Assembly: GCA_029243485.1 (NCBI GenBank)
Contig: JAQWRY010000063.1
Span: forward strand, 1-64,000
DNA length: 64,000 nucleotides
Direction of reading: 5' to 3'
From: Candidatus Binatia bacterium
GTDB lineage: Bacteria > Desulfobacterota > Binatia > UBA12015
Part shown: positions 1 to 64,000 of the stretch, piece by piece
Layout of the letters: each line of letters starts with the position of its first letter
How positions within the stretch are numbered: position 1 is the stretch's first letter
Notes under the pieces: model-generated
What the model was told of the DNA's origin: nothing
Seen by the model: the letters and a program-made list of their open reading frames with translations, nothing else
Database searches by the model: none
Program-made: the position numbers and the translations under genes

Positions 1-525
1 CTCGGCGACGCGCGCCACGAGCCCCAGCTCGTGTGCCTTCTCCGCCGTGATCGGATCGGCCGTGAGGGCCATCTCCATCGCGACGGCGTAGGGGACACGC
101 CTCGGCAGGCGCATGAGCGCCCCACCGGCCGCGAACAGGCCGACACCCACTTCGGGGATGCCCAGCCGCACGCCCTTCGCCGCGACCATGAGGTCACAGG
201 TCAGAGCGACCTCGAGCCCACCGGCCAGGGCAAAGCCCTCGACTGCGGCGATCAGCGGCTTCTTGGCTCCGTCGGCGAGGAACTCACCGAAGCCCTCGGG
301 CATGCCTCCATCGAGGAACGCCTTCAGGTCCATGCCAGAGCAGAACCCTTTTCCAGCGCCCGTGAGGACGCCGGCGGTGAGACCGGCGTCCTCGTCGAGC
401 TGCTTCGTTGCGGCCAGGAGCCCTCGACCCGCTTCGCTATTGATCGCGTTGCGCGCTTCGGGGCGGTTCAGCGTGATCAGAAGTACACGACCACGCTTCT
501 CGGTCAGAACGGCATCGTTGGCCAT
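1..525 (-). CDS. Enoyl-CoA hydratase/isomerase (crotonase) family, 3'-truncated by window edge
   Basis: The first 175 residues of a crotonase are visible; the C-terminus lies beyond the left edge. The oxyanion-hole segments GAGKGFCSGMDL and AVEGFALAGGLEVAL are both present. So are the two glutamates expected of a hydratase, in GGLEVAL and in GIPEVGVGLF. It would hydrate 2-enoyl-CoA in the cytoplasm, though isomerase or other crotonase activities cannot be excluded from this fragment. It starts 10 bases after the stop of the SDR dehydrogenase gene and is the third gene of a minus-strand operon (thiolase, dehydrogenase, crotonase), which supports a beta-oxidation role. Confidence 0.9.
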   Translation of the reverse strand, partial: MANDAVLTEKRGRVLLITLNRPEARNAINSEAGRGLLAATKQLDEDAGLTAGVLTGAGKGFCSGMDLKAFLDGGMPEGFGEFLADGAKKPLIAAVEGFALAGGLEVALTCDLMVAAKGVRLGIPEVGVGLFAAGGALMRLPRRVPYAVAMEMALTADPITAEKAHELGLVARVAE

Positions 526-535
526 GAAAGACTCC

Positions 536-1306
536 TTACTTGGGAGGCATGCGAATGCCGCCATCCACTCGGATGGTCTCGGCATTCATGTAGCTGTTGG
601 TTACGAGCTCGAGAGCGAGCGAGGCGAACTCCTCGGGCGAACCGAGACGGTTCGGGAAGAGCACGTTGCGTCCGAGATTCGCCTTGAAGGCCTCCGACGC
701 CTCGCCCTGGCCGTAGATCGGGGTGTCGATCAGGCCGGGGGCGATCGTGTTGACGCGCACGCCGATGGCGGCGAGGTCACGTGCGATCGGGAGCGTCATG
801 CCGACGACGCCGCCCTTCGACGCCGAGTAAGCCGCCTGGCCGATCTGACCGTCGAACGCGGCAACCGAAGCCGTGTTGACGATCGCACCACGCTCGCCTT
901 CGTTCTGAGGCTCCACCTTGCTCATCGCCGAAGCCGCGAGACGAAGGCAGTTGAACGAACCGATCAGGTTCACCCGAATCACGAACTCGAAGTTCTTGAG
1001 ATCGAAAGGCGTGCCGTCACGACTGACCGTGCGAGCCGCGCTGCCAAGGCCGGCACAGTTCATCAGCACGCGAAGCGGACCCATGCTCGAAGCGGCATCC
1101 ACCGCCGCCTGAACCTGCTCTTCGTTCGAGACGTCGGCCTTGGCGTACTTGCCGCCGATCTCCGCCGCGACGGAGTTGCCCAGATCGTCGTTCAAGTCGA
1201 CGACGCAGACCTTCGCGCCGTTCTTCGACAGAAGACGGGCGGTCGCAGCTCCGAGGCCGGAGGCACCACCCGTAACCATCGCGGACGCTCCATTGATGTC
1301 CAACAT
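536..1306 (-). CDS. SDR-family 3-hydroxyacyl-CoA dehydrogenase (HSD17B10-like)
   Basis: A 256-residue classical short-chain dehydrogenase. The N-terminal TGGASGLG loop binds the dinucleotide, and an acidic residue after the second strand (VVDLND) indicates NAD rather than NADP. NCAG, Ser147, Tyr160 and Lys164 (YSASK) make the active site, and the protein ends in VDGGIRMPPK. Length and the C-terminal pattern fit type-2 3-hydroxyacyl-CoA dehydrogenases, which oxidise 3-hydroxyacyl-CoA to 3-ketoacyl-CoA. Its ATG overlaps the thiolase stop by one base (TAATG), so translation is probably coupled. Its place between thiolase and crotonase supports the beta-oxidation assignment; the exact chain or side-chain specificity is unknown. 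Confidence 0.88.
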   Translation of the reverse strand: MLDINGASAMVTGGASGLGAATARLLSKNGAKVCVVDLNDDLGNSVAAEIGGKYAKADVSNEEQVQAAVDAASSMGPLRVLMNCAGLGSAARTVSRDGTPFDLKNFEFVIRVNLIGSFNCLRLAASAMSKVEPQNEGERGAIVNTASVAAFDGQIGQAAYSASKGGVVGMTLPIARDLAAIGVRVNTIAPGLIDTPIYGQGEASEAFKANLGRNVLFPNRLGSPEEFASLALELVTNSYMNAETIRVDGGIRMPPK

Positions 1307-2478
1307 TATCCGAGCCTTTCGATGATCGTGGCGTTGGCCATACCGCCGCCCTCACACATGGTTTGCAGACCGTAGCGACCACCGGTCCGCTCCAACTCGT
1401 TGAGGAGCGTGGACATGAGCTTCGTGCCCGAGGAACCCAGCGGGTGTCCCAGCGCGATCGCGCCGCCGTTCACGTTCACCTTCGCCATGTCGGCGCCGGT
1501 TTCCTTCTGCCAGGCCAGAACGACCGAGGCGAAGGCTTCGTTGACCTCGAAGAGATCGATGTCCTCGATCTTCATGCCGGTCTTGTCGAGAATCTTTTTC
1601 GTGACGGGGATCGGACCCTTCAGCATCGTAACCGGGTCGGTACCCGCGACCGCGAACGCGTGGAAACGCGCGCGGGGCTTGAGACCGAGCTCCTTGGCCT
1701 TCTCTTCGCTCATGACGAGCACCGCGGAGGCGCCGTCACAGATCTGCGAGGAATTGCCGGCGGTGATCTTGCCGTCTTCCTTGAACGCGGGGTTCAGGGT
1801 GCCGAGCTTGTCGACGTTCGTGCCTTCGCGGATGCCTTCGTCCGCCGAGTGGAGCTCCTCCGCATCACCGACGGTGACCGGCACGGGAACGATCTCGTTG
1901 GCGAAGCGACCTTCCTTCAGAGCCTGCACCGCACGCGTCTGCGACTCACACGCGAACGTGTCGAGGTCGAGACGGGTGATGCCGTACTCGTCGGCGATCA
2001 TGTCGGCGCCGATGCCCTGCGGCGGGAGACCCGACTCTTCGTAGCGAGCCATCATGTCCTTCGAGAACGGGAAGCCGAGATCCTTCGTGTGGCTGACCGA
2101 AGCGCCCATCGGCGTACGAGTCATCACTTCGACGCCGGCGGCAACGACGACGTCGTAGGAGCCTGCGATCACACCCTGCGCGGCGAAGTGCAGCGCCTGC
2201 TGCGAGCTGCCGCACTGACGGTCGACCGTGGTCGACGGAACGGACTCGGGCCAACCGGCGGTGAGGACCGCGTTGCGACCGATGTTCAACGCCTGCTCAC
2301 CGACCTGCATGACGCAGCCCATGATCACGTCGTCGACAATCGCGGGATCGATCTTGGTGCGCTTCTCGAGCGCCTTCAGCACGTGGGCGGCCAGGTCGAC
2401 CGGGTGCCAGTCCTTGAGCTTCCCGTTGCGGCGCCCACCAGGCGTCCGCACGGCATCTACGATGACTGCAGTTGGCAT
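1306..2478 (-). CDS. Acetyl-CoA acyltransferase (thiolase)
   Basis: A 390-residue thiolase that splits 3-ketoacyl-CoA with CoA, the last step of beta-oxidation. The nucleophilic cysteine is Cys89 in VDRQCGSSQQAL. The C-terminal GHPLGSSG histidine motif and the CEGGGMANA cysteine motif complete the active site. I chose the ATG at 2478 because it begins the family's normal N-terminus (MPTAVIVDAVRTPGG) and has an AAGGAG ribosome binding site nine bases upstream. The reading frame stays open far beyond this but codes for nothing recognisable. First gene of the operon with the SDR dehydrogenase and crotonase. The substrate could be fatty acyl, branched or steroid side chains. Confidence 0.93.
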   Translation of the reverse strand: MPTAVIVDAVRTPGGRRNGKLKDWHPVDLAAHVLKALEKRTKIDPAIVDDVIMGCVMQVGEQALNIGRNAVLTAGWPESVPSTTVDRQCGSSQQALHFAAQGVIAGSYDVVVAAGVEVMTRTPMGASVSHTKDLGFPFSKDMMARYEESGLPPQGIGADMIADEYGITRLDLDTFACESQTRAVQALKEGRFANEIVPVPVTVGDAEELHSADEGIREGTNVDKLGTLNPAFKEDGKITAGNSSQICDGASAVLVMSEEKAKELGLKPRARFHAFAVAGTDPVTMLKGPIPVTKKILDKTGMKIEDIDLFEVNEAFASVVLAWQKETGADMAKVNVNGGAIALGHPLGSSGTKLMSTLLNELERTGGRYGLQTMCEGGGMANATIIERLG

Positions 2479-2712
2479 CTCGTTCTTCTCCTTGGGTGTT
2501 GTGATGGGCGCGATCCGAATGCGGCAGTGCCGCTCTGCGGTCGCCTGCGACGATCCATTCGGGACCTCGTCCACTACCGAGATCCCTTGTTGCTTTTGGG
2601 GCTTCCGGGGCGCCGGGCGGCGCGGCGGACCCCCGAATTGCTCACAAACGGGAGCCTTCGGCGCAACGTTCGCGGCCTTGACAAGAAGGCGCCCGAACGG
2701 CCCTTTCGTGGG
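2479..2712. promoter_or_regulatory. Divergent intergenic region, thiolase operon / sulfatase-like gene
   Basis: These 234 bases separate two divergently transcribed genes and should hold both promoters. A TTGACA hexamer at 2678-2683 points toward the sulfatase-like gene, but no matching -10 box lies 16-18 bases downstream. I therefore cannot fix either promoter, and no operator-like palindrome was recognised. Confidence 0.35.
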
Positions 2713-4098
2713 ATGCCGACCCTCCTCCTGCGTGGCGGGGCCCTCCTTGCCGTCACGGTGGCGATCGCCCTCGCGGCCAGGCTCGCTGGCGATCACCCCC
2801 GGCCCCGGACCCAGCCGGACATCCTCCTGGTCACCCTCGACACCACCCGGGCCGACCACACGTCGGCCTACGGCTACCACCGGCCCACGACCCCCCGGCT
2901 CGAGGCCCTCGCCGCCGAGGGCGTCCGGTTCGACGCCGCCTACGCCCCAATGGCCACGACCCTCCCGGCCCACGCCACGCTGTTCACCGCCGAGTTGCCG
3001 CGCACCCTGGGCATCACCAAGAACGGCGCCGTCCTCTCCGAGAACAAGAACACGCTGGCCGAACGCTTGTCCGAATCCGGCTATCGGACCGCCGCCTTCG
3101 TCAGCTCCTTCCCGGTGGACCGGATGTTCGGCCTGGCTCAGGGTTTCGATATCTACGACGACGACTTCACAGACGGCAGCTGCCCGACCGCGATCCGCGA
3201 ATGGGAAGGCTTCGACGTCGACCGGGGCTTTTGTCGGCGCGGCAGCAACACGACGGCCCGCGCGCTCGAGTGGCTCGGGGACGAGGGCTACCTCGATGCG
3301 GAGGGCGAGAAGCCGCCGCTCTTCCTGTGGGTGCACTACTTCGATCCGCACGCGCCGTACCTTCCTGCAAAAGAAGACGCCGCGCTGTTCCCGTCGCACG
3401 TCGACGGCTGGCTCTCTACGAAGACCGCCGCCTACGACGGCGAGATCCACTACATGGACCGAGCCCTCGGCGAGCTGCTGGACTCACTGGACCTCGGCGG
3501 ACGGCTCGACGACACTGTGATCGTCGTTGCCGCCGACCACGGCGAAGGCCTGCTGCAGCACGGACACATGCACCACAGCCTCCTCATCTACGAAGAGGAC
3601 GTTCGCGTGCCCCTCGTCGTGCGCTGGCCGACACGCGTACGAGGCGGTCGCGTGATCGATGAACCGGTGCAACTCGCCGACCTCGCACCGACCCTGCTCG
3701 AAATCGCCCACGCCGAGGCGCTGGAGCCGGGGATCGGCGAGAGCCTCACTGGCGCCCTCGTGCACGGCGCGCCACTCGACCCCAACCGTCCGATCTTTCT
3801 GCAGCGGCGCGAGTACGCCGAGCCGGTCGTCTCGGGGCACGCGGTCGCGGGCGAGAAACTTGGGGTACGCCGTGGCCGGTGGAAGTACATCGAGGCGCAG
3901 GAAGAAGGGACCGTCGAACTCTACGACCTCGAAACCGACCCCTATGAGCGCAAGAACCTCGCGGAGACCCGACCCGCCCCGCGGCAACGTCTCGAAGAGA
4001 CCCTCCACGCGTGGCAAGCGTCGGCAGAGCGTCCCGCCCTGCCCCAGGTCGACCCCGAAGCCGAGAAGCGCCTCCGGGCTCTCGGCTACGTGCCCTAA
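2713..4098 (+). CDS. Sulfatase-fold (alkaline phosphatase superfamily) hydrolase with Thr at the nucleophile site
   Basis: A 461-residue protein with an N-terminal membrane anchor or signal (residues 6-26), then the sulfatase fold: metal-binding TLDTTRADH (about 41-49), and DH in VVAADHGEG with HGHMHH downstream. It ends in the family's usual LYDLETDPYERKNL region. The formylglycine motif C/S-x-P-x-R of true sulfatases is replaced by T-L-P-A-H at residues 83-87, so the formylglycine-generating enzyme could not mature it. Thr nucleophiles occur in phosphodiesterase and phosphomutase relatives. It is probably a periplasmic sulfatase-fold esterase or phosphoryl hydrolase of unknown substrate. 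The ATG was chosen because the hydrophobic segment follows directly; the ribosome binding site is weak. Confidence 0.8.
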   Translation: MPTLLLRGGALLAVTVAIALAARLAGDHPRPRTQPDILLVTLDTTRADHTSAYGYHRPTTPRLEALAAEGVRFDAAYAPMATTLPAHATLFTAELPRTLGITKNGAVLSENKNTLAERLSESGYRTAAFVSSFPVDRMFGLAQGFDIYDDDFTDGSCPTAIREWEGFDVDRGFCRRGSNTTARALEWLGDEGYLDAEGEKPPLFLWVHYFDPHAPYLPAKEDAALFPSHVDGWLSTKTAAYDGEIHYMDRALGELLDSLDLGGRLDDTVIVVAADHGEGLLQHGHMHHSLLIYEEDVRVPLVVRWPTRVRGGRVIDEPVQLADLAPTLLEIAHAEALEPGIGESLTGALVHGAPLDPNRPIFLQRREYAEPVVSGHAVAGEKLGVRRGRWKYIEAQEEGTVELYDLETDPYERKNLAETRPAPRQRLEETLHAWQASAERPALPQVDPEAEKRLRALGYVP

Positions 4099-4149
4099 AG
4101 AACGACACCGCGACGACCCCGCGCCCTGGTCCAGTCCCGCCGATGCCGC

Positions 4150-6048
4150 TCAGACGAAAGCGCGGGCCAGGTGATACGTGACGAAGCTCCCGACCCACGC
4201 CAGCCCGAGCATGTAACCGAAGGCCAGTGCAGGCCAGCGCCAGGTTCCCGTTTCCCTTGCCATGATCGCGATCGTCGACGTGCATTGGAGCGCGAAGACG
4301 AAGAACACCATCAGCGAGAGCGCGGTCGGAAGCGTGAACGCGCGCTGTCCGGTGCGCGGGTCCAGGTCGCTCACCAATGCGGAGCGCAGACCGTCGAAAT
4401 CGTCCTCACCGCCCACCGCGTAGATCTGCGCGAGGGTCGAAACGATGACCTCGCGCGCGGCCAGGCTCGCGAGCAACCCGACGCCGATCTTCCAATCGAA
4501 TCCGAGCGGAGCGATCGCCGGCTCGATCGCGTGCCCGACCCGCCCGGCAACGCTCGCCTCGAGGTCGGCGCTTGCCTGCTCCGTCGGAGTCAAGCTCGGA
4601 TCAATCGGTGCGGACGGGAACGTCAGAAGTCCCCACAGAACGATCGACGCGATGAGGATGATCGTCCCTGCTCTCTTGAGGAACGCGGACGCGCTCTCCC
4701 AGACTTGGCGGCTGATCAACTTTAGCGTGGGCATCCGGTAGGGCGGCAACTCCATGTAGAACACCGACACCGAACCCTTCAACAAAGTCCGGTTCAGCGC
4801 CGCCGCGGAGGCGAACGCGGTGAACGCGCCGAGGAGGTAAAGGCCGAACATCACGAGCCCCTGGAGACCCAACGGCCCGAAAGCCGTCGCTGGAACGAAC
4901 GCGGCAATGAGCAACGTGTAGACGGGCAGCCGCGCCGAACAGGTCATGAACGGCGCGACCAGGATCGTTGCGAGCCGCTCCCTCGGCGAGGCGATCGTCC
5001 GCGCCGCCATGATTCCCGGAACCGCGCAGGCGTAGCACGAGAGGAGCGGCACGAAGCTGCGCCCCTGCAGGCCGACCCAGCCCATGACCCGGTCGACCAC
5101 GAACGCGGCGCGCGACATGTAGCCGACGTCCTGCAGGAAGTGCAGGAACGTGAACAGGATCAAGATCTGGGGGAGAAAGATCACGACCGACCCCACGCCC
5201 GCGAGAATCCCGTCGGCCCAGAGGTCCGTGAGGAGCCCCGCAGGAAGAACCTCACGCGAGACCCGGCCCAGCTCGGCGAACGAGGTATCGATGGCGTCCA
5301 TCGCGGGCACCGCCCACGCGAAGATGCTCTGGAACAGCAGAACCATCACGCCGAGGAAGATCGCGATGCCGGTGACGGGATGCAGAAGCACCCGATCGAG
5401 CATGTCGGTACGCGAGTCCGGGTGCAGCGAGTCCGTTCCGATCTCGTCGCAGACGCGGTCGACCCACGCGAAACGCGCCGGCGCGGTCTCCGGCTTCGGC
5501 CCACTCGCTTGCGGCCAACTCGTCGGGTCCTCGAGAAACCGGCGCAACGGATCCAGACCAACGCCACGGTGGCCCACGACGCCCAACACGTGCACGCCGA
5601 GCACCCTCGAGAGCTTCATGGGGTCGAGCTGCCCGCCTCGCGCCTTGACCTCGTCGATCATCGTCGCGACGACGAGCGTCGGCAGGCCGCGATCGAGCGC
5701 CTCCCGCACGAGACCGAGTCCACGGCGAAGCGTCGTACTATCGACCACGACGACGAGCGCGTCAGGAAGTCGCTCGCCTTCTTGATCACCGGCGAGCACG
5801 TGCGTGACGACCTGCTCGTCGGGCGTCTCCCCGTGGAGAGCGTAGGTCCCGGGCAGATCCAGGATCTCCACGGCACCCCCCGAGCCCGTGAGGATCCCCT
5901 CGCGCCGTTCGACCGTGACGCCGGGGTAGTTGCCCACATGCGCACTGGAACCCGTCAGCGCGTTGAATAGCGTCGTCTTCCCCGCGTTAGGTGCGCCCAC
6001 GAGGGCGACGCGTACGAGCGACGGCGTGAGAGCCGGTGCGGCGCTCAC
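4150..6048 (-). CDS. feoB: Ferrous iron transporter B
   Basis: A 632-residue FeoB: an N-terminal G-protein domain followed by a polytopic Fe(II) permease core. G1 is GAPNAGKT (18-25), G3 is DLPGTY (about 64-69), and NYPGVTVE gives the switch threonine. The core shows the conserved pieces CAVPGIMAARTI and PFMTCSARLPVY with cysteines in place. The G4 motif, usually N-x-x-D, reads T-M-I-D at 129-132, so the guanine-specifying Asn is Thr. The GTG start overlaps the feoA stop by four bases (GTGA), which fixes the start. It is convergent with the sulfatase-like gene, 51 bases away. Confidence 0.95.
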   Translation of the reverse strand: MSAAPALTPSLVRVALVGAPNAGKTTLFNALTGSSAHVGNYPGVTVERREGILTGSGGAVEILDLPGTYALHGETPDEQVVTHVLAGDQEGERLPDALVVVVDSTTLRRGLGLVREALDRGLPTLVVATMIDEVKARGGQLDPMKLSRVLGVHVLGVVGHRGVGLDPLRRFLEDPTSWPQASGPKPETAPARFAWVDRVCDEIGTDSLHPDSRTDMLDRVLLHPVTGIAIFLGVMVLLFQSIFAWAVPAMDAIDTSFAELGRVSREVLPAGLLTDLWADGILAGVGSVVIFLPQILILFTFLHFLQDVGYMSRAAFVVDRVMGWVGLQGRSFVPLLSCYACAVPGIMAARTIASPRERLATILVAPFMTCSARLPVYTLLIAAFVPATAFGPLGLQGLVMFGLYLLGAFTAFASAAALNRTLLKGSVSVFYMELPPYRMPTLKLISRQVWESASAFLKRAGTIILIASIVLWGLLTFPSAPIDPSLTPTEQASADLEASVAGRVGHAIEPAIAPLGFDWKIGVGLLASLAAREVIVSTLAQIYAVGGEDDFDGLRSALVSDLDPRTGQRAFTLPTALSLMVFFVFALQCTSTIAIMARETGTWRWPALAFGYMLGLAWVGSFVTYHLARAFV

Positions 6049-6323
6049 CCGGTCGTGACCTCGGCGCCGGCCTCGACCTCGACGCAAACCGAGTCGAGCT
6101 GCGCCGTCCTGAGGCAGAGGCGGTAGCCGCGCAGTTCGATCTCCACGGGATCGCCGAGCGGCGCGCGCCGGCGGATCTCGAGCCAGGTGCCGGGCACGAA
6201 GCCCAGGTCCTGCAATCGCAGGGGAATCTGCTCCCCGGCCGAGGGCTCGCAGACCCGACCCCGCTGGCCCGCTTCCAGGCGGGAAAGCGGGATCGGCTCT
6301 TTGAAATTGGTTTTCATTTTCAT
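6045..6323 (-). CDS. feoA: Ferrous iron transport protein A
   Basis: A 92-residue cytosolic SH3-like FeoA protein, partner of FeoB. The core RLQDLGFVPGTWLEIRRRAP and a following DPVEIELRGYRLCLR strand pair are typical. It is first in a two-gene operon, overlapping feoB by four bases. Two possible ATGs lie two codons apart (MKM); the region around them is notably AT-rich compared with its surroundings. The gene is divergent from the MATE transporter. No feoC is present. Confidence 0.93.
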   Translation of the reverse strand: MKMKTNFKEPIPLSRLEAGQRGRVCEPSAGEQIPLRLQDLGFVPGTWLEIRRRAPLGDPVEIELRGYRLCLRTAQLDSVCVEVEAGAEVTTG

Positions 6324-6427
6324 TTAAGCTATCCGGCCCCTGGAGGGACCGCAACACAGAGGACGTACCATCCGCGTCTCCACCCTCGTAGACCTTCGTT
6401 GCGCCGGTGCCGGTCGTTCGCTGACAT

Positions 6428-7819
6428 GTGCCGGTGGGAAACGGGCACGCCGTGGCTTTGCTACCGGGAACGACGCCGCTCGCCGGCACCAGCACGAGTG
6501 AAACGCGGCGTGTGGTGTGGAACCTCGCCTGGCCCGTGATCCTGGCGCTCGTCTCGGAGTCGCTCGTCGGGCTCGTGGACATGTTCATGGTCGCTCGCCT
6601 CGGCGCGAGCGCCGTGGCCGCCGTCGGCGTCGGCGGACAGATCATGGGCGCCGTCACCGTGACGATGATGGCCATCGGGACCGGGACCGTCGCGCTCGTC
6701 GCGCGGTCCGTCGGCGCGGGCACCCTCGACGAAGCCCACGAGACGCTCGGACAGTCCATCCTCGCAGCGTCGACTCTCGGCATCGTGGCCGTGATTCCCG
6801 TCCTTCTGTGGGCCGAGCCCTTCGTCCAGGCGTTCGGCGTCGCTCCAGAAGTCACGGCCGAGGCGACGGTCTACGTACGCGCGGTCATGCTCGCCATCGC
6901 CCCGAGTTCGGTTCTCTTCGTGATCGGCTCCGCGCTTCGAGGCGCGGGCGACACGCGAACGCCACTCGCGATCGGGCTCGTCGTAAACTCCGTGAACGTG
7001 TTCGCGAACTGGGTTCTGATCTTCGGTCACCTCGGGTTCCCCGCCCTCGGCGTGCTCGGCTCGGCGCTCGCAACCGCGCTGTCGTTCACCCTCGGAGCCG
7101 TGTTGTTGTCCATCTTGCTCGCGGGCGGGCGCCTGCGGCTCCACGTCGAGCGACGGCACCTCGTACCAGACTTCACGATAATCCGCCGGATCTTCCGGAT
7201 CGGTTACCCCGCGGCCATCGAGCAGTTCCTGATGCAGGTAGGCTTTCTCGTGTACCTGGTCTTCGCCGCACGGTACGGCACCGACGCCGTCGCCGCATAC
7301 TTCATCGGCGTGCGCATCCTCGCCCTCGCCTTCCTGCCGGGCTTCGGCTTTGCGGCGGCCGCGAGCACACTCGTCGGCCAGCACCTCGGTGCCGGGGAGC
7401 CCGAACAGGCGGAGCGGGCCGGATGGATGTCGGCGTGGATGTCGGTCTGCCTCATGTCGACGGTGGGCGTCGTCGTGTTCCTGCTCGCCGAGCCGATTGC
7501 TCGATTGTTAGTGGACGAGGTCGGCGTGATCGCCGGCACGGCCTCGTTCATCTACATGCTGGGCATCGCGCAGCCCTTCATGGCCATCGACTTCACGCTC
7601 GGCGGGGCCCTGCGCGGAGCGGGCGATACCCGGTTCCCCTTGTGGACGATGCTGGTCGCCTTCTACGCCGTCCGGCTCGGGCTGTCGGCGCTCGCCGTTT
7701 TCGTGTTCGACCTGAGCCTCCCATGGCTCTGGTCCGCCCTGATCGCGGACTACGTCGTGCGTGCCGCGCTCAAGACGTGGCGCTTTCGGGGGGCGCACTG
7801 GCGCTCGATCGAAGTCTGA
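6428..7819 (+). CDS. MATE-family multidrug/sodium antiporter
   Basis: A 463-residue inner-membrane protein with twelve predicted helices in two homologous halves. Each half carries the MATE-typical ALRGAGDTRTPL / ALRGAGDTRFPL segment, at about residues 175 and 395. The first helix region reads WPVILALVSESLVGLVDMF, as in the NorM/DinF group. It would export cationic or organic compounds in exchange for Na+ or H+; the substrate cannot be told. The GTG start at 6428 gives a usual N-terminal length; an earlier ATG is out of frame. Its last 50 bases overlap the decayed patatin gene on the other strand. Confidence 0.9.
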   Translation: MPVGNGHAVALLPGTTPLAGTSTSETRRVVWNLAWPVILALVSESLVGLVDMFMVARLGASAVAAVGVGGQIMGAVTVTMMAIGTGTVALVARSVGAGTLDEAHETLGQSILAASTLGIVAVIPVLLWAEPFVQAFGVAPEVTAEATVYVRAVMLAIAPSSVLFVIGSALRGAGDTRTPLAIGLVVNSVNVFANWVLIFGHLGFPALGVLGSALATALSFTLGAVLLSILLAGGRLRLHVERRHLVPDFTIIRRIFRIGYPAAIEQFLMQVGFLVYLVFAARYGTDAVAAYFIGVRILALAFLPGFGFAAAASTLVGQHLGAGEPEQAERAGWMSAWMSVCLMSTVGVVVFLLAEPIARLLVDEVGVIAGTASFIYMLGIAQPFMAIDFTLGGALRGAGDTRFPLWTMLVAFYAVRLGLSALAVFVFDLSLPWLWSALIADYVVRAALKTWRFRGAHWRSIEV

Positions 7820-8290
7820 GCGCGTCCCACCGGGCGCGCCGCGGATCGCGCGCTGCTTCCAGCCCCGCCGCGACGACCGTATCCATCGCTTGGAACTCGA
7901 GCAGTCCCCACTCTCCCACCGGCAGGGGCAGCTAGAGTTCGCTCTCGCTCGTGGCGAGCCGCGTCGATCCTCGACCCCTTCGGCGCGGGTGAGATTGGTC
8001 GACACGCAGAAGAACGGCAGCGCCAGATCTTCAATGGAACGATCTCCGAATACGGCCCGGAAGGCTCGGCCCGTCCGGTGACCGCCGAGTAGGGACACCA
8101 TCGGCAAGGTGGGATCGAGAAGACGCAGGGTGTGCCTGCGGCACATCTCGATCAGCGCTGCGGGCTCATGGCCGACCCCGAACAGGCCCGCCACCAGCGC
8201 ACCCATGCTCGTTGCGCCGACCGCCCCCCGCAAGGGCAAATCTCAGCCGAAGACCACCAAACCGCGCCGCGCGGCCAAGCGACCCGGCGG
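7770..8290 (-). pseudogene. Decayed patatin-like phospholipase (NTE type)
   Basis: Pieces of an NTE-like patatin can be followed in order through different frames. First comes GLVVFG, then an in-frame TGA, then GAVGATSMGALVAGLFG with the nucleophile Ser. The conserved middle SLLGGHRTGRAFRAVFGD and LPFFCVSTNLTRAE follow. After a frame change with a TAG, the typical C-terminus LPLPVGEWGLLEFQAMD continues to a stop at 7770. Two parts are missing: the Gly-rich oxyanion loop with the helix before GATSMG, and the section holding the catalytic Asp (DGG). No active lipase can be made. It lies in the same place and strand as an intact gene would, so it has decayed where it stood. Confidence 0.8.
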
Positions 8291-8350
8291 CGGAGCTCGA
8301 ACGTTCGACCAGCCACCGCGGAGTCGGCGCGCCGCGGCTCCGGCGCGTGG

Positions 8351-8417
8351 ACCGAGTAGTCCGACGTCCCGTGCCGGCTACAGCACTTCGACCAAGTAGT
8401 CCGACGTCCGGGCCGGC
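8351..8417. repeat. Duplicated 3' end of the chagasin-like gene (direct repeat, period 40)
   Basis: Two near-identical 27-28 base copies, at 8351-8378 and 8391-8417, both read ACC(G/A)AGTAGTCCGACGTCC. The second copy encodes the last residues of the chagasin-like protein (ARTSDYLVEV); the first lies just beyond its stop codon. This looks like a small tandem duplication of the gene's end. Confidence 0.75.
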
Positions 8418-8752
8418 GCGACGCCCTTTTCCCAGGGCCGCAGGTACACGAGCTTGATGTTCCCCCGCCCCGAGGCGACGCCGACGAAACTGAAAATGTC
8501 CGTTCCCCCGGCGCCGACCGCGTCCGTCACCTTCGCGTCGTAGCGGGTATCGACGAGCCGGACGACCTTTTCGTCGATGCTGCCGACCTGCCATCGGAAG
8601 CCGGTCGACGGGTTCGCGGGAAGCCGGATATCGAATTGTTCGCCCGCCGAAACCGTCATGCTCGCCGGCGGCGGCGTAGCCCGCTTCGGCGCAGAACAGG
8701 CCGCGAGGAACAAAAAGAGGAGAACGGGGAGGATCTGCCATCGCATCCGCAT
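8378..8752 (-). CDS. Chagasin-type (I42) peptidase inhibitor lipoprotein
   Basis: A 124-residue protein with a lipoprotein signal ending LFLAAC, then a single immunoglobulin-like I42 domain. The three inhibitor loops are visible: NPSTGFRW (the NPTTGY/FxW loop, about 53-60), a Gly-rich GAGGTDIFSF loop, and RPWEKG near the end. Chagasin proteins block C1 papain-like cysteine peptidases. Here the inhibitor would be anchored in the envelope, perhaps protecting it from host or predator peptidases or controlling an own enzyme. It is flanked by a decayed patatin and a divergent lipoprotein, which give no further hint. Confidence 0.88.
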   Translation of the reverse strand: MRMRWQILPVLLFLFLAACSAPKRATPPPASMTVSAGEQFDIRLPANPSTGFRWQVGSIDEKVVRLVDTRYDAKVTDAVGAGGTDIFSFVGVASGRGNIKLVYLRPWEKGVAPARTSDYLVEVL

Positions 8753-8867
8753 TCCGCGTCCCTACTACTTCTCGCCCGAATGCTCCATCCCGGTTGCTCC
8801 CGAGGGCGAATACGCATAGCAAAGCTTCGCGCCCGCCGGGATGCTGCGGGACGCGAGGAGGAACTGA

Positions 8868-9371
8868 ATGAAGGTGAGACTCGGCGCCAGCGTCGCCCTG
8901 CTCGGCCTGCTCGCCGCGGGTTGCGCCACCACGGGCATTATCAATGCACGCTTGCACCTGCCCGGCCAGACCGCGGCAACCCCGATCCAGATGGAGTATC
9001 AGACCGAGCGCTTCGGTGCGGGCGGTTCGATGACGGCAACCCTGCCGAGCGGCGAGAGCTTCGAGGGCCGCTACCTCCAGATCACCTCGACCTCGAGCGG
9101 CGACACGCTCGGCACGCCCTGGGGCGGCTGGGGGCCGTGGGACCCCTACTGGACCGACTGGGGCTCCTACGGATCGGCCTGGGTGGGCGGCGTGGACTAC
9201 GCCTCGTTCGTCCAGAACTACTCCGGCAAACTCGTCGCGACCCTCTTTGGAAGCCGTGGCGATACGATGCGGTGCCGGTTCCAGCTCGCCAACCCGATCG
9301 ACGGCATCACTGGCGGTGGCGTCGGCGAGTGCCAGACGTCGACCGGCGACAAGATCGAGGCGCAGTTCTAG
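8868..9371 (+). CDS. Lipoprotein of unknown function, Trp/Gly-rich
   Basis: A 167-residue protein with a clear lipobox (LLGLLAAGC, Cys18) and a GAGGAGG ribosome binding site ahead of the ATG. The mature part begins as a beta-rich segment (MTATLPSGESFEGRYLQ). It then has an unusual tract of Trp, Gly, Asp and Tyr (PWGGWGPWDPYW...), and ends in a segment with two cysteines (MRCRFQL and GECQTSTG). I do not recognise a catalytic motif. The architecture resembles small periplasmic proteins that carry an invariant Gly/Trp region. Its last four bases overlap the end of the convergent sterol-desaturase-like gene. Confidence 0.75.
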   Translation: MKVRLGASVALLGLLAAGCATTGIINARLHLPGQTAATPIQMEYQTERFGAGGSMTATLPSGESFEGRYLQITSTSSGDTLGTPWGGWGPWDPYWTDWGSYGSAWVGGVDYASFVQNYSGKLVATLFGSRGDTMRCRFQLANPIDGITGGGVGECQTSTGDKIEAQF

Positions 9372-10189
9372 GGAAGCGTCTCCCCCTTCCGCCGCCGCAA
9401 GGGGTACAGCAGCTGAGCGGCGATGCCCTCGGGCACGTCGCCATCCGGAATCCCGAACTGATCCGGGACCCGATCCGTCGGCATGTGGAAGGTGCCAAAC
9501 AGCAGATCGAAGGCCGGGAAGAGACCGGCGAAGTTCCGGTTCAGTCCCTGATCCTCCGCCGCGTGATGCCAGCGATGAAAGGCCGGCGTCGCGATCACGT
9601 ATCGCAGCGGGCCGAAGGACCACGGCACATTCGCGTGAATGAAGAGGGAGTACACGTTCAGGATCGGTACGTAGGCGACGAGCAGCGTCGCGTCGAAGCC
9701 GAGGAGAACGATCGGCACCGCCTGCGCGACGCGAATCAGTACGTCGTTCACCGGATGCAGGCGAACGGACGAGAGCCAGTCCACTTCGGTCGACGAGTGA
9801 TGGACGGCGTGGAAGGCCCACAGTCGCCGACCGTGTAGCCACCGGTGGATGAAATACGCAATGGCGTCGGCGAGGACGAGAAGCAAGACGAGCTGCAAGA
9901 CCCATGGCAGCTCCGCGATCGGGCCGCTCGGCTGCACGAAGTTCTCGATGTGCTCTTTGGTCACCGAAACGCCGGAGGCCAATGCCAGACCCACGATGGC
10001 GAGCACGATGGCGACCCGCGTGATCGCCTTCGTCACGAGCGGCGTGAAGAACCAGTAGGTCACGTCGGTGGAAACGCCGGGCCGGAGCCGCCGCTGCTCC
10101 GGCCGGGCCGGAGCCATCCACTCAATCACCCCGAACACCACGCCGAGGATCATGAGCGCGCCGAGCAGTCCGGCAGCGCTGAGAGCCAT
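9368..10189 (-). CDS. Sterol desaturase / fatty acid hydroxylase family protein
   Basis: A 273-residue integral membrane di-iron enzyme. After four hydrophobic segments the histidine clusters of the superfamily appear in order: HRWLH (about 116-120), HAVHHS (about 127-132) and HRWHHA (about 207-212), together with the single His of SLFIHANV. These bind two irons that activate O2 to hydroxylate or desaturate a lipid such as a sterol, fatty acid or carotenoid. The substrate is not predictable. It is transcribed toward the Trp-rich lipoprotein gene and overlaps its 3' end by four bases. Confidence 0.9.
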   Translation of the reverse strand: MALSAAGLLGALMILGVVFGVIEWMAPARPEQRRLRPGVSTDVTYWFFTPLVTKAITRVAIVLAIVGLALASGVSVTKEHIENFVQPSGPIAELPWVLQLVLLLVLADAIAYFIHRWLHGRRLWAFHAVHHSSTEVDWLSSVRLHPVNDVLIRVAQAVPIVLLGFDATLLVAYVPILNVYSLFIHANVPWSFGPLRYVIATPAFHRWHHAAEDQGLNRNFAGLFPAFDLLFGTFHMPTDRVPDQFGIPDGDVPEGIAAQLLYPLRRRKGETLP

Positions 10190-10278
10190 GGGCGCATCGT
10201 ACCTCCATCACCCCAATCGAGCACCCCGGCATAATGGATTGTCGCAGCTGCGTGTTTGATGGATGCTCAAAGCCCCCT

Positions 10279-11154
10279 ATGCCTGAGAACACTGCGAAAC
10301 TCCTGACCGATGCGCTCTGGCGCCTTCATCGACGCCCGGCGCTTCCCACCGCGTGGGAGGGCGGCGGCAACCTGCCCTGGCAAGAGCCCGCCTTCGCCGA
10401 GCGGATGCTGCGCGAGCACCTGGACGAGTCCCATGCCGCCGCGTCCCGCAGAGAGAGCGAACGGACCGCCCAGCTCGACTGGCTCTGGACCGAACTGGCT
10501 CTCGCACCCGGCATGCACGTCTACGACGTGACCTGCGGCCCCGGCCTCTACGCCGTGGAACTCGCGAAGCGCGGCTGCCGTGTGACCGGCGTCGACTTCT
10601 CTCCGGCTTCCATCGCACACGCGAGAAAACTCGCGGAGCAAGAAGGCGTCGCGGAGCTCTGTACGTTCATCGAGGCCGACATCCGCGAGGTCGAGGTCGA
10701 CGCCGACTCGTTCGACGCGGCCCTCTTCCTCTACGGACAACTCGGGGTCTTCCCGAAGGACGATGCGGCCGCGCTCGTGGGCGAGATCGCCACGCGACTC
10801 CGCTCGGGCGCACGAATGTGCGTCGAGTTGCTCGACCCGGCCCGCGTCGACCGCGAGGTCGACAACTGGTGGTATACCGACAACACGGGTTTGTGGGGCG
10901 ATGCGCCGTTCCTCCATCTCGGAGAGCGCTTCTGGGACGAGGAGACGCAGACGTCGAGCGAGCGTTTCCACATTCTCCACCTCGAGACCGGCGAGATGAA
11001 CGAGATTCTCCTGTGCGACCAGACCTACACGGACGCCGCAGCCCGCACGCTCCTGACCGAAGCCGGCTTCAGCTCGGCCGACGTTCACCCAGCCTGGAAC
11101 GACGTCGATCTGTACGACGCGCAGGAGTGGATCGTCTACATCGCGGTCAAGTGA
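10279..11154 (+). CDS. Class I SAM-dependent methyltransferase
   Basis: A 291-residue cytosolic methyltransferase. Motif I is VYDVTCGPGLYAVELA, followed by the acidic ribose-binding residue in VTGVDFSP and the motif FIEADIREVE. This is the normal order of a Rossmann methyltransferase of the Methyltransf_25/11 type. The second half has a Trp-rich stretch (VDNWWYTDNTGLWGD) that probably lines the acceptor pocket, but I cannot name the acceptor. I prefer the ATG at 10279; an in-frame ATG at 10234 would add 15 residues rich in cysteine that fit the family poorly. It ends head-on against the SGNH gene with no gap. Confidence 0.85.
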   Translation: MPENTAKLLTDALWRLHRRPALPTAWEGGGNLPWQEPAFAERMLREHLDESHAAASRRESERTAQLDWLWTELALAPGMHVYDVTCGPGLYAVELAKRGCRVTGVDFSPASIAHARKLAEQEGVAELCTFIEADIREVEVDADSFDAALFLYGQLGVFPKDDAAALVGEIATRLRSGARMCVELLDPARVDREVDNWWYTDNTGLWGDAPFLHLGERFWDEETQTSSERFHILHLETGEMNEILLCDQTYTDAAARTLLTEAGFSSADVHPAWNDVDLYDAQEWIVYIAVK

Positions 11155-12696
11155 TCAGTCGATCGCGGCGCGGACGAGGGTTCCGGCGCGAGGAGCATAG
11201 CCGGTGAGCCCGTCCACGGCGTCGTGCGTGGGCTCGGTAACGAACCGATCGCTCTCGAGCGTGACCTCGACAAGAGGCGTCGACGAGGCAGGCGGCGGGA
11301 GCGGCACGGCCGTGGTCACGACCTCGCCCGGTCTCCCCCCCATCTGGATCTCGGCCACCTTCCGGCCGTCGACCAAGACCGTGGTCGTACCGTCGCTCAA
11401 GTTCGGGTGCTCGGGATACCGCACCTCGAGAGTGAGACGGGTCGCATCGGGCCCCCGTGCGAGCGCGAGGATCGCGTGGGGGGACAAGATTCCTCCCCGG
11501 TACACGCCGCCCACGATGGTTCGTGCCTGGTCCTTCGCGACGAGGCGACGCCCTCGTAGCTCCACCGCGGCAGGGATCCCATCCACGCCGAACGCCTTCT
11601 CCGCCTGCTCCCGCGTGAACGACTCTCCAGCCGCGTAGGGGCCGTACGGGCCGAACTCTTCGAGCTTCGCCGTGTCGAGAGGGAGGAGTTCGCGATCCGC
11701 CAGGAACCGCGCGACCCCAAGCGCCATGTAGCGGTGACCCTCTCGATTTGGGTGCCCATTTAGCGGGCGCAGGGTGTGCTGCCCCACGTCGAATGGCGCG
11801 ACGGCGACCTCGCTCTCGACGAATTTCTGCCCCAGCACTTCGCCGAACCCGAAAACGAGCGGCTCATTCAGGAGATACATCACGTACGGCGCGTCGTAGT
11901 ACTCGGCGAGGAGCTTTCGCAGACGATCGATCTCCGCGCCCGCGAGCGCGTAGCGTCGCACGGACTCCGGAATCAGGTAGGAGCCAATGAGGCCACGCGG
12001 CACGCGGCCGTGATTGCTCACCTGCCGAGGGCTGGCGACAGATGCGTGCGTATCCCCGAAGATTCCCTGCGAATCGTACGTGGCGCTCCGAACGTTGCCG
12101 AGAATGAAGCCGTGGCTGCTGTCGAGGTCGTTGTACCCGAGAACGTGAACGACGAGATCTGGCTCGATTTGATGTAGGTTGTGCTCGAGGAACGCGATCT
12201 CGGACATCAAGTTCCAACCACCCACCGCGACCGGGCGCACTTCGATCTCCCCGAGCGAGGCACCATCGGCGACCGCGCTTCGCAGCATGGTCTCGAGCTG
12301 CGCGGCGACGCCGTCTTCGTAAGGGGCAGCCGCCGCGGCGACGAAGCTGTCCCCGAGCAGCACGACGCGGAACACGCCGTCGCGCTTCCTCTCGAGTTCA
12401 CGGTGATCGCGCAGGCCGCTGGCGTTCGTCCGTAGTTCGACCTGCGTCTGCCAGCCCCGCTGCCCCCGGAGATTCGGAACGAACGTGCTGTTCACCCGCT
12501 GATCGGGAACCGGCCAGAAGAGATCGAACCTCGATCCGGCCTGATCGCGGACCTCGTCCGGTGCGAGCCGCCCGAGCGGCGCCGCAGCCGGCGGCTCGGG
12601 TTCCGGCTGGAGGATCCAGAAGGCGAGGCCGAGAGCACTCGCGAAGAGCGCCGCGCCCAGACCACACGCGATCCATCCGAAGCGGCGGTTGTTCAT
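11155..12696 (-). CDS. SGNH/GDSL-hydrolase-like membrane-anchored protein
   Basis: A 513-residue protein with an N-terminal transmembrane anchor (about 8-30) and an SGNH fold. Block I is LLGDSFVAAA (Ser nucleophile, about 118), block II has VAVGGWN, and block III is GYNDLD. Block V reads LNGHPNREGH, so the catalytic Asp of the usual D-x-H pair is Asn here while the His is kept. A beta-rich C-terminal domain of about 150 residues follows. It would act on esters or O-acyl groups in the periplasm if active. Its ATG overlaps the stop of the broken GST gene (ATGA). Two other SGNH-type genes lie at 19.2 and 23.9 kb. Confidence 0.75.
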   Translation of the reverse strand: MNNRRFGWIACGLGAALFASALGLAFWILQPEPEPPAAAPLGRLAPDEVRDQAGSRFDLFWPVPDQRVNSTFVPNLRGQRGWQTQVELRTNASGLRDHRELERKRDGVFRVVLLGDSFVAAAAAPYEDGVAAQLETMLRSAVADGASLGEIEVRPVAVGGWNLMSEIAFLEHNLHQIEPDLVVHVLGYNDLDSSHGFILGNVRSATYDSQGIFGDTHASVASPRQVSNHGRVPRGLIGSYLIPESVRRYALAGAEIDRLRKLLAEYYDAPYVMYLLNEPLVFGFGEVLGQKFVESEVAVAPFDVGQHTLRPLNGHPNREGHRYMALGVARFLADRELLPLDTAKLEEFGPYGPYAAGESFTREQAEKAFGVDGIPAAVELRGRRLVAKDQARTIVGGVYRGGILSPHAILALARGPDATRLTLEVRYPEHPNLSDGTTTVLVDGRKVAEIQMGGRPGEVVTTAVPLPPPASSTPLVEVTLESDRFVTEPTHDAVDGLTGYAPRAGTLVRAAID

Positions 12697-13057
12697 CGAA
12701 GGTACGGGTACGATATCATGTCGGCGATCGTGTACTCGTCGCCCGCCAGGTAGCGGCGGTCGTGAAGGCAGTTGTTCATGACGCCGTAAAGCCGATTCGC
12801 CTCGTCGAGGAAGCGGGTCTGCGCGTATGTCTGATCGCGCCCGACTCGAAGAACGGAATCAGCGGCCCACCAACTTCGGGATCGTGATCGACGATCGCGG
12901 GCATCCGATTATTCGAGCTAATGCCGAGGAAGCTGTCGGTGAACTGAGCCCCCATTCCGATGCTGCACGGGACCCGGTTGTAGGGCATCCCGCACTCCTC
13001 GAGGAGGATCGTGACCTTCTTTCCGTTCGGTGTGGGCCAGTAGTGAAGATCGAGCAT
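12693..13057 (-). pseudogene. Glutathione S-transferase remnant (YghU/nu-class type), middle deleted and frameshifted
   Basis: The ATG at 13057 opens a normal thioredoxin-fold GST N-terminus (LHYWPTPNGKKVTILLEECG, then NNRMPAIVDH and FESGAI). The frame then derails and stops. In the next frame the C-terminal part appears at once: TRFLDEANRLYGVMNN, then CLHDRRYLAGDEYTIADMIS, ending at a stop that overlaps the SGNH start. About 70 residues between FESGAI and TRFLDE are absent, and the end is cut after ISYPYLR. The product cannot form the all-helical substrate-binding domain. Confidence 0.85.
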
Positions 13058-13063
13058 GGGTTC

Positions 13064-14356
13064 TTATCTCCGTTCGGCGGCGAGAAGAGCAAGCCCACGC
13101 GCCACCGTGGTGAGTTCGCGCCCACCCCGCAGCTTGTCGCGCCCGAAGCGGCTCGCGAAAAGGTCCCTTACGCAGGGGACCCGCGACGACCCACCCGTGA
13201 GGAAGACCCGATCGACGTCGCCCCCCTCGATCCCACACCGTTGCGTCAGCCGATCGACGCAGGAGGCCATCCGATCGAGATCCGGGGTCAGCCACTCCTC
13301 GAGTTCCTCCCGCCGAACCTCCTGGCGGAGCCGGCGGCGGAGGTGGTCGAACTCGAACGACGTCGAGTCGGCGTCCGAGAGCCCGCACTTCGCCGCTTCG
13401 ACCGCGCGGTAGAGAAGGTAGCCCAGGTCCTGTTCGACGAGCTCGATCAGGGACTGGATTCGCGTCGGTTCGTCGGCCTCCATCTCGAGTCGCCGCAAAG
13501 TCTCCATCGTCTTGGGCACGGCGAGGAAGGAAACATCTTCCCAACGTTCGAGCCGCGAGTAGATCCAGCCGGGCATCGGAAGCTCGCGTCCTTCCAACGA
13601 ACGTCGGCTCGTACCCAACCCGAGCCGGGGCGCGACCACGTGACGCACGATTCGGCCGTCGAAGGCATCACCAGCGACGGCAACGCCGTCGACACCCAGG
13701 ATGCTCGCACGGCGATTCTCAGCCGCCCGAAACGAGGGCCCGAGCCGCACGAGGCAGAAGTCACTCGTACCCCCGCCGAAGTCGCCGATGAGAACAAGCT
13801 CGTCGTGGTCGAGCGTGCGCTCGTACTCCGAGGCGGCCGCGACCGGTTCGTACTCGAGCTCGATGTCCTCGAAGCCGGCCCGCCTGGCGGCGGCCCGTAA
13901 GCGCTCTTCGGCGCGTGCATCGCTCTCGGCGTCTTCCCGCCGCTCCCGGCCGGCCACGAAGTGGACGGGCCGCCCGATCAGAGCGCGCTTTCCATCGACG
14001 CCGAATTGATCCACGGCCGCATTGCGCAGAGGCGTCAGGATCTGCGCGACGAGGTCTTCCAACGTGAACTTCCACCCGAAGATCCATGCGTGGGTGAACA
14101 GGCGGCTCGCGAGGTGCGACTTGAGCGACTGCAAAAAGCGCCCCTCGCACCCCTCGTCGAGGTACGACTGAATCGCCATCGGGCCCGCCACGGGCTGGAT
14201 CTTCGTCCGGCGATCCGCCTCCGTGGGAAAATGGAGAACCGACCGGAACGTGGTCGTCGTGCCGCCCGCTTCCGGGAAGCTCGCGAGTTCGCACGTTCCG
14301 TCGGGCAGGACCGCGCCCACAGCACTGTTCGTGGTCCCGAAGTCGAGGCCAATCAA
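13064..14356 (-). CDS. Hsp70-family ATPase without substrate-binding domain (YegD-like)
   Basis: A 430-residue actin-fold ATPase. Phosphate-1 is LDFGTTNSAVG at the very N-terminus, phosphate-2 is IGDFGGGTSDF (about 192-202), and the adenosine motif is VFLTGGSSRVP near 390. The protein stops just after the nucleotide-binding domain, so it lacks the DnaK peptide-binding and lid domains, as in YegD. Its client, if any, must be held differently. The start is TTG at 14356, preceded by GGGAGG at good spacing; only this start gives the required IGLDFGTT N-terminus. It lies 38 bases downstream of the ABC exporter gene on the same strand. Confidence 0.88.
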   Translation of the reverse strand: MIGLDFGTTNSAVGAVLPDGTCELASFPEAGGTTTTFRSVLHFPTEADRRTKIQPVAGPMAIQSYLDEGCEGRFLQSLKSHLASRLFTHAWIFGWKFTLEDLVAQILTPLRNAAVDQFGVDGKRALIGRPVHFVAGRERREDAESDARAEERLRAAARRAGFEDIELEYEPVAAASEYERTLDHDELVLIGDFGGGTSDFCLVRLGPSFRAAENRRASILGVDGVAVAGDAFDGRIVRHVVAPRLGLGTSRRSLEGRELPMPGWIYSRLERWEDVSFLAVPKTMETLRRLEMEADEPTRIQSLIELVEQDLGYLLYRAVEAAKCGLSDADSTSFEFDHLRRRLRQEVRREELEEWLTPDLDRMASCVDRLTQRCGIEGGDVDRVFLTGGSSRVPCVRDLFASRFGRDKLRGGRELTTVARGLALLAAERR

Positions 14357-14394
14357 GGGTCCTCCCTGTCGATGCGGTGTGGGGCGCCGACGCG

Positions 14395-16287
14395 TCAGTC
14401 GTCGGAGTAGCCGGCAGCCTGCAGGCGGAACATCTTCGCGTAGCGCCCGCCTCGTTCGAGCAAGTCGGCGTGACTGCCGTCCTCGGTGAGGCGTCCATCC
14501 TCGAACACCACGATCCGATCCGCCATCCGGACCGTGGAGAAGCGATGTGTGATGAGAATAGCCGTGCGCTCGGCGGCGAGCGAGCGGAAACGACTGAAGA
14601 TCTCCACCTCGGCTTCGGCGTCGAGCGCCGCGGTCGGCTCGTCCAGGACGAGGATCGGCGAGCGGCGCATGAAGGCGCGCGCGAGCGCGAGTCGCTGCCA
14701 TTGCCCCACAGAGAGTTCTTCCCCCCCGAACCAGCGACCGAGCCCCTGCCCGTAGCCCTCGGGCAAAGAGCGGATGACATCCTCGATCCCGCCGGCGGCC
14801 GCGGCGCGCTCGATCTCCTCGCGATTCTCCATCTCGGGGATCCAGCCCACCCCGATGTTCTCGGCGACCGTGAAATGGAACCGTACGAAGTCCTGGAAGA
14901 TCACGCCGACACGCGCGCGTAGTGCCGCCGTCGAGAGGGTCGTGATGTCGGCGCCGTCGAGAAGAATCGTGCCCGTGGTGGGTTGGTAGAGGCCCGTGAG
15001 GAGCTTCACGAGCGTGGTCTTGCCCGCACCGTTGGGGCCGACGACCGCGATTGTTTCTCCGGGCTCGATCGTGAGCGTTACGCCTCGCAGCGACTCCCGT
15101 GCCGAGCCCGGGTACTGGAATGACACGTCTCGGAGCTCGATTCGGGGCGGCGTGCCGATCATCTCCGCCCCCGCCTCGCCGTCGTCGTCCCCCGAGAGCG
15201 CCATCAGCTCTCCGGGCAACGGCTCGTGCGGCTCGTCTTCCGGGATCGCCAGGTACTCGAAGAGATTCGTCATGAAGAGATTGTCTTCATAGAGCTTCGC
15301 AACGGCGAGCAATCCGTCCTGGAAGGACGTCTGTCCCTCACGGAAAGCAACGAGGTACAGGGTCATCGTCCCGACCGTGAGCGCCCCCGCGACCGCCTGG
15401 CTCACGACCCAGGCGTAACAGGCGTAGAGCGTCAAAACGCTGAGAACGCCCAGAATGATCGCCCAGTTCGCTCGACGCCTCGCGAGCGCCTTGTCCTCGC
15501 GATGAAAACGCTCGAAAAATGCGCGATAGCGACGCAGAAGAAGCCCCGACAGCGAGAAGAGCTTCACTTCTTTCGCGGTATCCTCACGCGAGAGCAGCAC
15601 CTCGATGTAGTGGGCGCGCCGGTTGTCGAACATCCGCGAGCGGTTCAGGAGGAATGCCTTTCGACCGAAGCGCGCCTCCGCCAGGAACGGCGGCAACGCG
15701 GAGCCGAGCAGGACGAGCACCGCCCAGCCACTGAACCCCGCGAGAATCGTCGCGTACCCGGCAAGCGTGATGCTGTTTCGCACGAGCAACAACAGCTGCC
15801 GGACCACGTCGAGCGGGCGCGAACTGGCCTCACGACGCGCCTGGGACAGCTTGTCATTGAAGTCGGCGTCCTCGAAGTGGCCGTAGCTCACGTTTACCGC
15901 CTTCTCGAGGATCATCGTGTTGACCTTGAGACCGAGCGAGAGACGAAGCTGTGCCTGCGCGAGCTGGGTGAGCTGCGCGACCGAGGAGCGACTCACGACG
16001 AGGACGCATTCCAGCGCGACCCACCACAGCGCGCTCGTTCCGGCACCGGGGACTCCCTGCCCCGCCGCGACGACGTCGTCGATCAACCGTTTGCCGACCC
16101 ACGCGATCGATACCGGGAGAAGGGCCGCGCCGAAGGTCAGCAAGACGATGCCGGTCGCGAGCTTGCGATCGGCTTCGACGAGAAGACCGAACGCCTTGCG
16201 CGCGTTGCGCAGAACGTGGCTGATCTCGCGCAGACGCTTGGGAGGTGCGCCCGCAGGACCGTCGCCGCGCGCCGGATCGTCCGTCAC
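14395..16287 (-). CDS. ABC exporter, fused permease and ATPase
   Basis: A 630-residue half-transporter. The first ~340 residues contain about six membrane helices; the ATPase domain follows with Walker A VGPNGAGKTTL, a Q-loop at IFQDFVRF, signature LSVGQWQRLALAR, Walker B ILVLDEPTAALD and switch ITHRFS. It should work as a dimer in the inner membrane. An acidic insert (GDDDGEAGAE) separates the two domains. The closest architecture is the MsbA/lipid or peptide exporter group, but the cargo is not evident. The GTG start overlaps the heme A synthase stop by four bases (GTGA), so the two are co-translated. Confidence 0.9.
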   Translation of the reverse strand: MTDDPARGDGPAGAPPKRLREISHVLRNARKAFGLLVEADRKLATGIVLLTFGAALLPVSIAWVGKRLIDDVVAAGQGVPGAGTSALWWVALECVLVVSRSSVAQLTQLAQAQLRLSLGLKVNTMILEKAVNVSYGHFEDADFNDKLSQARREASSRPLDVVRQLLLLVRNSITLAGYATILAGFSGWAVLVLLGSALPPFLAEARFGRKAFLLNRSRMFDNRRAHYIEVLLSREDTAKEVKLFSLSGLLLRRYRAFFERFHREDKALARRRANWAIILGVLSVLTLYACYAWVVSQAVAGALTVGTMTLYLVAFREGQTSFQDGLLAVAKLYEDNLFMTNLFEYLAIPEDEPHEPLPGELMALSGDDDGEAGAEMIGTPPRIELRDVSFQYPGSARESLRGVTLTIEPGETIAVVGPNGAGKTTLVKLLTGLYQPTTGTILLDGADITTLSTAALRARVGVIFQDFVRFHFTVAENIGVGWIPEMENREEIERAAAAGGIEDVIRSLPEGYGQGLGRWFGGEELSVGQWQRLALARAFMRRSPILVLDEPTAALDAEAEVEIFSRFRSLAAERTAILITHRFSTVRMADRIVVFEDGRLTEDGSHADLLERGGRYAKMFRLQAAGYSDD

Positions 16288-17246
16288 GCCACACCTACCG
16301 GAGCAGCGAAGGCCGCCGGCGCCCCGTCACCGGGCTCTTTCGCGAGCACGGCGAGACTGAGAAGTACGAGCGAGATCCAGATGACGTCGGAGAGCAGGAG
16401 GTGCACGAGCTGGATCCACACCGGGGCCAACCACCAGACGTTCGCGAGCCCCACTAGAAGCTCAGCGACATACGCACCGACCACACACTTCGCCGCAAGG
16501 CGAACGGCCGGCTCGGGCCGCGACGCGACCGACACCCAGGCTGCAGCGAGAACGAGGGCCCCAACGAGAACCGCGAGGGTCGGATGCCAGATCCGCAAGC
16601 GAACGAAGAGATGCGCGGTCTCCGAGAACGTCGCCGCCTTGCCCGCTTCGAAACTAGCGGCGGGAAAGAGCGTGTCCCCGAGCGCCGTCACGGCCCCACT
16701 CACACCGAGTACGAGCATCCCGACGAGCGCCGCGAGCAGGAGCGCCGTCGACCGACCGCGCCCCTCGAGCGACAACCACGCAGCGCCTGATGCCCACGCC
16801 GCACACGCGGTCATCACACCCACGAGAAGAAACGTATTGAGCAGATGGCCCGCGACCCAGAGCCCGCGTGCAGTGCGTGCGTCATCGGCGACGTACTCGA
16901 ACAAGACGAGCCCAGCGCCGATGAGCGCCTCGGTCACCATGAAGAACAGCGACCATGCCGCCGCCCTTCGCGTCGGGTCGCCGGCGTCGAATCGACTCCG
17001 GGCGCCCCACCACATCCCTACGACCATGAACAGGGACAACCCACTCGTGATTCGGTGACCGAACTCGATCACAGTCGCGTACGCCGGCGAGTGCGGAACG
17101 ATCTCACCGTTGCAGAGGGGCCAGTGACTTCCGCATCCGGCGCCCGAACCGGTGGCGCGCACAAACGCACCCCAGAGGATGACGAACAGCGTGAAGATCA
17201 GCGTGGCCCAGGCGAACCGCGCATACCCGGGATACGGCGCGCGCAT
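16284..17246 (-). CDS. ctaA: Heme A synthase (COX15/CtaA family)
   Basis: A 320-residue protein with eight hydrophobic helices. It oxidises the heme O methyl group to the formyl of heme A for cytochrome oxidase. The conserved extracytoplasmic cysteine pair is present in GAGCGSHWPLCNGE (about 38-47). Histidines sit in the expected helices: EFGHRITSG, VAGHLLN, RIWHPTLAV and VQLVHLLLSD. Overlap with the ABC exporter start suggests joint expression. No cytochrome oxidase genes lie nearby, so the ctaA site is detached from its target operon. Confidence 0.92.
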   Translation of the reverse strand: MRAPYPGYARFAWATLIFTLFVILWGAFVRATGSGAGCGSHWPLCNGEIVPHSPAYATVIEFGHRITSGLSLFMVVGMWWGARSRFDAGDPTRRAAAWSLFFMVTEALIGAGLVLFEYVADDARTARGLWVAGHLLNTFLLVGVMTACAAWASGAAWLSLEGRGRSTALLLAALVGMLVLGVSGAVTALGDTLFPAASFEAGKAATFSETAHLFVRLRIWHPTLAVLVGALVLAAAWVSVASRPEPAVRLAAKCVVGAYVAELLVGLANVWWLAPVWIQLVHLLLSDVIWISLVLLSLAVLAKEPGDGAPAAFAAPVGVA

Positions 17247-17300
17247 CCAGTGAGATCACCATGCGGGGCGGCCGATTGCCACTGGCCGCTCGAGGCGCAC

Positions 17301-17750
17301 CTACGGAGCGGGCGACAGCTGCAGGACCTGCGGGCGGAGCCGCTCCTGGGCGACGCAGGCGCTGCCCTCCTCGCTGAAGTGGACACGGTCGCGCCGGAGA
17401 GCCAGATCGAACTCCCCGCCGGGCCAGCTAGCGACGAAGCCTCCGAGGTCTAGAACGTGAACCCCGGAGCGGAGGCCTACCTGTTCCCGCACAAGCCCGT
17501 TCAGGCGATCGACCCGCACGGACTCGACGATTCGCGATCGAAGCCAGGGTGAGTACCGCCAGGCCGAGGGCGAGCACCCGGCGAGGAGCAGCGACGCGAT
17601 CAGGAAGCCGGAGAGAGTGAAGCACGTCGAGACGCCGAGGAACCCACCCCGCATCCACGCGAAATCGGAATGGAAGAACAGGACCGCGAGAAGGCAGTGC
17701 GCGCGAAGCCCGTCGAGGCCCGGCGGATAGAGAAGTGACGGGCCGGTCCG
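17301..17750 (-). pseudogene. Acyltransferase-3 / SGNH (OafA-type) gene reduced to its two ends
   Basis: The frame begins with the unmistakable N-terminus of an integral membrane acyltransferase-3: YPPGLDGLRAHCLLAVLFFH, then WMRGGFLGVSTCFTLSGFLI. After about 55 residues it jumps to the end of an SGNH domain. That part ends in LRRDRVHFSEEG, the block V D-x-V-H motif, and a short tail. Full-length proteins of this kind have about 650 residues with ten helices; only about 150 remain. There is no start codon in the right place. It is a deletion derivative of a cell-surface O-acyltransferase gene. Confidence 0.82.
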
Positions 17751-17796
17751 TTTCGCGGTTTTCGGCGGCGGCGCCAGCGATACCCGTGCGGCTCTC

Positions 17797-19185
17797 CTAG
17801 CTCCGTCCCAGTGCCTTGCGGTCGTGCAGGCGCCCGAGGATCCGCGCGTGGGTCGCGCGAGTGATCGGATAGTCGGACGCGAGCCAGATCGAAAAACCAA
17901 GGAGGACCGCGGGCGCGATGGTCGCCAAGAGGAGGATCGCGATCCGTACGACTTCGTTTTGCGTCTCGCCCTGCGCGAAGCCCAACAGGTCGAGGCCGCC
18001 GAGAACGACGAGGACCACCAAGGCACCGGCGAGCTTTCGCAAAAACATGAACAAGCCGTTGTAGAGCCCCTCACGACGCTCGCCCGTCTCGAGTTCATCC
18101 TCGTCGATCACTTCGCCGAGCATTGCCCACGGCATCAGATCGACGGCGCCGTATCCGATGCCGGCCGCGCACACGAAGCCGTAGAGAACCGCATCGCTCG
18201 TATCGGGCATCGCGAGGACGAGAAATCCCTGGACCACCATCCAGACGGCACAGCCCGCGCGGAAGACATCTCCCTTGTCACGGCGGAGCGAGAGCCGGAG
18301 CCAAACGGGCAAAACGAAGATCGTCGTGAGGAGGAACGCGCTCATGGCGAGTTCGAACTCCGTACCGCGGCCGAGCCAATACGTGAAGTAGAGAATCAAC
18401 ATCGCGCCGACGAGATCCATCGCGACGCGCCCGGTGAGATAGAAGCCCATCAACTGCACGAACGACCGCCGCCGAAGCGCGATACGGAAGCTCTCGAGGA
18501 CAGGCGTCGTGGCCGCTCGTGGCGCGAACTCCGGCCGCTCGAACGTAACCCGGTGAATCAGAAACCACGGCAGGACCATGGCCGCGCCATAGACGGCTCC
18601 GGCCGCGGCAAAACCCTGCGGCCCGCCTCCCAGCATCGCGGCAACCGGCCGGAGGGCAATCGCGCAGAAGACACCGACGATGGCGCCGATGGCGCGGTAC
18701 GTATTGAGCGACGTGCGATCGTCGTAGTCGGTCGCCATCTCGGGAATCAGAGCGAGGTAGGGCACCGACACGACCGTGGAGGATACGCTCAAGATGCAAT
18801 AGACCCCTGCGTAGTAGGCGAACATGCCCCACTGTGACGTGAAGCCCGGGTCAATCCAGAGCAGCGCGAACGAGGCGCCGAATGGGATGGCGCCGATGAG
18901 AAAGTACGGCCGTCGCCTACCCCCTGCGAGGTTCGTGTGGTCCGACAGCCTCCCCATCAAGGGGTCGGTCACGGCGTCGATGATGCGGCCGACGAACGGG
19001 ATCAGGCCGGCCAGAATCGGACGGAGACCGGTCACCTGCGTCAGGAAGTAGGTAGTGTAGACGATCGACAGTGCGGACAACGCCGTGTTGACCGTGAGAT
19101 CGCCGAGGGCGAACACCGTCCTGGCCGGTGGGCTGAGTCGCAACTCTCCGGTCGAACCCTCCTCCACTCCTTCGGCCCCATCCAC
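17797..19185 (-). CDS. GPH-type (MelB-like) sugar:cation symporter, MFS
   Basis: A 462-residue polytopic protein of the glycoside-pentoside-hexuronide symporter group. The N-terminal half carries the family signature IIDAVTDPLMGRLSDHTN (about 69-86), with the cation-binding acidic residues and a GGRRRPY loop. The C-terminal half repeats the fold with YGAVDLMPWAMLGEVID, the family's usual second-half signature, and ETGERREGLYNGL. It would import a glycoside or a similar solute with Na+ or H+. No sugar-processing genes are adjacent, so the substrate is open. Confidence 0.88.
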   Translation of the reverse strand: MDGAEGVEEGSTGELRLSPPARTVFALGDLTVNTALSALSIVYTTYFLTQVTGLRPILAGLIPFVGRIIDAVTDPLMGRLSDHTNLAGGRRRPYFLIGAIPFGASFALLWIDPGFTSQWGMFAYYAGVYCILSVSSTVVSVPYLALIPEMATDYDDRTSLNTYRAIGAIVGVFCAIALRPVAAMLGGGPQGFAAAGAVYGAAMVLPWFLIHRVTFERPEFAPRAATTPVLESFRIALRRRSFVQLMGFYLTGRVAMDLVGAMLILYFTYWLGRGTEFELAMSAFLLTTIFVLPVWLRLSLRRDKGDVFRAGCAVWMVVQGFLVLAMPDTSDAVLYGFVCAAGIGYGAVDLMPWAMLGEVIDEDELETGERREGLYNGLFMFLRKLAGALVVLVVLGGLDLLGFAQGETQNEVVRIAILLLATIAPAVLLGFSIWLASDYPITRATHARILGRLHDRKALGRS

Positions 19186-19226
19186 GCCACAGTGGCCTTA
19201 ACACACGGCCCCTTAGGTAGAACAGC

Positions 19227-20243
19227 CTACTTCGGGTCGGTTCGGGCAGGTATTCGCCGACTCTTCCGCAAATGCCGCGTGAGCGCCTTCGCGACTCGCC
19301 GGTGCCCAACCCGGCTCGGGTGTCGATCCCCCTTCAGAACGAACCGCCGCCAGCTCTTTCCCTCGAGCGCGTCGCTGACGAGGAGAACGTCCAGGCCGCG
19401 CTCCCGCAGCAAGGTCGCTACCTCGTCGCCGTCGTGATCCCAGAACACGACAGTAAAGCGAGCCCCCCAGCGTTCGCGCACGAGTTCCGCCGAACGCGCA
19501 ACGATCTCGACGTACCGCTCGCGATCAGCCTGCCGCTCTGCCTCGGTCGCCAGAAGGGACCACTGAAAGAGAGGCCGAAGCGGACCGAGCCGGTTCAGCA
19601 TCTTCGCCGCCGTCACTGTGGCGCCGGAGCGAAAGGGCCCCACGAAAGAAACCTCCCCGTCCGAGCCAACGACGTACTCGGGACCGCCCAGATCCCACGC
19701 CGCCCGCCCCGCCGCCCGCATCACGTGACCGCCGATCCCCTGATAGACCACATACTCGACGCCCTCGGGAACGAGCGCGTCGAGACGATGGGTCTCGAGC
19801 GAACGCAGCATTTGGTGGGGGCCGTAGCCATGAAAGCCCGCGTTCAGGATCCGGGTGTCGTCACGCAACCAGGAAGCGAGACTGGCGGGCAACGACTCGT
19901 CGTCCTCCACGCCTTCGCCGAACGTGAACGAACCACCGAAGAAGAGCACGGCCGGCCCGGTGTCACCGCTGCCTGGCACCGCGCGCAGTCCGTTCTCGTC
20001 GATCGTGTACTCGACATCGTAGAGAACCTCGCCATCGAGTTCCCGCGAGGAGCGAACGCGAACACCTGGCGCCGGAACGGTTCCGAGCTCGGGATCCTCG
20101 CGAAAGTACGGCTCGGCGCCTTGCGGCTCTTCGACCTCGTACTCCGGCAGAGGACGCCCCCCGACGATCGTCGTCACGACGCCGACCGTCACGAGACCCA
20201 GGACGAGCCCCACGCAGATCATAGCCAGACGCGAACGAAACAC
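19227..20243 (-). CDS. SGNH/GDSL-type membrane-anchored hydrolase
   Basis: A 338-residue protein with one N-terminal membrane segment and a periplasmic SGNH-like domain. Block I reads FFGGSFTFGEG (Ser near 105). The segment ILNAGFHGYGPHQML supplies the oxyanion glycine. The block III position is YQGIGGHV, without the usual Asn. Block V is KGDRHPSRVGH, with Asp and His both intact. The fold resembles the uncharacterised SGNH proteins that accompany polysaccharide O-acylation genes. It is divergent from the following SDR gene (83 bases) and is the only one of the window's three SGNH proteins with a complete D-x-H pair. Confidence 0.72.
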   Translation of the reverse strand: MFRSRLAMICVGLVLGLVTVGVVTTIVGGRPLPEYEVEEPQGAEPYFREDPELGTVPAPGVRVRSSRELDGEVLYDVEYTIDENGLRAVPGSGDTGPAVLFFGGSFTFGEGVEDDESLPASLASWLRDDTRILNAGFHGYGPHQMLRSLETHRLDALVPEGVEYVVYQGIGGHVMRAAGRAAWDLGGPEYVVGSDGEVSFVGPFRSGATVTAAKMLNRLGPLRPLFQWSLLATEAERQADRERYVEIVARSAELVRERWGARFTVVFWDHDGDEVATLLRERGLDVLLVSDALEGKSWRRFVLKGDRHPSRVGHRRVAKALTRHLRKSRRIPARTDPK

Positions 20244-20326
20244 GGCCCCGACTTAGCACGGAGAGCTCGGTGTCGCGCCCCGAAGTGGTCTGGTAGACCT
20301 CTGGCGAACGCAGCGAACTCGGAGGA

Positions 20327-21097
20327 ATGCTCTTGAAAGATTTGTTCTCGGTCGAAGGAAAAACGGTCCTGGTGACGGGTGGCTCCCGCGGCATCGGCGA
20401 AATGATCGCCACGGGATTCGTCGAGAACGGAGCGAAGGTCTACATCGCGTCGCGCAAGCAGGTGGACTGCGACCGCGTCGCAGAGGAACTCGGGAGCCGC
20501 GGCACCTGCATTCCGATTGCCGCGGACCTGTCGACGGAAGTCGGAGCCAAGAACCTGGCCGATGCGATCGCCGAACGGGAGCCGGCCCTCCATGTCCTGG
20601 TGAACAACGCCGGGGCAAACTGGGGCGCCCCATTCGAGGAGTACCCGGACGCCGCGTGGGACAAGGTTCTCGCCCTGAACGTGAAGTCGGTCTTCCACCT
20701 CACGAAGTTCTGCACGCCCCTCCTCGAGAAGGGCGTCCGCGAAGGCGACCCGGCCCGCGTGATCAACACCGGCTCCATCGACGGCATTCAGGCTCCGCTG
20801 CTCGAGACCTACGCGTACTCCGCCAGCAAGGCCGCCGTTCATCACATGACCAAGGTCCTCGCGCGAAAGCTCGCCTCCAAGAAGATCACAGTAAACGCCA
20901 TCGCCCCGGGCCCGTTCCAGAGCAAGATGATGGCCGCCACGCTCGACAACTTCGGTGACGCGATCGTGGAGAGTTGCCCGCTCAAACGAATCGGCGAGCC
21001 AGAGGACATGGCGGGTGTGGCGATCTATCTGTCGTCGCGCGCGGGGGCGTATGTGACGGGGGTGGTGATTCCGGTGGATGGGGGAATTCGGATTTAG
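20327..21097 (+). CDS. SDR-family oxidoreductase (RhlG/FabG-like)
   Basis: A 256-residue NAD(P)-dependent reductase. TGGSRGIG (17-24) binds the cofactor; the basic IASRK after strand two suggests NADPH. NNAG, Ser150, Tyr164 and Lys168 (YAYSASK) form the catalytic set, and the protein ends with VDGGIRI. The longer loop GSIDGIQAPLLETYAYSASK resembles RhlG-type 3-ketoacyl reductases more than housekeeping FabG. GGAGGA directly before the ATG supports the start. No ACP or ketosynthase genes are near, so the substrate is unknown. Confidence 0.88.
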   Translation: MLLKDLFSVEGKTVLVTGGSRGIGEMIATGFVENGAKVYIASRKQVDCDRVAEELGSRGTCIPIAADLSTEVGAKNLADAIAEREPALHVLVNNAGANWGAPFEEYPDAAWDKVLALNVKSVFHLTKFCTPLLEKGVREGDPARVINTGSIDGIQAPLLETYAYSASKAAVHHMTKVLARKLASKKITVNAIAPGPFQSKMMAATLDNFGDAIVESCPLKRIGEPEDMAGVAIYLSSRAGAYVTGVVIPVDGGIRI

Positions 21098-21107
21098 GGG
21101 AGGAACT

Positions 21108-21163
21108 CCCCACCATCCTGCAAGTCTCAGGCAGCGGTCTTTCTGAATGCAGGATCGGTAGGG
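21108..21163 (+). terminator. Hairpin after the SDR gene
   Basis: Arms 21108-21122 and 21148-21163 pair over about 15 bases (CCCCACCATCCTGCA against TGCAGGATCGGTAGGG) with one bulge, one mismatch and a 25-base loop. A short pyrimidine run (ACTTTCTCC) follows. It begins 10 bases after the SDR stop and is placed as a terminator would be, but the long loop makes this uncertain. Confidence 0.45.
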
Positions 21164-21584
21164 ACTTTCTCCAATCTGGGCAGTTCTCTAGTCGTCGCGC
21201 TTATCGCGTCTCGTCGGGCGAGCCATCGGTGGTTCGTCTTGATTTCCGGCGGGCACGGAAGCTTCTACTGACCTTGGCCGGGCGCCGGAGCGCACATCAG
21301 CCCACGTCCCGGAGTCGGGTCGGTCGTCGTGAAGCTCCCCGGGGAGGAGCGGACGCCGCACGCCCGGGGCGCCGCAGCCGTTCTGACTCTGCTCGGCGAA
21401 CCAACGTTCGTCGAGAACTTCCCCGGGGACGGCCCGCAGGAGCACGTCCGTACTGTCGACTGCAGCGGGAGGAGCCACCGTTCACCAACCACGCCGACCA
21501 CGTCTATAGTGAACACCACCCACACCAGCGTCACCGACACCACTTCTCGGCTCCGCGCGACACGCCGCCGCGTCGCGGCGCCCC
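21164..21584. other. Gene-free stretch between the SDR gene and the rhodanese gene
   Basis: About 420 bases without a supportable gene. Open frames of about 100-130 codons exist on the minus strand but lack a ribosome binding site, signal peptide or family motif. Their Arg/Pro/Ser-rich make-up is that of non-coding high-GC DNA. I saw no tRNA, repeat or promoter here. Confidence 0.5.
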
Positions 21585-22019
21585 CTACCCCGCCGAGAGT
21601 TCGTCGTACGACCGACCCGGGAGGGCCGTCGTTTCCACCGACAATCCCGAGTCTTGCCAACCGGCCACAGCGACCTGGCCGCTCGGGTCGCGAGCGCCGC
21701 CGAAGCCGCCCTGCATGTTGATGACGTCGGAGAAGCCGAGGCCCGTGAGGATCTCGGCGGCGCGCTGAGAGCGGCCGCCCGATTGACAGCCGACGATGAT
21801 TCGCACGCGCTTGTCGAGGCTGCTCGTCGCGACGCGTTCGAAGTCGGCGTTGGGTTCGGGGCGCCCCGTGGCTTCGTCGAGGTGAAGCAGCGGGATGTTG
21901 AACGCGCCCGACGGATGGCCCGCCTTGAACTCCGGCTCCGACCGCACGTCGAGGTACACCACCTTGCGATCTTCGCCCAGCGTCGTCGCCGCCTCTGAGG
22001 GTGTCGTCTGTCCTACCAT
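21585..22019 (-). CDS. Rhodanese-domain sulfurtransferase
   Basis: A 144-residue single-domain rhodanese. VVYLDVRSEPEFKAGHPSGAFNIP is the N-terminal CH2-like motif region. The active loop is CQSGGRSQRAA with the persulfide-forming Cys near 98, and INMQGGFGGARDPSG follows. It moves sulfane sulfur from a donor to thiols or to a partner protein in the cytoplasm. It starts 34 bases after selO on the same strand, so the two may be co-expressed; a redox or sulfur-handling link is plausible but unproven. Confidence 0.9.
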   Translation of the reverse strand: MVGQTTPSEAATTLGEDRKVVYLDVRSEPEFKAGHPSGAFNIPLLHLDEATGRPEPNADFERVATSSLDKRVRIIVGCQSGGRSQRAAEILTGLGFSDVINMQGGFGGARDPSGQVAVAGWQDSGLSVETTALPGRSYDELSAG

Positions 22020-22053
22020 CGCCTCACTCCCATGCTCCCCCTACCCGACGAGA

Positions 22054-23490
22054 CTACTCCTCGAGCGGAGTCAGAGCGAGCCCCACGGCCTTCGCCATCG
22101 AACGAATCGACGCGATTTTCTGGTCGAACGCCGACCAGCTGTCGCGCTCGGCGATCGCTTCCCAGATCGACTCGATCTCGTCGACGAGAAGTGTTTCTGG
22201 CGCTTCACGGGAGAAGTACGCGTCCTGCAACCGCGATGCGTCGGCTGGATCATACCCACCGAGTAGTTTCCGAAAAGCTGCGAAGGGAGGCTCCGTGTAG
22301 TGCGCCGCGGCAGGTCCTCGCGCAGCTCGCTCCTCACTTGCCGCACCACCCCACCAGTCGAAGAAGAACTGCTCGTAACCGACGTCGCTCTCTTGGAGGA
22401 ACGCCCGGCACGCGCTCTGCAGATCCTGGTCGCGCTCGTCACCCTTGGGCAGTAAGCCGAGGCGCGCGAGCAGCTTCCGTCCGTAGTGATGCACGAACCG
22501 CGCATTGAACGTGTCGAGCACCTTCTCCAGGGCCGGAACCGACGTCACCACCGTGAGGGTATCCGCGAGACGCGCGACGTTCCACAACACACTCTGCGGC
22601 TGGCGCCCATAGGCGTACAAGCCCGAGTGATCGAAGTAGGCCGCCGTAAACCCGAGATCGTAGGTCGGCAGGAACCGAAAGGGGCCGTAGTCGAAGCTCT
22701 CTCCGGTGATGTTCATGTTGTCGGTGTTGAGAACACCGTGAACGAAACCCGCGGCCATCCAACTCGCACACAGCTCTGCACTCCGTTCGACGACCAACTG
22801 CAGAAACGCCGACGGCGTATCGTCGTGGCTCTCTTCTAGAAGCTCCGGCGCGTAGTTCTGAATGCTGTAGTCGAGAAGCCGTTCGATCTTGTCTTTCTCT
22901 TCCAGCGCGAGGAAACGCTGGAACGTCCCGAAGCGAATGTGCGAGTGACCGAGCCGCACCATCACGGACGACCGCGTGGGCGACGGCTCATCGCCGCGCT
23001 GCAGGCTCTCGCCGGTCTCGAACAGGCTGAGAGTCTTCGACGTGTAGACGCCGAGGGCCTCCAACATCTCCGTCGCGAGCACTTCGCGCACGCCGCCCTT
23101 CAAGGTGAGGCGTCCGTCGCCGTCACGGGACCACGGGGTGCGGCCGCTGCCCTTAGTCGCAAGGTCGAGCAGCCGGCCGTCCGTGTCGAGCACCTGCGCA
23201 AACAGGAAGCCCCGACCATCACCGATCCGCGGATTGTAAGAACGGAACTGGTGGCCGTGATAGCGCTGCGCCAGAGGCGCGGGGAGATTGTCCGGGAGCG
23301 GCTCGAAGCGAGCGAAGTGCGCCTCCCATTCGTCCGCGGTCAACTCGCCGAGCCCCACGCGCTCCGCCCACCGCTGATTTCCGAAGCGCAGGATCCGCCG
23401 CGGAAAGTCCGCCGGCTCGACCGGGTCGGCGAAGCCCTCGCCGAGATCGAGAAACCGCGGTGCCGGCCGATATGTCGCGGAGACCGGCAC
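22054..23490 (-). CDS. selO: SelO/YdiU pseudokinase, protein adenylyltransferase
   Basis: A 478-residue member of the SelO (UPF0061) family, which moves AMP from ATP to Ser, Thr or Tyr of proteins during redox stress. Recognisable pieces in order: AQRYHGHQFRSYNPRIGDGR, KGSGRTPWSRDGDGRLTLKG (nucleotide pocket), GVREVLATEMLEALGV, the HGVLNTDNMNITGESFDYGP loop with catalytic Asn and Asp, and FDWWGG. The protein ends without the C-terminal selenocysteine/cysteine motif of the animal enzyme, as in other bacteria. The start is GTG at 23490. Frataxin lies just upstream behind an inverted repeat. Confidence 0.93.
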   Translation of the reverse strand: MPVSATYRPAPRFLDLGEGFADPVEPADFPRRILRFGNQRWAERVGLGELTADEWEAHFARFEPLPDNLPAPLAQRYHGHQFRSYNPRIGDGRGFLFAQVLDTDGRLLDLATKGSGRTPWSRDGDGRLTLKGGVREVLATEMLEALGVYTSKTLSLFETGESLQRGDEPSPTRSSVMVRLGHSHIRFGTFQRFLALEEKDKIERLLDYSIQNYAPELLEESHDDTPSAFLQLVVERSAELCASWMAAGFVHGVLNTDNMNITGESFDYGPFRFLPTYDLGFTAAYFDHSGLYAYGRQPQSVLWNVARLADTLTVVTSVPALEKVLDTFNARFVHHYGRKLLARLGLLPKGDERDQDLQSACRAFLQESDVGYEQFFFDWWGGAASEERAARGPAAAHYTEPPFAAFRKLLGGYDPADASRLQDAYFSREAPETLLVDEIESIWEAIAERDSWSAFDQKIASIRSMAKAVGLALTPLEE

Positions 23491-23492
23491 GG

Positions 23493-23558
23493 CTAGGAGC
23501 TTGACCCAAGAGGGGTCGGCGTCTGGTCGGCGTGAGCCATCTTGGGTCAGGCTCCTAG
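23493..23558. terminator. 19-bp inverted repeat between cyaY and selO
   Basis: Arms 23493-23511 (CTAGGAGCTTGACCCAAGA) and 23540-23558 are complementary except at one position, with a 28-base loop. The right arm contains the frataxin stop codon, and the left arm ends three bases from the selO start. It can form a strong hairpin and may end or attenuate transcription from cyaY into selO. There is no T-run, so a terminator role is not certain. Confidence 0.6.
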
Positions 23559-23875
23559 ATCGAGACCGAGCGGCCGATCTTCTCGCTCACCACTTCGGCG
23601 ACCTTGCCGTACAGGTCGTGACCGTCGCGATCGTCGAGCCAGCTATCGGCACTCTCGTTCCAGTCGTAGTGGAACGCCCGAACACCCGCGGCAAGCCACA
23701 TCTGGTTGTTTCCCGACTGACGGTTGAGAACGAAGCGCGCCCCGTCGGGGAACTCGAGGGAGACCATCCCGTCGGTGGTTGAGTAATCAACCTCATCGGG
23801 ATCAAAGTCCTCGAGCCAAGCCTCCACTCGCGAGAGACAGGTGTCGGCGCGGTGCAGGTATTCCTGGCTTGTCAT
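23555..23875 (-). CDS. cyaY: Frataxin-like iron donor protein CyaY
   Basis: A 106-residue bacterial frataxin. It opens with an acidic helix (LEDFDPDEVDYSTTDG) that binds iron on its face. The beta-sheet core follows with VSLEFPDGARFVLNRQSGNN, QMWLAAG, AFHYDW and the closing DLYGKVAEVVSEKIG helix. It regulates iron supply to Fe-S cluster assembly in the cytoplasm. It overlaps the stop of the upstream SGNH lipoprotein gene by four bases. Placement next to SelO rather than an isc or hem gene is unusual but not informative alone. Confidence 0.88.
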   Translation of the reverse strand: MTSQEYLHRADTCLSRVEAWLEDFDPDEVDYSTTDGMVSLEFPDGARFVLNRQSGNNQMWLAAGVRAFHYDWNESADSWLDDRDGHDLYGKVAEVVSEKIGRSVSI

Positions 23876-24903
23876 GAATCCGAGCCTAGCAGAGGCACCT
23901 CCACCTCGCTGCCCGTGTCCGGCAGGTCTCGATCCGCTGCCGCCGGCGCCTCGTCGATCTGCCCCGAGAATTCGACCTCCCGCGTGACCGCCAACGTCAG
24001 GCCCGCCGCACCGTCATCGGTCAGGTCGCAACACTCGTCCGTGTAGACCGGCTCTTCCACTTCGCCGAGCGCATCACCGAGGAAGTGAGAGGAGACTCCG
24101 TCGCGCGACAGTCGCTCCGCCAAATCCCTCAGCCGTCGGTATAAGGGCGTCACGTCCGCGCCGATCGCATCGGCCTCGTGCTCGGGATCGTCGTACGGGT
24201 TCGGTTGTATGAAATGGAGAACCGGTTTGTTCCGCCCGAGACCGATCAGGTCCATCAGCCGGATCCGATCCTCCCACGCATCGAAGTATCGCTCCGAACG
24301 CTCCGCCAGACTTCCGGCTTCCGGCCCCCGCACGCTCCGTCCGGCAAGCGGTGCGTAGATCTCGGCGGAGGGATAGTCGGCGGGCCATCCCTTGCGTCCC
24401 GCGTCGGAGAACTCCAGGACTTCCCCCAGCCCATCGACGACGAGCGCCATGTCGATCGTGGGGAGATAGGAAGCGAAGGCATGGAACGTCTGCGGTTGCC
24501 GCCAGCCTTCCACCGCAAAGGGAAGGACCGTGACCCGCGTGTAGCCCTTCGACTTCAGACCGGGCAGAAGGGCTTCCTCGATCGCCTTTGCCTGCTTTGC
24601 GACCTGCAAAGCCGCCGATCCACCGAAGACCCCCACGACGAACTCCTCGTCCCCACGAGAGTACGGATACTCCCGACCGCCGGCTTCGAAGCCGTGACCA
24701 TTCACTCCCTCCCGACCTGGGGCGTACGTGTAACCCAGGTACGGATGGAGCTCGAACCGCGCATCCGAACCGCGCTGCGGCCCTTCAGCGGCCACCCGCG
24801 TCGGCCCGGCGAGCTCTCGCCGACCGTCCGACTCGCACGCAAGCGTGGATGCAAGGAGGGTGAACAAGAGCATCCGCAAGACCGTGGCCGCAGGTGACTT
24901 CAT
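23872..24903 (-). CDS. SGNH-like lipoprotein with degraded active site
   Basis: A 343-residue protein with a lipobox (LLASTLAC, Cys23). The fold follows SGNH hydrolases: VVGVFGGSAALQVA as block I with Ser, VEGWRQPQT as block II, and VVDGLGEVLEF at the block III position. At block V the segment YTDECCDLTDDG stands where D-x-x-H-L-T-x-x-G is expected, so the catalytic His appears lost. It may be a binding protein rather than an enzyme. It is the first gene before cyaY, with an ATGA overlap, so they are probably one transcript. Confidence 0.68.
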   Translation of the reverse strand: MKSPAATVLRMLLFTLLASTLACESDGRRELAGPTRVAAEGPQRGSDARFELHPYLGYTYAPGREGVNGHGFEAGGREYPYSRGDEEFVVGVFGGSAALQVAKQAKAIEEALLPGLKSKGYTRVTVLPFAVEGWRQPQTFHAFASYLPTIDMALVVDGLGEVLEFSDAGRKGWPADYPSAEIYAPLAGRSVRGPEAGSLAERSERYFDAWEDRIRLMDLIGLGRNKPVLHFIQPNPYDDPEHEADAIGADVTPLYRRLRDLAERLSRDGVSSHFLGDALGEVEEPVYTDECCDLTDDGAAGLTLAVTREVEFSGQIDEAPAAADRDLPDTGSEVEVPLLGSDS

Positions 24904-25013
24904 TCCACGAGGATGCCCGGCCTCACGCCAAGATCAAGGTGGTCGCTCTTAACAGCCCCCGCCTCCGTGGCAGCCGAGCCTTCGAGCGCATCTGCGCGAA
25001 GAGCCCTCCCGCA

Positions 25014-25484
25014 ATGCATATAGTAGACGACTCGGTCTCGGCTCGCGCCGCCGAACTCCACAACCAGTCCCACGCGGCCAAGCCGTTCCCGCACACCGTC
25101 ACCGACGGGTTTCTACGCCCCGAGCTCTGCGCACGGCTCGTCGCCGACTTCCCGTCCTACGACGAAGAGAAGTTCCGCAACGAGTGGGGCGAGCTCGGCA
25201 AAGCGGGGCCCGAGAACCTCCCGGCGATGGGCCCGGCCATGAATCGCTGCGCCGTCTTCGAGACGAGCGATCACTCGTGGCACGACATCACGATCTACAC
25301 CGACCGCCCGCTTCCCGATCACATCCGGGCGGGACGCAAACTCGAGTACCTGTGCGGGCGGGCGATCGACTACGCGCACAAGGCGTTGGAGGAGGAGACG
25401 GAGCACGAGCCCGAAGGCTGGCTCGAGCGCACGCTCCGGAAGGCAGCGCGGCAGCTGGCAAGCTTGCGCGGCGCCTCCCGCTAG
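25014..25484 (+). pseudogene. 2OG-Fe(II) oxygenase (prolyl-hydroxylase-like) with the catalytic core deleted
   Basis: A 156-codon open frame keeps both ends of a known oxygenase type. The front is KPFPHTVTDGFLRPELCARL followed by FPSYDEEKFRNEWGELG. The back is FETSDHSWHDI and YTDRPLPDHIRAGRKL. Between PENLPAMGP and NRCAVFE the whole jelly-roll section with the HxD iron motif, normally about 90 residues, is missing. The deletion kept the frame, so a protein may still be made, but without HxD it cannot bind iron normally. The ATG at 25014 is the likely start; upstream in-frame codons do not resemble the family. Confidence 0.72.
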
Positions 25485-25497
25485 ACGCCCAACGCTT

Positions 25498-26781
25498 CTA
25501 CGGCAGCCCCTCGATCCGGTAGACCGACCCGAACGAATCTAGGACGTAGAGGTCGCCCCGCGCATCCTCGCCGAACGACGTCACGTTCTTCAACCGGTCG
25601 CCGCGCGGATCCAACATCGTTGTCAAATCCATAGCGTCGACGGCCTCTCCATCTACCCACCGAAACGATGAAACGTGACCCGTGCAGTAGTCGGCATAAA
25701 GGTAGCGACCGACGAGGGCCGGTGCGGACGGACCGCGGTAGACGTAGCCCCCGGTGACCGAGCAACCGTCTTCACGCCCATAAGCGACGACCGGCGCGAC
25801 GAAGCCATCGATGCCGCATTCGAGACGCGGTTTGTCCGAGACCCACGGTGGGCGGAAGCACACCGAACCCTCGACCAGGTTCCATCCGAAGTTGAGCCCA
25901 GATGCGCCTGCCGGCGCGACGTCGACTTCCTCGAACTCGGCCTCTCCAACGTCGCCGATGAACATGTCGCCGGTTTCGCGGTCGAAGCTGAACCGCCACG
26001 GATTGCGCAGGCCCCAATGCCATACGTGAGGGTTTTCCACGCCCGGGTTGCCGGCGAGCGGCTCCGGAAAGGTCAGAGGATCGAACCGCAAGATCTTGCC
26101 GCGGAACTCCGCGAGGTTCTGCGCATTCCCCTCGGGATCCCCGCCCTGCGCACTGTCGCCAAGAGAGAGGTACAGCGCATCGTCGGGGCCGAACACGAGC
26201 ATCCCGCCGTGGTGGCTGACGGACGACTGCGGCACCTCGAGAATCTTGCGCTCCGAATCCGGGTCGCCGCGAGCCGGGTTGGTGAGATCGACCGAAAACT
26301 CGGATGTGACCGAGAACAGCGAGGACGTCACCTCGGAAGTATAGTTGACGTAGAAGAGCCCGTTGTCGGCAAACTCCGGATGGAACGCCAGCCCCAGAAG
26401 CCCGAGCTCGCCGCCCGACCGTACCCGGTCGGTGAGATCCAGAAACGTCACGGCACCGCCGTTGCCGGTCAGGAGCTTGATACGGCCCGGCCGCTCGACG
26501 ACGAACAGTCGGTCGGGATCCTCTGGCAACGAGGTGAGGAAGAGAGGCATCGAAAGGTCCCCTGCGACCCGGGCAAGCCGGAGGTCGTCCAGCGAGGCCT
26601 CTCGCGGCGGCGTGATCGTCGGCGGACCAGGCGGATCGCCGCCGCCGCCGGACGACTCTCCACCACCGCCACCGCACGCCATCGCGGTCGTCACCAGCAG
26701 AGTCAGCACCGCGCGCAGCACGGCCGCCCCCTGCCAAGATGCACAGAGCTCCGCTCGTCTACCCCTTGACCACGCACTCAT
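25498..26781 (-). CDS. PQQ-dependent sugar dehydrogenase-type beta-propeller protein
   Basis: About 427 residues of a soluble aldose/glucose dehydrogenase-like six-bladed propeller, probably lipid-anchored (LLVTTAMAC, then a Gly/Ser-rich linker). Family pieces: LFVVERPGRIKLL, GLLGLAFHPEF, SVSHHGGMLVFGPDDALYLS, WHWGLRNPWRFSFDRETGDM and FIGDVGEAEFEEVD. It would oxidise sugars in the periplasm with PQQ; some family members have unknown substrates. The start is unclear: GTG 26802, ATG 26781 or GTG 26721. The last has a good AGGGGG site and gives the most normal signal peptide. No pqq genes are in the window. Confidence 0.82.
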   Translation of the reverse strand: MSAWSRGRRAELCASWQGAAVLRAVLTLLVTTAMACGGGGGESSGGGGDPPGPPTITPPREASLDDLRLARVAGDLSMPLFLTSLPEDPDRLFVVERPGRIKLLTGNGGAVTFLDLTDRVRSGGELGLLGLAFHPEFADNGLFYVNYTSEVTSSLFSVTSEFSVDLTNPARGDPDSERKILEVPQSSVSHHGGMLVFGPDDALYLSLGDSAQGGDPEGNAQNLAEFRGKILRFDPLTFPEPLAGNPGVENPHVWHWGLRNPWRFSFDRETGDMFIGDVGEAEFEEVDVAPAGASGLNFGWNLVEGSVCFRPPWVSDKPRLECGIDGFVAPVVAYGREDGCSVTGGYVYRGPSAPALVGRYLYADYCTGHVSSFRWVDGEAVDAMDLTTMLDPRGDRLKNVTSFGEDARGDLYVLDSFGSVYRIEGLP

Positions 26782-26878
26782 CTCGACATCTTCGCTTCCC
26801 ACGTGGCGACGTCAACCTCCGCATCGTCCAACCCATGGCCGTCTTCTTGGCCACATGCCGCTTTGCCCAGCACCTGCG

Positions 26879-27067
26879 ATGCTCTCCGTCCTTCGCACGA
26901 CGATCTTCCTGGTCCTCGTCGCCACGATCGCGCTCGCAATCGCGCGCGCGGCCGATGTCTCCACCAAGGTCATCGTCGTGGACGCTTCGCGCACGGACAG
27001 TCGCGTCCGGCCCGTGGCGGCGGATACCTCTTCTTGCGCGTCTCTCATCCCGACCGCCTGTCTGTAG
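26879..27067 (+). CDS. Possible short secreted peptide or 5' gene remnant
   Basis: Within the ~350-base gap before the adaptor gene, a 62-codon frame starts with a convincing signal peptide: a hydrophobic TTIFLVLVATIALAIARA segment and an AxA-like cleavage site. It goes on for only about 35 residues (VSTKVIVVDASRTD...) and stops. The ribosome binding site is weak. It could be the surviving front end of a lost exported enzyme or a chance frame; I saw nothing else in this gap. Confidence 0.25.
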   Translation: MLSVLRTTIFLVLVATIALAIARAADVSTKVIVVDASRTDSRVRPVAADTSSCASLIPTACL

Positions 27068-27150
27068 GAGCATTCGCCTCAGTCCTCAACTCAGACTCGG
27101 CCTGATTGGCAATCTGGCTCCGAATGACCTAATTGGGCTTCGGCGAAGGC

Positions 27151-28338
27151 ATGCGGAACGTCGGGACAGGAGCGCTAGGCGCACTCATCGCCTTGGCGCT
27201 GCTCGGCTGCGACCCTACCCAGCCGCTGTTCGGCCCCCGCGAGGTGGACGTCGCTCCCGCCGGCCGGCGCACTGTGGCCGAAGTCGTCGACTACTCCGCC
27301 CGACTGGAAGCCACGGCGCGCGTCGACGTGCGAGCACGCACCGAAGGCTACCTGCTCGAACGCGGCTTCGAAGACGGCACAGAGGTCGAGCAGGACACCG
27401 AGCTCTTCGTCCTGCAGCCCGATGCCTACGACGCCGCTCTCCGCGCCGCTCGTGCCGAACTCAAACGCGACGAGGCCGCGCTCGAAGCGGCCCGCAAGAA
27501 CGTGACCAGGCTCTCCGCCGGCAAGAGCGACCCCGAGTCGGTCGAAGCAGCCACTCTCGCACAAACCACCGCACAGGCGGCGGTCGACTCAAGTCGAGCA
27601 GCCGCCGATCTCGCGCAGGCGGACGCGAGCTACACCACCCTGCGCGCGCCGATCGACGGACGGATCGACGGCCACCCGGTCGACGTGGGCAACCTCGTGT
27701 CGAAGGGCGACCGGCTGGCGACGATCGTGCAGCTGGATCCAATCTTCGTGACCGCCGACGTCCCCGCGGACAGCCTCGCGCAGCTGCAAGACTCCCACAC
27801 CGAGACACCAGTCGTCACGCAAGTCGTCAAAGCCGACGGCACCGTCCACGAGCGAGCCGGCCGAGTGCAGACGATCGAGGGAGAGATCGACGCGGAGACG
27901 GGCACGGTTCGCGTCCGCGCCGCGATCCCGAATCCGCGCACCGACCTCCTGGCGGGCCAGGACGTCACCGCGCGATTCCTTCTGCGATGGCACGTCGACG
28001 CCATCGTCGTCCCGCACTGGACTGTCGAGGAAGACAGCGACGGAGCCTTCGTGCTCGTCGTGGGAGGCGACGGGCTGATCGAACGCCGCGCAGTCGAGCC
28101 CGGCCCCCGGTCCGGCGGAGAACGGGTCGTGCACGCCGGGCTCTCCGAGGGCGACCGCGTCGTGGTCGGCCGGCGAAGTGCGGCGGTGCCCGGACGACGC
28201 GTTGCCCCGGTTGCAAAAGAGATCACGCCGGAGCCGACCCCCATCCTCGGACCGTACGTGTCGGCACCGTCGCCAGCCCCGCCGACCCCGAGACCGTCGC
28301 CCGCGGCAACCGAGCGCACCGAGAGGACGCAGCCCTGA
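27151..28338 (+). CDS. RND-type efflux periplasmic adaptor (MFP/HlyD family), no pump alongside
   Basis: About 395 residues with a lipobox (ALLGC), a split lipoyl/hairpin/lipoyl arrangement (RARTEGYLLERGFEDGTEVE ... APIDGRIDGHPVDVGNLVSK), an Ala-rich coiled hairpin (about 100-170), a beta-barrel domain and a membrane-proximal domain. A Pro/Thr-rich tail ends the protein. Such adaptors join inner-membrane RND pumps to TolC. Here no RND pump follows; the next gene, a ZIP transporter, starts within its stop codon (TGATG). An in-frame TTG at 27133 is an alternative start. The unusual pairing suggests an envelope or metal role, but that is inference. Confidence 0.85.
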   Translation: MRNVGTGALGALIALALLGCDPTQPLFGPREVDVAPAGRRTVAEVVDYSARLEATARVDVRARTEGYLLERGFEDGTEVEQDTELFVLQPDAYDAALRAARAELKRDEAALEAARKNVTRLSAGKSDPESVEAATLAQTTAQAAVDSSRAAADLAQADASYTTLRAPIDGRIDGHPVDVGNLVSKGDRLATIVQLDPIFVTADVPADSLAQLQDSHTETPVVTQVVKADGTVHERAGRVQTIEGEIDAETGTVRVRAAIPNPRTDLLAGQDVTARFLLRWHVDAIVVPHWTVEEDSDGAFVLVVGGDGLIERRAVEPGPRSGGERVVHAGLSEGDRVVVGRRSAAVPGRRVAPVAKEITPEPTPILGPYVSAPSPAPPTPRPSPAATERTERTQP

Positions 28339-29060
28339 TGCTCCACGTTCTCGGCTTCGTCGCGTTCCCCGTCCTCGCCGGTATCGCCGGTGGAGCCCTC
28401 GCCGCCTTTCGGCCGCCCGGACCTCGGCTCGCGAGCGCCGTGCAGCACTTTGCGGCCGGCGTCGTATTCGCCGCGGTCGCCGTAGAAATCCTTCCCGGGA
28501 TGTCGCATGGAGCCCATCTGTCGGAGGTCGTCGTCGGGTTCGTCGTCGGCGTCGCGCTCATGCTCACCCTCGGCGCCTGGGAGCGGCGGGCCGAGCAGGC
28601 CGCCGAAGCGAGCGCCGCCTTTCCGACCGCCGCGTTGATCGCCGTCGGCCTGGACCTCGTGATCGACGGCTTTCTCATCGGCGTCGGCTTCATCGCCGGG
28701 GAGAAGGAAGGCCTGCTCCTCACCTTCGCGCTAACGCTCGAGGTGCTCTTCCTCGGACTCTCGGTCGCCGCGCTCCTCGGCCGATCCGGGGCGACGGCCG
28801 GAACGATCCTCCTTACGACGGGTGGACTCTCTCTTCTGACCGCGGTCGGTGCCGTTGCGAGTGCCACCATCGGTCCGAGCCTATCGCCGCCCATGCTCGT
28901 GGGAGTCCTGTCGTTCGGTTGTGCCGCCCTGCTCTACCTCGTGACGGAGGAGTTGCTCGTCGAAGCGCACGAGGCCACACCCGACAGCAGTTGGCGGACC
29001 GCGATGTTCTTCGTAGGCTTCCTTCTCGTGATCCTTCTCGATCTCGAGGGTGCCGGGTGA
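28338..29060 (+). CDS. ZIP-family metal cation transporter
   Basis: A 240-residue protein of eight hydrophobic segments with ZIP features: QHFAAGVVFAAVAVEILPG in an early helix, LDLVIDGFLIGVGF where metal-binding helix 4 stands, and VTEELLVEAHE near the end as helix 5/6. The HNxxEG metal motif is altered to VIDGFLIG, keeping an acidic residue only. It probably moves Zn2+ or another divalent ion across the inner membrane; direction is unproven. The start overlaps the adaptor stop by one base. Its own stop overlaps the next GTG by four, so adaptor, ZIP and GT-C-like genes form one translationally coupled operon. Confidence 0.8.
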   Translation: MLHVLGFVAFPVLAGIAGGALAAFRPPGPRLASAVQHFAAGVVFAAVAVEILPGMSHGAHLSEVVVGFVVGVALMLTLGAWERRAEQAAEASAAFPTAALIAVGLDLVIDGFLIGVGFIAGEKEGLLLTFALTLEVLFLGLSVAALLGRSGATAGTILLTTGGLSLLTAVGAVASATIGPSLSPPMLVGVLSFGCAALLYLVTEELLVEAHEATPDSSWRTAMFFVGFLLVILLDLEGAG

Positions 29061-31084
29061 GCAGCACGACCCGATCCGGGCTCGCCGCCGCTCTGCTCTA
29101 TTTCGCCATCGCGCTGTTCGCCAACCGAGCCGTGCTCGCGAACCCGTTCACTCTTCTGCCGACGCCCCTCGACTACACCCGAGCCGAGAAGCCCGGTTTG
29201 ATGCTCGTGTACGAAGCCGATCAAGATTTCGTCGTGACCTACATGGCACGCGTCGCGCGCGCGTTCGCGTTCGCACCGTCGAAGATCACCGACGTCGGGC
29301 TCTGCAACCCGATGCAGCAGGCGTACACTCTCGGGGAGCACATGTTCGGCGAGGGCCTGCTGGGCGCGCTGCCGTACCGCCTGACACAGGATCCGATCTT
29401 CACGTTCAACTCGGTGGCGATCCTGAGCACCTGGATCAGTTTCCTCGCGATCTACACCCTCGCGTTCTACTGGACCGGCAGCTTCGCGGCCGCGTTCCTG
29501 GCCGGGCTTCTCTTCGGCCTGATCCCATCCCGGCTAAGCAACCCCGCGCACATCTTCATCTTCGCGAATGCCTGGTCGGCGCTCGCGCTCGTGGCCGCCC
29601 ACCGGCTCTTCACACGCCAGCGCTGGCTGGACGCGGCGCTCCTGACTCTCTGCCTGTGCTTGCAGCTTCTCGAGAGCTTCTACCCGGTACTCGGACTCGC
29701 GATCATCGGCGGTGCCTATGGGCTCTCGCTGTCGATCAAGCACGCGGCGAAGCTTCCCCGGCTCGCGCCGAAACTCCTCGCCGTCGCTGCGGTGACCGGC
29801 GTGCTCGCGTGGCTCCTGTTCGGCCCGTACCTCGAGACCCAGGAAATCTGGGGAGTCCTTCAGGCCCGCAAGCGCATGCTCCTTTCACCCTACAGGTACC
29901 TCCCCGGCGAGGCGGCCTCTCCCGGATGGTTCCTCTCGATCCTCGCGGGAGTCGGACTCCTGGACCGCGCGCGAGGCGCGCGCGACCGGGACGACCCTCG
30001 CCTACCCCTGCTCGCTGCCGGCTTCCTGATCTTCTGGTGCACCGTGTGGTTCCTCTGGGTCCCCGGCCTCGGAAACCTTCCCTCCCCGCTTATTTCTCTC
30101 GCCGGTTACGTCCCCGGAATCGGATCCGTTCGCGCGCTCGCCGCACTCCAGCACGGCGTGCTCCTCGTCCTGTCGGTCTTCGCCGCGTATGCCGTCCTGG
30201 CTCTGACCGAACGATTCGCGCTTTCCGGCCGAGTCGCCATCACGACGGTACTCGCGGCTGGGATCCTCGCCCAGACGTTCCATCCTCCGACCGCCCGCGC
30301 GACGTTCGCTGCGACGGCCGATCTCGTGGGCAAGCCGTCTCGACCTTCCGCCGAGAAGCTCGATCTCCTGGCGCAGCTGCCCGACGGGGCCGTGCTCGAC
30401 CTGCCGCTCTCCTACAAGCCGCGCAAGAAGCTCCAGACGATGCCGGGCTATCTCCTCGCTGCCGCGTACTACGATCAGCGAACCGCCGCTTGCTACAATT
30501 CGTTTTTCTCGGGCCTGCAGACCGAGGTCGAAAGGCTCGTCGAGGCGCTTCCCGACCCGACCGCGGCGAAGGCACTATCGGCCCTCGGCTTTCGCAGCTT
30601 GCTCGTCCATCACGTCAAGTCGAATGCCGAGCCCCACCGCCTCGAGCCACTCCTCACGAACGAGTGGCAAACCCAGTTCCTCGGTCGGACCGAGGAGACG
30701 TCGGCGTACCGACTCGAGGCCGGACCGGTCACAGAGCGCTTCGAGGCGATCGCGAGCAAGCACGCAGGACTCCGGCGCAAGCAGGTGAAAGGTCCACGCG
30801 CCGATGTCGCGATCCGCTTCCACCGAGGTATGGGACCCACCTTCCGCCACCCCGACCCGATCGTGCCGTCCGACATCCTCATTCGCGTGCGTAAGCCCAA
30901 CGGCGATCTCGTGGCGGAGTCCACGGCTCGCATGCTCCTCCCCCTCGCGCTGGCAACCGGCGGCCACACCGATCGACGAATCGAGATCGACGTCCCGGAG
31001 GCGCCCGGTGCCTACCGGGTCGAGGTCGTTCGCACCGAGGAGCCCGACCTGGTCCTCGCGAGTCGGATCCTCAGTGTTCGTTGA
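29057..31084 (+). CDS. Polytopic GT-C-like membrane protein, copy 1
   Basis: A 675-residue inner-membrane protein with about ten to twelve helices in the first 420 residues and a soluble C-terminal part of about 250. An acidic first loop (EADQDFVVTYMARVARAF) follows helix 1, where GT-C glycosyltransferases carry their catalytic Asp. YTLGEHMFGEGLLGALPYRL is a strongly conserved loop between this protein and its neighbour. It may transfer sugars from lipid-linked donors to envelope acceptors, but no named family is certain (YfhO-like is possible). The GTG at 29057 overlaps the ZIP stop; its paralogue follows directly. Confidence 0.72.
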   Translation: MSSTTRSGLAAALLYFAIALFANRAVLANPFTLLPTPLDYTRAEKPGLMLVYEADQDFVVTYMARVARAFAFAPSKITDVGLCNPMQQAYTLGEHMFGEGLLGALPYRLTQDPIFTFNSVAILSTWISFLAIYTLAFYWTGSFAAAFLAGLLFGLIPSRLSNPAHIFIFANAWSALALVAAHRLFTRQRWLDAALLTLCLCLQLLESFYPVLGLAIIGGAYGLSLSIKHAAKLPRLAPKLLAVAAVTGVLAWLLFGPYLETQEIWGVLQARKRMLLSPYRYLPGEAASPGWFLSILAGVGLLDRARGARDRDDPRLPLLAAGFLIFWCTVWFLWVPGLGNLPSPLISLAGYVPGIGSVRALAALQHGVLLVLSVFAAYAVLALTERFALSGRVAITTVLAAGILAQTFHPPTARATFAATADLVGKPSRPSAEKLDLLAQLPDGAVLDLPLSYKPRKKLQTMPGYLLAAAYYDQRTAACYNSFFSGLQTEVERLVEALPDPTAAKALSALGFRSLLVHHVKSNAEPHRLEPLLTNEWQTQFLGRTEETSAYRLEAGPVTERFEAIASKHAGLRRKQVKGPRADVAIRFHRGMGPTFRHPDPIVPSDILIRVRKPNGDLVAESTARMLLPLALATGGHTDRRIEIDVPEAPGAYRVEVVRTEEPDLVLASRILSVR

Positions 31085-31143
31085 ACGAGGCAGAGGCTAA
31101 GCTCCGACGTGATGGGTCGGTGCAAGCAGCGAAGGAGATCTAC

Positions 31144-33159
31144 GTGAGCCCGCGCGCGGGCGGGATCGCCGCGGCGCTGCTCTATCTCGGTCTGTCCCTG
31201 TTCGCGAGTCGGGCGGTCCTCGTCGCACCATCCGAGCTGCTACCGCTCCCCGTTCGTCACGAGAAGCCCAGCCTCCAGAGGCTCTACCAGGCGGACCAGG
31301 ACTTCGTCGTCGGCAACATGGCACGAGTGGCGGGAGCGTTCTCGCTCGAGCCCTCGCGGCTGGACGACCCGGGGCTTTGCGCGCCGATGGATCGGCCCTA
31401 CACCCTGGGCGAGCACATGTTCGGGGAGGGCCTGATCGGCGCCGTCCCCTACCTCGTCACGCGCGACCCCATCCTCACCTTCAACTCCGTTGTCATCCTG
31501 AGCACGTGGATCAGCGCGATGGCGATGTACGCACTCGCCTTCTACTGGACCCGCAGCATACCTGCCGCTCTGATCGCGGGACTGCTCTTCGGCTTTCACC
31601 CGCACCGGATCAACAATCCGGCACACCTCTTCGGCTTCGGGAACGCGTGGACGGCCGTCGCCCTCCTCGCCGCACATTCCCTCTTCGCGCAACGACGGTG
31701 GCGCGACGCCGCGCTCCTCGCAGTCGCGCTCGGGTTACAACTTCTCGAGAGTTTCTATCAGGTTCTCGGCCTCGCGATCCTCGGAGGAACGTACGGCGCG
31801 TTCCTGCTCGCTCGCTACGCGCAGACACTCCCGGCGCTCCTACCGAAGCTGCTCGCCGTGGGCGTGTTCGTCGGCGGATTCGCGTGGTTGGTCCTCGGAC
31901 CGTACCTCGAGACCCAAGAGGTGTGGGGTGTTCTGGGGGGGCGCAACCGACTCCTGGCTGCCGCCATCAACTACTTGCCGGGCCGCTCGGCTTCACCCGG
32001 GTGGATCGCGTTCGTGCTCGCGACCATCGGATTGCTCGACCGCCTCCGAGGCCCCCGCACCCGCGACGGCGACGACCCGCGCGTCGCGCTCGCCCTCGCC
32101 GGGTTTCTTCTCTTCTGGTGCTCGGTGCTTTCCCTGCGGATTCCGGGGCTCGGAACCTTCCCGTCGCCGCTCCTCACGATCGGCGCGTCCATCCCCGGCA
32201 TCAATGCGGTGCGCGTGCTCGCCGCCTTGCAGTTCGGCGTGTGGCTGATCTTCGCGTTCTTCAGCGCGTACGGCGTGCTGGCGCTCGTCGAGCACATGCC
32301 GCGAAGAGTTGGCGCGGCGATGACGGTCCTGCTCGCGATCGCCGTCGCGCTACAGACGTTTCACCCCACACTGTCGTTGCGGTCGTTCGCGACCCGGGCC
32401 GACCTGGTGGGGTATGCAGCACGCCCTGCGGAGGCCGAACTCGAGCAACTAGCGAAACTGCCGCCCGGCGCCGTGCTAGACCTGCCTCTCGACTTCAAGA
32501 GAGGAAAGATCCGTCTGATGCCCGGCTACCTGCTCGCTGCGGGCTACCACCGCGAGCCGGTCGCCGCCTGTTACAATTCTTTCCTCTCGGGTCTCCAAGC
32601 GAAGATCCAGCAGCTGACCGAAGCGCTACCCAACCGGAGAGCCGCGCGTGCACTGTCCGCGCTCGGCTTCACGAGCATCCGCATCCACCACAGACACCGC
32701 GGGATCGGGACGCGGCTCGATTCTTTCCTCGAAGCACCCGACTACACCGAACTCATCGACCAGACGCGAAACGTCTCTCTGTACCGGCTCCTGCCGCACC
32801 CCGTGACAGAAGACTTCGCGGCGATCGCAAATCCGACCCCTCCGGGAAGCCGCGCCGTGGCCTCCCCACCCACCGCCGGCGTGATCTTTCGGTTCGTAGG
32901 CTCCGAGGGGCCGACGTTCCGCCATCCCGATCCGATCCTTCCCTCCGAAGTCATCGTTCGCTGGCGTAATCCCGCGGGCCCGACCTGGAAGGAAACGAAG
33001 GCTCTCGTCCTTCTCCCACCGGCCCTCGCCTCGGGGCAGCACGCCCAGGTCCAAGTGAACGTCGACGTGCCGCCGGAGCCCGGGCTCTACGTCGCCGAGC
33101 TTCTGCGAGCCGAAGAGCCGGGCCGGGTCCTCGCGAGTCGACACGTGACGGTGCGCTGA
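31144..33159 (+). CDS. Polytopic GT-C-like membrane protein, copy 2
   Basis: A 671-residue tandem paralogue of the preceding protein with the same layout: the acidic first loop (QADQDFVVGNMARVAGAF), YTLGEHMFGEGLIGAVPYLV, the GPYLETQEVWGVL loop, and a C-terminal soluble region ending in ASRHVTVR. Similarity runs along the full length, which indicates a gene duplication. The GTG at 31144 was chosen because a perfect AAGGAG precedes it by six bases; an upstream in-frame start would add 21 hydrophilic residues. The two copies may form a heteromer or act on different sugars. Confidence 0.75.
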   Translation: MSPRAGGIAAALLYLGLSLFASRAVLVAPSELLPLPVRHEKPSLQRLYQADQDFVVGNMARVAGAFSLEPSRLDDPGLCAPMDRPYTLGEHMFGEGLIGAVPYLVTRDPILTFNSVVILSTWISAMAMYALAFYWTRSIPAALIAGLLFGFHPHRINNPAHLFGFGNAWTAVALLAAHSLFAQRRWRDAALLAVALGLQLLESFYQVLGLAILGGTYGAFLLARYAQTLPALLPKLLAVGVFVGGFAWLVLGPYLETQEVWGVLGGRNRLLAAAINYLPGRSASPGWIAFVLATIGLLDRLRGPRTRDGDDPRVALALAGFLLFWCSVLSLRIPGLGTFPSPLLTIGASIPGINAVRVLAALQFGVWLIFAFFSAYGVLALVEHMPRRVGAAMTVLLAIAVALQTFHPTLSLRSFATRADLVGYAARPAEAELEQLAKLPPGAVLDLPLDFKRGKIRLMPGYLLAAGYHREPVAACYNSFLSGLQAKIQQLTEALPNRRAARALSALGFTSIRIHHRHRGIGTRLDSFLEAPDYTELIDQTRNVSLYRLLPHPVTEDFAAIANPTPPGSRAVASPPTAGVIFRFVGSEGPTFRHPDPILPSEVIVRWRNPAGPTWKETKALVLLPPALASGQHAQVQVNVDVPPEPGLYVAELLRAEEPGRVLASRHVTVR

Positions 33160-33560
33160 CGGGCGCTAGCGCCGACAGCAGACGGCGGTGGCGTCCAGCA
33201 GGTCTTGGCTTCTTTCGTTTTCTCACCGGCAGGGTCGAACACGGTCGCCCGCCGCACAAAGCAGTCATCGCCAGCTCCGAAATCTACCGGGTTTCCCGGG
33301 CTGAGTTGCGCCTTTCGGCAACCCGTCTTCACGTCGCGCGCGTAGACCGCCCCGCGCGGTCCACGACACAGAACCATCGACTCCGGGACCTCGCGGGCAC
33401 AGCGTGGGCGACGCGGCTCGGCGCTGCCGTCGATGTCACCGTTCGTGTCGGCGACAACCTGCGAATCCCCCGGCGTCGGCTCCGCCCGGACGGAGGAGGT
33501 TCCGGGTGTGACAACGCAGGCGAGGAGAAGGAGGAGAACGCGGCGGACACAGAGACTCAT
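33087..33560 (-). CDS. Hypothetical secreted cysteine-containing protein
   Basis: About 157 codons. A signal peptide (LCVRRVLLLLLACVV, AxA at VRAEP) is followed by an acidic stretch and then a compact part with regularly placed cysteines (RCAREVPESMVLCRGPRG, VKTGCRKAQLS, DDCFVRRATVF, TCWTPPP). The last ~25 codons overlap the end of the convergent GT-C gene and look non-coding, so the true end may have been moved by a frameshift near 33170. No family recognised. Confidence 0.5.
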   Translation of the reverse strand: MSLCVRRVLLLLLACVVTPGTSSVRAEPTPGDSQVVADTNGDIDGSAEPRRPRCAREVPESMVLCRGPRGAVYARDVKTGCRKAQLSPGNPVDFGAGDDCFVRRATVFDPAGEKTKEAKTCWTPPPSAVGASARQRTVTCRLARTRPGSSARRSSAT

Positions 33561-33601
33561 CCACCGCGGCGTTTCAAGCGACACACGAACGCGCCTGGCC
33601 T

Positions 33602-33668
33602 GGTCGGGCTGTCCTGGCCGGTCGGGGCGGTCTCAGCCGGTCGGGCTGTCCTGGCCGGTCGGGGCGGT
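33602..33668. repeat. Direct tandem repeat, 37-bp period
   Basis: Two identical 30-base copies (GGTCGGGCTGTCCTGGCCGG followed by TCGGGGCGGT) start at 33602 and 33639 with a CTCAGCC spacer. The array ends exactly at the stop of the next minus-strand gene and lies between two small secreted-protein genes. It contains smaller inverted pieces (GGCCGG), so it may also work as a hairpin. Confidence 0.8.
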
Positions 33669-33949
33669 TACCAGCCGCCTGCGTCTTCCTCCGGGGTGTC
33701 CGTCTTCGCGCCGGCCGCGTTCTTCGACGCCGCCTCGGCTGCCTCCGCCTGCGCGGCTCCCGCGTCGACTTCGTCCATCACGCCGCCAGTGTCCCCCGGC
33801 GTCTCGATGTCCTCGACGTACTCGGAAGGAGCGACGATGCCGCCGCCTTCCTTTTCGTGACTACCGGCGTGCGAGGCTCCGGCGAAGCTCACGGTCAGAA
33901 CGATTGCTGCGAAGGGGACTACTCGGCGCGTAAGAATCGATCGAAACAC
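33668..33949 (-). CDS. Small acidic secreted protein
   Basis: A 93-residue protein with a signal peptide (FAAIVLTVSFAGASHA) and a strongly acidic, Ala/Glu-rich mature part (YVEDIETPGDTGGVMDEVDA, then an Ala-rich helix and PEEDAGGW). There is no cysteine and no known motif. The GTG start has a perfect AAGGAGG eight bases upstream, which makes translation very likely. Function unknown. Confidence 0.7.
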   Translation of the reverse strand: MFRSILTRRVVPFAAIVLTVSFAGASHAGSHEKEGGGIVAPSEYVEDIETPGDTGGVMDEVDAGAAQAEAAEAASKNAAGAKTDTPEEDAGGW

Positions 33950-34015
33950 TTCAGACCTCCTTGGGGAAAACCAGACTCCACACTTATCCCGAGGGCCGCG
34001 GTCACGCCAGCGGCG

Positions 34016-35062
34016 TCAGCGGGAAATCCGGTAGTCGGCAACCTGCACCTCTTCTCCGACATTCGCATAGTCTCCCGCCGCCCGAAGGCTGCGGAACTCC
34101 CCCCACGGGACCGGTCGATAGCGCGGCGCACGACCGGGATCCGGCAGCGGCGCACAGACGGCGTCGTAGCTCGGATTGAAGAAAAACGGCGCGCTGTAGC
34201 GCTCGGTTCGATCGCTGACGACGACGCGATGTAGGGGCGAGCGATACCGGTCGTTCGACCAGACCTGCATCATGTCGCCGATGTTGACGACGAGCGCGCC
34301 CGGAATCGGTTCGACACCCAGCCAGCCGGCATCCGTTCGGACTTGGAGTCCACGCTCATCGGTCTGCGCGACCAGCGTCAGGGCACCGGCGTCGTTGTGC
34401 TGGTTCACTCCGAGCCGGCCTTCGATCGGAAGATCGAGCGTCTCCGGCGACGCCGGGTCGTCGCAAACGGGGTAGTGGTTCAATCGCACGAAGCTCGAGT
34501 GCATCGGCCGGAAGTGAGCCTCGAGGGTCTCCGGCGATGCGTCGAGGCCCGTCGCCATCCCGCCCAGCAGCCGGAGCGCAACACGCTCACACGCCTGGAG
34601 GTACTCCAACATCGCGCAACGGAAACCGGGGAGATCGGTCGGCCAACGATTCGGACCATCCAAGCCGGCGTTCGACGGGTCATCCTCAGGCCGATCGGGA
34701 TGCGGCAGACGGCCGAAGTCGTAAACCTCCTTCCAATCCGGCGTATTCTTGGTGAGCTCCTTGTCGTAGTAGCCCCACGGATGCACCTCGGTGCGGAGCA
34801 CCTCGCGTTTCACGGCGACGGGTTGCTGGAAGAAGCGGTGCATATCGTGCCGGAGCCGATCAATGCGTTCGGCCGCGATCCCGTGGCCGACGATCTGGAA
34901 GAAGCCGATCTCGCGACAAGCGGAGGCGATTTCGTCTACGACGTCGCGCGCGAGCGGGGGGAGAGTAGACTCGCCCTCCCCCGAGCCGAGATCGATCGTG
35001 CGCACGTGGACCACCCGAGCATTGTGATCCGTCAGGTGCTCGGAACGCAATCGACCCGACAT
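34016..35062 (-). CDS. 2OG-Fe(II)/isopenicillin N synthase-like oxygenase
   Basis: A 348-residue cytosolic dioxygenase of the IPNS/plant-type group. The DIOX_N part (IASACREIGFFQIVGHGI) leads to the jelly roll. Iron ligands are HND in VNQHNDAGALT (HxD) and the distal His in YRSPLHRVV; the RxS pair that binds 2-oxoglutarate carboxylate is ERYSAPFF. All key residues are present, so an active hydroxylase or cyclising oxygenase is expected. Substrate unknown. It is divergent from the broken Rieske gene 16 bases away, suggesting the two once shared a control region. Confidence 0.88.
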   Translation of the reverse strand: MSGRLRSEHLTDHNARVVHVRTIDLGSGEGESTLPPLARDVVDEIASACREIGFFQIVGHGIAAERIDRLRHDMHRFFQQPVAVKREVLRTEVHPWGYYDKELTKNTPDWKEVYDFGRLPHPDRPEDDPSNAGLDGPNRWPTDLPGFRCAMLEYLQACERVALRLLGGMATGLDASPETLEAHFRPMHSSFVRLNHYPVCDDPASPETLDLPIEGRLGVNQHNDAGALTLVAQTDERGLQVRTDAGWLGVEPIPGALVVNIGDMMQVWSNDRYRSPLHRVVVSDRTERYSAPFFFNPSYDAVCAPLPDPGRAPRYRPVPWGEFRSLRAAGDYANVGEEVQVADYRISR

Positions 35063-35077
35063 GATAGAGGGCGCTCT

Positions 35078-35815
35078 ATGCCCGAGACGAACGTGCCGCC
35101 GGTTCTTTCTGAAGAGAGACCCGCAAACGCCCAGCTCCCTCTAGAGCGCGCCTTCAGCCTTCCGCCGCAGGCATACACCTCGCATGCGCTCTTCGATCGC
35201 GAGACCGAGCGTGTACTTCGACCCGAGTGGCTCTGCATCGGCCCCGCGGAGCAGGTGGCGAGTCGGTGACTACGCAACGGTCGACCTCCTCGGAGAGAAG
35301 CTCGTCGTCACGCGCGACGAGGCCGGCGAAGTTCCAGTTCTCTCTCGGATCTGCGCGCACCGTGCCGCCAAGATCGTCTCCGGAACGGGGAACGCCGCCG
35401 CGCTTCGGTGCCCGTGCCACTCGTGGGCCTACGGGATCGACGGCGGCGCTCCTCGGCTCGAAGGTCCTCGTCGACAACTTCATGGAGGCGTACCACCACA
35501 TCGCGATCCACCGAGACCTACTGCAGCCGATCTTCCCCGCTCGGCTGTTCCATGTCCCCGACAACCAAGGGCCCTACTCGGTCCTGGCCATGCCTACCAG
35601 ATAGCACACGCCCTCTCCGCCGATCACGAACCTGCCGGGCCACGGCACGCTCGAGGAGTGGCAAAAGAAGCGCCTTCTGGCCGCCGTCGTGTTTCCGTTC
35701 CACCTCTTTCTCGCCCGGACACTCGTCGCTGATCTGGTACCAGCGGACCCCCGAGACGGTGGATCGAGCGGATGGTGCGCGAGCGGTAGCCGGTCGCGCG
35801 AGCGACGTCGTCTCG
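35078..35815 (+). pseudogene. Rieske non-heme iron oxygenase alpha subunit, fragmented
   Basis: Pieces of a ring-hydroxylating-type oxygenase lie in order in three frames. The N-terminus ends WLCIGPAEQVASR and stop. After a one-base shift comes VGDYATVDLLGEKLVVTRDE and the Rieske cluster motif (ICAHR ... CPCHSWAYGIDG). A large deletion jumps to the catalytic-domain iron motif DNFMEAYHHIAIHRD and GPYSVLAMPTR-stop. Further shifts bring FPFHLF and SLIWYQRTPETVDR. Both metal sites can be recognised, but no single product can be made. It stops just before the phosphodiesterase gene. Confidence 0.85.
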
Positions 35816-35824
35816 TCGGCGCGG

Positions 35825-36730
35825 TTAGCGCAAGCCGACGGGCGTCCCGTCGAGGTCCCAAGCCGGGTCTATCTCGATTTCGAGCCACTGGAGCGCAGTC
35901 GCGGCAACGTCCGCGATCGAGGGGGCCGGCTCGATCGTGCCGCTCGCGGCACCGCCACCGGAAACCAGAACGTAGATCGTCTGCTCTGCCGTCGTGATCC
36001 CGCCATGGGAAACGCCGAGACCGCCGTGATCGGTCGACGACAGGATCAGCCAGTCTTCCTCGTCGATCGTGGGCCGCCCACGCAGAGCGTCGAGCACCGT
36101 CCCGATGTGACCATCCGTGATCGCGATGCGCTCGAGGTACTCGGGGATGTCGGGCGAGAATCCGATCGCGTGACCGGTGCCATCGACTTCGTCGAAATGG
36201 AGAAAGAGGAAGTCCGGGTCTCCGTCGCGCAGAAGCGCAGCCGCCTCGGCGGCCACCTCGGCGTCCGTCGGCAGCTGCCGGTCGACGTCGGCGTCGGTCA
36301 GGATGAAGAGGTTGATCGGATCCCAGTGCACGATCGACGCCGTGACGAGCTCCGACTGTGCTGCCTCGATCCGGGTGGTGACCGGCGGGTGCGCGTCGAA
36401 GGCCGGATGCAGGAAGAGGTTCGTCAGCACCTCGTGCTTCTCCGGCAACACACCCGTCAACATCGTCGACCATCCGGGCCCGCTAGACGACGGCGTCACC
36501 GTCTGCGCCGCATACGACACGGCCCCGCCCGCAATCAGCCCATCCAGATTCGGCGTCACCGCGACCTGCAACGCATCCGGCCGCACCCCATCAATCCCGA
36601 TGAGCAAGACCTTCCGCGTTCTCTCGACCGCCGGAGCCCCACCGCCACCATCTGAAACCGATGCCCCATCCCCACACCCAACCACGACCACACAAAGCCC
36701 CACGATCAACCAACCCAACTTCGTCCTCAC
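35825..36730 (-). CDS. Phosphodiesterase/nucleotide pyrophosphatase-like lipoprotein (alkaline phosphatase superfamily)
   Basis: A 301-residue lipoprotein (lipobox CVVVVGC). The metal-binding start LLIGIDGVRPDAL is followed by the nucleophile region TPSSSGPGWSTMLTG, where the Thr/Ser corresponds to the Thr of type I phosphodiesterases. HFDEVDGTGHAIGFS and SSTDHGGLGVSHGG carry the remaining metal ligands. It would hydrolyse phosphodiester or phosphate compounds outside the inner membrane. At about 300 residues it is a short member of the family. A near-palindromic repeat lies 22 bases upstream of its ATG. Confidence 0.85.
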   Translation of the reverse strand: MRTKLGWLIVGLCVVVVGCGDGASVSDGGGGAPAVERTRKVLLIGIDGVRPDALQVAVTPNLDGLIAGGAVSYAAQTVTPSSSGPGWSTMLTGVLPEKHEVLTNLFLHPAFDAHPPVTTRIEAAQSELVTASIVHWDPINLFILTDADVDRQLPTDAEVAAEAAALLRDGDPDFLFLHFDEVDGTGHAIGFSPDIPEYLERIAITDGHIGTVLDALRGRPTIDEEDWLILSSTDHGGLGVSHGGITTAEQTIYVLVSGGGAASGTIEPAPSIADVAATALQWLEIEIDPAWDLDGTPVGLR

Positions 36731-36751
36731 GAGAACTCCTGTCCAGGGGGG

Positions 36752-36840
36752 GGGACGTTGGTTAATCTCGCCGAAAACGTTTAGCGAGACACCCCTCCTC
36801 CGTTCGACTAAACACTTTCGGCGAGACTAACCAACGTCCC
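36752..36840. repeat. Dispersed near-palindromic element, copy 1 (89 bp)
   Basis: Starts GGGACGTTGGTTAATCTCGC and ends with the complementary GAGACTAACCAACGTCCC. The arms pair over about 35 bases with a few mismatches, around a loop of about 15 bases. The same sequence occurs at 53676-53775. In both copies the left inner arm reads CGTTTAG and the right one CTAAACAC, so they share orientation and ancestry. It lies between the phosphodiesterase lipoprotein start and the tRNA-Ala hairpin. Confidence 0.9.
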
Positions 36841-36857
36841 CTCCGACCTCCGAGGCT

Positions 36858-36883
36858 GGAGCCCCGCCTTGCGGCGGGGCTCC
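36858..36883 (-). terminator. Hairpin downstream of tRNA-Ala
   Basis: A perfect 11-bp stem, GGAGCCCCGCC / GGCGGGGCTCC, with a four-base loop that reads GCAA (a GNRA tetraloop) on the minus strand. It begins seven bases after the tRNA 3' end. There is no clear U-run after it, but its position fits termination or 3' trimming of the tRNA transcript. Confidence 0.65.
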
Positions 36884-36890
36884 CCCGGAG

Positions 36891-36963
36891 TGGAGCAGAA
36901 GGGATTTGAACCCTCGACCCCCACGTTGCGAACGTGGTGCTCTCCCAACTGAGCTACTGCCCC
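36891..36963 (-). tRNA. tRNA-Ala (anticodon CGC)
   Basis: A full 73-base cloverleaf on the minus strand. The acceptor GGGGCAG pairs with CTGCTCC, the D arm includes AGCTCAGTTGGGAGAGC, the anticodon stem is CCACG/CGTGG with loop TTCGCAA, and the T arm is GGGTTCAAATCCC. Anticodon CGC reads GCG codons. The G3:U70 wobble pair, the identity element for alanyl-tRNA synthetase, is present. The CCA end is not encoded and must be added. Confidence 0.95.
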
Positions 36964-37071
36964 AGGAGGTGTGAATCCCGGCGGATGGGCGCCGGACTCC
37001 GGAGATCTATCAACGGGCTCTCCCACCTTCAAGATGGGGCCCGAAGGCGGTCCGGCGCCAGGCGACGGAGC

Positions 37072-37476
37072 CTAGCGCGAACTCGCGGACTTTTCGGCTT
37101 GTTCCTGCTCTTCCTTGCAGCGGATGCAGAGAGTCGTGACCGGTCGGACCTGCAAGCGCTTGGCCCCAATCGGCTCTTCGCACTCCTCGCAAAGTCCGAA
37201 GGAGCCCTGCTCGATCCGCTCCATCGCTTCGTCGATCTTGCTGATCAACTTTCGTTCGCGGTCGCGGATGCGGAGTTCGAGATTGCGCTCACTCTCCATC
37301 ACCCCGCGGTCGGTCGGGTCCGGGAAGCCCTCGGCTTCATTGTCGCCCATGTCGTGTGCGGTACGCCCTGCCTCGCCGATGAGCTGTTCTTTGCGCTCTT
37401 CGAGAAGCTCGCGGAAATAGACGAGCTCGTGGGCGGTCAACGCTTCGGCCGCGGGGAAGACATTTCTCTGCAACAC
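37072..37476 (-). CDS. dksA: DksA/TraR-family RNA polymerase-binding factor
   Basis: A 134-residue DksA: a coiled-coil hairpin that enters the RNA polymerase secondary channel, and a C4 zinc finger (LCEECEEPIG ... TLCIRC). The hairpin tip reads GFPDPTDRG; the two Asp of the DxxDxA tip motif are conserved, but the Ala is Gly. It works with ppGpp in the stringent response. The start is GTG, with TTG one codon later as an alternative. It follows thiE by 42 bases on the same strand and precedes tRNA-Ala. Confidence 0.9.
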   Translation of the reverse strand: MLQRNVFPAAEALTAHELVYFRELLEERKEQLIGEAGRTAHDMGDNEAEGFPDPTDRGVMESERNLELRIRDRERKLISKIDEAMERIEQGSFGLCEECEEPIGAKRLQVRPVTTLCIRCKEEQEQAEKSASSR

Positions 37477-37518
37477 GACTACCGAAGCTATCAGCAGGGC
37501 ATTGCGAAGAGAAGTACG

Positions 37519-38145
37519 TTAACGCGACGCGAGCGCTTCCTTGAACGCGCGAACGGAGCCTGACGGATTGTCTGACGACAAAATCGCGCCCATCACCGCA
37601 ACCCCACACGCACCGCATGCAAGGACATCGCCGACGCGTTCGACCGTGATCCCACCGATCGCCACGACCGGGACGTCCGAAGCACGCGAAAATTCTGCAA
37701 GTCTCTCGAGACCTTGCGGTGCGCCATAGCGCTGTTTGCTGGGTGTCTCGAAGATCGGGCCGAAGATGAGATAGTCGGCGCCCGCACTCGCCGCGATCTC
37801 TTCGCGACCGTGAACCGAACGACCGATCAGCGCGCCCGGCCCGACGACCGACCGCGCATTCTCGACGGCCAGACCCGCGCCCGGAAGATGAACTCCGGCG
37901 GCGTTCGCCGCACGTGCGATGTCCGCCCGATCATTCACGAGCACGCGCGTCGTGCCGCCCGCGCAGAGTTCGACGAGTCGTCGCGCCCGCTCGAAAACTC
38001 TGCGGCCATCGAGACCCTTCTCGCGCAACTGGATCGCTCCGACCCCCGCGTGCTCCGCGGCCTGCAACACCTGCCATTCCGCCGCAGCGAAGATTTCGTC
38101 CCCGTCGGGCGCACCGAAACGTTGCCGGTCCGTGACCAGAAGCAA
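37519..38145 (-). CDS. thiE: Thiamine phosphate synthase
   Basis: A 208-residue TIM-barrel enzyme that joins the thiazole phosphate to HMP-pyrophosphate. Family pieces: GAIQLREKGLDGRR (pyrophosphate side), VLVNDRADIARAANAAGVHL, IGRSVHG, FGPIFETPSK and VVAIGGIT. The start is uncertain: TTG at 38145 begins right at LLVTDR, while homologues normally have a few more residues (FDPPLLLVTDR) that here are in frame but lack an ordinary start codon. It lies 23 bases after thiG in the thiS-thiG-thiE operon. Confidence 0.92.
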   Translation of the reverse strand: MLLVTDRQRFGAPDGDEIFAAAEWQVLQAAEHAGVGAIQLREKGLDGRRVFERARRLVELCAGGTTRVLVNDRADIARAANAAGVHLPGAGLAVENARSVVGPGALIGRSVHGREEIAASAGADYLIFGPIFETPSKQRYGAPQGLERLAEFSRASDVPVVAIGGITVERVGDVLACGACGVAVMGAILSSDNPSGSVRAFKEALASR

Positions 38146-38168
38146 CGGCGGGTCGAACGGCGCGTCGG

Positions 38169-38942
38169 TCAGTCGAGCATCCCCTCGATCGGACTCGACG
38201 CCGTGGCGTACAACTTCCGAGCGATCCGCCCGGCGCGGTAGGACAGGCGCCCGGCCTCAACACCCAGGCGCATGGCTTCGGCCATCTTGATCGGGTCGTC
38301 GGCGCCGGCGATCGCAGTGTTCATGAGGACCGCATCACATCCGAGTTCGAGGGCACGCGCTGCGTCGGACGCACAGCCGACGCCCGCGTCCACGATGACG
38401 GGCACCGAGCTCTGCTCGAGGATGATTTTCAGATTGTAGGGATTCCGGATGCCGAGACCGGAACCGATCGGCGCGGCGAGCGGCATGACCGCAGCACAAC
38501 CGATGTCCTCGAGCTTCTTGCAGGTGATCGGGTCGTCCGTGACGTACGGCAGGACGACGAAGCCCTCCTCGACCAGAATCCGCGACGCCTCGATCGTGGC
38601 GGCCACGTCGGGGAAGAGCGTCTTCTCGTCTCCGATGACCTCGATCTTCACGAGGTTCCCGACGCCGGCTTCGCGCGCGAGTCGCGCCGTCCGGATTGCC
38701 TCGTCCGCGGTGTAGCAGCCCGCCGTATTCGGCAGGATCGTGAACTCAGTCGGCGGAACGTGGTCGAGCAGGTTCTCCTTGCCGGGGTCCGTGATGTTCA
38801 CGCGGCGCACCGCAACGGTGACCATCTCGGCGCCGCTCGCGTCGATCGCCCGACGGGTTTCCTCGAAGTCCTTGTACTTGCCGGTGCCAACGATCAGCCG
38901 CGACTTGTAGCTCTTTCCACCGAGAAGGAACGGATCATCCAT
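38169..38942 (-). CDS. thiG: Thiazole synthase
   Basis: A 257-residue ThiG that makes the thiazole ring from deoxyxylulose phosphate, dehydroglycine and the ThiS thiocarboxylate. [18 protein letters not shown], the Schiff-base lysine in [31 protein letters not shown] and [19 protein letters not shown] are all present, and the length is usual. It starts 12 bases after thiS. The glycine oxidase (thiO) or thiH needed for dehydroglycine is not in this operon. Confidence 0.96.
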
Positions 38943-38954
38943 GACGCAGGCTCT

Positions 38955-39167
38955 TCATCCACCGCCGACGAATTGTACGACCTCGACGACATCCCCAGCG
39001 GTAAGCTTCGTCGTCGAGTAACTCGGGCGCGGCACGATATCGCGGTTCAATTCGACCGCGACGCGACGGCTCCCGAGACCGAGAACTTCGAGTAAATCCG
39101 TGAGCGAGGAGTCGTCGCGGACATCGCGCGGCTCGCCGTTCAACTGAATCTCCACGAACCAGGACAT
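38955..39167 (-). CDS. thiS: Sulfur carrier protein ThiS
   Basis: A 70-residue beta-grasp protein that ends in VGGG, giving the C-terminal Gly-Gly that is adenylated and thiocarboxylated. Other family features are [11 protein letters not shown] at the start and [12 protein letters not shown] in the middle. First gene of thiS-thiG-thiE. It is divergent from alr with only 52 bases between the starts, too little for a TPP riboswitch plus promoter. Confidence 0.94.
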
Positions 39168-39219
39168 AGTGGCGAGCCCCCGTCTTTACAACCTGGATTC
39201 GGCTCTGGTAGCCGCATGC

Positions 39220-40335
39220 ATGACCCCGCGCGCCGTCTGCACAATCAACCTGGACGCGCTGGCGCACAACCTCGGGGAGATCCGCCGGATCGTCAGCCCC
39301 GACACGAAGGTGTGCGCGGTCGTGAAGTCGAATGCCTACGGCCACGGCGCCGTTCCCGTTTCCCGAGCACTGCTGGGGGCCGGAGCCCACATGCTCGCTG
39401 TGAGCAACTTGGACGAGGCCCGCGAGCTCCGTGAAGCAGGGCTCGTGGTTCCGATTCTCGTCCTGAGCGGCATCGAGCCGGCCCACACGCCGGACGCGAT
39501 CCGCCTGGGCCTGGTCCCGGTCGTCTGGGACACGGGCGACCTCCACGCACTCGCCGCCGAGGTTCCCCCGGGCGCACGTCTCCCCGTCCATTTGAAGTTC
39601 GACACCGGAATGCGCCGCCTGGGCGCCGACGACGCCGGACGCCTCGCCAAGGCGGCCGCGAGCCTCCCCGTGTCGGTGGGCGGCGTTTTCTCGCACCTGG
39701 CCTGCGCCGACCTGCCCGGGCACACCAGCGTCGACGACCAGATCAGCGGGTTCGAGAAGGCCGTTTCCGAGGTCGAGGCCGCGGGGCTCCGACCACAGAT
39801 CAAGCACCTGGCAAACAGCGCCGGCGTCCTCGCCTCTCCGCGCGCCCACTTCGACATGGTTCGGCCAGGTCTCCTGCTATACGGATGCCTTCCGCAGCGC
39901 CGCCCCGACCCGTCGGTACCGTCGCTGGATCTCCGACCAGTCATGGAACTCAAGACCAGAATTCTCCACGTGAAGACGGCCCCTCGCGGCGTCGGCGTCG
40001 GCTACGGCTGGACGTTCGAAACCGAGCGGGAGACCCGGCTCGCCATCGTGCCGGTCGGCTACGGCCAGGGCTACCCCCGCGCACTCTCGAATCGCGGGGA
40101 GGTCTCGGTGCGTGGCAAACGCGCCCCCGTGGCGGGCACGGTCTCCATGGACCACACCACCATCGACGTCACAGAAATCGAAGACGCCCAACCAGGCGAC
40201 GAAGTCACGCTCTGGGGCGGACCCGATGGTCCCGACGTGATGGACCTCGCGGAGCGAGCCGGCACGATCGGCTACGAACTCCTCACCCGCATCGCCCGCG
40301 ACGCACCGCGGATCTACCAAGGAAGGAACGAATGA
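39220..40335 (+). CDS. alr: Alanine racemase
   Basis: A 371-residue PLP enzyme that makes D-alanine for peptidoglycan. The PLP lysine is in AVVKSNAYGHG near the N-terminus; HLKFDTGMRRLG, HLANSAGV and MVRPGLLLYG line the barrel. The C-terminal beta domain supplies the second catalytic residue, in the VPVGYGQGYPR region. VAGTVSMDHTTIDVT is the usual late motif. The ATG at 39220 starts close to the first strand; an in-frame start at 39169 would collide with the thiS promoter. It overlaps purH by four bases. Confidence 0.95.
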   Translation: MTPRAVCTINLDALAHNLGEIRRIVSPDTKVCAVVKSNAYGHGAVPVSRALLGAGAHMLAVSNLDEARELREAGLVVPILVLSGIEPAHTPDAIRLGLVPVVWDTGDLHALAAEVPPGARLPVHLKFDTGMRRLGADDAGRLAKAAASLPVSVGGVFSHLACADLPGHTSVDDQISGFEKAVSEVEAAGLRPQIKHLANSAGVLASPRAHFDMVRPGLLLYGCLPQRRPDPSVPSLDLRPVMELKTRILHVKTAPRGVGVGYGWTFETERETRLAIVPVGYGQGYPRALSNRGEVSVRGKRAPVAGTVSMDHTTIDVTEIEDAQPGDEVTLWGGPDGPDVMDLAERAGTIGYELLTRIARDAPRIYQGRNE

Positions 40336-41891
40336 GCGACAACACACCGATCCGCCGCGCCCTGATCTCGGTGAGCGACAAGGCAGGCATCCTCGAGCTC
40401 GGACAGGGCCTCGCCCAACACGGCGTCGAACTGCTCTCGACTGGCGGTACCGCAAAGATGCTCCGCGAAGCCGGCCTCGCGGTCATCGAAGTCGCCGAGC
40501 ACACCGGCTTCCCCGAGATGCTCGACGGACGCGTTAAGACGCTGCACCCGAAGATCCACGGCGGCCTCCTCGGCCGGCGCGATCTCCCAGAGCACGTCGC
40601 GGCGATGGAGGAACACGGCATCCCGCCCATCGATCTGGTGTGCGTCAATCTCTACCCGTTCAAGGAAGTGACCTCGCGTGGCTGCACGTTCGAGGAAGCG
40701 ATCGAGAACATCGACATCGGCGGCCCTTCGATGCTTCGGTCGGCTGCGAAGAATCACTCCGCCGTGACTGTGCTCACCGACCCGGCCGACTACGCAGTCG
40801 TCCTGGAAGAGATGAAGGCGAACGGGGGCGCGACGACGCTTGCCACCCGCGCGCGCCTCGCCAAGCAGGTGTTCCGCGCGACGGCGGCCTACGACGGAAT
40901 GATCGCCGACTATCTCGGCGGCCAGGACAAGACTGAAGAAGCCCCGTTCGGCGAGACCATGCACCTCGCGCTGCCTCTGGAATCCCATCTTCGGTACGGC
41001 GAGAACCCGCATCAGAAGGCCGCCCTCTTCGGTCGGTTCACCGAGATTCTCGAGCAACTGCACGGCAAGGAGCTCTCGTTCAATAACATCGTCGACATCG
41101 ACTCGGCGCTGCGGTTGATGATGGAGTTCTCGAGCGATCCGCGTGCGGTCGTTGCCATCCTCAAACACAACACGCCCTGCGGCGTGGGCGCCGGAGACTC
41201 GCCCCGCGACGCATACCAGAAGGCGTTCGAGACCGACCCAGAGTCCCCGTTCGGCGGCATCCTCGTCTCGAACCGCACGTGGGATTTGCCGCTGGCCGAA
41301 GCCGTCGACGAGATCTTCACCGAGGTCCTGATCGCTCCGGATTTCACACCGGAAGCCCTCGCCCTTCTCCAGAAGAAAAAGAACCGTCGTCTCATGCGCT
41401 GGCATCAGGATCAGATGCCGACCGAGGAGCTCGACATCCGCGGCGTCGCCGGCGGCTTCCTCGTCCAGGACCGCGACACGAACCTCGAAGACCCCGCCGC
41501 ATCCAAGGTCGCGAGCAAACGTGCTCCTTCTTCTGATGAGCTCGCTGCGATGACGTTCGGCTGGCGCGTCGTGAAGCACGTCAAGTCGAACGCGGTCGTC
41601 CTCGCGGGTCCCGACCGAACGCTCGGCGTCGGCGGAGGACAAACCTCACGCGTCGACTCCGTTCGCATCGCAATCGACAAGGCGAAGCGACGTGAGCTGA
41701 ATCTTCAGGGAAGCGCGCTTGCGAGCGACGCGTTCTTTCCCTTCCCCGACGGCGTCGAACTCGCACTCGATGCCGGCGCGACCGCCATCGTACAACCCGG
41801 CGGCAGCGTGAAAGACGACGACGCGGTCGCCGCCGCCGACGCAAAGGACGCGACGATGGTCATGACCGGCGCGCGCCACTTCCGGCACTAG
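40332..41891 (+). CDS. purH: Bifunctional AICAR transformylase / IMP cyclohydrolase
   Basis: A 519-residue fusion that performs the last two steps of IMP synthesis. The N-terminal cyclohydrolase (MGS-like) shows [28 protein letters not shown] and [16 protein letters not shown]. The transformylase has [13 protein letters not shown], the catalytic pair in [11 protein letters not shown], and [10 protein letters not shown] near the end. Its ATG overlaps the alr stop (ATGA); purD follows after nine bases. Confidence 0.97.
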
Positions 41892-41900
41892 GACGAGCGG

Positions 41901-43181
41901 ATGACCGACATCCTGGTCGTAGGAGGCGGCGGGCGAGAACACGCACTCGTCTGGAAGCTGCGGGCGTCGCCCCGCGTAGGGCGTATACTGTGTGCTCCCG
42001 GCAACGCCGGGATCGCGAAGGATGCAGAGTGCGTAGCGGTCTCCGCCGACGACGTACCCGCGCTCGCCGACCTCGCCGAACGCGAGAAGGTCGACCTCGT
42101 CGTGGTCGGCCCCGAGGCACCGCTCACCGCGGGCCTCGTCGACGAGCTGACCCGTCGTGGCGTCCGGGCGTTCGGCCCGAACCAAGCCGGCGCCGAGCTC
42201 GAGGCCAGCAAGGCGTTCACGAAAGGCCTTCTCGACGAAGCCGGCGTCTCAACCGCCGCGTACGGCACCTTCGAGGACGCGGACGCCGCCCATGCCTACC
42301 TGGACGAGGTCGGCGCGCCGATCGTCGTGAAGGCGGACGGCCTCGCTGCGGGGAAGGGTGTTACCGTTGCGGAGACGCTCGACGAGGCACGGGCCGCCAT
42401 CGACTCGATCATGCGGGACCGGGTGTTCGGCTCTGCGGGCGCCCGCGTCGTGTTGGAAGCCAAACTCGGCGGCGAAGAAGCGTCCTTCATCGCACTGACC
42501 GACGGCCGCACGGTGCTCCCGCTCGCGACCTCGCAGGACCACAAACGAATCGGCGACGGCGACACCGGCCCCAATACCGGCGGCATGGGCGCCTACTCCC
42601 CCGCCCCGGTCGTCACGCCCGAGCTGTTCGAAGAAGTGACAAAGACGGTGCTCGAGCCCGTGGTCGCCACGCTCCGGAAGCGCGGCATCGTGTTCAAAGG
42701 CGTGCTGTACGCCGGGCTCATGATCGAAGACGGCAAGATCGGCGTACTCGAGTTCAACGTCCGCTTCGGCGATCCTGAGTGCCAGCCCCTCCTCATGCGG
42801 CTGCAAACGGATCTCCTCGACTTGATCGATGCCGTCGTCGACGAGCGCCTGCACGAAATCGAACTCGAGTGGGACTCGCGCGCCGCCGCCTGCATCGTCT
42901 TGGCCGCCCCCGGGTACCCGAGCACGCCCGAGAAGGGTGCGACGATCCGTGGGCTCGACGAGGCCGCGGACGTGCCCGACTCCTACGTGTTCCACGCCGG
43001 TACCGGGGCGAGCGGGGGCGAAGTCGTGACCACGGGTGGCCGTGTCCTCGGCGTGACCTCGCTCGGCGAGACGATCGCGAGCGCCGTCGAGCGCGCGTAC
43101 GAGGCCACCGCGAAGATCGAGTTCCCCGGCATGCAGCTTCGCCGGGACATCGGACGGCGCGCGATCGCGCGGGGCGCGTGA
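41901..43181 (+). CDS. purD: Phosphoribosylamine-glycine ligase
   Basis: A 426-residue ATP-grasp enzyme making GAR, the second step of purine synthesis. ILVVGGGGREHALVWKL opens the N domain; GPEAPLTAGLVDEL, VVKADGLAAGKGV (ATP binding), EEASFIALTDG, DHKRIGDGDTGPNTGGMGAYSP and EFNVRFGDPECQ follow in the usual order. It forms an operon with alr, purH and tsaC. Its stop overlaps the tsaC GTG by four bases. Confidence 0.97.
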   Translation: MTDILVVGGGGREHALVWKLRASPRVGRILCAPGNAGIAKDAECVAVSADDVPALADLAEREKVDLVVVGPEAPLTAGLVDELTRRGVRAFGPNQAGAELEASKAFTKGLLDEAGVSTAAYGTFEDADAAHAYLDEVGAPIVVKADGLAAGKGVTVAETLDEARAAIDSIMRDRVFGSAGARVVLEAKLGGEEASFIALTDGRTVLPLATSQDHKRIGDGDTGPNTGGMGAYSPAPVVTPELFEEVTKTVLEPVVATLRKRGIVFKGVLYAGLMIEDGKIGVLEFNVRFGDPECQPLLMRLQTDLLDLIDAVVDERLHEIELEWDSRAAACIVLAAPGYPSTPEKGATIRGLDEAADVPDSYVFHAGTGASGGEVVTTGGRVLGVTSLGETIASAVERAYEATAKIEFPGMQLRRDIGRRAIARGA

Positions 43182-43777
43182 TCGACGAAGGCGAGATCCA
43201 GCGCGCCGCCGCAGCCCTCTCGGCGGGAGACCTCGTGGTCTTCCCCACCGAGACCGTCTACGGCATCGGCTGCGACGCACTGAACCCCGAAGCTCTCGCT
43301 AGGCTCTGTGCGGTGAAGCGGCGACCGGCCGAGAAGGGCATCGCGGTCATCCTCGGCAACGCCGCGATGCTCGAACAGATCACGACCTCGACAGCGGGCG
43401 ACGTGGCCAAGCTTGCCGCGGCGTTCTGGCCCGGGCCGCTGACGCTCCTCGTACCGGCGCGACCCGACCTGCCCACCCCCATCGTGCGGGAAGGCCTCAC
43501 CGGCTGCCGCGTGTCGAGCGACGACATCGCCCGCCGGCTCTCGGCCGCTCTCGGTCGCCCGCTCGCCTCCCCCAGCGCCAACCCAGCCGACCTCGAATCG
43601 GCGCACGACGCCGCGACCGCGCGGCGGTACTTCGGGGACGACGTCTGCGTATACCTCGACGCCGGCCGACGCGAAGGGAAACCGTCGACGATTCTCGACC
43701 CCGGTCCGCCCTACCGGATCCTGCGGCCCGGCCCGATCGACGGCCCGGCGATCCACGCGGTGCTCGCGGGCTCCTGA
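43178..43777 (+). CDS. tsaC: Threonylcarbamoyl-AMP synthase (YrdC/Sua5 domain)
   Basis: A 199-residue YrdC-domain protein that makes threonylcarbamoyl-AMP for the t6A37 modification of ANN-reading tRNAs. VVFPTETVYGIGCDA, the basic KRRPAEKGIAV loop, FWPGPLTLLV, ASPSANPAD and STILDPGPPYRILRPG are typical. It lacks the Sua5 C-terminal domain, hence the TsaC type. GTG start overlapping purD. Being last in a purine operon is common enough not to imply more. Confidence 0.93.
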   Translation: MIDEGEIQRAAAALSAGDLVVFPTETVYGIGCDALNPEALARLCAVKRRPAEKGIAVILGNAAMLEQITTSTAGDVAKLAAAFWPGPLTLLVPARPDLPTPIVREGLTGCRVSSDDIARRLSAALGRPLASPSANPADLESAHDAATARRYFGDDVCVYLDAGRREGKPSTILDPGPPYRILRPGPIDGPAIHAVLAGS

Positions 43778-43938
43778 ACAGATCCCGACGGAGGTAGGGC
43801 GGGACTTCCCATTCCCGATCGGGAGGCTTACTGGGCGCGGGAGCCACTACCGTGCACATCACTCCGCACCCCGGCAGAGGGCCGGCCGAGTTCCGAGTGG
43901 GGGGGGGCACCTACGCCCGAAGCGTCCGAACCAACCCG

Positions 43939-44520
43939 CTACTCCGACGCGCCGGGGAACCGCCTCAGATACGCGAGAAGATCACCTACGCCCGCGTCGT
44001 CCATGGGCCGGCCGGGCATCATCTCGCCTCGCCCGCCCCGAACGATCTGCGCGAAGTCGGGCGCGCGGTACAAGAAGTACATGTCGACGAGGTTGAGACC
44101 GAGATCGCCCCGTGCGCTCGCCGCGTGACACCCGGCGCAGTCGCTGTCGTACAACGCCTTCCCTCGCTCCGCGTTACCGCCGGCGAACGGCCCGTCCGGG
44201 AGCGGGAGGAGTTCCGCCCGCGCCACATTCGGCGCCACGCGCTTCGCGACGAACGGCCCCGCATCCGGGCCGTAGTTCGCCCACAGGTACGCGACGAGCA
44301 TGTCCTTCAGGTCGTCGTCATCCGCCTGGGCACCCCAAGAGACCATTTTGTCGACGGTCGCGCGCCACTGCTTCTCGTCCAGACGCTGCTGGTGAATGAG
44401 GTCGGCTCGGTGGCAGACCGCGCACAGCGCCTCGACCGCCTCCGCGCCATCATCGTCCGCTCTAGCTGCCGCGACCGGAAGAAGCAGCGTCAAGCCGACC
44501 GCCAACGCGAGCGCGCGCAT
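43939..44520 (-). CDS. Diheme cytochrome c, likely SorB-type electron acceptor
   Basis: A 193-residue exported protein (signal peptide LALAVGLTLLLPVAAARA). It has two heme-binding motifs, CAVCH at residues 33-37 and CAGCH at 128-132, and a late Met in GEMMPGRPMDD that can ligate the second heme. It begins within the stop codon of the sulfite dehydrogenase gene (TGATG) and so is almost certainly its electron acceptor. Known SorB proteins often have one heme; here there are two domains. It would pass electrons to a terminal oxidase or a soluble cytochrome in the periplasm. Confidence 0.85.
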   Translation of the reverse strand: MRALALAVGLTLLLPVAAARADDDGAEAVEALCAVCHRADLIHQQRLDEKQWRATVDKMVSWGAQADDDDLKDMLVAYLWANYGPDAGPFVAKRVAPNVARAELLPLPDGPFAGGNAERGKALYDSDCAGCHAASARGDLGLNLVDMYFLYRAPDFAQIVRGGRGEMMPGRPMDDAGVGDLLAYLRRFPGASE

Positions 44521-45653
44521 CACGCGACCTCCACAGAGACGCGGTGCCAACCGTTCCAAAAGTAACCGCTGGGATTCCAAGACGGCGTCTCCGGCTGCAC
44601 GTTCCCCTTCGCGTCAGTCGCGCGCGCCGTGACGACGGCCGTCCCTCTTGCGAGCTCGACATCGGCCCGGAACACCTGCCAGCGACCCAGGCCCGGCTCG
44701 CCTTCGAGCGACGCGTCGACCCACGTCTTGCCGTCGTCGCCCGATAGCTGGACCCGCTCGATCGCACCGTGGCCGGAGAATGCGACGCCCGAGACACCGC
44801 AGCGGCCCGCGGGAACCGACCGCCCATGGGCCGGCTGGGCGATCACCGACTTCACCGGGAACTCGTGCACGGGACTCATCTGATCGTGCGGCACCGCCAC
44901 CCCCGGCTTCACCGGTGTGTCTGGCATCCGGTACGCCTTCTGCATGAAGAAGCCGGGCTCCTCGTCCTTCTGCGGGCGAATCTCGGTGAGCCACTTCGTC
45001 CAGTTGTCCGCCGCCCATCCCGGCACCACCAGGCGCGTCGGGCCGCCGTGCGCGAGCGGAATCGGCGCACCGTTCATCTCGAAGGCCACCACCGTCGTCG
45101 GATCGAGCGCTCGGTTGAGCGGGATGCTCCGATGGAACGCGGGGGTCGTCGGGAGCGGCGGCAGGTCTGCGCCGATCAGCGCCACGTGGGCAGCCGCCTT
45201 TCCGACACCCGCCTTCGCCAACAGGTCCGCCAGGCGAACGCCGCGCCACTCCGCCTGGCCCATCGCCCCGTGCCCCCACTGTACGCCGGGCACGCGCGGA
45301 CTGTACAAGGAGCGGCCGCTCCCGGCGCAGACCGTGACGGCGGTGACGGTCACCGACGGAAGCTCCCGAAGTTCAGCGGGAGTGAGCGAGACCGTTCGGC
45401 CGACGTCTCCGACGATGGAGAGAGCGCGCTGTGCCCGCAGCGCCGGTGGCCGGAAGTGGCTTCGCACGAAGAAGTCGTCGTTCGGCGTGATGAGCCTGTC
45501 GAACGACGAGAGCGGCGCCTCGAGCTGTTGCGGTGAGTGGCCATACTCGAGAAAATCGGCGGCCCGCGCCGGGGCCGCCAGAGCCGCAACAGCCGCACCA
45601 CCCGCGGTCGCAAGAAAATGACGACGCGACAGCGTCCACGAGAGTCCCCTCAT
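44520..45653 (-). CDS. sorA: Molybdenum sulfite dehydrogenase catalytic subunit (SorA-like)
   Basis: A 377-residue periplasmic enzyme of the sulfite oxidase family. A Tat signal (LSRRHFLATAGGAAVAALA) is followed by the Mo-cofactor domain with the Mo-ligating Cys in VTVCAGSGRS and the substrate-side HGAMGQAEWRGVRLADLL. A C-terminal dimerisation domain ends in NPSGYFWNGWHRVSVEV. It oxidises sulfite to sulfate and feeds electrons to the co-transcribed cytochrome c. The ATG at 45653 is preceded by GAGG at five bases. Oxidation of another S-oxide cannot be excluded. Confidence 0.88.
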   Translation of the reverse strand: MRGLSWTLSRRHFLATAGGAAVAALAAPARAADFLEYGHSPQQLEAPLSSFDRLITPNDDFFVRSHFRPPALRAQRALSIVGDVGRTVSLTPAELRELPSVTVTAVTVCAGSGRSLYSPRVPGVQWGHGAMGQAEWRGVRLADLLAKAGVGKAAAHVALIGADLPPLPTTPAFHRSIPLNRALDPTTVVAFEMNGAPIPLAHGGPTRLVVPGWAADNWTKWLTEIRPQKDEEPGFFMQKAYRMPDTPVKPGVAVPHDQMSPVHEFPVKSVIAQPAHGRSVPAGRCGVSGVAFSGHGAIERVQLSGDDGKTWVDASLEGEPGLGRWQVFRADVELARGTAVVTARATDAKGNVQPETPSWNPSGYFWNGWHRVSVEVA

Positions 45654-45677
45654 CCGCACCTCACGCGAGCCACAGTA

Positions 45678-46715
45678 TCACGAACCACGCCGATAGGGAG
45701 CCACGTCCATGCCCAGTGGCCCGTAGCGCGCCTCGATCGCAGCGACGTGGTCCTCCGTCCAAAACGCGTCCCCCGGTGACGGGAACCCCAGCACGCAACG
45801 CTGCTGGACCGACGACGTCGCGACAATTCGTTCCATCACCTGCGAGCGACGATACATAGCCCACGTCCAGCCGGTGTGAAGCACGCTGATCCACTCGCTC
45901 GCCGCTTTGCGAAACGTCATATTCTGTACGAGCCGCAGCGCGCCGATGTCGAGTGGCGTTCCCCGGTGCCACGTATCGTGCCGATACAGCAACGCGGTGC
46001 CGACACGGTATCTCACGTAGCGCTCGCGCGGATAGAGATGCTCGGCCCGCCACCGGGCTACGTCCGGAGCTTCCTCGCGAAGAAGCTGCTCGGCCTGCAA
46101 GCGGTCGTTCACCCACGGCAGCGCACCGACGCCCGGCGTCTTCACGATCGGCCACTCGTACGCGGGATCGTCCGGCCCCTCGCGGGGCACGACGGCGGTC
46201 GGTCCTCCGCATTCGCCGACGTCGCTCAGGTAGACGATCAGCTCGACGGCTTCCGGTTCGTGCCAGCGGGGCGGGTGGAGGAGCGTGTGGTTCGGATAGT
46301 CGACGTGGATCCGCTGATCGCGGTTGTCGCGAGGATGGGTGCTCGGGTTCTTCCGACCGTACTTTGGCCACAAATCCGACTGCGTGAGCCGAACCTCGGA
46401 GACCGGCACCGAGAGCAGCTGCGAAAGGGCCGTGAGGAGGCGCGGATGCAGCGTCAGTGCATTCACCGCCGCGCTCGGCGTCGGAAACTCCATGCGCCCC
46501 TGGCTCCCGAAGTCGGCGTGGTCGCTTGGCGGCTCGGTGCCAAACGAAACGAGTGCGTCGCGCCGCGCCTGCGCAATGAGCGCCTCGGGAAACAGCCCGT
46601 GGACGAGCGCGAAACCCCGCTCCCGCCAACTGGACACCTGTGAGGCCGTGAGGGCCGGCCCCCGCTCGACCAGCGGCTCTGCGGGTTCGGATTCGATCCA
46701 GCGCTCGCTCGACAT
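45678..46715 (-). CDS. Phytanoyl-CoA dioxygenase (PhyH)-type 2OG-Fe(II) oxygenase
   Basis: A 345-residue oxygenase. The ligands are HVD in RIHVDYPNHTL (HxD) and the distal His in DTWHRGTPLD, with the 2OG-binding Arg in ALRLVQNMTF. The segment GGPTAVVPREGPD is the family's loop ahead of the second half. The substrate is unknown; the PhyH family includes hydroxylases for acyl-CoAs, mitomycin-like compounds and ectoine. The ATG at 46715 was chosen because upstream codons become Arg/Pro-rich. It lies 24 bases before the sulfite dehydrogenase gene on the same strand, so all three may be one transcript. Confidence 0.83.
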   Translation of the reverse strand: MSSERWIESEPAEPLVERGPALTASQVSSWRERGFALVHGLFPEALIAQARRDALVSFGTEPPSDHADFGSQGRMEFPTPSAAVNALTLHPRLLTALSQLLSVPVSEVRLTQSDLWPKYGRKNPSTHPRDNRDQRIHVDYPNHTLLHPPRWHEPEAVELIVYLSDVGECGGPTAVVPREGPDDPAYEWPIVKTPGVGALPWVNDRLQAEQLLREEAPDVARWRAEHLYPRERYVRYRVGTALLYRHDTWHRGTPLDIGALRLVQNMTFRKAASEWISVLHTGWTWAMYRRSQVMERIVATSSVQQRCVLGFPSPGDAFWTEDHVAAIEARYGPLGMDVAPYRRGS

Positions 46716-46793
46716 CGTACGCCGATCTAGCGCAGACCGAGCGGCAGAAGAAGCCGGTTCCCATTCCTTCGCAAGCGGTAGTATCTGCAGGAG

Positions 46794-47981
46794 ATGAAGA
46801 TCCAGGATCTCCAGACCTTCATCGTCGGCAACCCGCCGCCGGGCTTCGGTGGGCGGTACTTCATCTTCGTGAAGCTCACGAGCGATGACGGCATCACCGG
46901 CGTCGGCGAGGTCTACGCCGACACCTTTGGCCCAAAGACCGTCGTCGCGATGGTCGAAGACGTCTTCGGACGCCACCTGGAGGGCGCCGACCCCTTCCGG
47001 ATCGAAGCGCTCTGGCGGAAGGTTTACGGCCGCGGCTACTCGATGCGTCCGGACCTCTCGCTCATGGGCGTCCTCTCCGCCCTCGAGAACGCCTGCTGGG
47101 ACATCATCGGCAAGTCTGTCGGGAAACCAGTGTACGAGCTCCTCGGGGGACTCGTGCACGAGCGCCTACGGTCGTACACCTATCTCTACCCGAGGCCGGA
47201 CGACACGGCTGACGTGTACATCGATGCCGATCTCGCCGCGAAGCGCGCCGCGGAGTACGTCGCCCTGGGGTTCACCGCGGTGAAGTTCGACCCCGCGGGC
47301 CCCTACAGCGTGTTCGATCCGCGGCAACCGTCTCTGGAGATCCTGGACCGGAGCGAGGAGTTCGTCTCGAAGATCCGCGACTCCGTCGGCTCGAAGGCCG
47401 ATCTGCTGTTCGGCACGCACGGACAGTTCACGCCGTCGGGCGCCTTGCGCCTCGCGCGACGGCTGGAGCCGTACGACCCGCTCTGGTTCGAAGAACCGAC
47501 GCCGCCGGAAAGCCCCGAACAGATGGCGCGCGTCGCTCGGCAAACACGGATCCCGATCGCGACCGGCGAGCGACTCACCACCAAGTACGAGTTCGCCCGC
47601 GTCCTCGAGACCGGAGCCGCATCGATCCTCCAGATGGCGCTCGGCCGCGTCGGTGGTCTGCTCGAGGCGAAGAAAATCGCGGGAATGGCGGAAGCGCACT
47701 ACGCCCAGATCGCGCCCCATCTGTACTGCGGCCCGGTCGAGGGCGCGGCGAACATCCAGCTCGCCGCCTGCTCCCCGAACTTTCTCCTCCTGGAAGGAAT
47801 CGAGACCTGGGGCGGATTCCATGCGGACGTCCTGAAAACGCCGATTCGCTGGGAAGACGGCTACGTGATTCCCCCGACGGAACCCGGGCTCGGAATCGAG
47901 CTCGATGAAGACGTGCTCGCGACCCACCCCTACATGGGCGATCGCCTCCACCTCGAGATGGACGAAGAACCGGCCGGATGA
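46794..47981 (+). CDS. Mandelate racemase / muconate-lactonizing (enolase superfamily) protein
   Basis: A 395-residue enolase-superfamily enzyme. The capping domain (VKLTSDDGITGVGEVYADTF) leads to the barrel. AVKFDPAGPYSV is the first catalytic strand; metal ligands lie in LLFGTHGQFTPSGA, LWFEEPTPPES and IATGERL; the general base His is in AQIAPHLYCGPVEGAANIQL. The latter motif resembles sugar acid dehydratases such as galactonate, gluconate or galactarate dehydratases, which abstract the proton next to the carboxylate. The exact acid is open. It is divergent from the PhyH-type gene; no sugar acid transporter is adjacent. Confidence 0.88.
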   Translation: MKIQDLQTFIVGNPPPGFGGRYFIFVKLTSDDGITGVGEVYADTFGPKTVVAMVEDVFGRHLEGADPFRIEALWRKVYGRGYSMRPDLSLMGVLSALENACWDIIGKSVGKPVYELLGGLVHERLRSYTYLYPRPDDTADVYIDADLAAKRAAEYVALGFTAVKFDPAGPYSVFDPRQPSLEILDRSEEFVSKIRDSVGSKADLLFGTHGQFTPSGALRLARRLEPYDPLWFEEPTPPESPEQMARVARQTRIPIATGERLTTKYEFARVLETGAASILQMALGRVGGLLEAKKIAGMAEAHYAQIAPHLYCGPVEGAANIQLAACSPNFLLLEGIETWGGFHADVLKTPIRWEDGYVIPPTEPGLGIELDEDVLATHPYMGDRLHLEMDEEPAG

Positions 47982-48059
47982 AGCCCTCCGGGGCTTTCGC
48001 TAGATAAAGGCGATCAGCCGGGATCACACCCCCGGCGCTTCGCCAGCCGAGGAGTCCAC

Positions 48060-49304
48060 GTGGCCACGATCCGTCCCTTTCGCCCCTTCCGCTACACCCC
48101 CGAAGCCGGCCCCATCGCCGAACTCGTGGCCCCGCCCTACGACGTGATCAGCGAGCCGGAGCGCGCCCGGCTGCGGACCCTGCGCGAAGCCGGTGCGATC
48201 CACGTCATCCTGCCCCTGGGCGAAGAAAAGTACCGCACGGCGGCGGACCTGCTCGAGACCTGGAAGGCGGCCGGCCTCATCGCTCAGGAAGACAAGCCTG
48301 CGATGTACCTCTACTCGCAGGGGTTCGAGATCAACGGCGAAACGTTCGTGCGCTGGGGGCTCCTCACATCGCTGCAGCTGGAGGAATTCGACGACCGGAT
48401 CGTTCTGCCCCACGAGCGCACGCTCGACGGTCCGAAGGCCGACCGGATGCAGCTCATTCGAGCCTGTGAGACGAACCTGAGCCCGATCTTCACGTTCATC
48501 GACAAGTCGCTCGGGCTCGCCGGAATGACCGACCGCGGCGAGCAGATCGTCGATTTCACGGACGAGGCCGGCGTCACCCAGCGCGTGTGGCGCCTCACGG
48601 ACGAGTCGCTCATGGCCGAACTGATGGAGAAGATCTCGAGCGAACCCGTCTACATCGCCGACGGACACCATCGGTACGAGACGTCGCTCGCCTACCGAAA
48701 CGAGCGACGGAACGAAGCCGGCGCGCCGACGGATCCCCAACCTTACGACTTCGTCCTCACGCACATGTGCTCGACAAAGGACCCGGGCCTCGTCGTGCTC
48801 CCGACGCACCGACTCCTCGCCGACCCCGCCCCGCACGGCGAGCTGCTCGCGAACTGGGAGGCGAACTGCAAGATCACCGCCTTCGACGACGCGATGGCGC
48901 TCTGGACGGCTCTGGGAGTCGGACCGGTCGGCGAGCGCGTTCCGCGTCTCGGCATCCTCCGTCGCGGTGTCCCGGGCGGGCTTCTCCTCGAACCGGGTGA
49001 CGGCGCCCGCAAGCACCTCGACACGCGACCGCCCTCGCTGTCCGCCCTCGACGTCACGTTCCTGCACGAAGTCGTCCTGGACGGAGTCGCGCCCGACCGA
49101 TTCAAGTATACGCACGACGAGCACGAGACGATTACCGCCGTCGAAAAAGGCGAGACGGAACTCGCGGTCCTCCTGCCGCCGCCCGGCGTCGACGACGTTC
49201 TCGCGATCGCCCGAGACGAGCTCACGATGCCGCAGAAGTCGACGTACTTCTATCCGAAGGTTCTCTCCGGCCTCGCGTACAACCCGATTGGCCGCAAAGA
49301 CTGA
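48060..49304 (+). CDS. DUF1015-family protein
   Basis: A 414-residue protein of the DUF1015 family. Typical pieces: IRPFRPFRYTPEAG, VAPPYDVIS, LPHERTLDGPKADRMQL, ETNLSPIF, VYIADGHHRYETSLAYR and KSTYFYPKVLSGLAYNPI at the end. The HHRYET segment is the most conserved and may be catalytic. Members are cytosolic and conserved next to serine or acetate metabolism genes in many bacteria; no reaction is established that I can state with confidence. The GTG at 48060 gives the family's normal N-terminus. Confidence 0.85.
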   Translation: MATIRPFRPFRYTPEAGPIAELVAPPYDVISEPERARLRTLREAGAIHVILPLGEEKYRTAADLLETWKAAGLIAQEDKPAMYLYSQGFEINGETFVRWGLLTSLQLEEFDDRIVLPHERTLDGPKADRMQLIRACETNLSPIFTFIDKSLGLAGMTDRGEQIVDFTDEAGVTQRVWRLTDESLMAELMEKISSEPVYIADGHHRYETSLAYRNERRNEAGAPTDPQPYDFVLTHMCSTKDPGLVVLPTHRLLADPAPHGELLANWEANCKITAFDDAMALWTALGVGPVGERVPRLGILRRGVPGGLLLEPGDGARKHLDTRPPSLSALDVTFLHEVVLDGVAPDRFKYTHDEHETITAVEKGETELAVLLPPPGVDDVLAIARDELTMPQKSTYFYPKVLSGLAYNPIGRKD

Positions 49305-49313
49305 GGCGACCCG

Positions 49314-49622
49314 TCAGGGATCGACGTCTACGGGGGGCGGAGCCAGCAGCTTCTTTAGCTGGTCCATCGACATGCACTTGGCCCCCAGAATCACCATCGC
49401 CCCGTTGCCGGCGACACCGCCGGATTCGGTAAGCCCGTACGCCAGCGCCGCCTGACTCGCGCTTCGGCTGTTGTTGCAGGCCTTCTCCGTCGGGAACTGT
49501 CCGTTCACCACCCAGCTCGCCAGGCTGGCGCCCGTCACGACGGTCCCATCCGGGCGGACCGGCGGCTGAAGCAGGACCCAGGTGAGGACCCAAAGAGAAG
49601 CCACGAGCGATCGGTTCGGCAT
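49314..49622 (-). CDS. Small exported protein of unknown function
   Basis: A 102-residue protein with a signal-like start (LVASLWVLTWVLLQPP). Its short mature part has two cysteines (FPTEKACNNSRSASQ and LGAKCMSMDQL). The layout W-x-L-L-x-P-P, then S-W-x-x-x-G-x-F-x-T-x-x-x-C and a late A-x-C-x-S, is one I recognise from small unnamed exported proteins of proteobacteria. It is convergent with the DUF1015 gene, 9 bases away. Confidence 0.6.
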   Translation of the reverse strand: MPNRSLVASLWVLTWVLLQPPVRPDGTVVTGASLASWVVNGQFPTEKACNNSRSASQAALAYGLTESGGVAGNGAMVILGAKCMSMDQLKKLLAPPPVDVDP

Positions 49623-49742
49623 GAGCCATTGTACCCAGACGTCCGGGCCGAACGAGGAGCCTATGGCGAAAGCCCCGTTTTTCCTCGGAAATTAGACCGA
49701 CCCTGAACAACTCGGCGCCGAACGGGACGTAGCCAGGAGAGC

Positions 49743-50517
49743 ATGAAGATGGCCTGTCTGGTGCTCTCGATCGCGCTTGCGTCCGGTCTCACCGCGGTGC
49801 CCACTCGCACGCCTGCCGCCGACCTGCCCCATGAATACGGTGAGGCCTTCGACAACGCCTCGGCCCGCGATACCGACGTTCAGGCCCTCGGGGACCTGAA
49901 GCGCCGACTCAAAGACCTGGAGGACACTCCTCTACGAGGTGTCGTACCGGGTGTTCACCGCGCAGGGAGAGAAGCTGGGCGAGATCCGCCTCATACGCGA
50001 GTGGAGCCCGCTGAACTGGAATGACAGCGCAACCCAGCCGACGATCCAGGGCGTCGTCGAAAACGTGCGGAGCGGCAACAAGGAGGCGCTCGCGTGGGTC
50101 GCCGAGCGCGATCACGCCCGCTCCGACCCGGGCATGACCGGGTGCGCGGAGGAGGTCCACAGAGAGAGCGCGACTCGCCCAGCTCGGAGAATTCCGCGCC
50201 GCCCAGCGGCAGCCGAAAACCGACGCCGCACGCGCGCGTGCCCATTGCGGGAAGGCGCAGAACCAACAGCTCGCCTCGGCGCTGGTAGGCGGCCTCATTC
50301 CGCTGATGAACTCGATGTCCTCCTTTTAGAAGACCGGCCCGAGCGCGGCCCAATCGGCGCACGTGGACGCCGCGGTCCGGCGCGCGGGCGAATATCGTTC
50401 TCGTCGCACGAGGAGCCGCCACAGCCGCCCGACATGGACCGGTTCCTCGAGAAGTACCGCTCCCAGGTCCGGTCGATCCCGCAAATACGCGACGACTACC
50501 TCCAGCTGCGGGTGTAA
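49743..50517 (+). pseudogene. Broken gene for an exported coiled-coil-like protein
   Basis: A signal peptide (VLSIALASGLTAVPTRTPAA) and a helix (DVQALGDLKRRLKDLEDT) are followed by a shift near 49925 into VSYRVFTAQGEKLGEIRLI and WSPLNWNDSATQP. After a second shift comes ARLAQLGEFRAAQRQPKTDA and LASALVGGLIPLMNSMSS, then a TAG, more of the same frame (KTGPSAAQSAHVDAAVRRAG), and a last shift to MDRFLEKYRSQVRSIPQIRD ending at 50517. The pieces read as one protein of about 255 residues with three frameshifts and a nonsense codon. Family unknown. Confidence 0.65.
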
Positions 50518-50531
50518 TCCGGGCGTTCGCG

Positions 50532-52046
50532 TCAGGCGAGGCGGTTGTCGAGCAAGGACAGCCCGTTCAGGACGCCGTTGCGAAGCTCGCGCGGGTCGAG
50601 GATGTCGTCGTACCCGAGGCGGGCTGCCATCTTCCACGCGCCGGCAGACTGCTCTTTGACCAGCCGCGCGCGCTCTTCGTCGTCGAGCTTCGCGGCCTTG
50701 CCGCCGCTGTCCGCCGGCATCGCGCCCAGCGTCACCGTCGGCAACGCGTAGCAGAGGGTCTGCCGGTCGAAGGGGTTCTGCGCCATAATCGACGTGCCGA
50801 AACCGAACGCTTTGCGAAGCGTCACGTGGATCTTGGGAGACGTGAGACGGCGCTGCGCCTTGTACATCTTCCCCGCCCACTTGAGGATGCCCGATCGCTC
50901 CGCGGCGGTTCCCGCCATCACACCCGGGTTGTCCGCGAGGAAGAGGAACGGGAGGCCGAACGCACCGACATTGTCGATGAAGTCGGCCGCCTTGATCGCG
51001 GCCGCACTGTCGATCGATCCCGAGCGCACCGACGGATCGTTGGCAACGATGGCGACAGCCCGACCCCCGATGAAGCCGAGCGCCGTGAGGATCGACGCCC
51101 CGTAGCGCGGCTGCACTTCGAAGAGGCTTCCTTCGTCGACCAGCATCTTCAGCACCGGCCGCATCGCGTACACGCGTCTCGGGTTCGGCGAGATGTGCCC
51201 GAGGATGTCGTCGAGCAGACGTGGGCCCGTGTCCGGCGCCTCACGACGGCGCTGCGAATCGCCCGCGTAGGCCGGGAGGTACTCGAGATACCGGCGCGCC
51301 ATCGCGATCGCTTCTTCGTCGTCGGCGACGACGTTGTGCGCCACACCTGCCTCGTCGGCGCAGACCTGCGGGCCCCCGAGCTCTTCCTTCGTCACGTCCT
51401 CGCCCGTGCCCGCCTTCACGAGCGGCGGTCCGGCTGTGAACATCGCGGCCGACTCGGTGATGATCGTGAGATCGGACAGCGGTGCGGTGAGCGCGCCGTG
51501 TCCGGCCGAAGCGCCCAGGACCAGGCACACCATCGGGACCTGCCCCGAGAGATCGGCCAGCGAGAGCAGGTCGTTCGGCGCGCGCCCCGGGCTCTCAGTT
51601 TCGGTGAGTCGGTGGCCGGCGCCGTCGAGCATGAAGATCAGGGGCATGCGCTCCTGCGTAGCGAGCTCGCAGATCCGGTAGCGCTTCGCCATCGACACGT
51701 TGCCGATTGAGCCGCCGAGCACGGTGAAGTCCTCCGCGCCCGCGAGCACGGGGCGGCCGTGGATCTTGCCCATGCCCGCGACGAGGGCATCGGCGGGCGC
51801 CTCGGAACTACCGGCGAGCGGACCGATCTCGACGAAGGTGCCCGGGTCGAAGAGAAGCTCTATCCGGCGACGCGCGTCGAGCTTCCCGCGCTGGGTCATG
51901 AGGCGCTCGATCCGTTCGGGCCCGCCCATCGCCCGCGACGACGCGCGGCGCTCGGCCAGTTCTTGGAGGATCGGCTCCCAGTCCTTGATACTGTCGCGGC
52001 TTCGGCTCACCTCGTCGCTCGTACCGAACCCGCCCTTGGTAGCCAA
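50532..52046 (-). CDS. Acyl-CoA carboxylase carboxyltransferase (beta) subunit
   Basis: A 504-residue biotin-dependent carboxyltransferase of the propionyl-/methylcrotonyl-CoA carboxylase type with two crotonase-like halves. RIELLFDPGTFVEIGPLA, GAGHRLTETESPGRAP, GASAGHGALTAPLSD, LVKAGTGEDVTKEELGG, ISPNPRRVYAMRP, FLADNPGVMAGTAAERSG and KAFGFGTSIMAQNPFD appear in the usual order. A biotin carboxylase/carrier subunit is not in the window. TTG at 52046 lies four bases after the nitrile hydratase activator; GTG at 52010 is an alternative. The operon position suggests it acts on the acid produced from nitriles, which is inference. Confidence 0.87.
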   Translation of the reverse strand: MATKGGFGTSDEVSRSRDSIKDWEPILQELAERRASSRAMGGPERIERLMTQRGKLDARRRIELLFDPGTFVEIGPLAGSSEAPADALVAGMGKIHGRPVLAGAEDFTVLGGSIGNVSMAKRYRICELATQERMPLIFMLDGAGHRLTETESPGRAPNDLLSLADLSGQVPMVCLVLGASAGHGALTAPLSDLTIITESAAMFTAGPPLVKAGTGEDVTKEELGGPQVCADEAGVAHNVVADDEEAIAMARRYLEYLPAYAGDSQRRREAPDTGPRLLDDILGHISPNPRRVYAMRPVLKMLVDEGSLFEVQPRYGASILTALGFIGGRAVAIVANDPSVRSGSIDSAAAIKAADFIDNVGAFGLPFLFLADNPGVMAGTAAERSGILKWAGKMYKAQRRLTSPKIHVTLRKAFGFGTSIMAQNPFDRQTLCYALPTVTLGAMPADSGGKAAKLDDEERARLVKEQSAGAWKMAARLGYDDILDPRELRNGVLNGLSLLDNRLA

Positions 52047-52050
52047 ACGG

Positions 52051-52398
52051 TCAGTGATCGTGGCCCGCCGGACGGGCTGCCAGGGAGGCGCGCCGTCCGC
52101 TCAGATCTCCCTTGGCGCAGAGGCCCTTTTCGGTGACGAGCCGCTCGAAAGCACCGAGCCAGCGCTCATAGTAGTGGTAGTCCGCACCGCTCGGATGCGC
52201 CCGCTCCCACTGCCCGATCTCGTCGATCAAGAGATCGCGGAACTCGTCCCAAGCGAACGCACCGCTGTCGTACAGGGCCATCGTCAGGCCGAAGAGCCGT
52301 CCCTCCCAGACCTCATCGAAAACCAGCTCACCGTTCTTGCGTGGCGGCGCGGCGGGACCGACTGCGTCCAACACGCGCGGGGTCTTGGGGTCGGCCAC
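52051..52398 (-). CDS. Nitrile hydratase accessory (activator) protein
   Basis: A 115-residue protein of the nitrile hydratase activator family, related to the beta subunit N-terminus: FDEVWEGRLFGLTMALYDSG, AFAWDEFRDLLIDEIGQWE and YHYYERWLGAFERLV. In cobalt enzymes such small proteins bring the cobalt-loaded, oxidised alpha subunit into the apo-enzyme. It starts three bases after the alpha stop. It ends with a His-containing tail (AGHDH) and thus may touch metal. Confidence 0.9.
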   Translation of the reverse strand: MADPKTPRVLDAVGPAAPPRKNGELVFDEVWEGRLFGLTMALYDSGAFAWDEFRDLLIDEIGQWERAHPSGADYHYYERWLGAFERLVTEKGLCAKGDLSGRRASLAARPAGHDH

Positions 52399-52401
52399 GA
52401 G

Positions 52402-53016
52402 TCAGCTCTTCGACGGATCGCGCAGACGACCCGTGCCGATCATCGAATCGCGCGTGACGAGCGTCGCGAGGCGCTCGGTGTCCCAATCCTCGCAGCCCGA
52501 CGGGCGCTCGGGCAGGACCATGTATCGGAGCTCGGCACTCGAGTCCCAGACGCGAACCTCCAGATCCGGGTCCAGATCCAGGCCCATCTCCGAGAGGACC
52601 TTGCGGGGCTCGCGCACGACGCGCGACCGGTAGGCGGGATCCTTGTACCAGGCGGGCGAGATCCCGAGGAGGCCCGAGGGATAACAAGAGCATAGGGTGC
52701 AGACGACGACGTTGTGGACGCCGGGCTCGTTCGGGACGACGACGAGCGGTGCCTCGGGGATCATCGCGAGCTCGAGTTCGCCGACGGTCGTGGTCGCGTC
52801 GGCAAGCAGGCGGATTCGGAAGTCGTCGTCGGTCCAGGCACGTGCGACGACGCGCGCGCCGTTCATCGGACCGATGTCCTCTTCGAAGAGACGGATGATC
52901 CCGTCGATCGCTTCGGCCGTGACGATGCCCTTCTCGGTCAGAATCGTCTCGAGGGCTTCCGCGCGCAGCTCGTTCTCCGAGTGCTCGTGGTCGTGGTCGT
53001 GGTTTTTTCCGGACAC
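52402..53016 (-). CDS. nthA: Nitrile hydratase alpha subunit, cobalt type
   Basis: A 204-residue alpha subunit. The metal-binding claw is VVCTLCSCYPSG with Cys106, Cys109 and Cys111; Thr at position 107 is the mark of the cobalt type (iron enzymes have Ser). The segment SPAWYKDPAYRSRVVREP, conserved next to the site, follows. A His-rich N-terminus (NHDHDHEH) may hold metal. It hydrates nitriles to amides with the beta subunit. The GTG start has GGGAG upstream. The order beta-alpha-activator is the usual one for cobalt enzymes. No amidase gene follows. Confidence 0.95.
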   Translation of the reverse strand: MSGKNHDHDHEHSENELRAEALETILTEKGIVTAEAIDGIIRLFEEDIGPMNGARVVARAWTDDDFRIRLLADATTTVGELELAMIPEAPLVVVPNEPGVHNVVVCTLCSCYPSGLLGISPAWYKDPAYRSRVVREPRKVLSEMGLDLDPDLEVRVWDSSAELRYMVLPERPSGCEDWDTERLATLVTRDSMIGTGRLRDPSKS

Positions 53017-53032
53017 TCTCGCTCCCTTTCGG

Positions 53033-53674
53033 TCAGACGGGTTCCAGGTACCGATCGAACAAGTCGACCGACACCGGAGCCCCGGGCTCGGCCGTGTCCC
53101 CCCAGAGCTCGCGCCCCTCGAAACGAACCGAGAAGAGGTACTCCGGACACTCCCCCTGCCCGTGCGCGTTGGTGTCCGGCAGGATGCACGCGGGGTGAAC
53201 CCGCCCCACGACGCCGCACTTGCCGCGTACGTATCCCGGCAGCCGCGTGTGGCCCTGCGGGTGGAGGTTCCGCACACGGACCGCAGCCCCAACCGCGAAC
53301 CGCGGCGCGGCCTCGACCTCACGGAAGAATCCATCGGCCGGGGGTCCCGCAGTGGCCCGCACCGTCGCCGACGGCGCGCGGGTTCCGTCCAGAGCCTCCT
53401 GGAGTTCACCGGCCCGCAGGAGGCCGCGTGCGACGAGCAGCGACTCCGCTGCCCGAATCCAACGCCCATAGTACCCGACACGAAGGTAGTCCTTGGGAGC
53501 GATCCTCTCGATCGCATGCCGAAACGCGTCCACGTTCCCGATCCCCACACCCAGCAGCACGTAGACCATCCCGTGAACCCGGGCCTCCCACTCCTCGCGA
53601 AAGACCGCGTCGCCCGTCTCCGCAGGCACAGCCCCAAAGCCGTGCATCCCACCCATGTCGTGAATCCCATCCAT
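53033..53674 (-). CDS. nthB: Nitrile hydratase beta subunit
   Basis: A 213-residue beta subunit. The characteristic start MDGIHDMGGMHGFGAV is followed by the helical N domain and the SH3-like C domain (FAVGAAVRVRNLHPQGHTRL, PGYVRGKCGVVGRVH, YLFSVRFEGRELWG). It completes the alpha-beta active site. First gene of the operon. The start codon is fixed by the conserved N-terminus, yet it has no ribosome binding site of its own: the bases directly before it belong to the dispersed palindromic element (end at 53676). Confidence 0.95.
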   Translation of the reverse strand: MDGIHDMGGMHGFGAVPAETGDAVFREEWEARVHGMVYVLLGVGIGNVDAFRHAIERIAPKDYLRVGYYGRWIRAAESLLVARGLLRAGELQEALDGTRAPSATVRATAGPPADGFFREVEAAPRFAVGAAVRVRNLHPQGHTRLPGYVRGKCGVVGRVHPACILPDTNAHGQGECPEYLFSVRFEGRELWGDTAEPGAPVSVDLFDRYLEPV

Positions 53675-53675
53675 A

Positions 53676-53775
53676 GGGACGTTGGTTAGTCTCCCCGAAA
53701 ACGTTTAGTCGCGCGCCGCTCGAGACGGATCGCGAGCATCGACTAAACACTTTTTGGGAGACTAACCAACGTCCC
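53676..53775. repeat. Dispersed near-palindromic element, copy 2 (100 bp)
   Basis: Starts GGGACGTTGGTTAGTCTCCC and ends GAGACTAACCAACGTCCC; the arms pair over about 38 bases around a GC-rich loop. Compared with copy 1 (36752-36840) the ends are almost the same, while the loop differs fully in sequence and length. Stem changes are partly compensated (CTCGCC in copy 1, CTCCCC here). It fills nearly the whole gap between the M23 peptidase stop and the nitrile hydratase beta ATG. Confidence 0.92.
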
Positions 53776-53788
53776 CCCCTCCGGGACC

Positions 53789-55141
53789 TCAGAGGTCGCG
53801 GGCGTCGGCGAAGCGGGTGAGGCGGACGGGACCTTCGTCGTCGAGGGTGCCCAGGGCGGAGACCAGGCGGGTCTTGGCCTTTTCGAAGCTGTCGCCGGTG
53901 AGGCGGGTGGGCTTCTTGTACTGGACCTGCTTCAGGGCCTTCAGGGGGTCGACGAAGCGCTTTCCGTGGACCAGCGAGAAGTGCAGGTGCGGGCCGGTGG
54001 CGAGCCCCGTGCTGCCAACGTAGCCGATGACGTCACCGCGGTGAACGCGCTTGCCGCCCTTGATGCCGCGCGCGTAGCGCGTGAGGTGACCGTACATCGA
54101 ATCGTACTTCACGTTGCGGCCATGATCGATGCGGATCGTGCGACCCATCTGGCCGTGCCACTTCGCGTACTCGATCTGCCCGTCGGCGACGGCGCGAACC
54201 GGAGTGCCGTGAGGCGCGGCGAAGTCGACGCCGAGGTGCGGACGGCGACGACGCGTCTTCGGATGCAGTCGCGAGGTACTGAAGCGTGAGCTGATGCGCG
54301 TGAACTCGACCGGGTAGCGAAGGTCCGAATCGGCGCGGACGCGCTGAAGCGGGACACCCTCGAGGTCGACATACGTCTTCTCGCCGTTGTCGTCGGCGCG
54401 CAGCGCCGTGTGGGACTTCCCGCGGGTCTGGACCTCGGCGGCCAGAACCTGGCTGCCGCTCGGGATCTGATCGCCGTCCTCGGTGATCTTGACCTCGTAG
54501 AGAACGCGGAACGCGTCGCCCTTCCGGAGGTGCTTGAAGTCGACCTTGCTCGAGAAGATTCCGGCCATCTGGCGGACGACCCGGGAGGGCACGCCGGCGG
54601 AAAGGCAATCGGCGGTGATGTTCGAAGCGACCGTACCCGACACGCCGCGAACCTCGGTCGTCGAGGGGACTTCGCCCTTGCGGGCGACGATCCCGCCGTC
54701 TTCGCCACGCTCGGCGACGAAGACGTTCAGGCGGTCGATCTCGTATTCCAGGCCGCTGAGCTCGCCCTGAGCATCGAAGCTGAGACGCAGGTCCCGGCCG
54801 ATCTTCAGCCGGGCGAGATTGAACACGTTGCGCGAGGAGCGGTACCAGGTGAGAGCATCGCTCTTGGGGACACCGTTGCGCCCCAGCATCCCGAGAAAAG
54901 TATCGCCGTTGCGGACGCGGACGACGCGATCGACGTCGAGCGCATTGGCCTGATCTCCGAGAGCGGCCTGGCCGATCCAGACGAGATCGAGGACGGTAGC
55001 TTCGCTGGGGACTTCGGCGAGCAAAACGCCCTGTTCGGCATGAGAGGAGCAGGAGTGTGTTGGATTTTCACTTCCCACGACGTCCATCGAGTAGGCGGTC
55101 GTGCTCACTCCGAGCGCCGATGCGCTCAGTACTGCCAGCAA
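53789..55141 (-). CDS. M23-family peptidoglycan endopeptidase
   Basis: About 450 residues: a hydrophobic N-terminal segment, a LysM-like/hairpin middle (VRVRNGDTFLGMLGRNGV; KHLRKGDAFRVLYEVK) and a C-terminal M23 (lysostaphin-type) domain. The zinc ligands are in HLGVDFAAPHG and in GPHLHFSLVH; YGHLTRYARG lies between. It probably cleaves peptidoglycan crosslinks in the periplasm, in the MepM group. The only ordinary start is TTG at 55141, inside the hydrophobic segment. An in-frame CTG at 55207, preceded by AGGAGG, would give a full signal-anchor. Confidence 0.88.
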   Translation of the reverse strand: MLAVLSASALGVSTTAYSMDVVGSENPTHSCSSHAEQGVLLAEVPSEATVLDLVWIGQAALGDQANALDVDRVVRVRNGDTFLGMLGRNGVPKSDALTWYRSSRNVFNLARLKIGRDLRLSFDAQGELSGLEYEIDRLNVFVAERGEDGGIVARKGEVPSTTEVRGVSGTVASNITADCLSAGVPSRVVRQMAGIFSSKVDFKHLRKGDAFRVLYEVKITEDGDQIPSGSQVLAAEVQTRGKSHTALRADDNGEKTYVDLEGVPLQRVRADSDLRYPVEFTRISSRFSTSRLHPKTRRRRPHLGVDFAAPHGTPVRAVADGQIEYAKWHGQMGRTIRIDHGRNVKYDSMYGHLTRYARGIKGGKRVHRGDVIGYVGSTGLATGPHLHFSLVHGKRFVDPLKALKQVQYKKPTRLTGDSFEKAKTRLVSALGTLDDEGPVRLTRFADARDL

Positions 55142-55351
55142 AACCGCGACACCGAGTAGACCCCCACCCCCGGCTCGCGCTGCATCCGGCTTGGTTGGAT
55201 TCTGCAGCGTGACCTCCTCCTCTCGTCTCGTCTCGAGTCGAAGCCGTTCAGCTCGCAGTTGATTCCACAGATGTCAACCGAAAGGGACCATCCTAGCGCC
55301 TTTGTTAGGCTCCCGAAGTCGGCGCCCGCTCGTTAGGATGCTCGCTCGGCC

Positions 55352-56347
55352 ATGACTCGACGCATCCTCGGCGCACTCTTGATCGCCCCCCTCTTGGGAT
55401 TGACCGCCATTCTACTGGTCGTCCGCCACACCCTCGAGGAACGTGGGCCTCGTCTCGACGTGCCCGCGGCGATCAGCATCGGCGACGGCGAGTCCCTGCC
55501 GGCGATCGCGGCCCGCATGCAGCAACGCGGCGTGCTCGTGCGTCCGGAGGCCTTCCTCGCGCTCGCGCGCTGGCGTCAAGTGGACCGACAGGTGCGCAGC
55601 GGCGTTTACGAGTTCGAGGGCGGCGCCACCGCCGGAGAGGTCCTGGAGGCCTTGGTGAGCGGTCCCCAGCGGTTCGAGTTGGTGTCCATCCCCGAGGGCT
55701 GGACGGCTGAGCGGATCGCCCTGCGCCTCGAGGCGGCCGGCCTCGGGTCCGCGGAGCACTACCAGGAGCTCGCGGCGAACCCGGATTTCGCAGCATCCTT
55801 GGGAGTTTCGGCCGGAGGCTTGGAGGGTTACCTCTTCCCGGACACCTACTCCTTCGGCGACGATCCCACTCCGGAAGAGGTCCTGGGACGGATGACGGCC
55901 CGCTTCTTCGAAGTCTTCGACGAGAGCCTCCACGCAGCCGCCGAGGCCAAGGGCCTCACCCCGCACGAGGCGATCACTCTAGCCTCGATCGTCGAGACCG
56001 AGGCCGCGATCGCCTCCGAGAGGCCCCTGATCTCAGCGGTCTTCCACAACCGGTTGAAGCGCGGAATGCCGCTCCAGGCGGACCCCACGGTCCTCTACGG
56101 AGTCCCCGGGCGGACCAAACCCATCCGCCGCAGCGACCTCAAGCGGGCGACGCCCTACAACACCTACGTGATCCGCGGCCTCCCGCCCGGCCCCATCGCG
56201 AATCCGGGCCTGGCCTCCCTGGAAGCCGCCGTCTACCCGACAAAAGGGACGAAAGCACTGTATTTCGTGGCGCGAAACGACCGGAGCCACGAATTCAACC
56301 AGTCCCTCTCAGCCCACACTAGGGCCGTGAGAAAGTACCAAAGATAG
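55352..56347 (+). CDS. mltG: Endolytic murein transglycosylase
   Basis: A 331-residue MltG (YceG) with one N-terminal membrane helix (about 5-24), a LysM-like part (DGESLPAIAARMQQRGV) and the catalytic domain: GGLEGYLFPDTYSF, the catalytic Glu in ASIVETEAA, HNRLKRGMPLQADPTVLYG, NTYVIRGLPPGPIANPG and YFVARNDRSHEF. It cuts nascent glycan strands and sets their length. It is divergent from the M23 peptidase gene and is followed by lexA after 48 bases. Confidence 0.94.
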   Translation: MTRRILGALLIAPLLGLTAILLVVRHTLEERGPRLDVPAAISIGDGESLPAIAARMQQRGVLVRPEAFLALARWRQVDRQVRSGVYEFEGGATAGEVLEALVSGPQRFELVSIPEGWTAERIALRLEAAGLGSAEHYQELAANPDFAASLGVSAGGLEGYLFPDTYSFGDDPTPEEVLGRMTARFFEVFDESLHAAAEAKGLTPHEAITLASIVETEAAIASERPLISAVFHNRLKRGMPLQADPTVLYGVPGRTKPIRRSDLKRATPYNTYVIRGLPPGPIANPGLASLEAAVYPTKGTKALYFVARNDRSHEFNQSLSAHTRAVRKYQR

Positions 56348-56395
56348 GTCAATTCGGGGTTGATCACCCACCCACCTTCGCCTAGTCTTCGCCCC

Positions 56396-57016
56396 ATGAC
56401 GGATGCGGCTTCGGCTACGCTGACCAAGCGCCAGAAAGAGCTCCTCGACTTTCTCGACCAGTACATCCAGCGCCACGGCTTCGCGCCCACGCTGGACGAG
56501 ACCGGGAAGCACTTTGGATTGACGTCGCTTGCAACCGTGCACAAGCACCTGACCAACCTCGAGCGGAAAGGTCTCATCCGACGCCGCTCGGGCCTGAGCC
56601 GGGCGCTCGAAGTCGTACCGCAAAGCAAACGCCTTGAAGGCATCGAGCTCCCGCTACTCGGAATGGCCGCCGCGGGCACGCCCATGGAGGCAACGCTCGA
56701 CAACGAGCGAATCATGGTGCCCGATACCCTCGTGCGGAAGCAGGAGAGCTTCGCACTCAAGGTCAGCGGCGAGTCGATGCGCGACGCCGGGATCCTCGAC
56801 GGCGACGTCGTGATCGTCGAGAGCCGCAGCAGCGCCGATAGCGGTGAAACGGTCGTCGCCGTCCTCGACGGCGCCGCGACGATCAAGAAGATGCACCGCG
56901 AATCGGGCGGGCGCATCCGGCTGCAGCCGGCCAACGACGCGTTCGAGCCGATCCTGTGCGATGAAGATCAGGTCGAGATCCGCGGCGTCGTCGTCTCTCT
57001 GCTCCGGAAGTATTAA
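56396..57016 (+). CDS. lexA: SOS repressor LexA
   Basis: A 206-residue LexA. The winged helix FAPTLDETGKHFGLTSLATV, then HKHLTNLERKGLIRR, binds the SOS box. The self-cleavage site is Ala93-Gly94 in LLGMAAAGTP, with nucleophile Ser127 (SGESM) and Lys164, all spaced as in E. coli LexA. I chose the ATG at 56396 because the HTH then begins at the usual distance; an in-frame start at 56360 adds 12 residues. No classical SOS box of any known type was visible in the 48 bases upstream. Confidence 0.94.
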   Translation: MTDAASATLTKRQKELLDFLDQYIQRHGFAPTLDETGKHFGLTSLATVHKHLTNLERKGLIRRRSGLSRALEVVPQSKRLEGIELPLLGMAAAGTPMEATLDNERIMVPDTLVRKQESFALKVSGESMRDAGILDGDVVIVESRSSADSGETVVAVLDGAATIKKMHRESGGRIRLQPANDAFEPILCDEDQVEIRGVVVSLLRKY

Positions 57017-57026
57017 GCCGCTCAGA

Positions 57027-57080
57027 GGCCCGGCGAGCTGCCGACCGCGGGAGGGCCCGGCGAGCTGCCGACCGCGGGAG
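57027..57080. repeat. 27-bp tandem direct repeat after lexA
   Basis: Two exact copies (57027-57053 and 57054-57080) start GGCCCGGCGAGCTGCCGACC and end GCGGGAG. They fill part of the 185-base gap between lexA and hemW. No reading frame of interest crosses them; the rest of the gap is GC-rich with no recognised signal. Confidence 0.85.
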
Positions 57081-57201
57081 AGCCTGCCGGCTCCGAGCCG
57101 GCTGACTGCGGCCCAACCGGCGGCCGGGACGCATGCCCCGGCTTGCGGACGGTCGCGTTCCGGGCTCGCCACCGCGGTCGTCTGGCAGTACGCTGCCCAG
57201 A

Positions 57202-58377
57202 GTGACCCAACCGAGCGCCAGCGTCTATCTCCACATCCCGTGGTGTCTCGCCCGGTGCCCGTACTGTGACTTCAATACGTACGCCGCGCGCGAGTGGCCC
57301 GAGGACGAGTACCGCGCCGCACTCACGGCGGAACTCGCATGGTTCGCCGAGCGCGCTCCCTTCAACGACGTGACCGTCGGAACCGTGTTTCTCGGCGGCG
57401 GGACCCCGTCACTCTTCGCTCCGGACACGATCGCCGCCCTCCTCGAGGCCCTGAACGAGCAGTTCCCGACCGCGCCCGACCTGGAGGTCACTCTCGAGGC
57501 AAACCCCGGCACGGTCGACCGTGATCGACTCGCGGGGCTCCGAGATGCTGGCGTAAACCGGCTTTCGATCGGCATCCAGAGCTTCCAACCGCGCCTTCTC
57601 GAGGCATTGGGCCGGCGCCATTCGGTCGACGAATCACGCGCGGCCCTCGACGCCGCACGAGCAGCCGGCTTCGAGAACCTCTCGCTCGACCTGATGTACG
57701 CGACCCCGACGCAGACCCTCGAAGAGCTCGAGGCCGACCTCGCCGAGGCGATCACGATCGCGCCCGATCACGTCTCCGCCTACGCCCTCATCTTCGAGCC
57801 TGGCACACCACTCACCCGAGACTTGCAAGCGGGCAAGATCGAGCGCGCCACCGACGAACTCGAAGCGCAGATGTTCGAGACGGTGCGCACGCGACTCTCC
57901 GGCGCGGGCTATGCCGCGTACGAGATTTCGAATCACGCGCAGCCCGGACGTGAGGCGCGTCACAATCAAGCGTATTGGCGCGGCGGTCCCTACCTCGGCG
58001 TCGGAGCCGGTGCACATTCGTTCTCGCCGGCGGCGGCGCCGATGGCGAACGACGCAGAGTACGGCGTTCGGTGGCAGAACGTCCGCGACCCCGCGAAGTA
58101 CCGCGATGCGGTCACGGCGACCGGCCACGCCGTCGACGAGCATGAGAGCCTGACGCGCACGCAGGCGATGGGGGAGTTCTGCTGGCTCGCCTTGCGCGAG
58201 ACGCGCGGGTTGGCGGCGGCAGAGTTCGAATCCCGATTCGGCGCGGCGCTCGGGACGACCTTCCCGCACGTTGCGGACCTCCAAACCGAGGGATTGCTCG
58301 AAGACCAGGAAGCTAGGCTGACGCTCTCACCCAGAGGACTCCTGATCGCGGATACGATCTTCGCCAGCTTCTTCTAG
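57202..58377 (+). CDS. hemW: Radical SAM heme chaperone HemW (HemN-like)
   Basis: A 391-residue radical SAM protein. The cluster motif is HIPWCLARCPYCDF (CxxxCxxC). VFLGGGTPSLF, EANPGTVDRDRL, RLSIGIQSFQPRLLEALGR and SLDLMYATPTQT follow, as in HemW/HemN. The lack of the extra N-terminal section of true oxygen-independent coproporphyrinogen oxidases, and the later motif HNQAYWRGGPYLGVGAGAHSF, favour HemW, which delivers heme to respiratory enzymes. GTG at 57202 directly precedes the normal N-terminus. It is convergent with the HPr gene (4 bases apart). Confidence 0.9.
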   Translation: MTQPSASVYLHIPWCLARCPYCDFNTYAAREWPEDEYRAALTAELAWFAERAPFNDVTVGTVFLGGGTPSLFAPDTIAALLEALNEQFPTAPDLEVTLEANPGTVDRDRLAGLRDAGVNRLSIGIQSFQPRLLEALGRRHSVDESRAALDAARAAGFENLSLDLMYATPTQTLEELEADLAEAITIAPDHVSAYALIFEPGTPLTRDLQAGKIERATDELEAQMFETVRTRLSGAGYAAYEISNHAQPGREARHNQAYWRGGPYLGVGAGAHSFSPAAAPMANDAEYGVRWQNVRDPAKYRDAVTATGHAVDEHESLTRTQAMGEFCWLALRETRGLAAAEFESRFGAALGTTFPHVADLQTEGLLEDQEARLTLSPRGLLIADTIFASFF

Positions 58378-58381
58378 CAGG

Positions 58382-58648
58382 CTACTGCGTCTCGTTGAAC
58401 TTGGCGTTGATCAAGGCGCCCAGCGCGTCCAAGAGGGCTTCCTCGTCGGAACCGGTGGCTTCGAGGTCAATCACCGAGCCGATGCCGGCCGCGAGCATCA
58501 TGATGCCCATGATGCTTTTTCCGTTCACGTCCTGGTCGTCTTTGGCGATCGTGAGCTCGGCGTCGAAGGTCGCGGCCAGCTTCACGAACTGTGCGGCAGC
58601 TCGGGCGTGCAGGCCGAGCTTGTTCACGATCTTGTAGGAGCGCTTCAC
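58382..58648 (-). CDS. ptsH: Phosphocarrier protein HPr
   Basis: An 88-residue HPr. His14 in KLGLHARAAAQFVKLA is the EI-dependent phosphorylation site; Ser45 in VNGKSIMGIMMLAA is the HprK site. Both are present together with hprK in this operon, so the Ser-phosphorylation switch should work. GTG at 58648 overlaps the EIIA stop by four bases. An EI (ptsI) gene, often next in related genomes, is missing here; hemW lies there instead. Confidence 0.93.
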   Translation of the reverse strand: MKRSYKIVNKLGLHARAAAQFVKLAATFDAELTIAKDDQDVNGKSIMGIMMLAAGIGSVIDLEATGSDEEALLDALGALINAKFNETQ

Positions 58649-59094
58649 GTTCGGGAGCGGCCCCCGTCCCGCGTCGGGCAACAGATGTGTTCCTGTCCGT
58701 AGCGGCGGATAAAGTCGGCTAGTTCCCGGGCGGTGGTACCGGCGCGCGACGTAGTGAGCTTCACCAACATCGGCATGTTGACGCCGGCGACGACCTCGAC
58801 GGATTCGTCGCGCTCCGCCACATCGAGGCTCGCATTGGTCGCCGTGTCGCCCAGCATGTCGGTGAAGACGATCGAGCCCGCACCTTCGTTCACCCGCTCG
58901 ACGGCCTGAACGATCGCATCGCGGATGGCTTCGCGCTCTGCATCGGGCTTGCAGACGACGCCTTCCACCCCGTCCAGATCGCCAACGACGCTGAGCAGAG
59001 TTTCGACCATCTCCGCAGCAAAGCGTCCATGGCCCACGACTACTACACCGACCGCGGGATCGGCCTTGGCCGCTCTGGTGGGATCCATGCTCAT
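58645..59094 (-). CDS. PTS EIIA component, mannose family
   Basis: A 149-residue EIIA(Man)-type domain protein. The phosphorylated His22 lies in VGVVVVGHGRFAAEM; SIVFTDMLGDTATNAS and VVAGVNMPMLVKLT are usual. No EIIB, EIIC or EIID genes lie in the window, so it probably works as a regulatory phosphoacceptor rather than in sugar uptake. Two alternative ATGs lie two codons apart (MSM). It follows rapZ by 19 bases and overlaps ptsH. Confidence 0.92.
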   Translation of the reverse strand: MSMDPTRAAKADPAVGVVVVGHGRFAAEMVETLLSVVGDLDGVEGVVCKPDAEREAIRDAIVQAVERVNEGAGSIVFTDMLGDTATNASLDVAERDESVEVVAGVNMPMLVKLTTSRAGTTARELADFIRRYGQEHICCPTRDGGRSRT

Positions 59095-59113
59095 GATTTT
59101 AGCAAAAGTTGGG

Positions 59114-59980
59114 TCAGCGTTCGACGTCTCGGTGCCGAATCGAGACTTCTACCTCTCGATCTCTTAGCATCTCCTCCAGGCGCTCGACCAGCACCACGGA
59201 TCGGTGGTGGCCACCAGTGCATCCGATCGCGACCGTCAGATAGCTCTTTCCCTCCCGCTCGTAGTGCGGAAGAGAGAACTCGAGGTAGTCCTGTGCGATC
59301 TCGAGGAACCGGGTCGCCGCGGGGTGAGCGAGGACGTAGTCCTTCACTTCCTGCTCGCGTCCGGTCCTGGTGCGCAGCTCTTCCACGTAGAACGGGTTCG
59401 GCAGGAATCGTACGTCCCAGACCAGATCCGCTCCGGCCGGGAGCCCATACTTGAAGCCAAACGATACGAGCTGGGCCTGCAGACGGTGGCTCTGATCTCC
59501 CTCGTCGGCGAAGAGTCCCTTCACCGCCGCGCGTAGCTGGTGGCCGTTGAACGTGCTCGTATCGATAATCCGATCCGCGGCGCCGCGGAGCCACGACAGA
59601 TCCTCTCGCTCGCGGTGGATCCCGGCGACGATGTCCCCGTTCTCGGCGAGCGGGTGCGGCCGGCGGGTCTCGCTGAAACGGCGAACGAGCGCCGCGTCGT
59701 CGGCGTCGAGAAAGACCACCTCCACCCGATGTCCGAGTTTGCGAACCTCTTCGAGCGCCCGTGGAAGCTGGTCCAGGAACTCGCGTCCGCGCGAATCGAT
59801 GCCCAGGGCCGCTCGGCTCATCTCCTCACTGCGCTCGCACAGCTCGATGAACCGCGGGATGAGCTCCGCCGGCAGGTTGTCGATGCAATAGAACCCGAGG
59901 TCCTCGAGCGCGTTGATCGCCGTACTCTTCCCGGAGCCCGAAAGCCCGCTCACCAATGCAACATGGAGCCTGGAATTCAC
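59114..59980 (-). CDS. rapZ: RNase adapter protein RapZ
   Basis: A 288-residue P-loop protein. Walker A is SGLSGSGKST at the N-terminus; FYCIDNLPAELIPRF and the C-terminal RFLPNPFYVEELRTRTG and VAIGCTGGHHRSVVL regions match RapZ. In enteric bacteria it senses glucosamine-6-phosphate and guides RNase E to a small RNA; in other groups its role is less clear. The GTG start overlaps the hprK stop (GTGA). Confidence 0.94.
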   Translation of the reverse strand: MNSRLHVALVSGLSGSGKSTAINALEDLGFYCIDNLPAELIPRFIELCERSEEMSRAALGIDSRGREFLDQLPRALEEVRKLGHRVEVVFLDADDAALVRRFSETRRPHPLAENGDIVAGIHREREDLSWLRGAADRIIDTSTFNGHQLRAAVKGLFADEGDQSHRLQAQLVSFGFKYGLPAGADLVWDVRFLPNPFYVEELRTRTGREQEVKDYVLAHPAATRFLEIAQDYLEFSLPHYEREGKSYLTVAIGCTGGHHRSVVLVERLEEMLRDREVEVSIRHRDVER

Positions 59981-60924
59981 CCTCGTCCTCGCGCGGCCGT
60001 CCGCCGCAGATTGCGATCCGACTGCGAAACGAAGCGCTTCGCCGAATGGATGCCGCGTGCCTTGAGTTGCTGACTGCGCGCCGCGACCTCGATCAGCGTC
60101 GCGACGTCTCGTCCTGCTCGGAGTTGGATCTGGAGATGAGGTAGATCTATCCCGAGGAGCGTGATGTGCCGATCCTCGATGCCGAGCCGATCCGGCTCCT
60201 CCTCAGCAAGCGTCGCATCGACGAGTTCAATCGCGACGTCGATCGCCGTCTCATCGAGCGTCGCCAGCGTGCCGAAGAGCTGCTCGACGTCGAGAACACC
60301 GAGGCCGCGAATCTCTAGATGGTGCCGCAGGCCATCGGCGCAACGCCCCTTGAGCGCCCCCTGCGGCGCCTCCCGGACGTGTACGACGTCATCCGCCACG
60401 AGAAGATGCCCCCGGTTCAACAGCGCGAGGGCTGCCTCGCTCTTTCCAATGCCGCTCTTCCCCAGCAGCAGGACGCCGTGGCCGATGACGCGCAGAAGCA
60501 CGCCATGGATCGTCGTCTCGGGAGAGAGGCGCTCTTCGAGCCAACGGGTGAGCCCACGAATCGTTTCATTCGTCCGCTGATCGGTCACCAGCAGCGGCAC
60601 CCGGTGGCGACTGCAGGCCTTGCGCAGCATCTCGGGAATCGTGTTCCCGTTGGTCACCACGAGACAGGCGACGGGGGACCGGCAGACGCCGTCCACCGCC
60701 TCGGCCGCTTCATCCTTCGACAGCCGACGGAGATAGCCGATCTCCGCGTTTCCCAGGACCTGAATCCGCCCCGGGTGGATCTGGTCGAGATAGCCCGCCA
60801 GTGCCAGCGCCGGCTTCTGGACGCGAGGCGCGGAGATCTCACGGTTGAGGCCGCGTCCCCCCGAGGCGAGCTTGAACTTCAGGGAGCCGCGCAGCCCGAC
60901 CACCTCGCGAACGGTGATGTTCAT
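59977..60924 (-). CDS. hprK: HPr kinase/phosphorylase
   Basis: A 315-residue bifunctional enzyme that phosphorylates HPr at Ser and removes the phosphate by phosphorolysis. The N-terminal DRTGG-like domain is followed by His140 (TIHGVLL), Walker A GKSGIGKSE (155-163), the catalytic Asp pair in LLVADDVVHV and the signature LEIRGLGVLDVEQLFG. All needed residues are seen. It overlaps rapZ and lies 22 bases after ptsN. Confidence 0.95.
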   Translation of the reverse strand: MNITVREVVGLRGSLKFKLASGGRGLNREISAPRVQKPALALAGYLDQIHPGRIQVLGNAEIGYLRRLSKDEAAEAVDGVCRSPVACLVVTNGNTIPEMLRKACSRHRVPLLVTDQRTNETIRGLTRWLEERLSPETTIHGVLLRVIGHGVLLLGKSGIGKSEAALALLNRGHLLVADDVVHVREAPQGALKGRCADGLRHHLEIRGLGVLDVEQLFGTLATLDETAIDVAIELVDATLAEEEPDRLGIEDRHITLLGIDLPHLQIQLRAGRDVATLIEVAARSQQLKARGIHSAKRFVSQSDRNLRRTAARGRG

Positions 60925-60946
60925 GCGCGAAGAAACCCTACCACAG

Positions 60947-61408
60947 TCAGAACTTCGCGTCCTCGGCGAGGATCGCGTCGAAGAGAGCGTCCTGCGTGTC
61001 GAGCGCGATGAGCCGCTCGCGGAAATCGCGATCCTTCAGGAGCCGCGAAATCCGGGCGAGGGCCTTCAGATGCAATGCGGCCGCATCATCCGGCGCGAGG
61101 AGCACGAAAAACAGGTGCGTGGGCTTCCTATCGACGGAGTCGAACTCGACACCGACGGAACTCCGCGCGAATCCCGCCACGACCATGTCGATCCTCGACA
61201 CCCGGCCGTGGGGAATCGCAATACCGTCGCCGATCGCGGTGCTGTTCAGGCGCTCACGCTCGCGGAGCACGTCCACGATCGCAGCCACGCCCACACCCGG
61301 GACATCCCCGTCCAACATCGTCGCGAGTTCTTCAAGAACCTCGTCCTTGGTCGAACCCTTGAGGTCTGACAAGACTCGCTCGCGCGCGAGGATGTCGGTG
61401 ATCGTCAT
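60947..61408 (-). CDS. ptsN: PTS EIIA(Ntr)-like regulatory protein
   Basis: A 153-residue fructose/nitrogen-type EIIA. The phosphorylated His is in GDGIAIPHGRV; FFVLLAPDDAAALHLKALARISRLL is the usual late helix. Next to rpoN and hpf, this is the standard PtsN location. It would receive phosphate from HPr and control K+ transport, stress or nitrogen targets. The spacing of 55 bases to hpf leaves room for an extra signal, but I saw none. Confidence 0.93.
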   Translation of the reverse strand: MTITDILARERVLSDLKGSTKDEVLEELATMLDGDVPGVGVAAIVDVLRERERLNSTAIGDGIAIPHGRVSRIDMVVAGFARSSVGVEFDSVDRKPTHLFFVLLAPDDAAALHLKALARISRLLKDRDFRERLIALDTQDALFDAILAEDAKF

Positions 61409-61463
61409 CGGATCAGGCCCCCGCAGTCGTCATTGAATCAGCCCCCGGACCGCCGACATCACG

Positions 61464-61838
61464 TCACTCGTCGCCCGCCGACGCTGCCGGGGGCATGGGC
61501 CGTCGGGCCGAGGAGGTTCGCTTGCGGGAGGACTCGACGACACGGCCCTTCAACTTGCGGACCTGGCTGTCGAGCTTCGCGGCCGCCTGGTCGATCGACG
61601 CGTACATGTCGTCGGTTTCGGCGTGCGCGGTGAGATGGGAACTCGATGCGTGGACCACGAACTCGGCGCTCTGGCGGTGGTGATGCGTCGCGGTGGAGAG
61701 GATCACGTGAACGTCGGTCGCACCGGGAATTAACCCGATGATGTTGGAGAGCTTCTTTTCCGCATGGTTCTTGAGGGAGTCGGTCGGGGCGAGGTGACGA
61801 AAAGTCACGGTAATCGGAACGTCCACCTTCTTAGTCAC
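61464..61838 (-). CDS. hpf: Ribosome hibernation promoting factor
   Basis: A 124-residue HPF/RaiA domain protein: VPITVTFRHLAPTDSLKNHA at the start, then VHVILSTATHHHRQSAEFVV, and DDMYASIDQAAAKLDSQVRK near the end, then a basic tail (ESSRKRTSSARR). Without the dimerising C-terminal domain of long HPF it is the short type with an extended tail. It binds the 30S decoding region of resting ribosomes. The GTG start overlaps the rpoN stop. Confidence 0.93.
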   Translation of the reverse strand: MTKKVDVPITVTFRHLAPTDSLKNHAEKKLSNIIGLIPGATDVHVILSTATHHHRQSAEFVVHASSSHLTAHAETDDMYASIDQAAAKLDSQVRKLKGRVVESSRKRTSSARRPMPPAASAGDE

Positions 61839-63349
61839 ACCATTTGCCTCCGTTTGGACGAGGGCAAGATCCCCATGATCTCGCGGTACTTTGCAACGGT
61901 TCTGCGGGCAATTTCGATGCTGTCCGCAGCGAGAGTCTCGGCGATGTGCTGGTCGCTGTATGGGCGCCGGGGATCCTCGGTTTCGATGATCTTCTTGATC
62001 TTCTCCTTCACCGATTCCGCCGAGACCCCCTCGCCATCGGACGATCGGATACTCGAGGTGAAGAAGTACTTGAGCTCAAACGTGCCCTGCGGCGTGTGAA
62101 CGTACTTGTTCGCCGTCGCACGGCTGACGGTGGATTCGTGCATGCCGATGTCGCCCGCGACGTCCTTCAGAACGAGCGGCCGCAACGCCTTCACGCCCTG
62201 GTCGAAGAAGGCGCTCTGGAAGCGCACAATCGAGGTCGTGACCTTGAACAGCGTGCCCTGTCGCTGATGGATGCTGCGGATGAGCCATTGCGCCGACGAG
62301 AGCTTCTCGCGGATGTAGCTCTTCGCGTCGGCCCCGCCGTCATTGTCGGACAGAAGGCGACGGTACGAGTTGCTCACCCGGAGCTTCGGAAGGCCATCGT
62401 CGTTCAGTGTGACAACGAACTCTCCGTCCATCTTGTAGACGTAGACGTCCGGCGTGACGTAGCGAACCTCTTCGGTGATGAAGTTCCGACCCGGCTTGGG
62501 CTCGAGCGACGCGATGATCTTCACGCCCGCGGCGACTTCGTCGCGGGTGATCTTGAGTTCCTTTGCGAGCTTGTCGAAGCGCTTCGCCTCTACGAGATGG
62601 AGATGGTCCTGGACGACCGCCCGAGCGATCGCGAGTTCGGCCTCTTCCAGATCGAGCTGGGAGAGCTGAATGAGAAGGCAATCGCGCAGGTCGAGTGCGA
62701 GAACTCCGGGCGGATCGAAGGTCTGACACCGCTTCAGGATGTCGAGCGCGGCCTCACCGTCTACGCCGGCTTCGAAGGCCGCGTCTTCGACCGAGATCTG
62801 CAGGTAGCCGTTCTCGTCGGCGTTCCCGATGAAGACGTCACCGACCAGACGGTCGTCGCTGGTGAAGTCCCCCATCCGAAGCTGCCACGTAAGGTGGTCT
62901 GCGAGAGACGACGATCGCGACAGAGTGTTCTCGAGGCTCGGCCGCTTGTCCTCGTCGAAGTCGTTCCCGCTACCGGCCGACATCGAACCCTGCGACGTGT
63001 TCGCAGCATAATCGGAGAGGTATTCTTCCCAGTTGATGTCGCCGACGTTGTCCGCGGGCTCGACCTCGCCAGACTCTTCCTTCGCCTGCGGCTCGGCTTC
63101 CTGGTTCGTCGGGTCGACCACCTCACCCATGCGGTCGTCCGGAGTGGCGGTCTCGCGCTCGGCCTCCATCTCCTCCTGGCCTACCGAGAGCTCCTCGAGG
63201 GTGGGATTCTGCTCCATCTCCTCGGTGACGAGGGTTTCGAGATCCGCACGCGAGAGCTGCAGAATCTTGATTGCGTGTTTGAGCTGCGGCGTGATGACCA
63301 GGGTCTGTCTCAGCCCGGTCGTCAGGCGCATCTTAGGCTCGAATGCCAT
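61835..63349 (-). CDS. rpoN: RNA polymerase sigma-54 factor
   Basis: A 504-residue sigma-54. Region I starts LTTGLRQTLVITPQLKHAIK and includes the Gln/Leu-rich helix. An acidic region II linker lies at about 60-105. Region III has the core-binding part, the DVAGDIGMHESTVSRATANK helix-turn-helix and the RpoN box ARRTVAKYRE near the end. Sigma-54 needs enhancer-binding ATPases; none is in the window. Order lptB-rpoN-hpf-ptsN is the usual one. Confidence 0.97.
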   Translation of the reverse strand: MAFEPKMRLTTGLRQTLVITPQLKHAIKILQLSRADLETLVTEEMEQNPTLEELSVGQEEMEAERETATPDDRMGEVVDPTNQEAEPQAKEESGEVEPADNVGDINWEEYLSDYAANTSQGSMSAGSGNDFDEDKRPSLENTLSRSSSLADHLTWQLRMGDFTSDDRLVGDVFIGNADENGYLQISVEDAAFEAGVDGEAALDILKRCQTFDPPGVLALDLRDCLLIQLSQLDLEEAELAIARAVVQDHLHLVEAKRFDKLAKELKITRDEVAAGVKIIASLEPKPGRNFITEEVRYVTPDVYVYKMDGEFVVTLNDDGLPKLRVSNSYRRLLSDNDGGADAKSYIREKLSSAQWLIRSIHQRQGTLFKVTTSIVRFQSAFFDQGVKALRPLVLKDVAGDIGMHESTVSRATANKYVHTPQGTFELKYFFTSSIRSSDGEGVSAESVKEKIKKIIETEDPRRPYSDQHIAETLAADSIEIARRTVAKYREIMGILPSSKRRQMV

Positions 63350-63389
63350 CGTCTCTCTTTACCGCTCGTTTTGCCTTGGAGCTTGAGTA

Positions 63390-64000
63390 CTAAAGACTGA
63401 ATTCTTTCCCGAGGTAGATCTCGCGAGCGCGCGGGCTGGCCGCGATCGCTTCGGGATCGCCCTCTTCGAGGATCATTCCGTCGCTCAGGATATACGCTCG
63501 GTCACAGATACCCAAAGTCTCTCTGACATTGTGGTCGGTTACCAAAACTCCGATGCCCCGTTCCTTTAGCTGCAGGATTATGTTCTGGATGTCGATCACT
63601 GCGATCGGATCAATCCCCGCAAATGGCTCATCGAGCAAGATGAACGCGGGAGAAATGACCAGAGCGCGGGTAATCTCGAGTCGACGGCGTTCGCCGCCCG
63701 AAAGCGCGCTCGCCTTCGACTTCGCCAGATGGGAGATCGACAGCTCCTCGAGAAGGCTGTCCAGACGCGCCCGGCGGACGTCACGCGTGAGGGGGAGCGT
63801 CTCTAGAATCGCCTTGATGTTGTCCTCGACACTCAGGCCCTGGAAGACCGAGGCCTCCTGCGGCAGGTAGCTGATCCCGCTACGCGCGCGGCGGAACATG
63901 GGCAAATCCGTGAGATCCTGGTCGCCCAGCTTAACGTTCCCGGCATCCGGATGGGTGAGACCCACCACGCAGTAGAAGGTGGTCGTCTTTCCCGCCCCGT
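63390..64000 (-). CDS. lptB: LPS export ABC ATPase LptB, 5' part beyond window edge
   Basis: The C-terminal 200 or so residues of LptB; translation enters at the right edge within Walker A (GAGKTTTFY). [20 protein letters not shown], the Q-loop in [11 protein letters not shown], signature [15 protein letters not shown], Walker [17 protein letters not shown] and the switch [12 protein letters not shown] are present. It powers LPS transport through LptFG to the outer membrane, so the organism has an LPS-type outer membrane. It lies 40 bases upstream of rpoN. Confidence 0.95.

Follow-up and report, generated by a model that had tools for sequence, protein, structure and literature searches.

The locus analysed here raises the question of why an RND-type periplasmic adaptor, a ZIP-like metal transporter and two membrane glycosyltransferase-like proteins are encoded side by side in a Candidatus Binatia bacterium, and whether they act together. 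Within the window, the 64,000-nt stretch of DNA that was analysed, four open reading frames encoding the adaptor, the ZIP-like protein, GT-C1 and GT-C2 lie in this order on one strand, overlapping or closely spaced (Table 1). The original prediction described an overlapping operon that could form a metal-dependent envelope glycosylation or export system. We consider it reasonably probable, instead, that an adaptor and a metal transporter were added to a resident GT-C locus, the adaptor being off efflux duty and the ZIP-like protein serving general homeostasis.

Table 1. Features of the adaptor-ZIP-GT-C locus (window positions)
Feature	Position	Strand	Basis
RND-type periplasmic adaptor without pump	27151..28338	+	TIGR01730 above cut-off; N-terminus ALLGC resembles that of a lipoprotein on visual inspection
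Adaptor alpha-hairpin segment, residues 90-160 (71 residues)	27418..27630	+	Alignment of 28 adaptors
ZIP-like metal transporter, D-x3-D-G subfamily	28338..29060	+	PF02535 sub-threshold; plasmid relatives; alignment
Signature D106-L-V-I-D110-G111, replacing HNxxEG/HSFIDG	28653..28670	+	Alignment with 9 plasmid relatives and 6 other ZIPs
GT-C1, predicted membrane glycosyltransferase	29057..31084	+	AlphaFold2, Foldseek, VIA-align
GT-C1 Asp55, candidate catalytic Asp, after first membrane helix	29219..29221	+	Invariance in alignment
GT-C2, paralogue in tandem with GT-C1; its Asp51 corresponds to Asp55	31144..33159	+	55% identity; tree

The predicted overlaps are confirmed by coordinates. The adaptor TGA (28336-28338) overlaps the ZIP ATG (28338-28340) in a TGATG junction, the ZIP TGA (29058-29060) overlaps the GT-C1 GTG (29057-29059) in a GTGA junction, and the GTG of GT-C2 at 31144 is preceded by the expected ribosome binding site, AAGGAG, at a spacing of six bases (atctac). 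In a second species of the genus (G010) the gene order and overlaps are repeated, with TGATG and ATGA junctions and the ZIP gene spread across two contig ends. In a third (G011) they are repeated in part, TGATG and GTGA flanking a 31-codon ZIP remnant with one GT-C gene; the contig carrying it is labelled with a coverage of ~1 and its deletions may therefore be assembly errors. The recurrence of order and overlapping junctions in G010, and partly in G011, is more than chance, and retention of the junctions in both, despite near-total loss of ZIP in the latter, hints that the coupling matters. The four genes are probably co-expressed. A promoter scan returned no sites (0.3 expected) and a terminator scan four (3.2 expected). 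Separately, 38 bases at the ZIP end (28980-29017) are identical between the window and G011, and GT-C2 shares an identical run of 36 with G010.

GT-C1 was modelled by AlphaFold2 with high confidence (pLDDT 91.8, pTM 0.91), as suggested by the original prediction. Foldseek gave 14 rows with E no worse than 0.001, and every one is a GT-C enzyme or complex, AftA (E 1.7e-6) among them, if the chain of row 9n9j, titled a translocon, is taken to be OST, and the best 42 VIA-align rows are GT-C enzymes or complexes containing such (Z 12.2-19.0). On this modelling we are confident that GT-C1 has the GT-C membrane fold, predicted to span approximately residues 1-555 and to be followed by a C-terminal beta domain at approximately 558-675. 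No Pfam or NCBIfam profile matches GT-C1 above cut-off. GT-C2 is 55% identical to GT-C1 across 671 columns, in agreement with the tandem paralogues originally described, and the tree places the duplication before the split from G010. In the GT-C superfamily the catalytic Asp sits in the first extracytoplasmic loop. Asp55 of GT-C1 is invariant in all 26 rows of the family alignment (27 GT-C genes from the window and fetched loci, L046 left out) and reaches 90% or more in a wider set of 24 rows (22 of 35 loci plus the two window proteins).

Of the 14 genomes of the bacterial family, 11 contain GT-C matches with E no worse than 1e-50, 48 in all. One paralogue group adjoins DUF2304 and methyltransferase genes, as well as GT2 in 5 of 7 loci, the Pfam names of these neighbours deriving from one locus. 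Two other genera have close GT-C relatives located at or near the same frataxin/SelO genes as in the window but without adaptor or ZIP, the GT-C gene adjoining frataxin/SelO in one (G001) and lying one gene from a SelO fragment in the other (G008). A literature search retrieved no work linking Binatota with glycosyltransferase, and DUF2304 is absent among the matches listed for GT-C/glycosyltransferase.

The adaptor matches TIGR01730 (RND_mfp) over residues 32-352 with 217.8 bits, the cut-off being 94.9. As predicted, no RND pump lies beside it in the operon, and all ten full-length RND pumps of the genome (shorter fragments were left out) have another adaptor within 1 kb. An adaptor without an adjacent RND pump is not rare: of four such proteins above cut-off examined elsewhere in the genome (C32 twice, C73 and C43), three keep R-x3-L at the hairpin tip. 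RxxxLxxxxxxS at this tip is described as the TolC-docking motif in PMC3391258. In the alignment of 28 adaptors, R-x3-L at the tip (approximately residues 115-130) is missing in the window, G010 and G011, none of which matches the stricter RxxxLxxxxxxS pattern either. It is present in the adaptor of the fourth genome of the genus, G009, and in 18 of 20 pump-linked adaptors, the exceptions being C72 and C21a (a gene model of 303 residues). Hairpin segments measure 71, 68 and 57 residues in the three genomes where the adaptor is coupled to GT-C versus 75 in G009, and 61, 63, 75 or 77 in 18 of the 20 pump-linked adaptors. The contrast in the tip sets three related genomes against one and therefore represents one evolutionary event. 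The tip might simply have decayed.

ZIP proteins form five major subfamilies plus many small groups, according to PMC13192868. The window protein scores 30.1 bits against PF02535, under the curated cut-off of 35.1, and is therefore termed ZIP-like, in which sense the transporter of the original prediction is upheld. Several Hymenobacter relatives carry the annotation 'ZIP family metal transporter'. A single-sequence model has eight helices, with a pLDDT of only 48.3, too low to use. The original reading of VIDGFLIG as an altered HNxxEG was correct in that the HNxxEG-type helix-4 motif is absent, but it compared the two motifs out of register. D-L-V-I-D-G is present instead, facing H-S-F-I-D-G, H-D-F-V-D-G, H-T-L-F-D-G and H-S-L-I-D-G in four of the six other ZIPs aligned (12 loci were sought and six yielded a gene model), while the fifth has D-N-V-V-D-G and the sixth neither form. 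This register is gapless and was set by us, MAFFT having inserted a two-residue gap at the motif; in it, H is replaced by D and the second acid is retained. Nor is the alteration private to this locus, as D-x3-D-G occurs in all nine plasmid relatives aligned and marks a subfamily found on 84 plasmid records, the search outside the class having covered plasmid records only.

The window ZIP is 47-51% identical to three plasmid-borne 'transporters', and with a likeness of ~50% any ZIP transfer must therefore be old. Nine of the 84 plasmid neighbourhoods were inspected; in each, the ZIP lies no more than 4 kb from a gene for a heavy-metal P-type ATPase or a CDF transporter, and an RND adaptor is annotated in two. 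Some adaptors serve several pumps. According to PMC8277102, one outer-membrane channel can serve several pumps, and such sharing would fit an efflux or uptake system in which the adaptor serves an RND pump in trans, the ZIP belongs to the same metal resistance and the GT-C proteins are passengers. The surroundings of the ZIP subfamily also favour this arrangement: in Sphingobium TKS a CusA/CzcA pump is 1.4 kb and the adaptor of that pump 4.6 kb away, in Hymenobacter an adaptor is at a distance of 3.7 kb, and in Novosphingobium a TolC-family gene is only 0.5 kb off. However, every full-length pump already owns an adaptor, the channel-docking tip is gone and the window adaptor is just 29-33% identical to the four aligned pump-linked adaptors among its best matches, and we regard this explanation as improbable.

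Between the window and G010, ZIP is 77% identical in its N-terminal and 87% in its C-terminal part, its operon partners 59-62%, and the neighbouring SelO, frataxin, SDR and ThiG-like proteins 81-95%. ZIP conservation is near the level of the neighbour genes, which rules out both a degenerate, dead ZIP and a recent import. Approximately half of the ZIP fourfold-type codons are identical (0.49-0.51), compared with 0.31-0.49 in neighbour genes. In each of the four genes, it is chiefly the third codon position that loses identity, which fits constraint at the protein level. Values for positions 1, 2 and 3 are 0.69/0.77/0.48 in the adaptor and 0.87/0.94/0.57 in the C-terminal part of ZIP, although these are not a formal dN/dS. 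The pattern argues against the adaptor and ZIP being eroding leftovers that stay open only since GT-C translation is coupled to both. Hairpin deletions differing in length between species, the G011 ZIP reduced to its remnant with both junctions kept and an upstream 2OG-oxygenase gene shortened in the window are consistent with such erosion, which we nevertheless judge very unlikely.

The full adaptor-ZIP-GT-C set is present in two of the four genomes of the genus (window and G010) and in none of the ten others of the family; in G009 the adaptor occurs but neither ZIP nor GT-C does. Being known from a single genus, the set looks like a local arrangement and not a widespread new system. ZIP matches at E 0.001 occur in 31 of 148 genomes of the class, of which three, all of this genus, are more than 35% identical and the remaining 28 are 21-35% identical. 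An adaptor-ZIP pair conserved across bacteria, which the original prediction proposed to look for, was not upheld in the class genomes or the nine plasmid neighbourhoods. The metal-dependent glycosylation or export system that it proposed is likewise not supported as a conserved system by the test that the prediction itself set, here tblastn with adaptor and ZIP (E 1e-3) against 44 GT-C loci, several of them contigs present twice and many ending at contig ends: ZIP was detected in G010 and G011 only, and the adaptor in G011 only, plus a weak match (28%, E 2e-4) in locus L119, 7 kb from GT-C. The G010 adaptor is located on another contig of that genome.

ZIPs mostly carry metal into the cytoplasm, a destination remote from a periplasmic active site. 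This bears on the possibility of a dedicated metal-linked module of envelope glycosylation, in which both GT-C enzymes depend on metal whose supply is set by ZIP, and the blunt adaptor keeps them together or passes on their product. Overlaps retained in a second and partly in a third species, conservation of ZIP well above that of the other operon genes and a tip altered only where the adaptor is coupled to the set are all in keeping with it. Such a module is unlikely, however, as the set was not found beyond the genus, GT-C1 is retained without ZIP in G011 and, at 20 loci inspected among the 48 GT-C matches, no metal transporter was recognised near other paralogues when neighbours were judged by their 45 N-terminal residues.

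We therefore return to the addition of adaptor and transporter to a resident GT-C locus. GT-C1 and GT-C2 would be inner-membrane enzymes that most likely take a single sugar from a polyprenyl-phosphate sugar, the product of a GT2 whose gene lies elsewhere in the genome, and attach it on the periplasmic side to a lipid or a glycan. The frataxin/SelO neighbours in the two other genera make the GT-C genes appear the old residents, at which an RND adaptor would have been inserted within the genus. Three of the four species share a lineage in which the adaptor would then have become translationally coupled to GT-C via the ZIP-like transporter or its remnant and lost its TolC-docking hairpin tip. 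It would no longer build an efflux channel but persist as a lipoprotein of the periplasm, where it may serve its membrane neighbours as a scaffold; the ZIP-like protein would move a divalent metal in general homeostasis. Probable co-expression does not make the four proteins one machine. A small complex of a new kind for metal-linked envelope glycosylation, evolved within one genus, with the TolC-blind adaptor recruited as lipoprotein scaffold for GT-C and the D-x3-D-G ZIP-like protein tuning divalent metal, appears quite unlikely.

The four related genomes may be viewed as stages of operon building around a resident GT-C gene, and an adaptor seemingly kept as a protein after losing its TolC-docking part offers a natural test of adaptor roles beyond efflux. 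The GT-C family and the D-x3-D-G ZIP-like subfamily merit profile models, as the members tested have no curated Pfam/NCBIfam match above cut-off.

Our literature search found nothing related that joins adaptor, hairpin, glycosyltransferase and ZIP. The window adaptor resembles RND adaptors of the MexE/AcrA type (TIGR01730) in family profile and lipoprotein-like start but differs in lacking an adjoining pump and in its shorter tip without RxxxLxxxxxxS. BesA and BACEGG_01895 likewise have an altered hairpin or no known pump in PMC8277102, which describes the BesA hairpin as wholly missing, whereas that of the window adaptor is only trimmed and its gene is coupled to ZIP and GT-C. ZIP-like proteins of plasmid heavy-metal islands (Novosphingobium pLA4 WP_039858502.1, Hymenobacter WP_324679677.1) have D-x3-D-G, T[LI]E and EELLxEAHE in common with the window ZIP, yet their neighbours are P-type ATPase or CDF genes and not an adaptor and GT-C genes. 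The solved GT-C enzymes (PglB/STT3, PMT, ArnT, AftA and DPY19) share with GT-C1 its predicted main fold, and Asp55 after the first membrane helix is a candidate counterpart of their catalytic Asp. They are only 9-15% identical to GT-C1, which differs from them by its predicted C-terminal beta domain.

The four genes of the window, their order and their overlapping junctions were found, on reading the sequence, to be as the original prediction described them. The adaptor is recognised as an RND adaptor by profile match, while the match of the ZIP-like protein to its family profile falls below cut-off; GT-C1 and GT-C2, 55% identical to each other, matched no Pfam or NCBIfam family over cut-off in profile searches. 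Conservation of the cassette was followed in the window's order, represented here by one family of 14 genomes, several of them incomplete; the assembly holding the window is 6.5 Mb. The adaptor lies at the same place in all four genomes of the genus. All four genes are observed in the window and in G010, whose ZIP gene spans two contig ends and is joined on the basis of synteny on both sides. In G011, the adaptor is accompanied by GT-C1 alone and a 31-codon ZIP remnant with both overlapping junctions preserved (TGATG where it starts, GTGA where it ends). In G009 the adaptor is present at the locus without ZIP or GT-C. The contig carrying the G011 remnant has a coverage label of ~1, and the frame may represent a real deletion or an assembly error. 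Among the genomes searched, none from another genus carried the complete adaptor-ZIP-GT-C set, which speaks against a general system.

Coordinates of the cassette and associated features
Feature	Location	Position	Strand
Adaptor	window	27151-28338	+
ZIP-like	window	28338-29060	+
GT-C1	window	29057-31084	+
GT-C2	window	31144-33159	+
2OG-Fe(II) oxygenase, shortened	window	24894-25484	+
2OG-Fe(II) oxygenase, 314 residues	L037 (G011)	6030-6974	
ZIP remnant frame	L037 (G011)	4853-4945	minus
IVAPSEYxExIET protein	window	33668-33949	
IVAPSEYxExIET protein	L071	7265-7552	
IVAPSEYxExIET protein	L036	5309-5536	
IVAPSEYxExIET protein	L037 (G011)	1970-2221	
Envelope-glycan-like cluster	L044	7356-17078	
Three tandem GT-C copies	L052 (G013)	4924-11717	

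In the tree, the cassette GT-C genes form a clade of five rows (support 100/100). Its sister is the GT-C of G008 (89/87), located one gene from a SelO fragment, and the same nine-row group (100/99) includes the GT-C of G001, which directly adjoins frataxin and SelO; adaptor and ZIP are absent from both loci. The GT-C1/GT-C2 split predates that of the window and G010 and the G011 gene groups with GT-C1, suggesting that GT-C2 was probably lost in G011.

In each of the four genomes, a gene for a small, probably secreted protein containing IVAPSEYxExIET adjoins the locus; a Pfam search with the window copy gave no match. A 2OG-Fe(II) oxygenase (PF13640) overlaps the adaptor start in G011; the window homologue is shortened in frame, residues ~78-172 being unmatched, and is separated from the adaptor by a glucose/sorbosone dehydrogenase gene.

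No RND pump was detected beside the adaptor in any of the four genomes. All ten full-length RND pumps found in the window's genome (fragments uncounted) have a different adaptor within 1 kb. This genome also encodes further adaptors with no RND pump, four of which were examined. Twenty-eight adaptors were aligned, 4 from the cassette locus, 20 pump-linked and 4 others. The hairpin segment is 61, 63, 75 or 77 residues long in 18 of the 20 pump-linked adaptors and 50 and 5 residues in the remaining two, the latter a short gene model; corresponding lengths are 75 in G009, 71 in the window, 68 in G010 and 57 in G011. The same 18 pump-linked adaptors carry R-x3-L at the aligned tip, as do the G009 adaptor and three of the four others, but it was not found there in the window, G010 or G011 rows; a chance R-x3-L in G010 lies earlier, in the first helix, away from the tip. 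The tips of the G009 adaptor (RYRRLADKGYVS) and of G009C11, another aligned adaptor (RARRLRDQGVIS), are visible in the alignment but missed by a stricter pattern. According to PMC3391258, RxxxLxxxxxxS at the hairpin tip is the TolC interface, which single changes impair. Taken together, the docking tip was lost in the lineage that couples the adaptor to GT-C and to ZIP (in G011, the ZIP remnant) and was kept in the one whose adaptor is alone, a difference which constitutes one evolutionary contrast and not three independent ones.

The ZIP-like protein is 47-51% identical to three plasmid relatives, and a search with one of these matched 84 plasmid records, including Sphingomonadales, Methylobacterium, Deinococcus, Hymenobacter, Arthrobacter and cyanobacteria. 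Nine of the 84 neighbourhoods were read, and each has a gene for a heavy-metal P-type ATPase or for a CDF transporter no more than 4 kb from the plasmid gene. These D-x3-D-G genes, in plasmid heavy-metal islands (L076, L077, L078, L141-L146), are mostly annotated 'transporter' or 'hypothetical protein'. The helix-4 motif D-[ILV]-[LAV]-[ILV]-D-G is common to the window protein and nine plasmid relatives; the supposedly altered metal motif is thus a subfamily mark rather than a private oddity. Between the window and G010, ZIP identity is 77% and 87% in its two parts, similar to core neighbours, with adaptor and GT-C far below at 59-62%; divergence at ZIP synonymous sites is about that of neighbouring genes.

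GT-C family matches at E 1e-50 or better number 48, some partial, in 11 of the 14 genomes, six being in the window's own. In one paralogue group (L043-L049, one of seven loci cut by a contig end; Pfam scan run on L044), GT-C is clustered with DUF2304 (PF10066) and a methyltransferase, and with GT2 (PF00535) in five of seven loci, company which fits enzymes using polyprenyl-phosphate sugars. A sulfatase gene is also part of these clusters, several of which encode an MBOAT acyltransferase as well, and a similar GT2-like, DUF2304-like, GT-C row was seen by eye, from protein starts, on a contig deposited as Myxococcales. The seven clusters are envelope-glycan-like, some with an extended GT-C C-terminus, and contain another family of large membrane proteins, for which the members tested gave no Pfam match. 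Tandem copies also occur in L048, L049 and L052, with three in L052, indicating that duplication is recurrent in the family.

The GT-C1 model (AlphaFold2, 24 sequences) has pLDDT 91.8 and pTM 0.91. Its first 42 VIA-align rows are all GT-C enzymes or complexes containing them (Z 12.2-19.0, rmsd 4.1-8.2), the best exceeding the Z of ~13 that the tool's note describes as common for helical models. All 26 aligned rows have the Asp found at position 55 of GT-C1, as do at least 90% of a wider 24-row set; this residue is taken as the candidate catalytic Asp of the first loop.

GT-C1 and GT-C2 likely glycosylate an envelope molecule, and the ZIP-like protein likely moves divalent metal. Judged from its sequence, the adaptor would no longer dock TolC. 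Co-location and coupling of the genes are observed, and the four proteins might possibly work as one machine. Relative to known systems, the window, G010 and G011 adaptors differ from the TolC-docking adaptors described in PMC3391258 in being without R-x3-L at the tip, and the window ZIP-like protein has D-x3-D-G where four of six other ZIPs aligned have H-x3-D-G. GT-C1 resembles known GT-C enzymes, its predicted fold being held in common with AftA, PglB, DPY19 and OST, the top Foldseek rows for the model.
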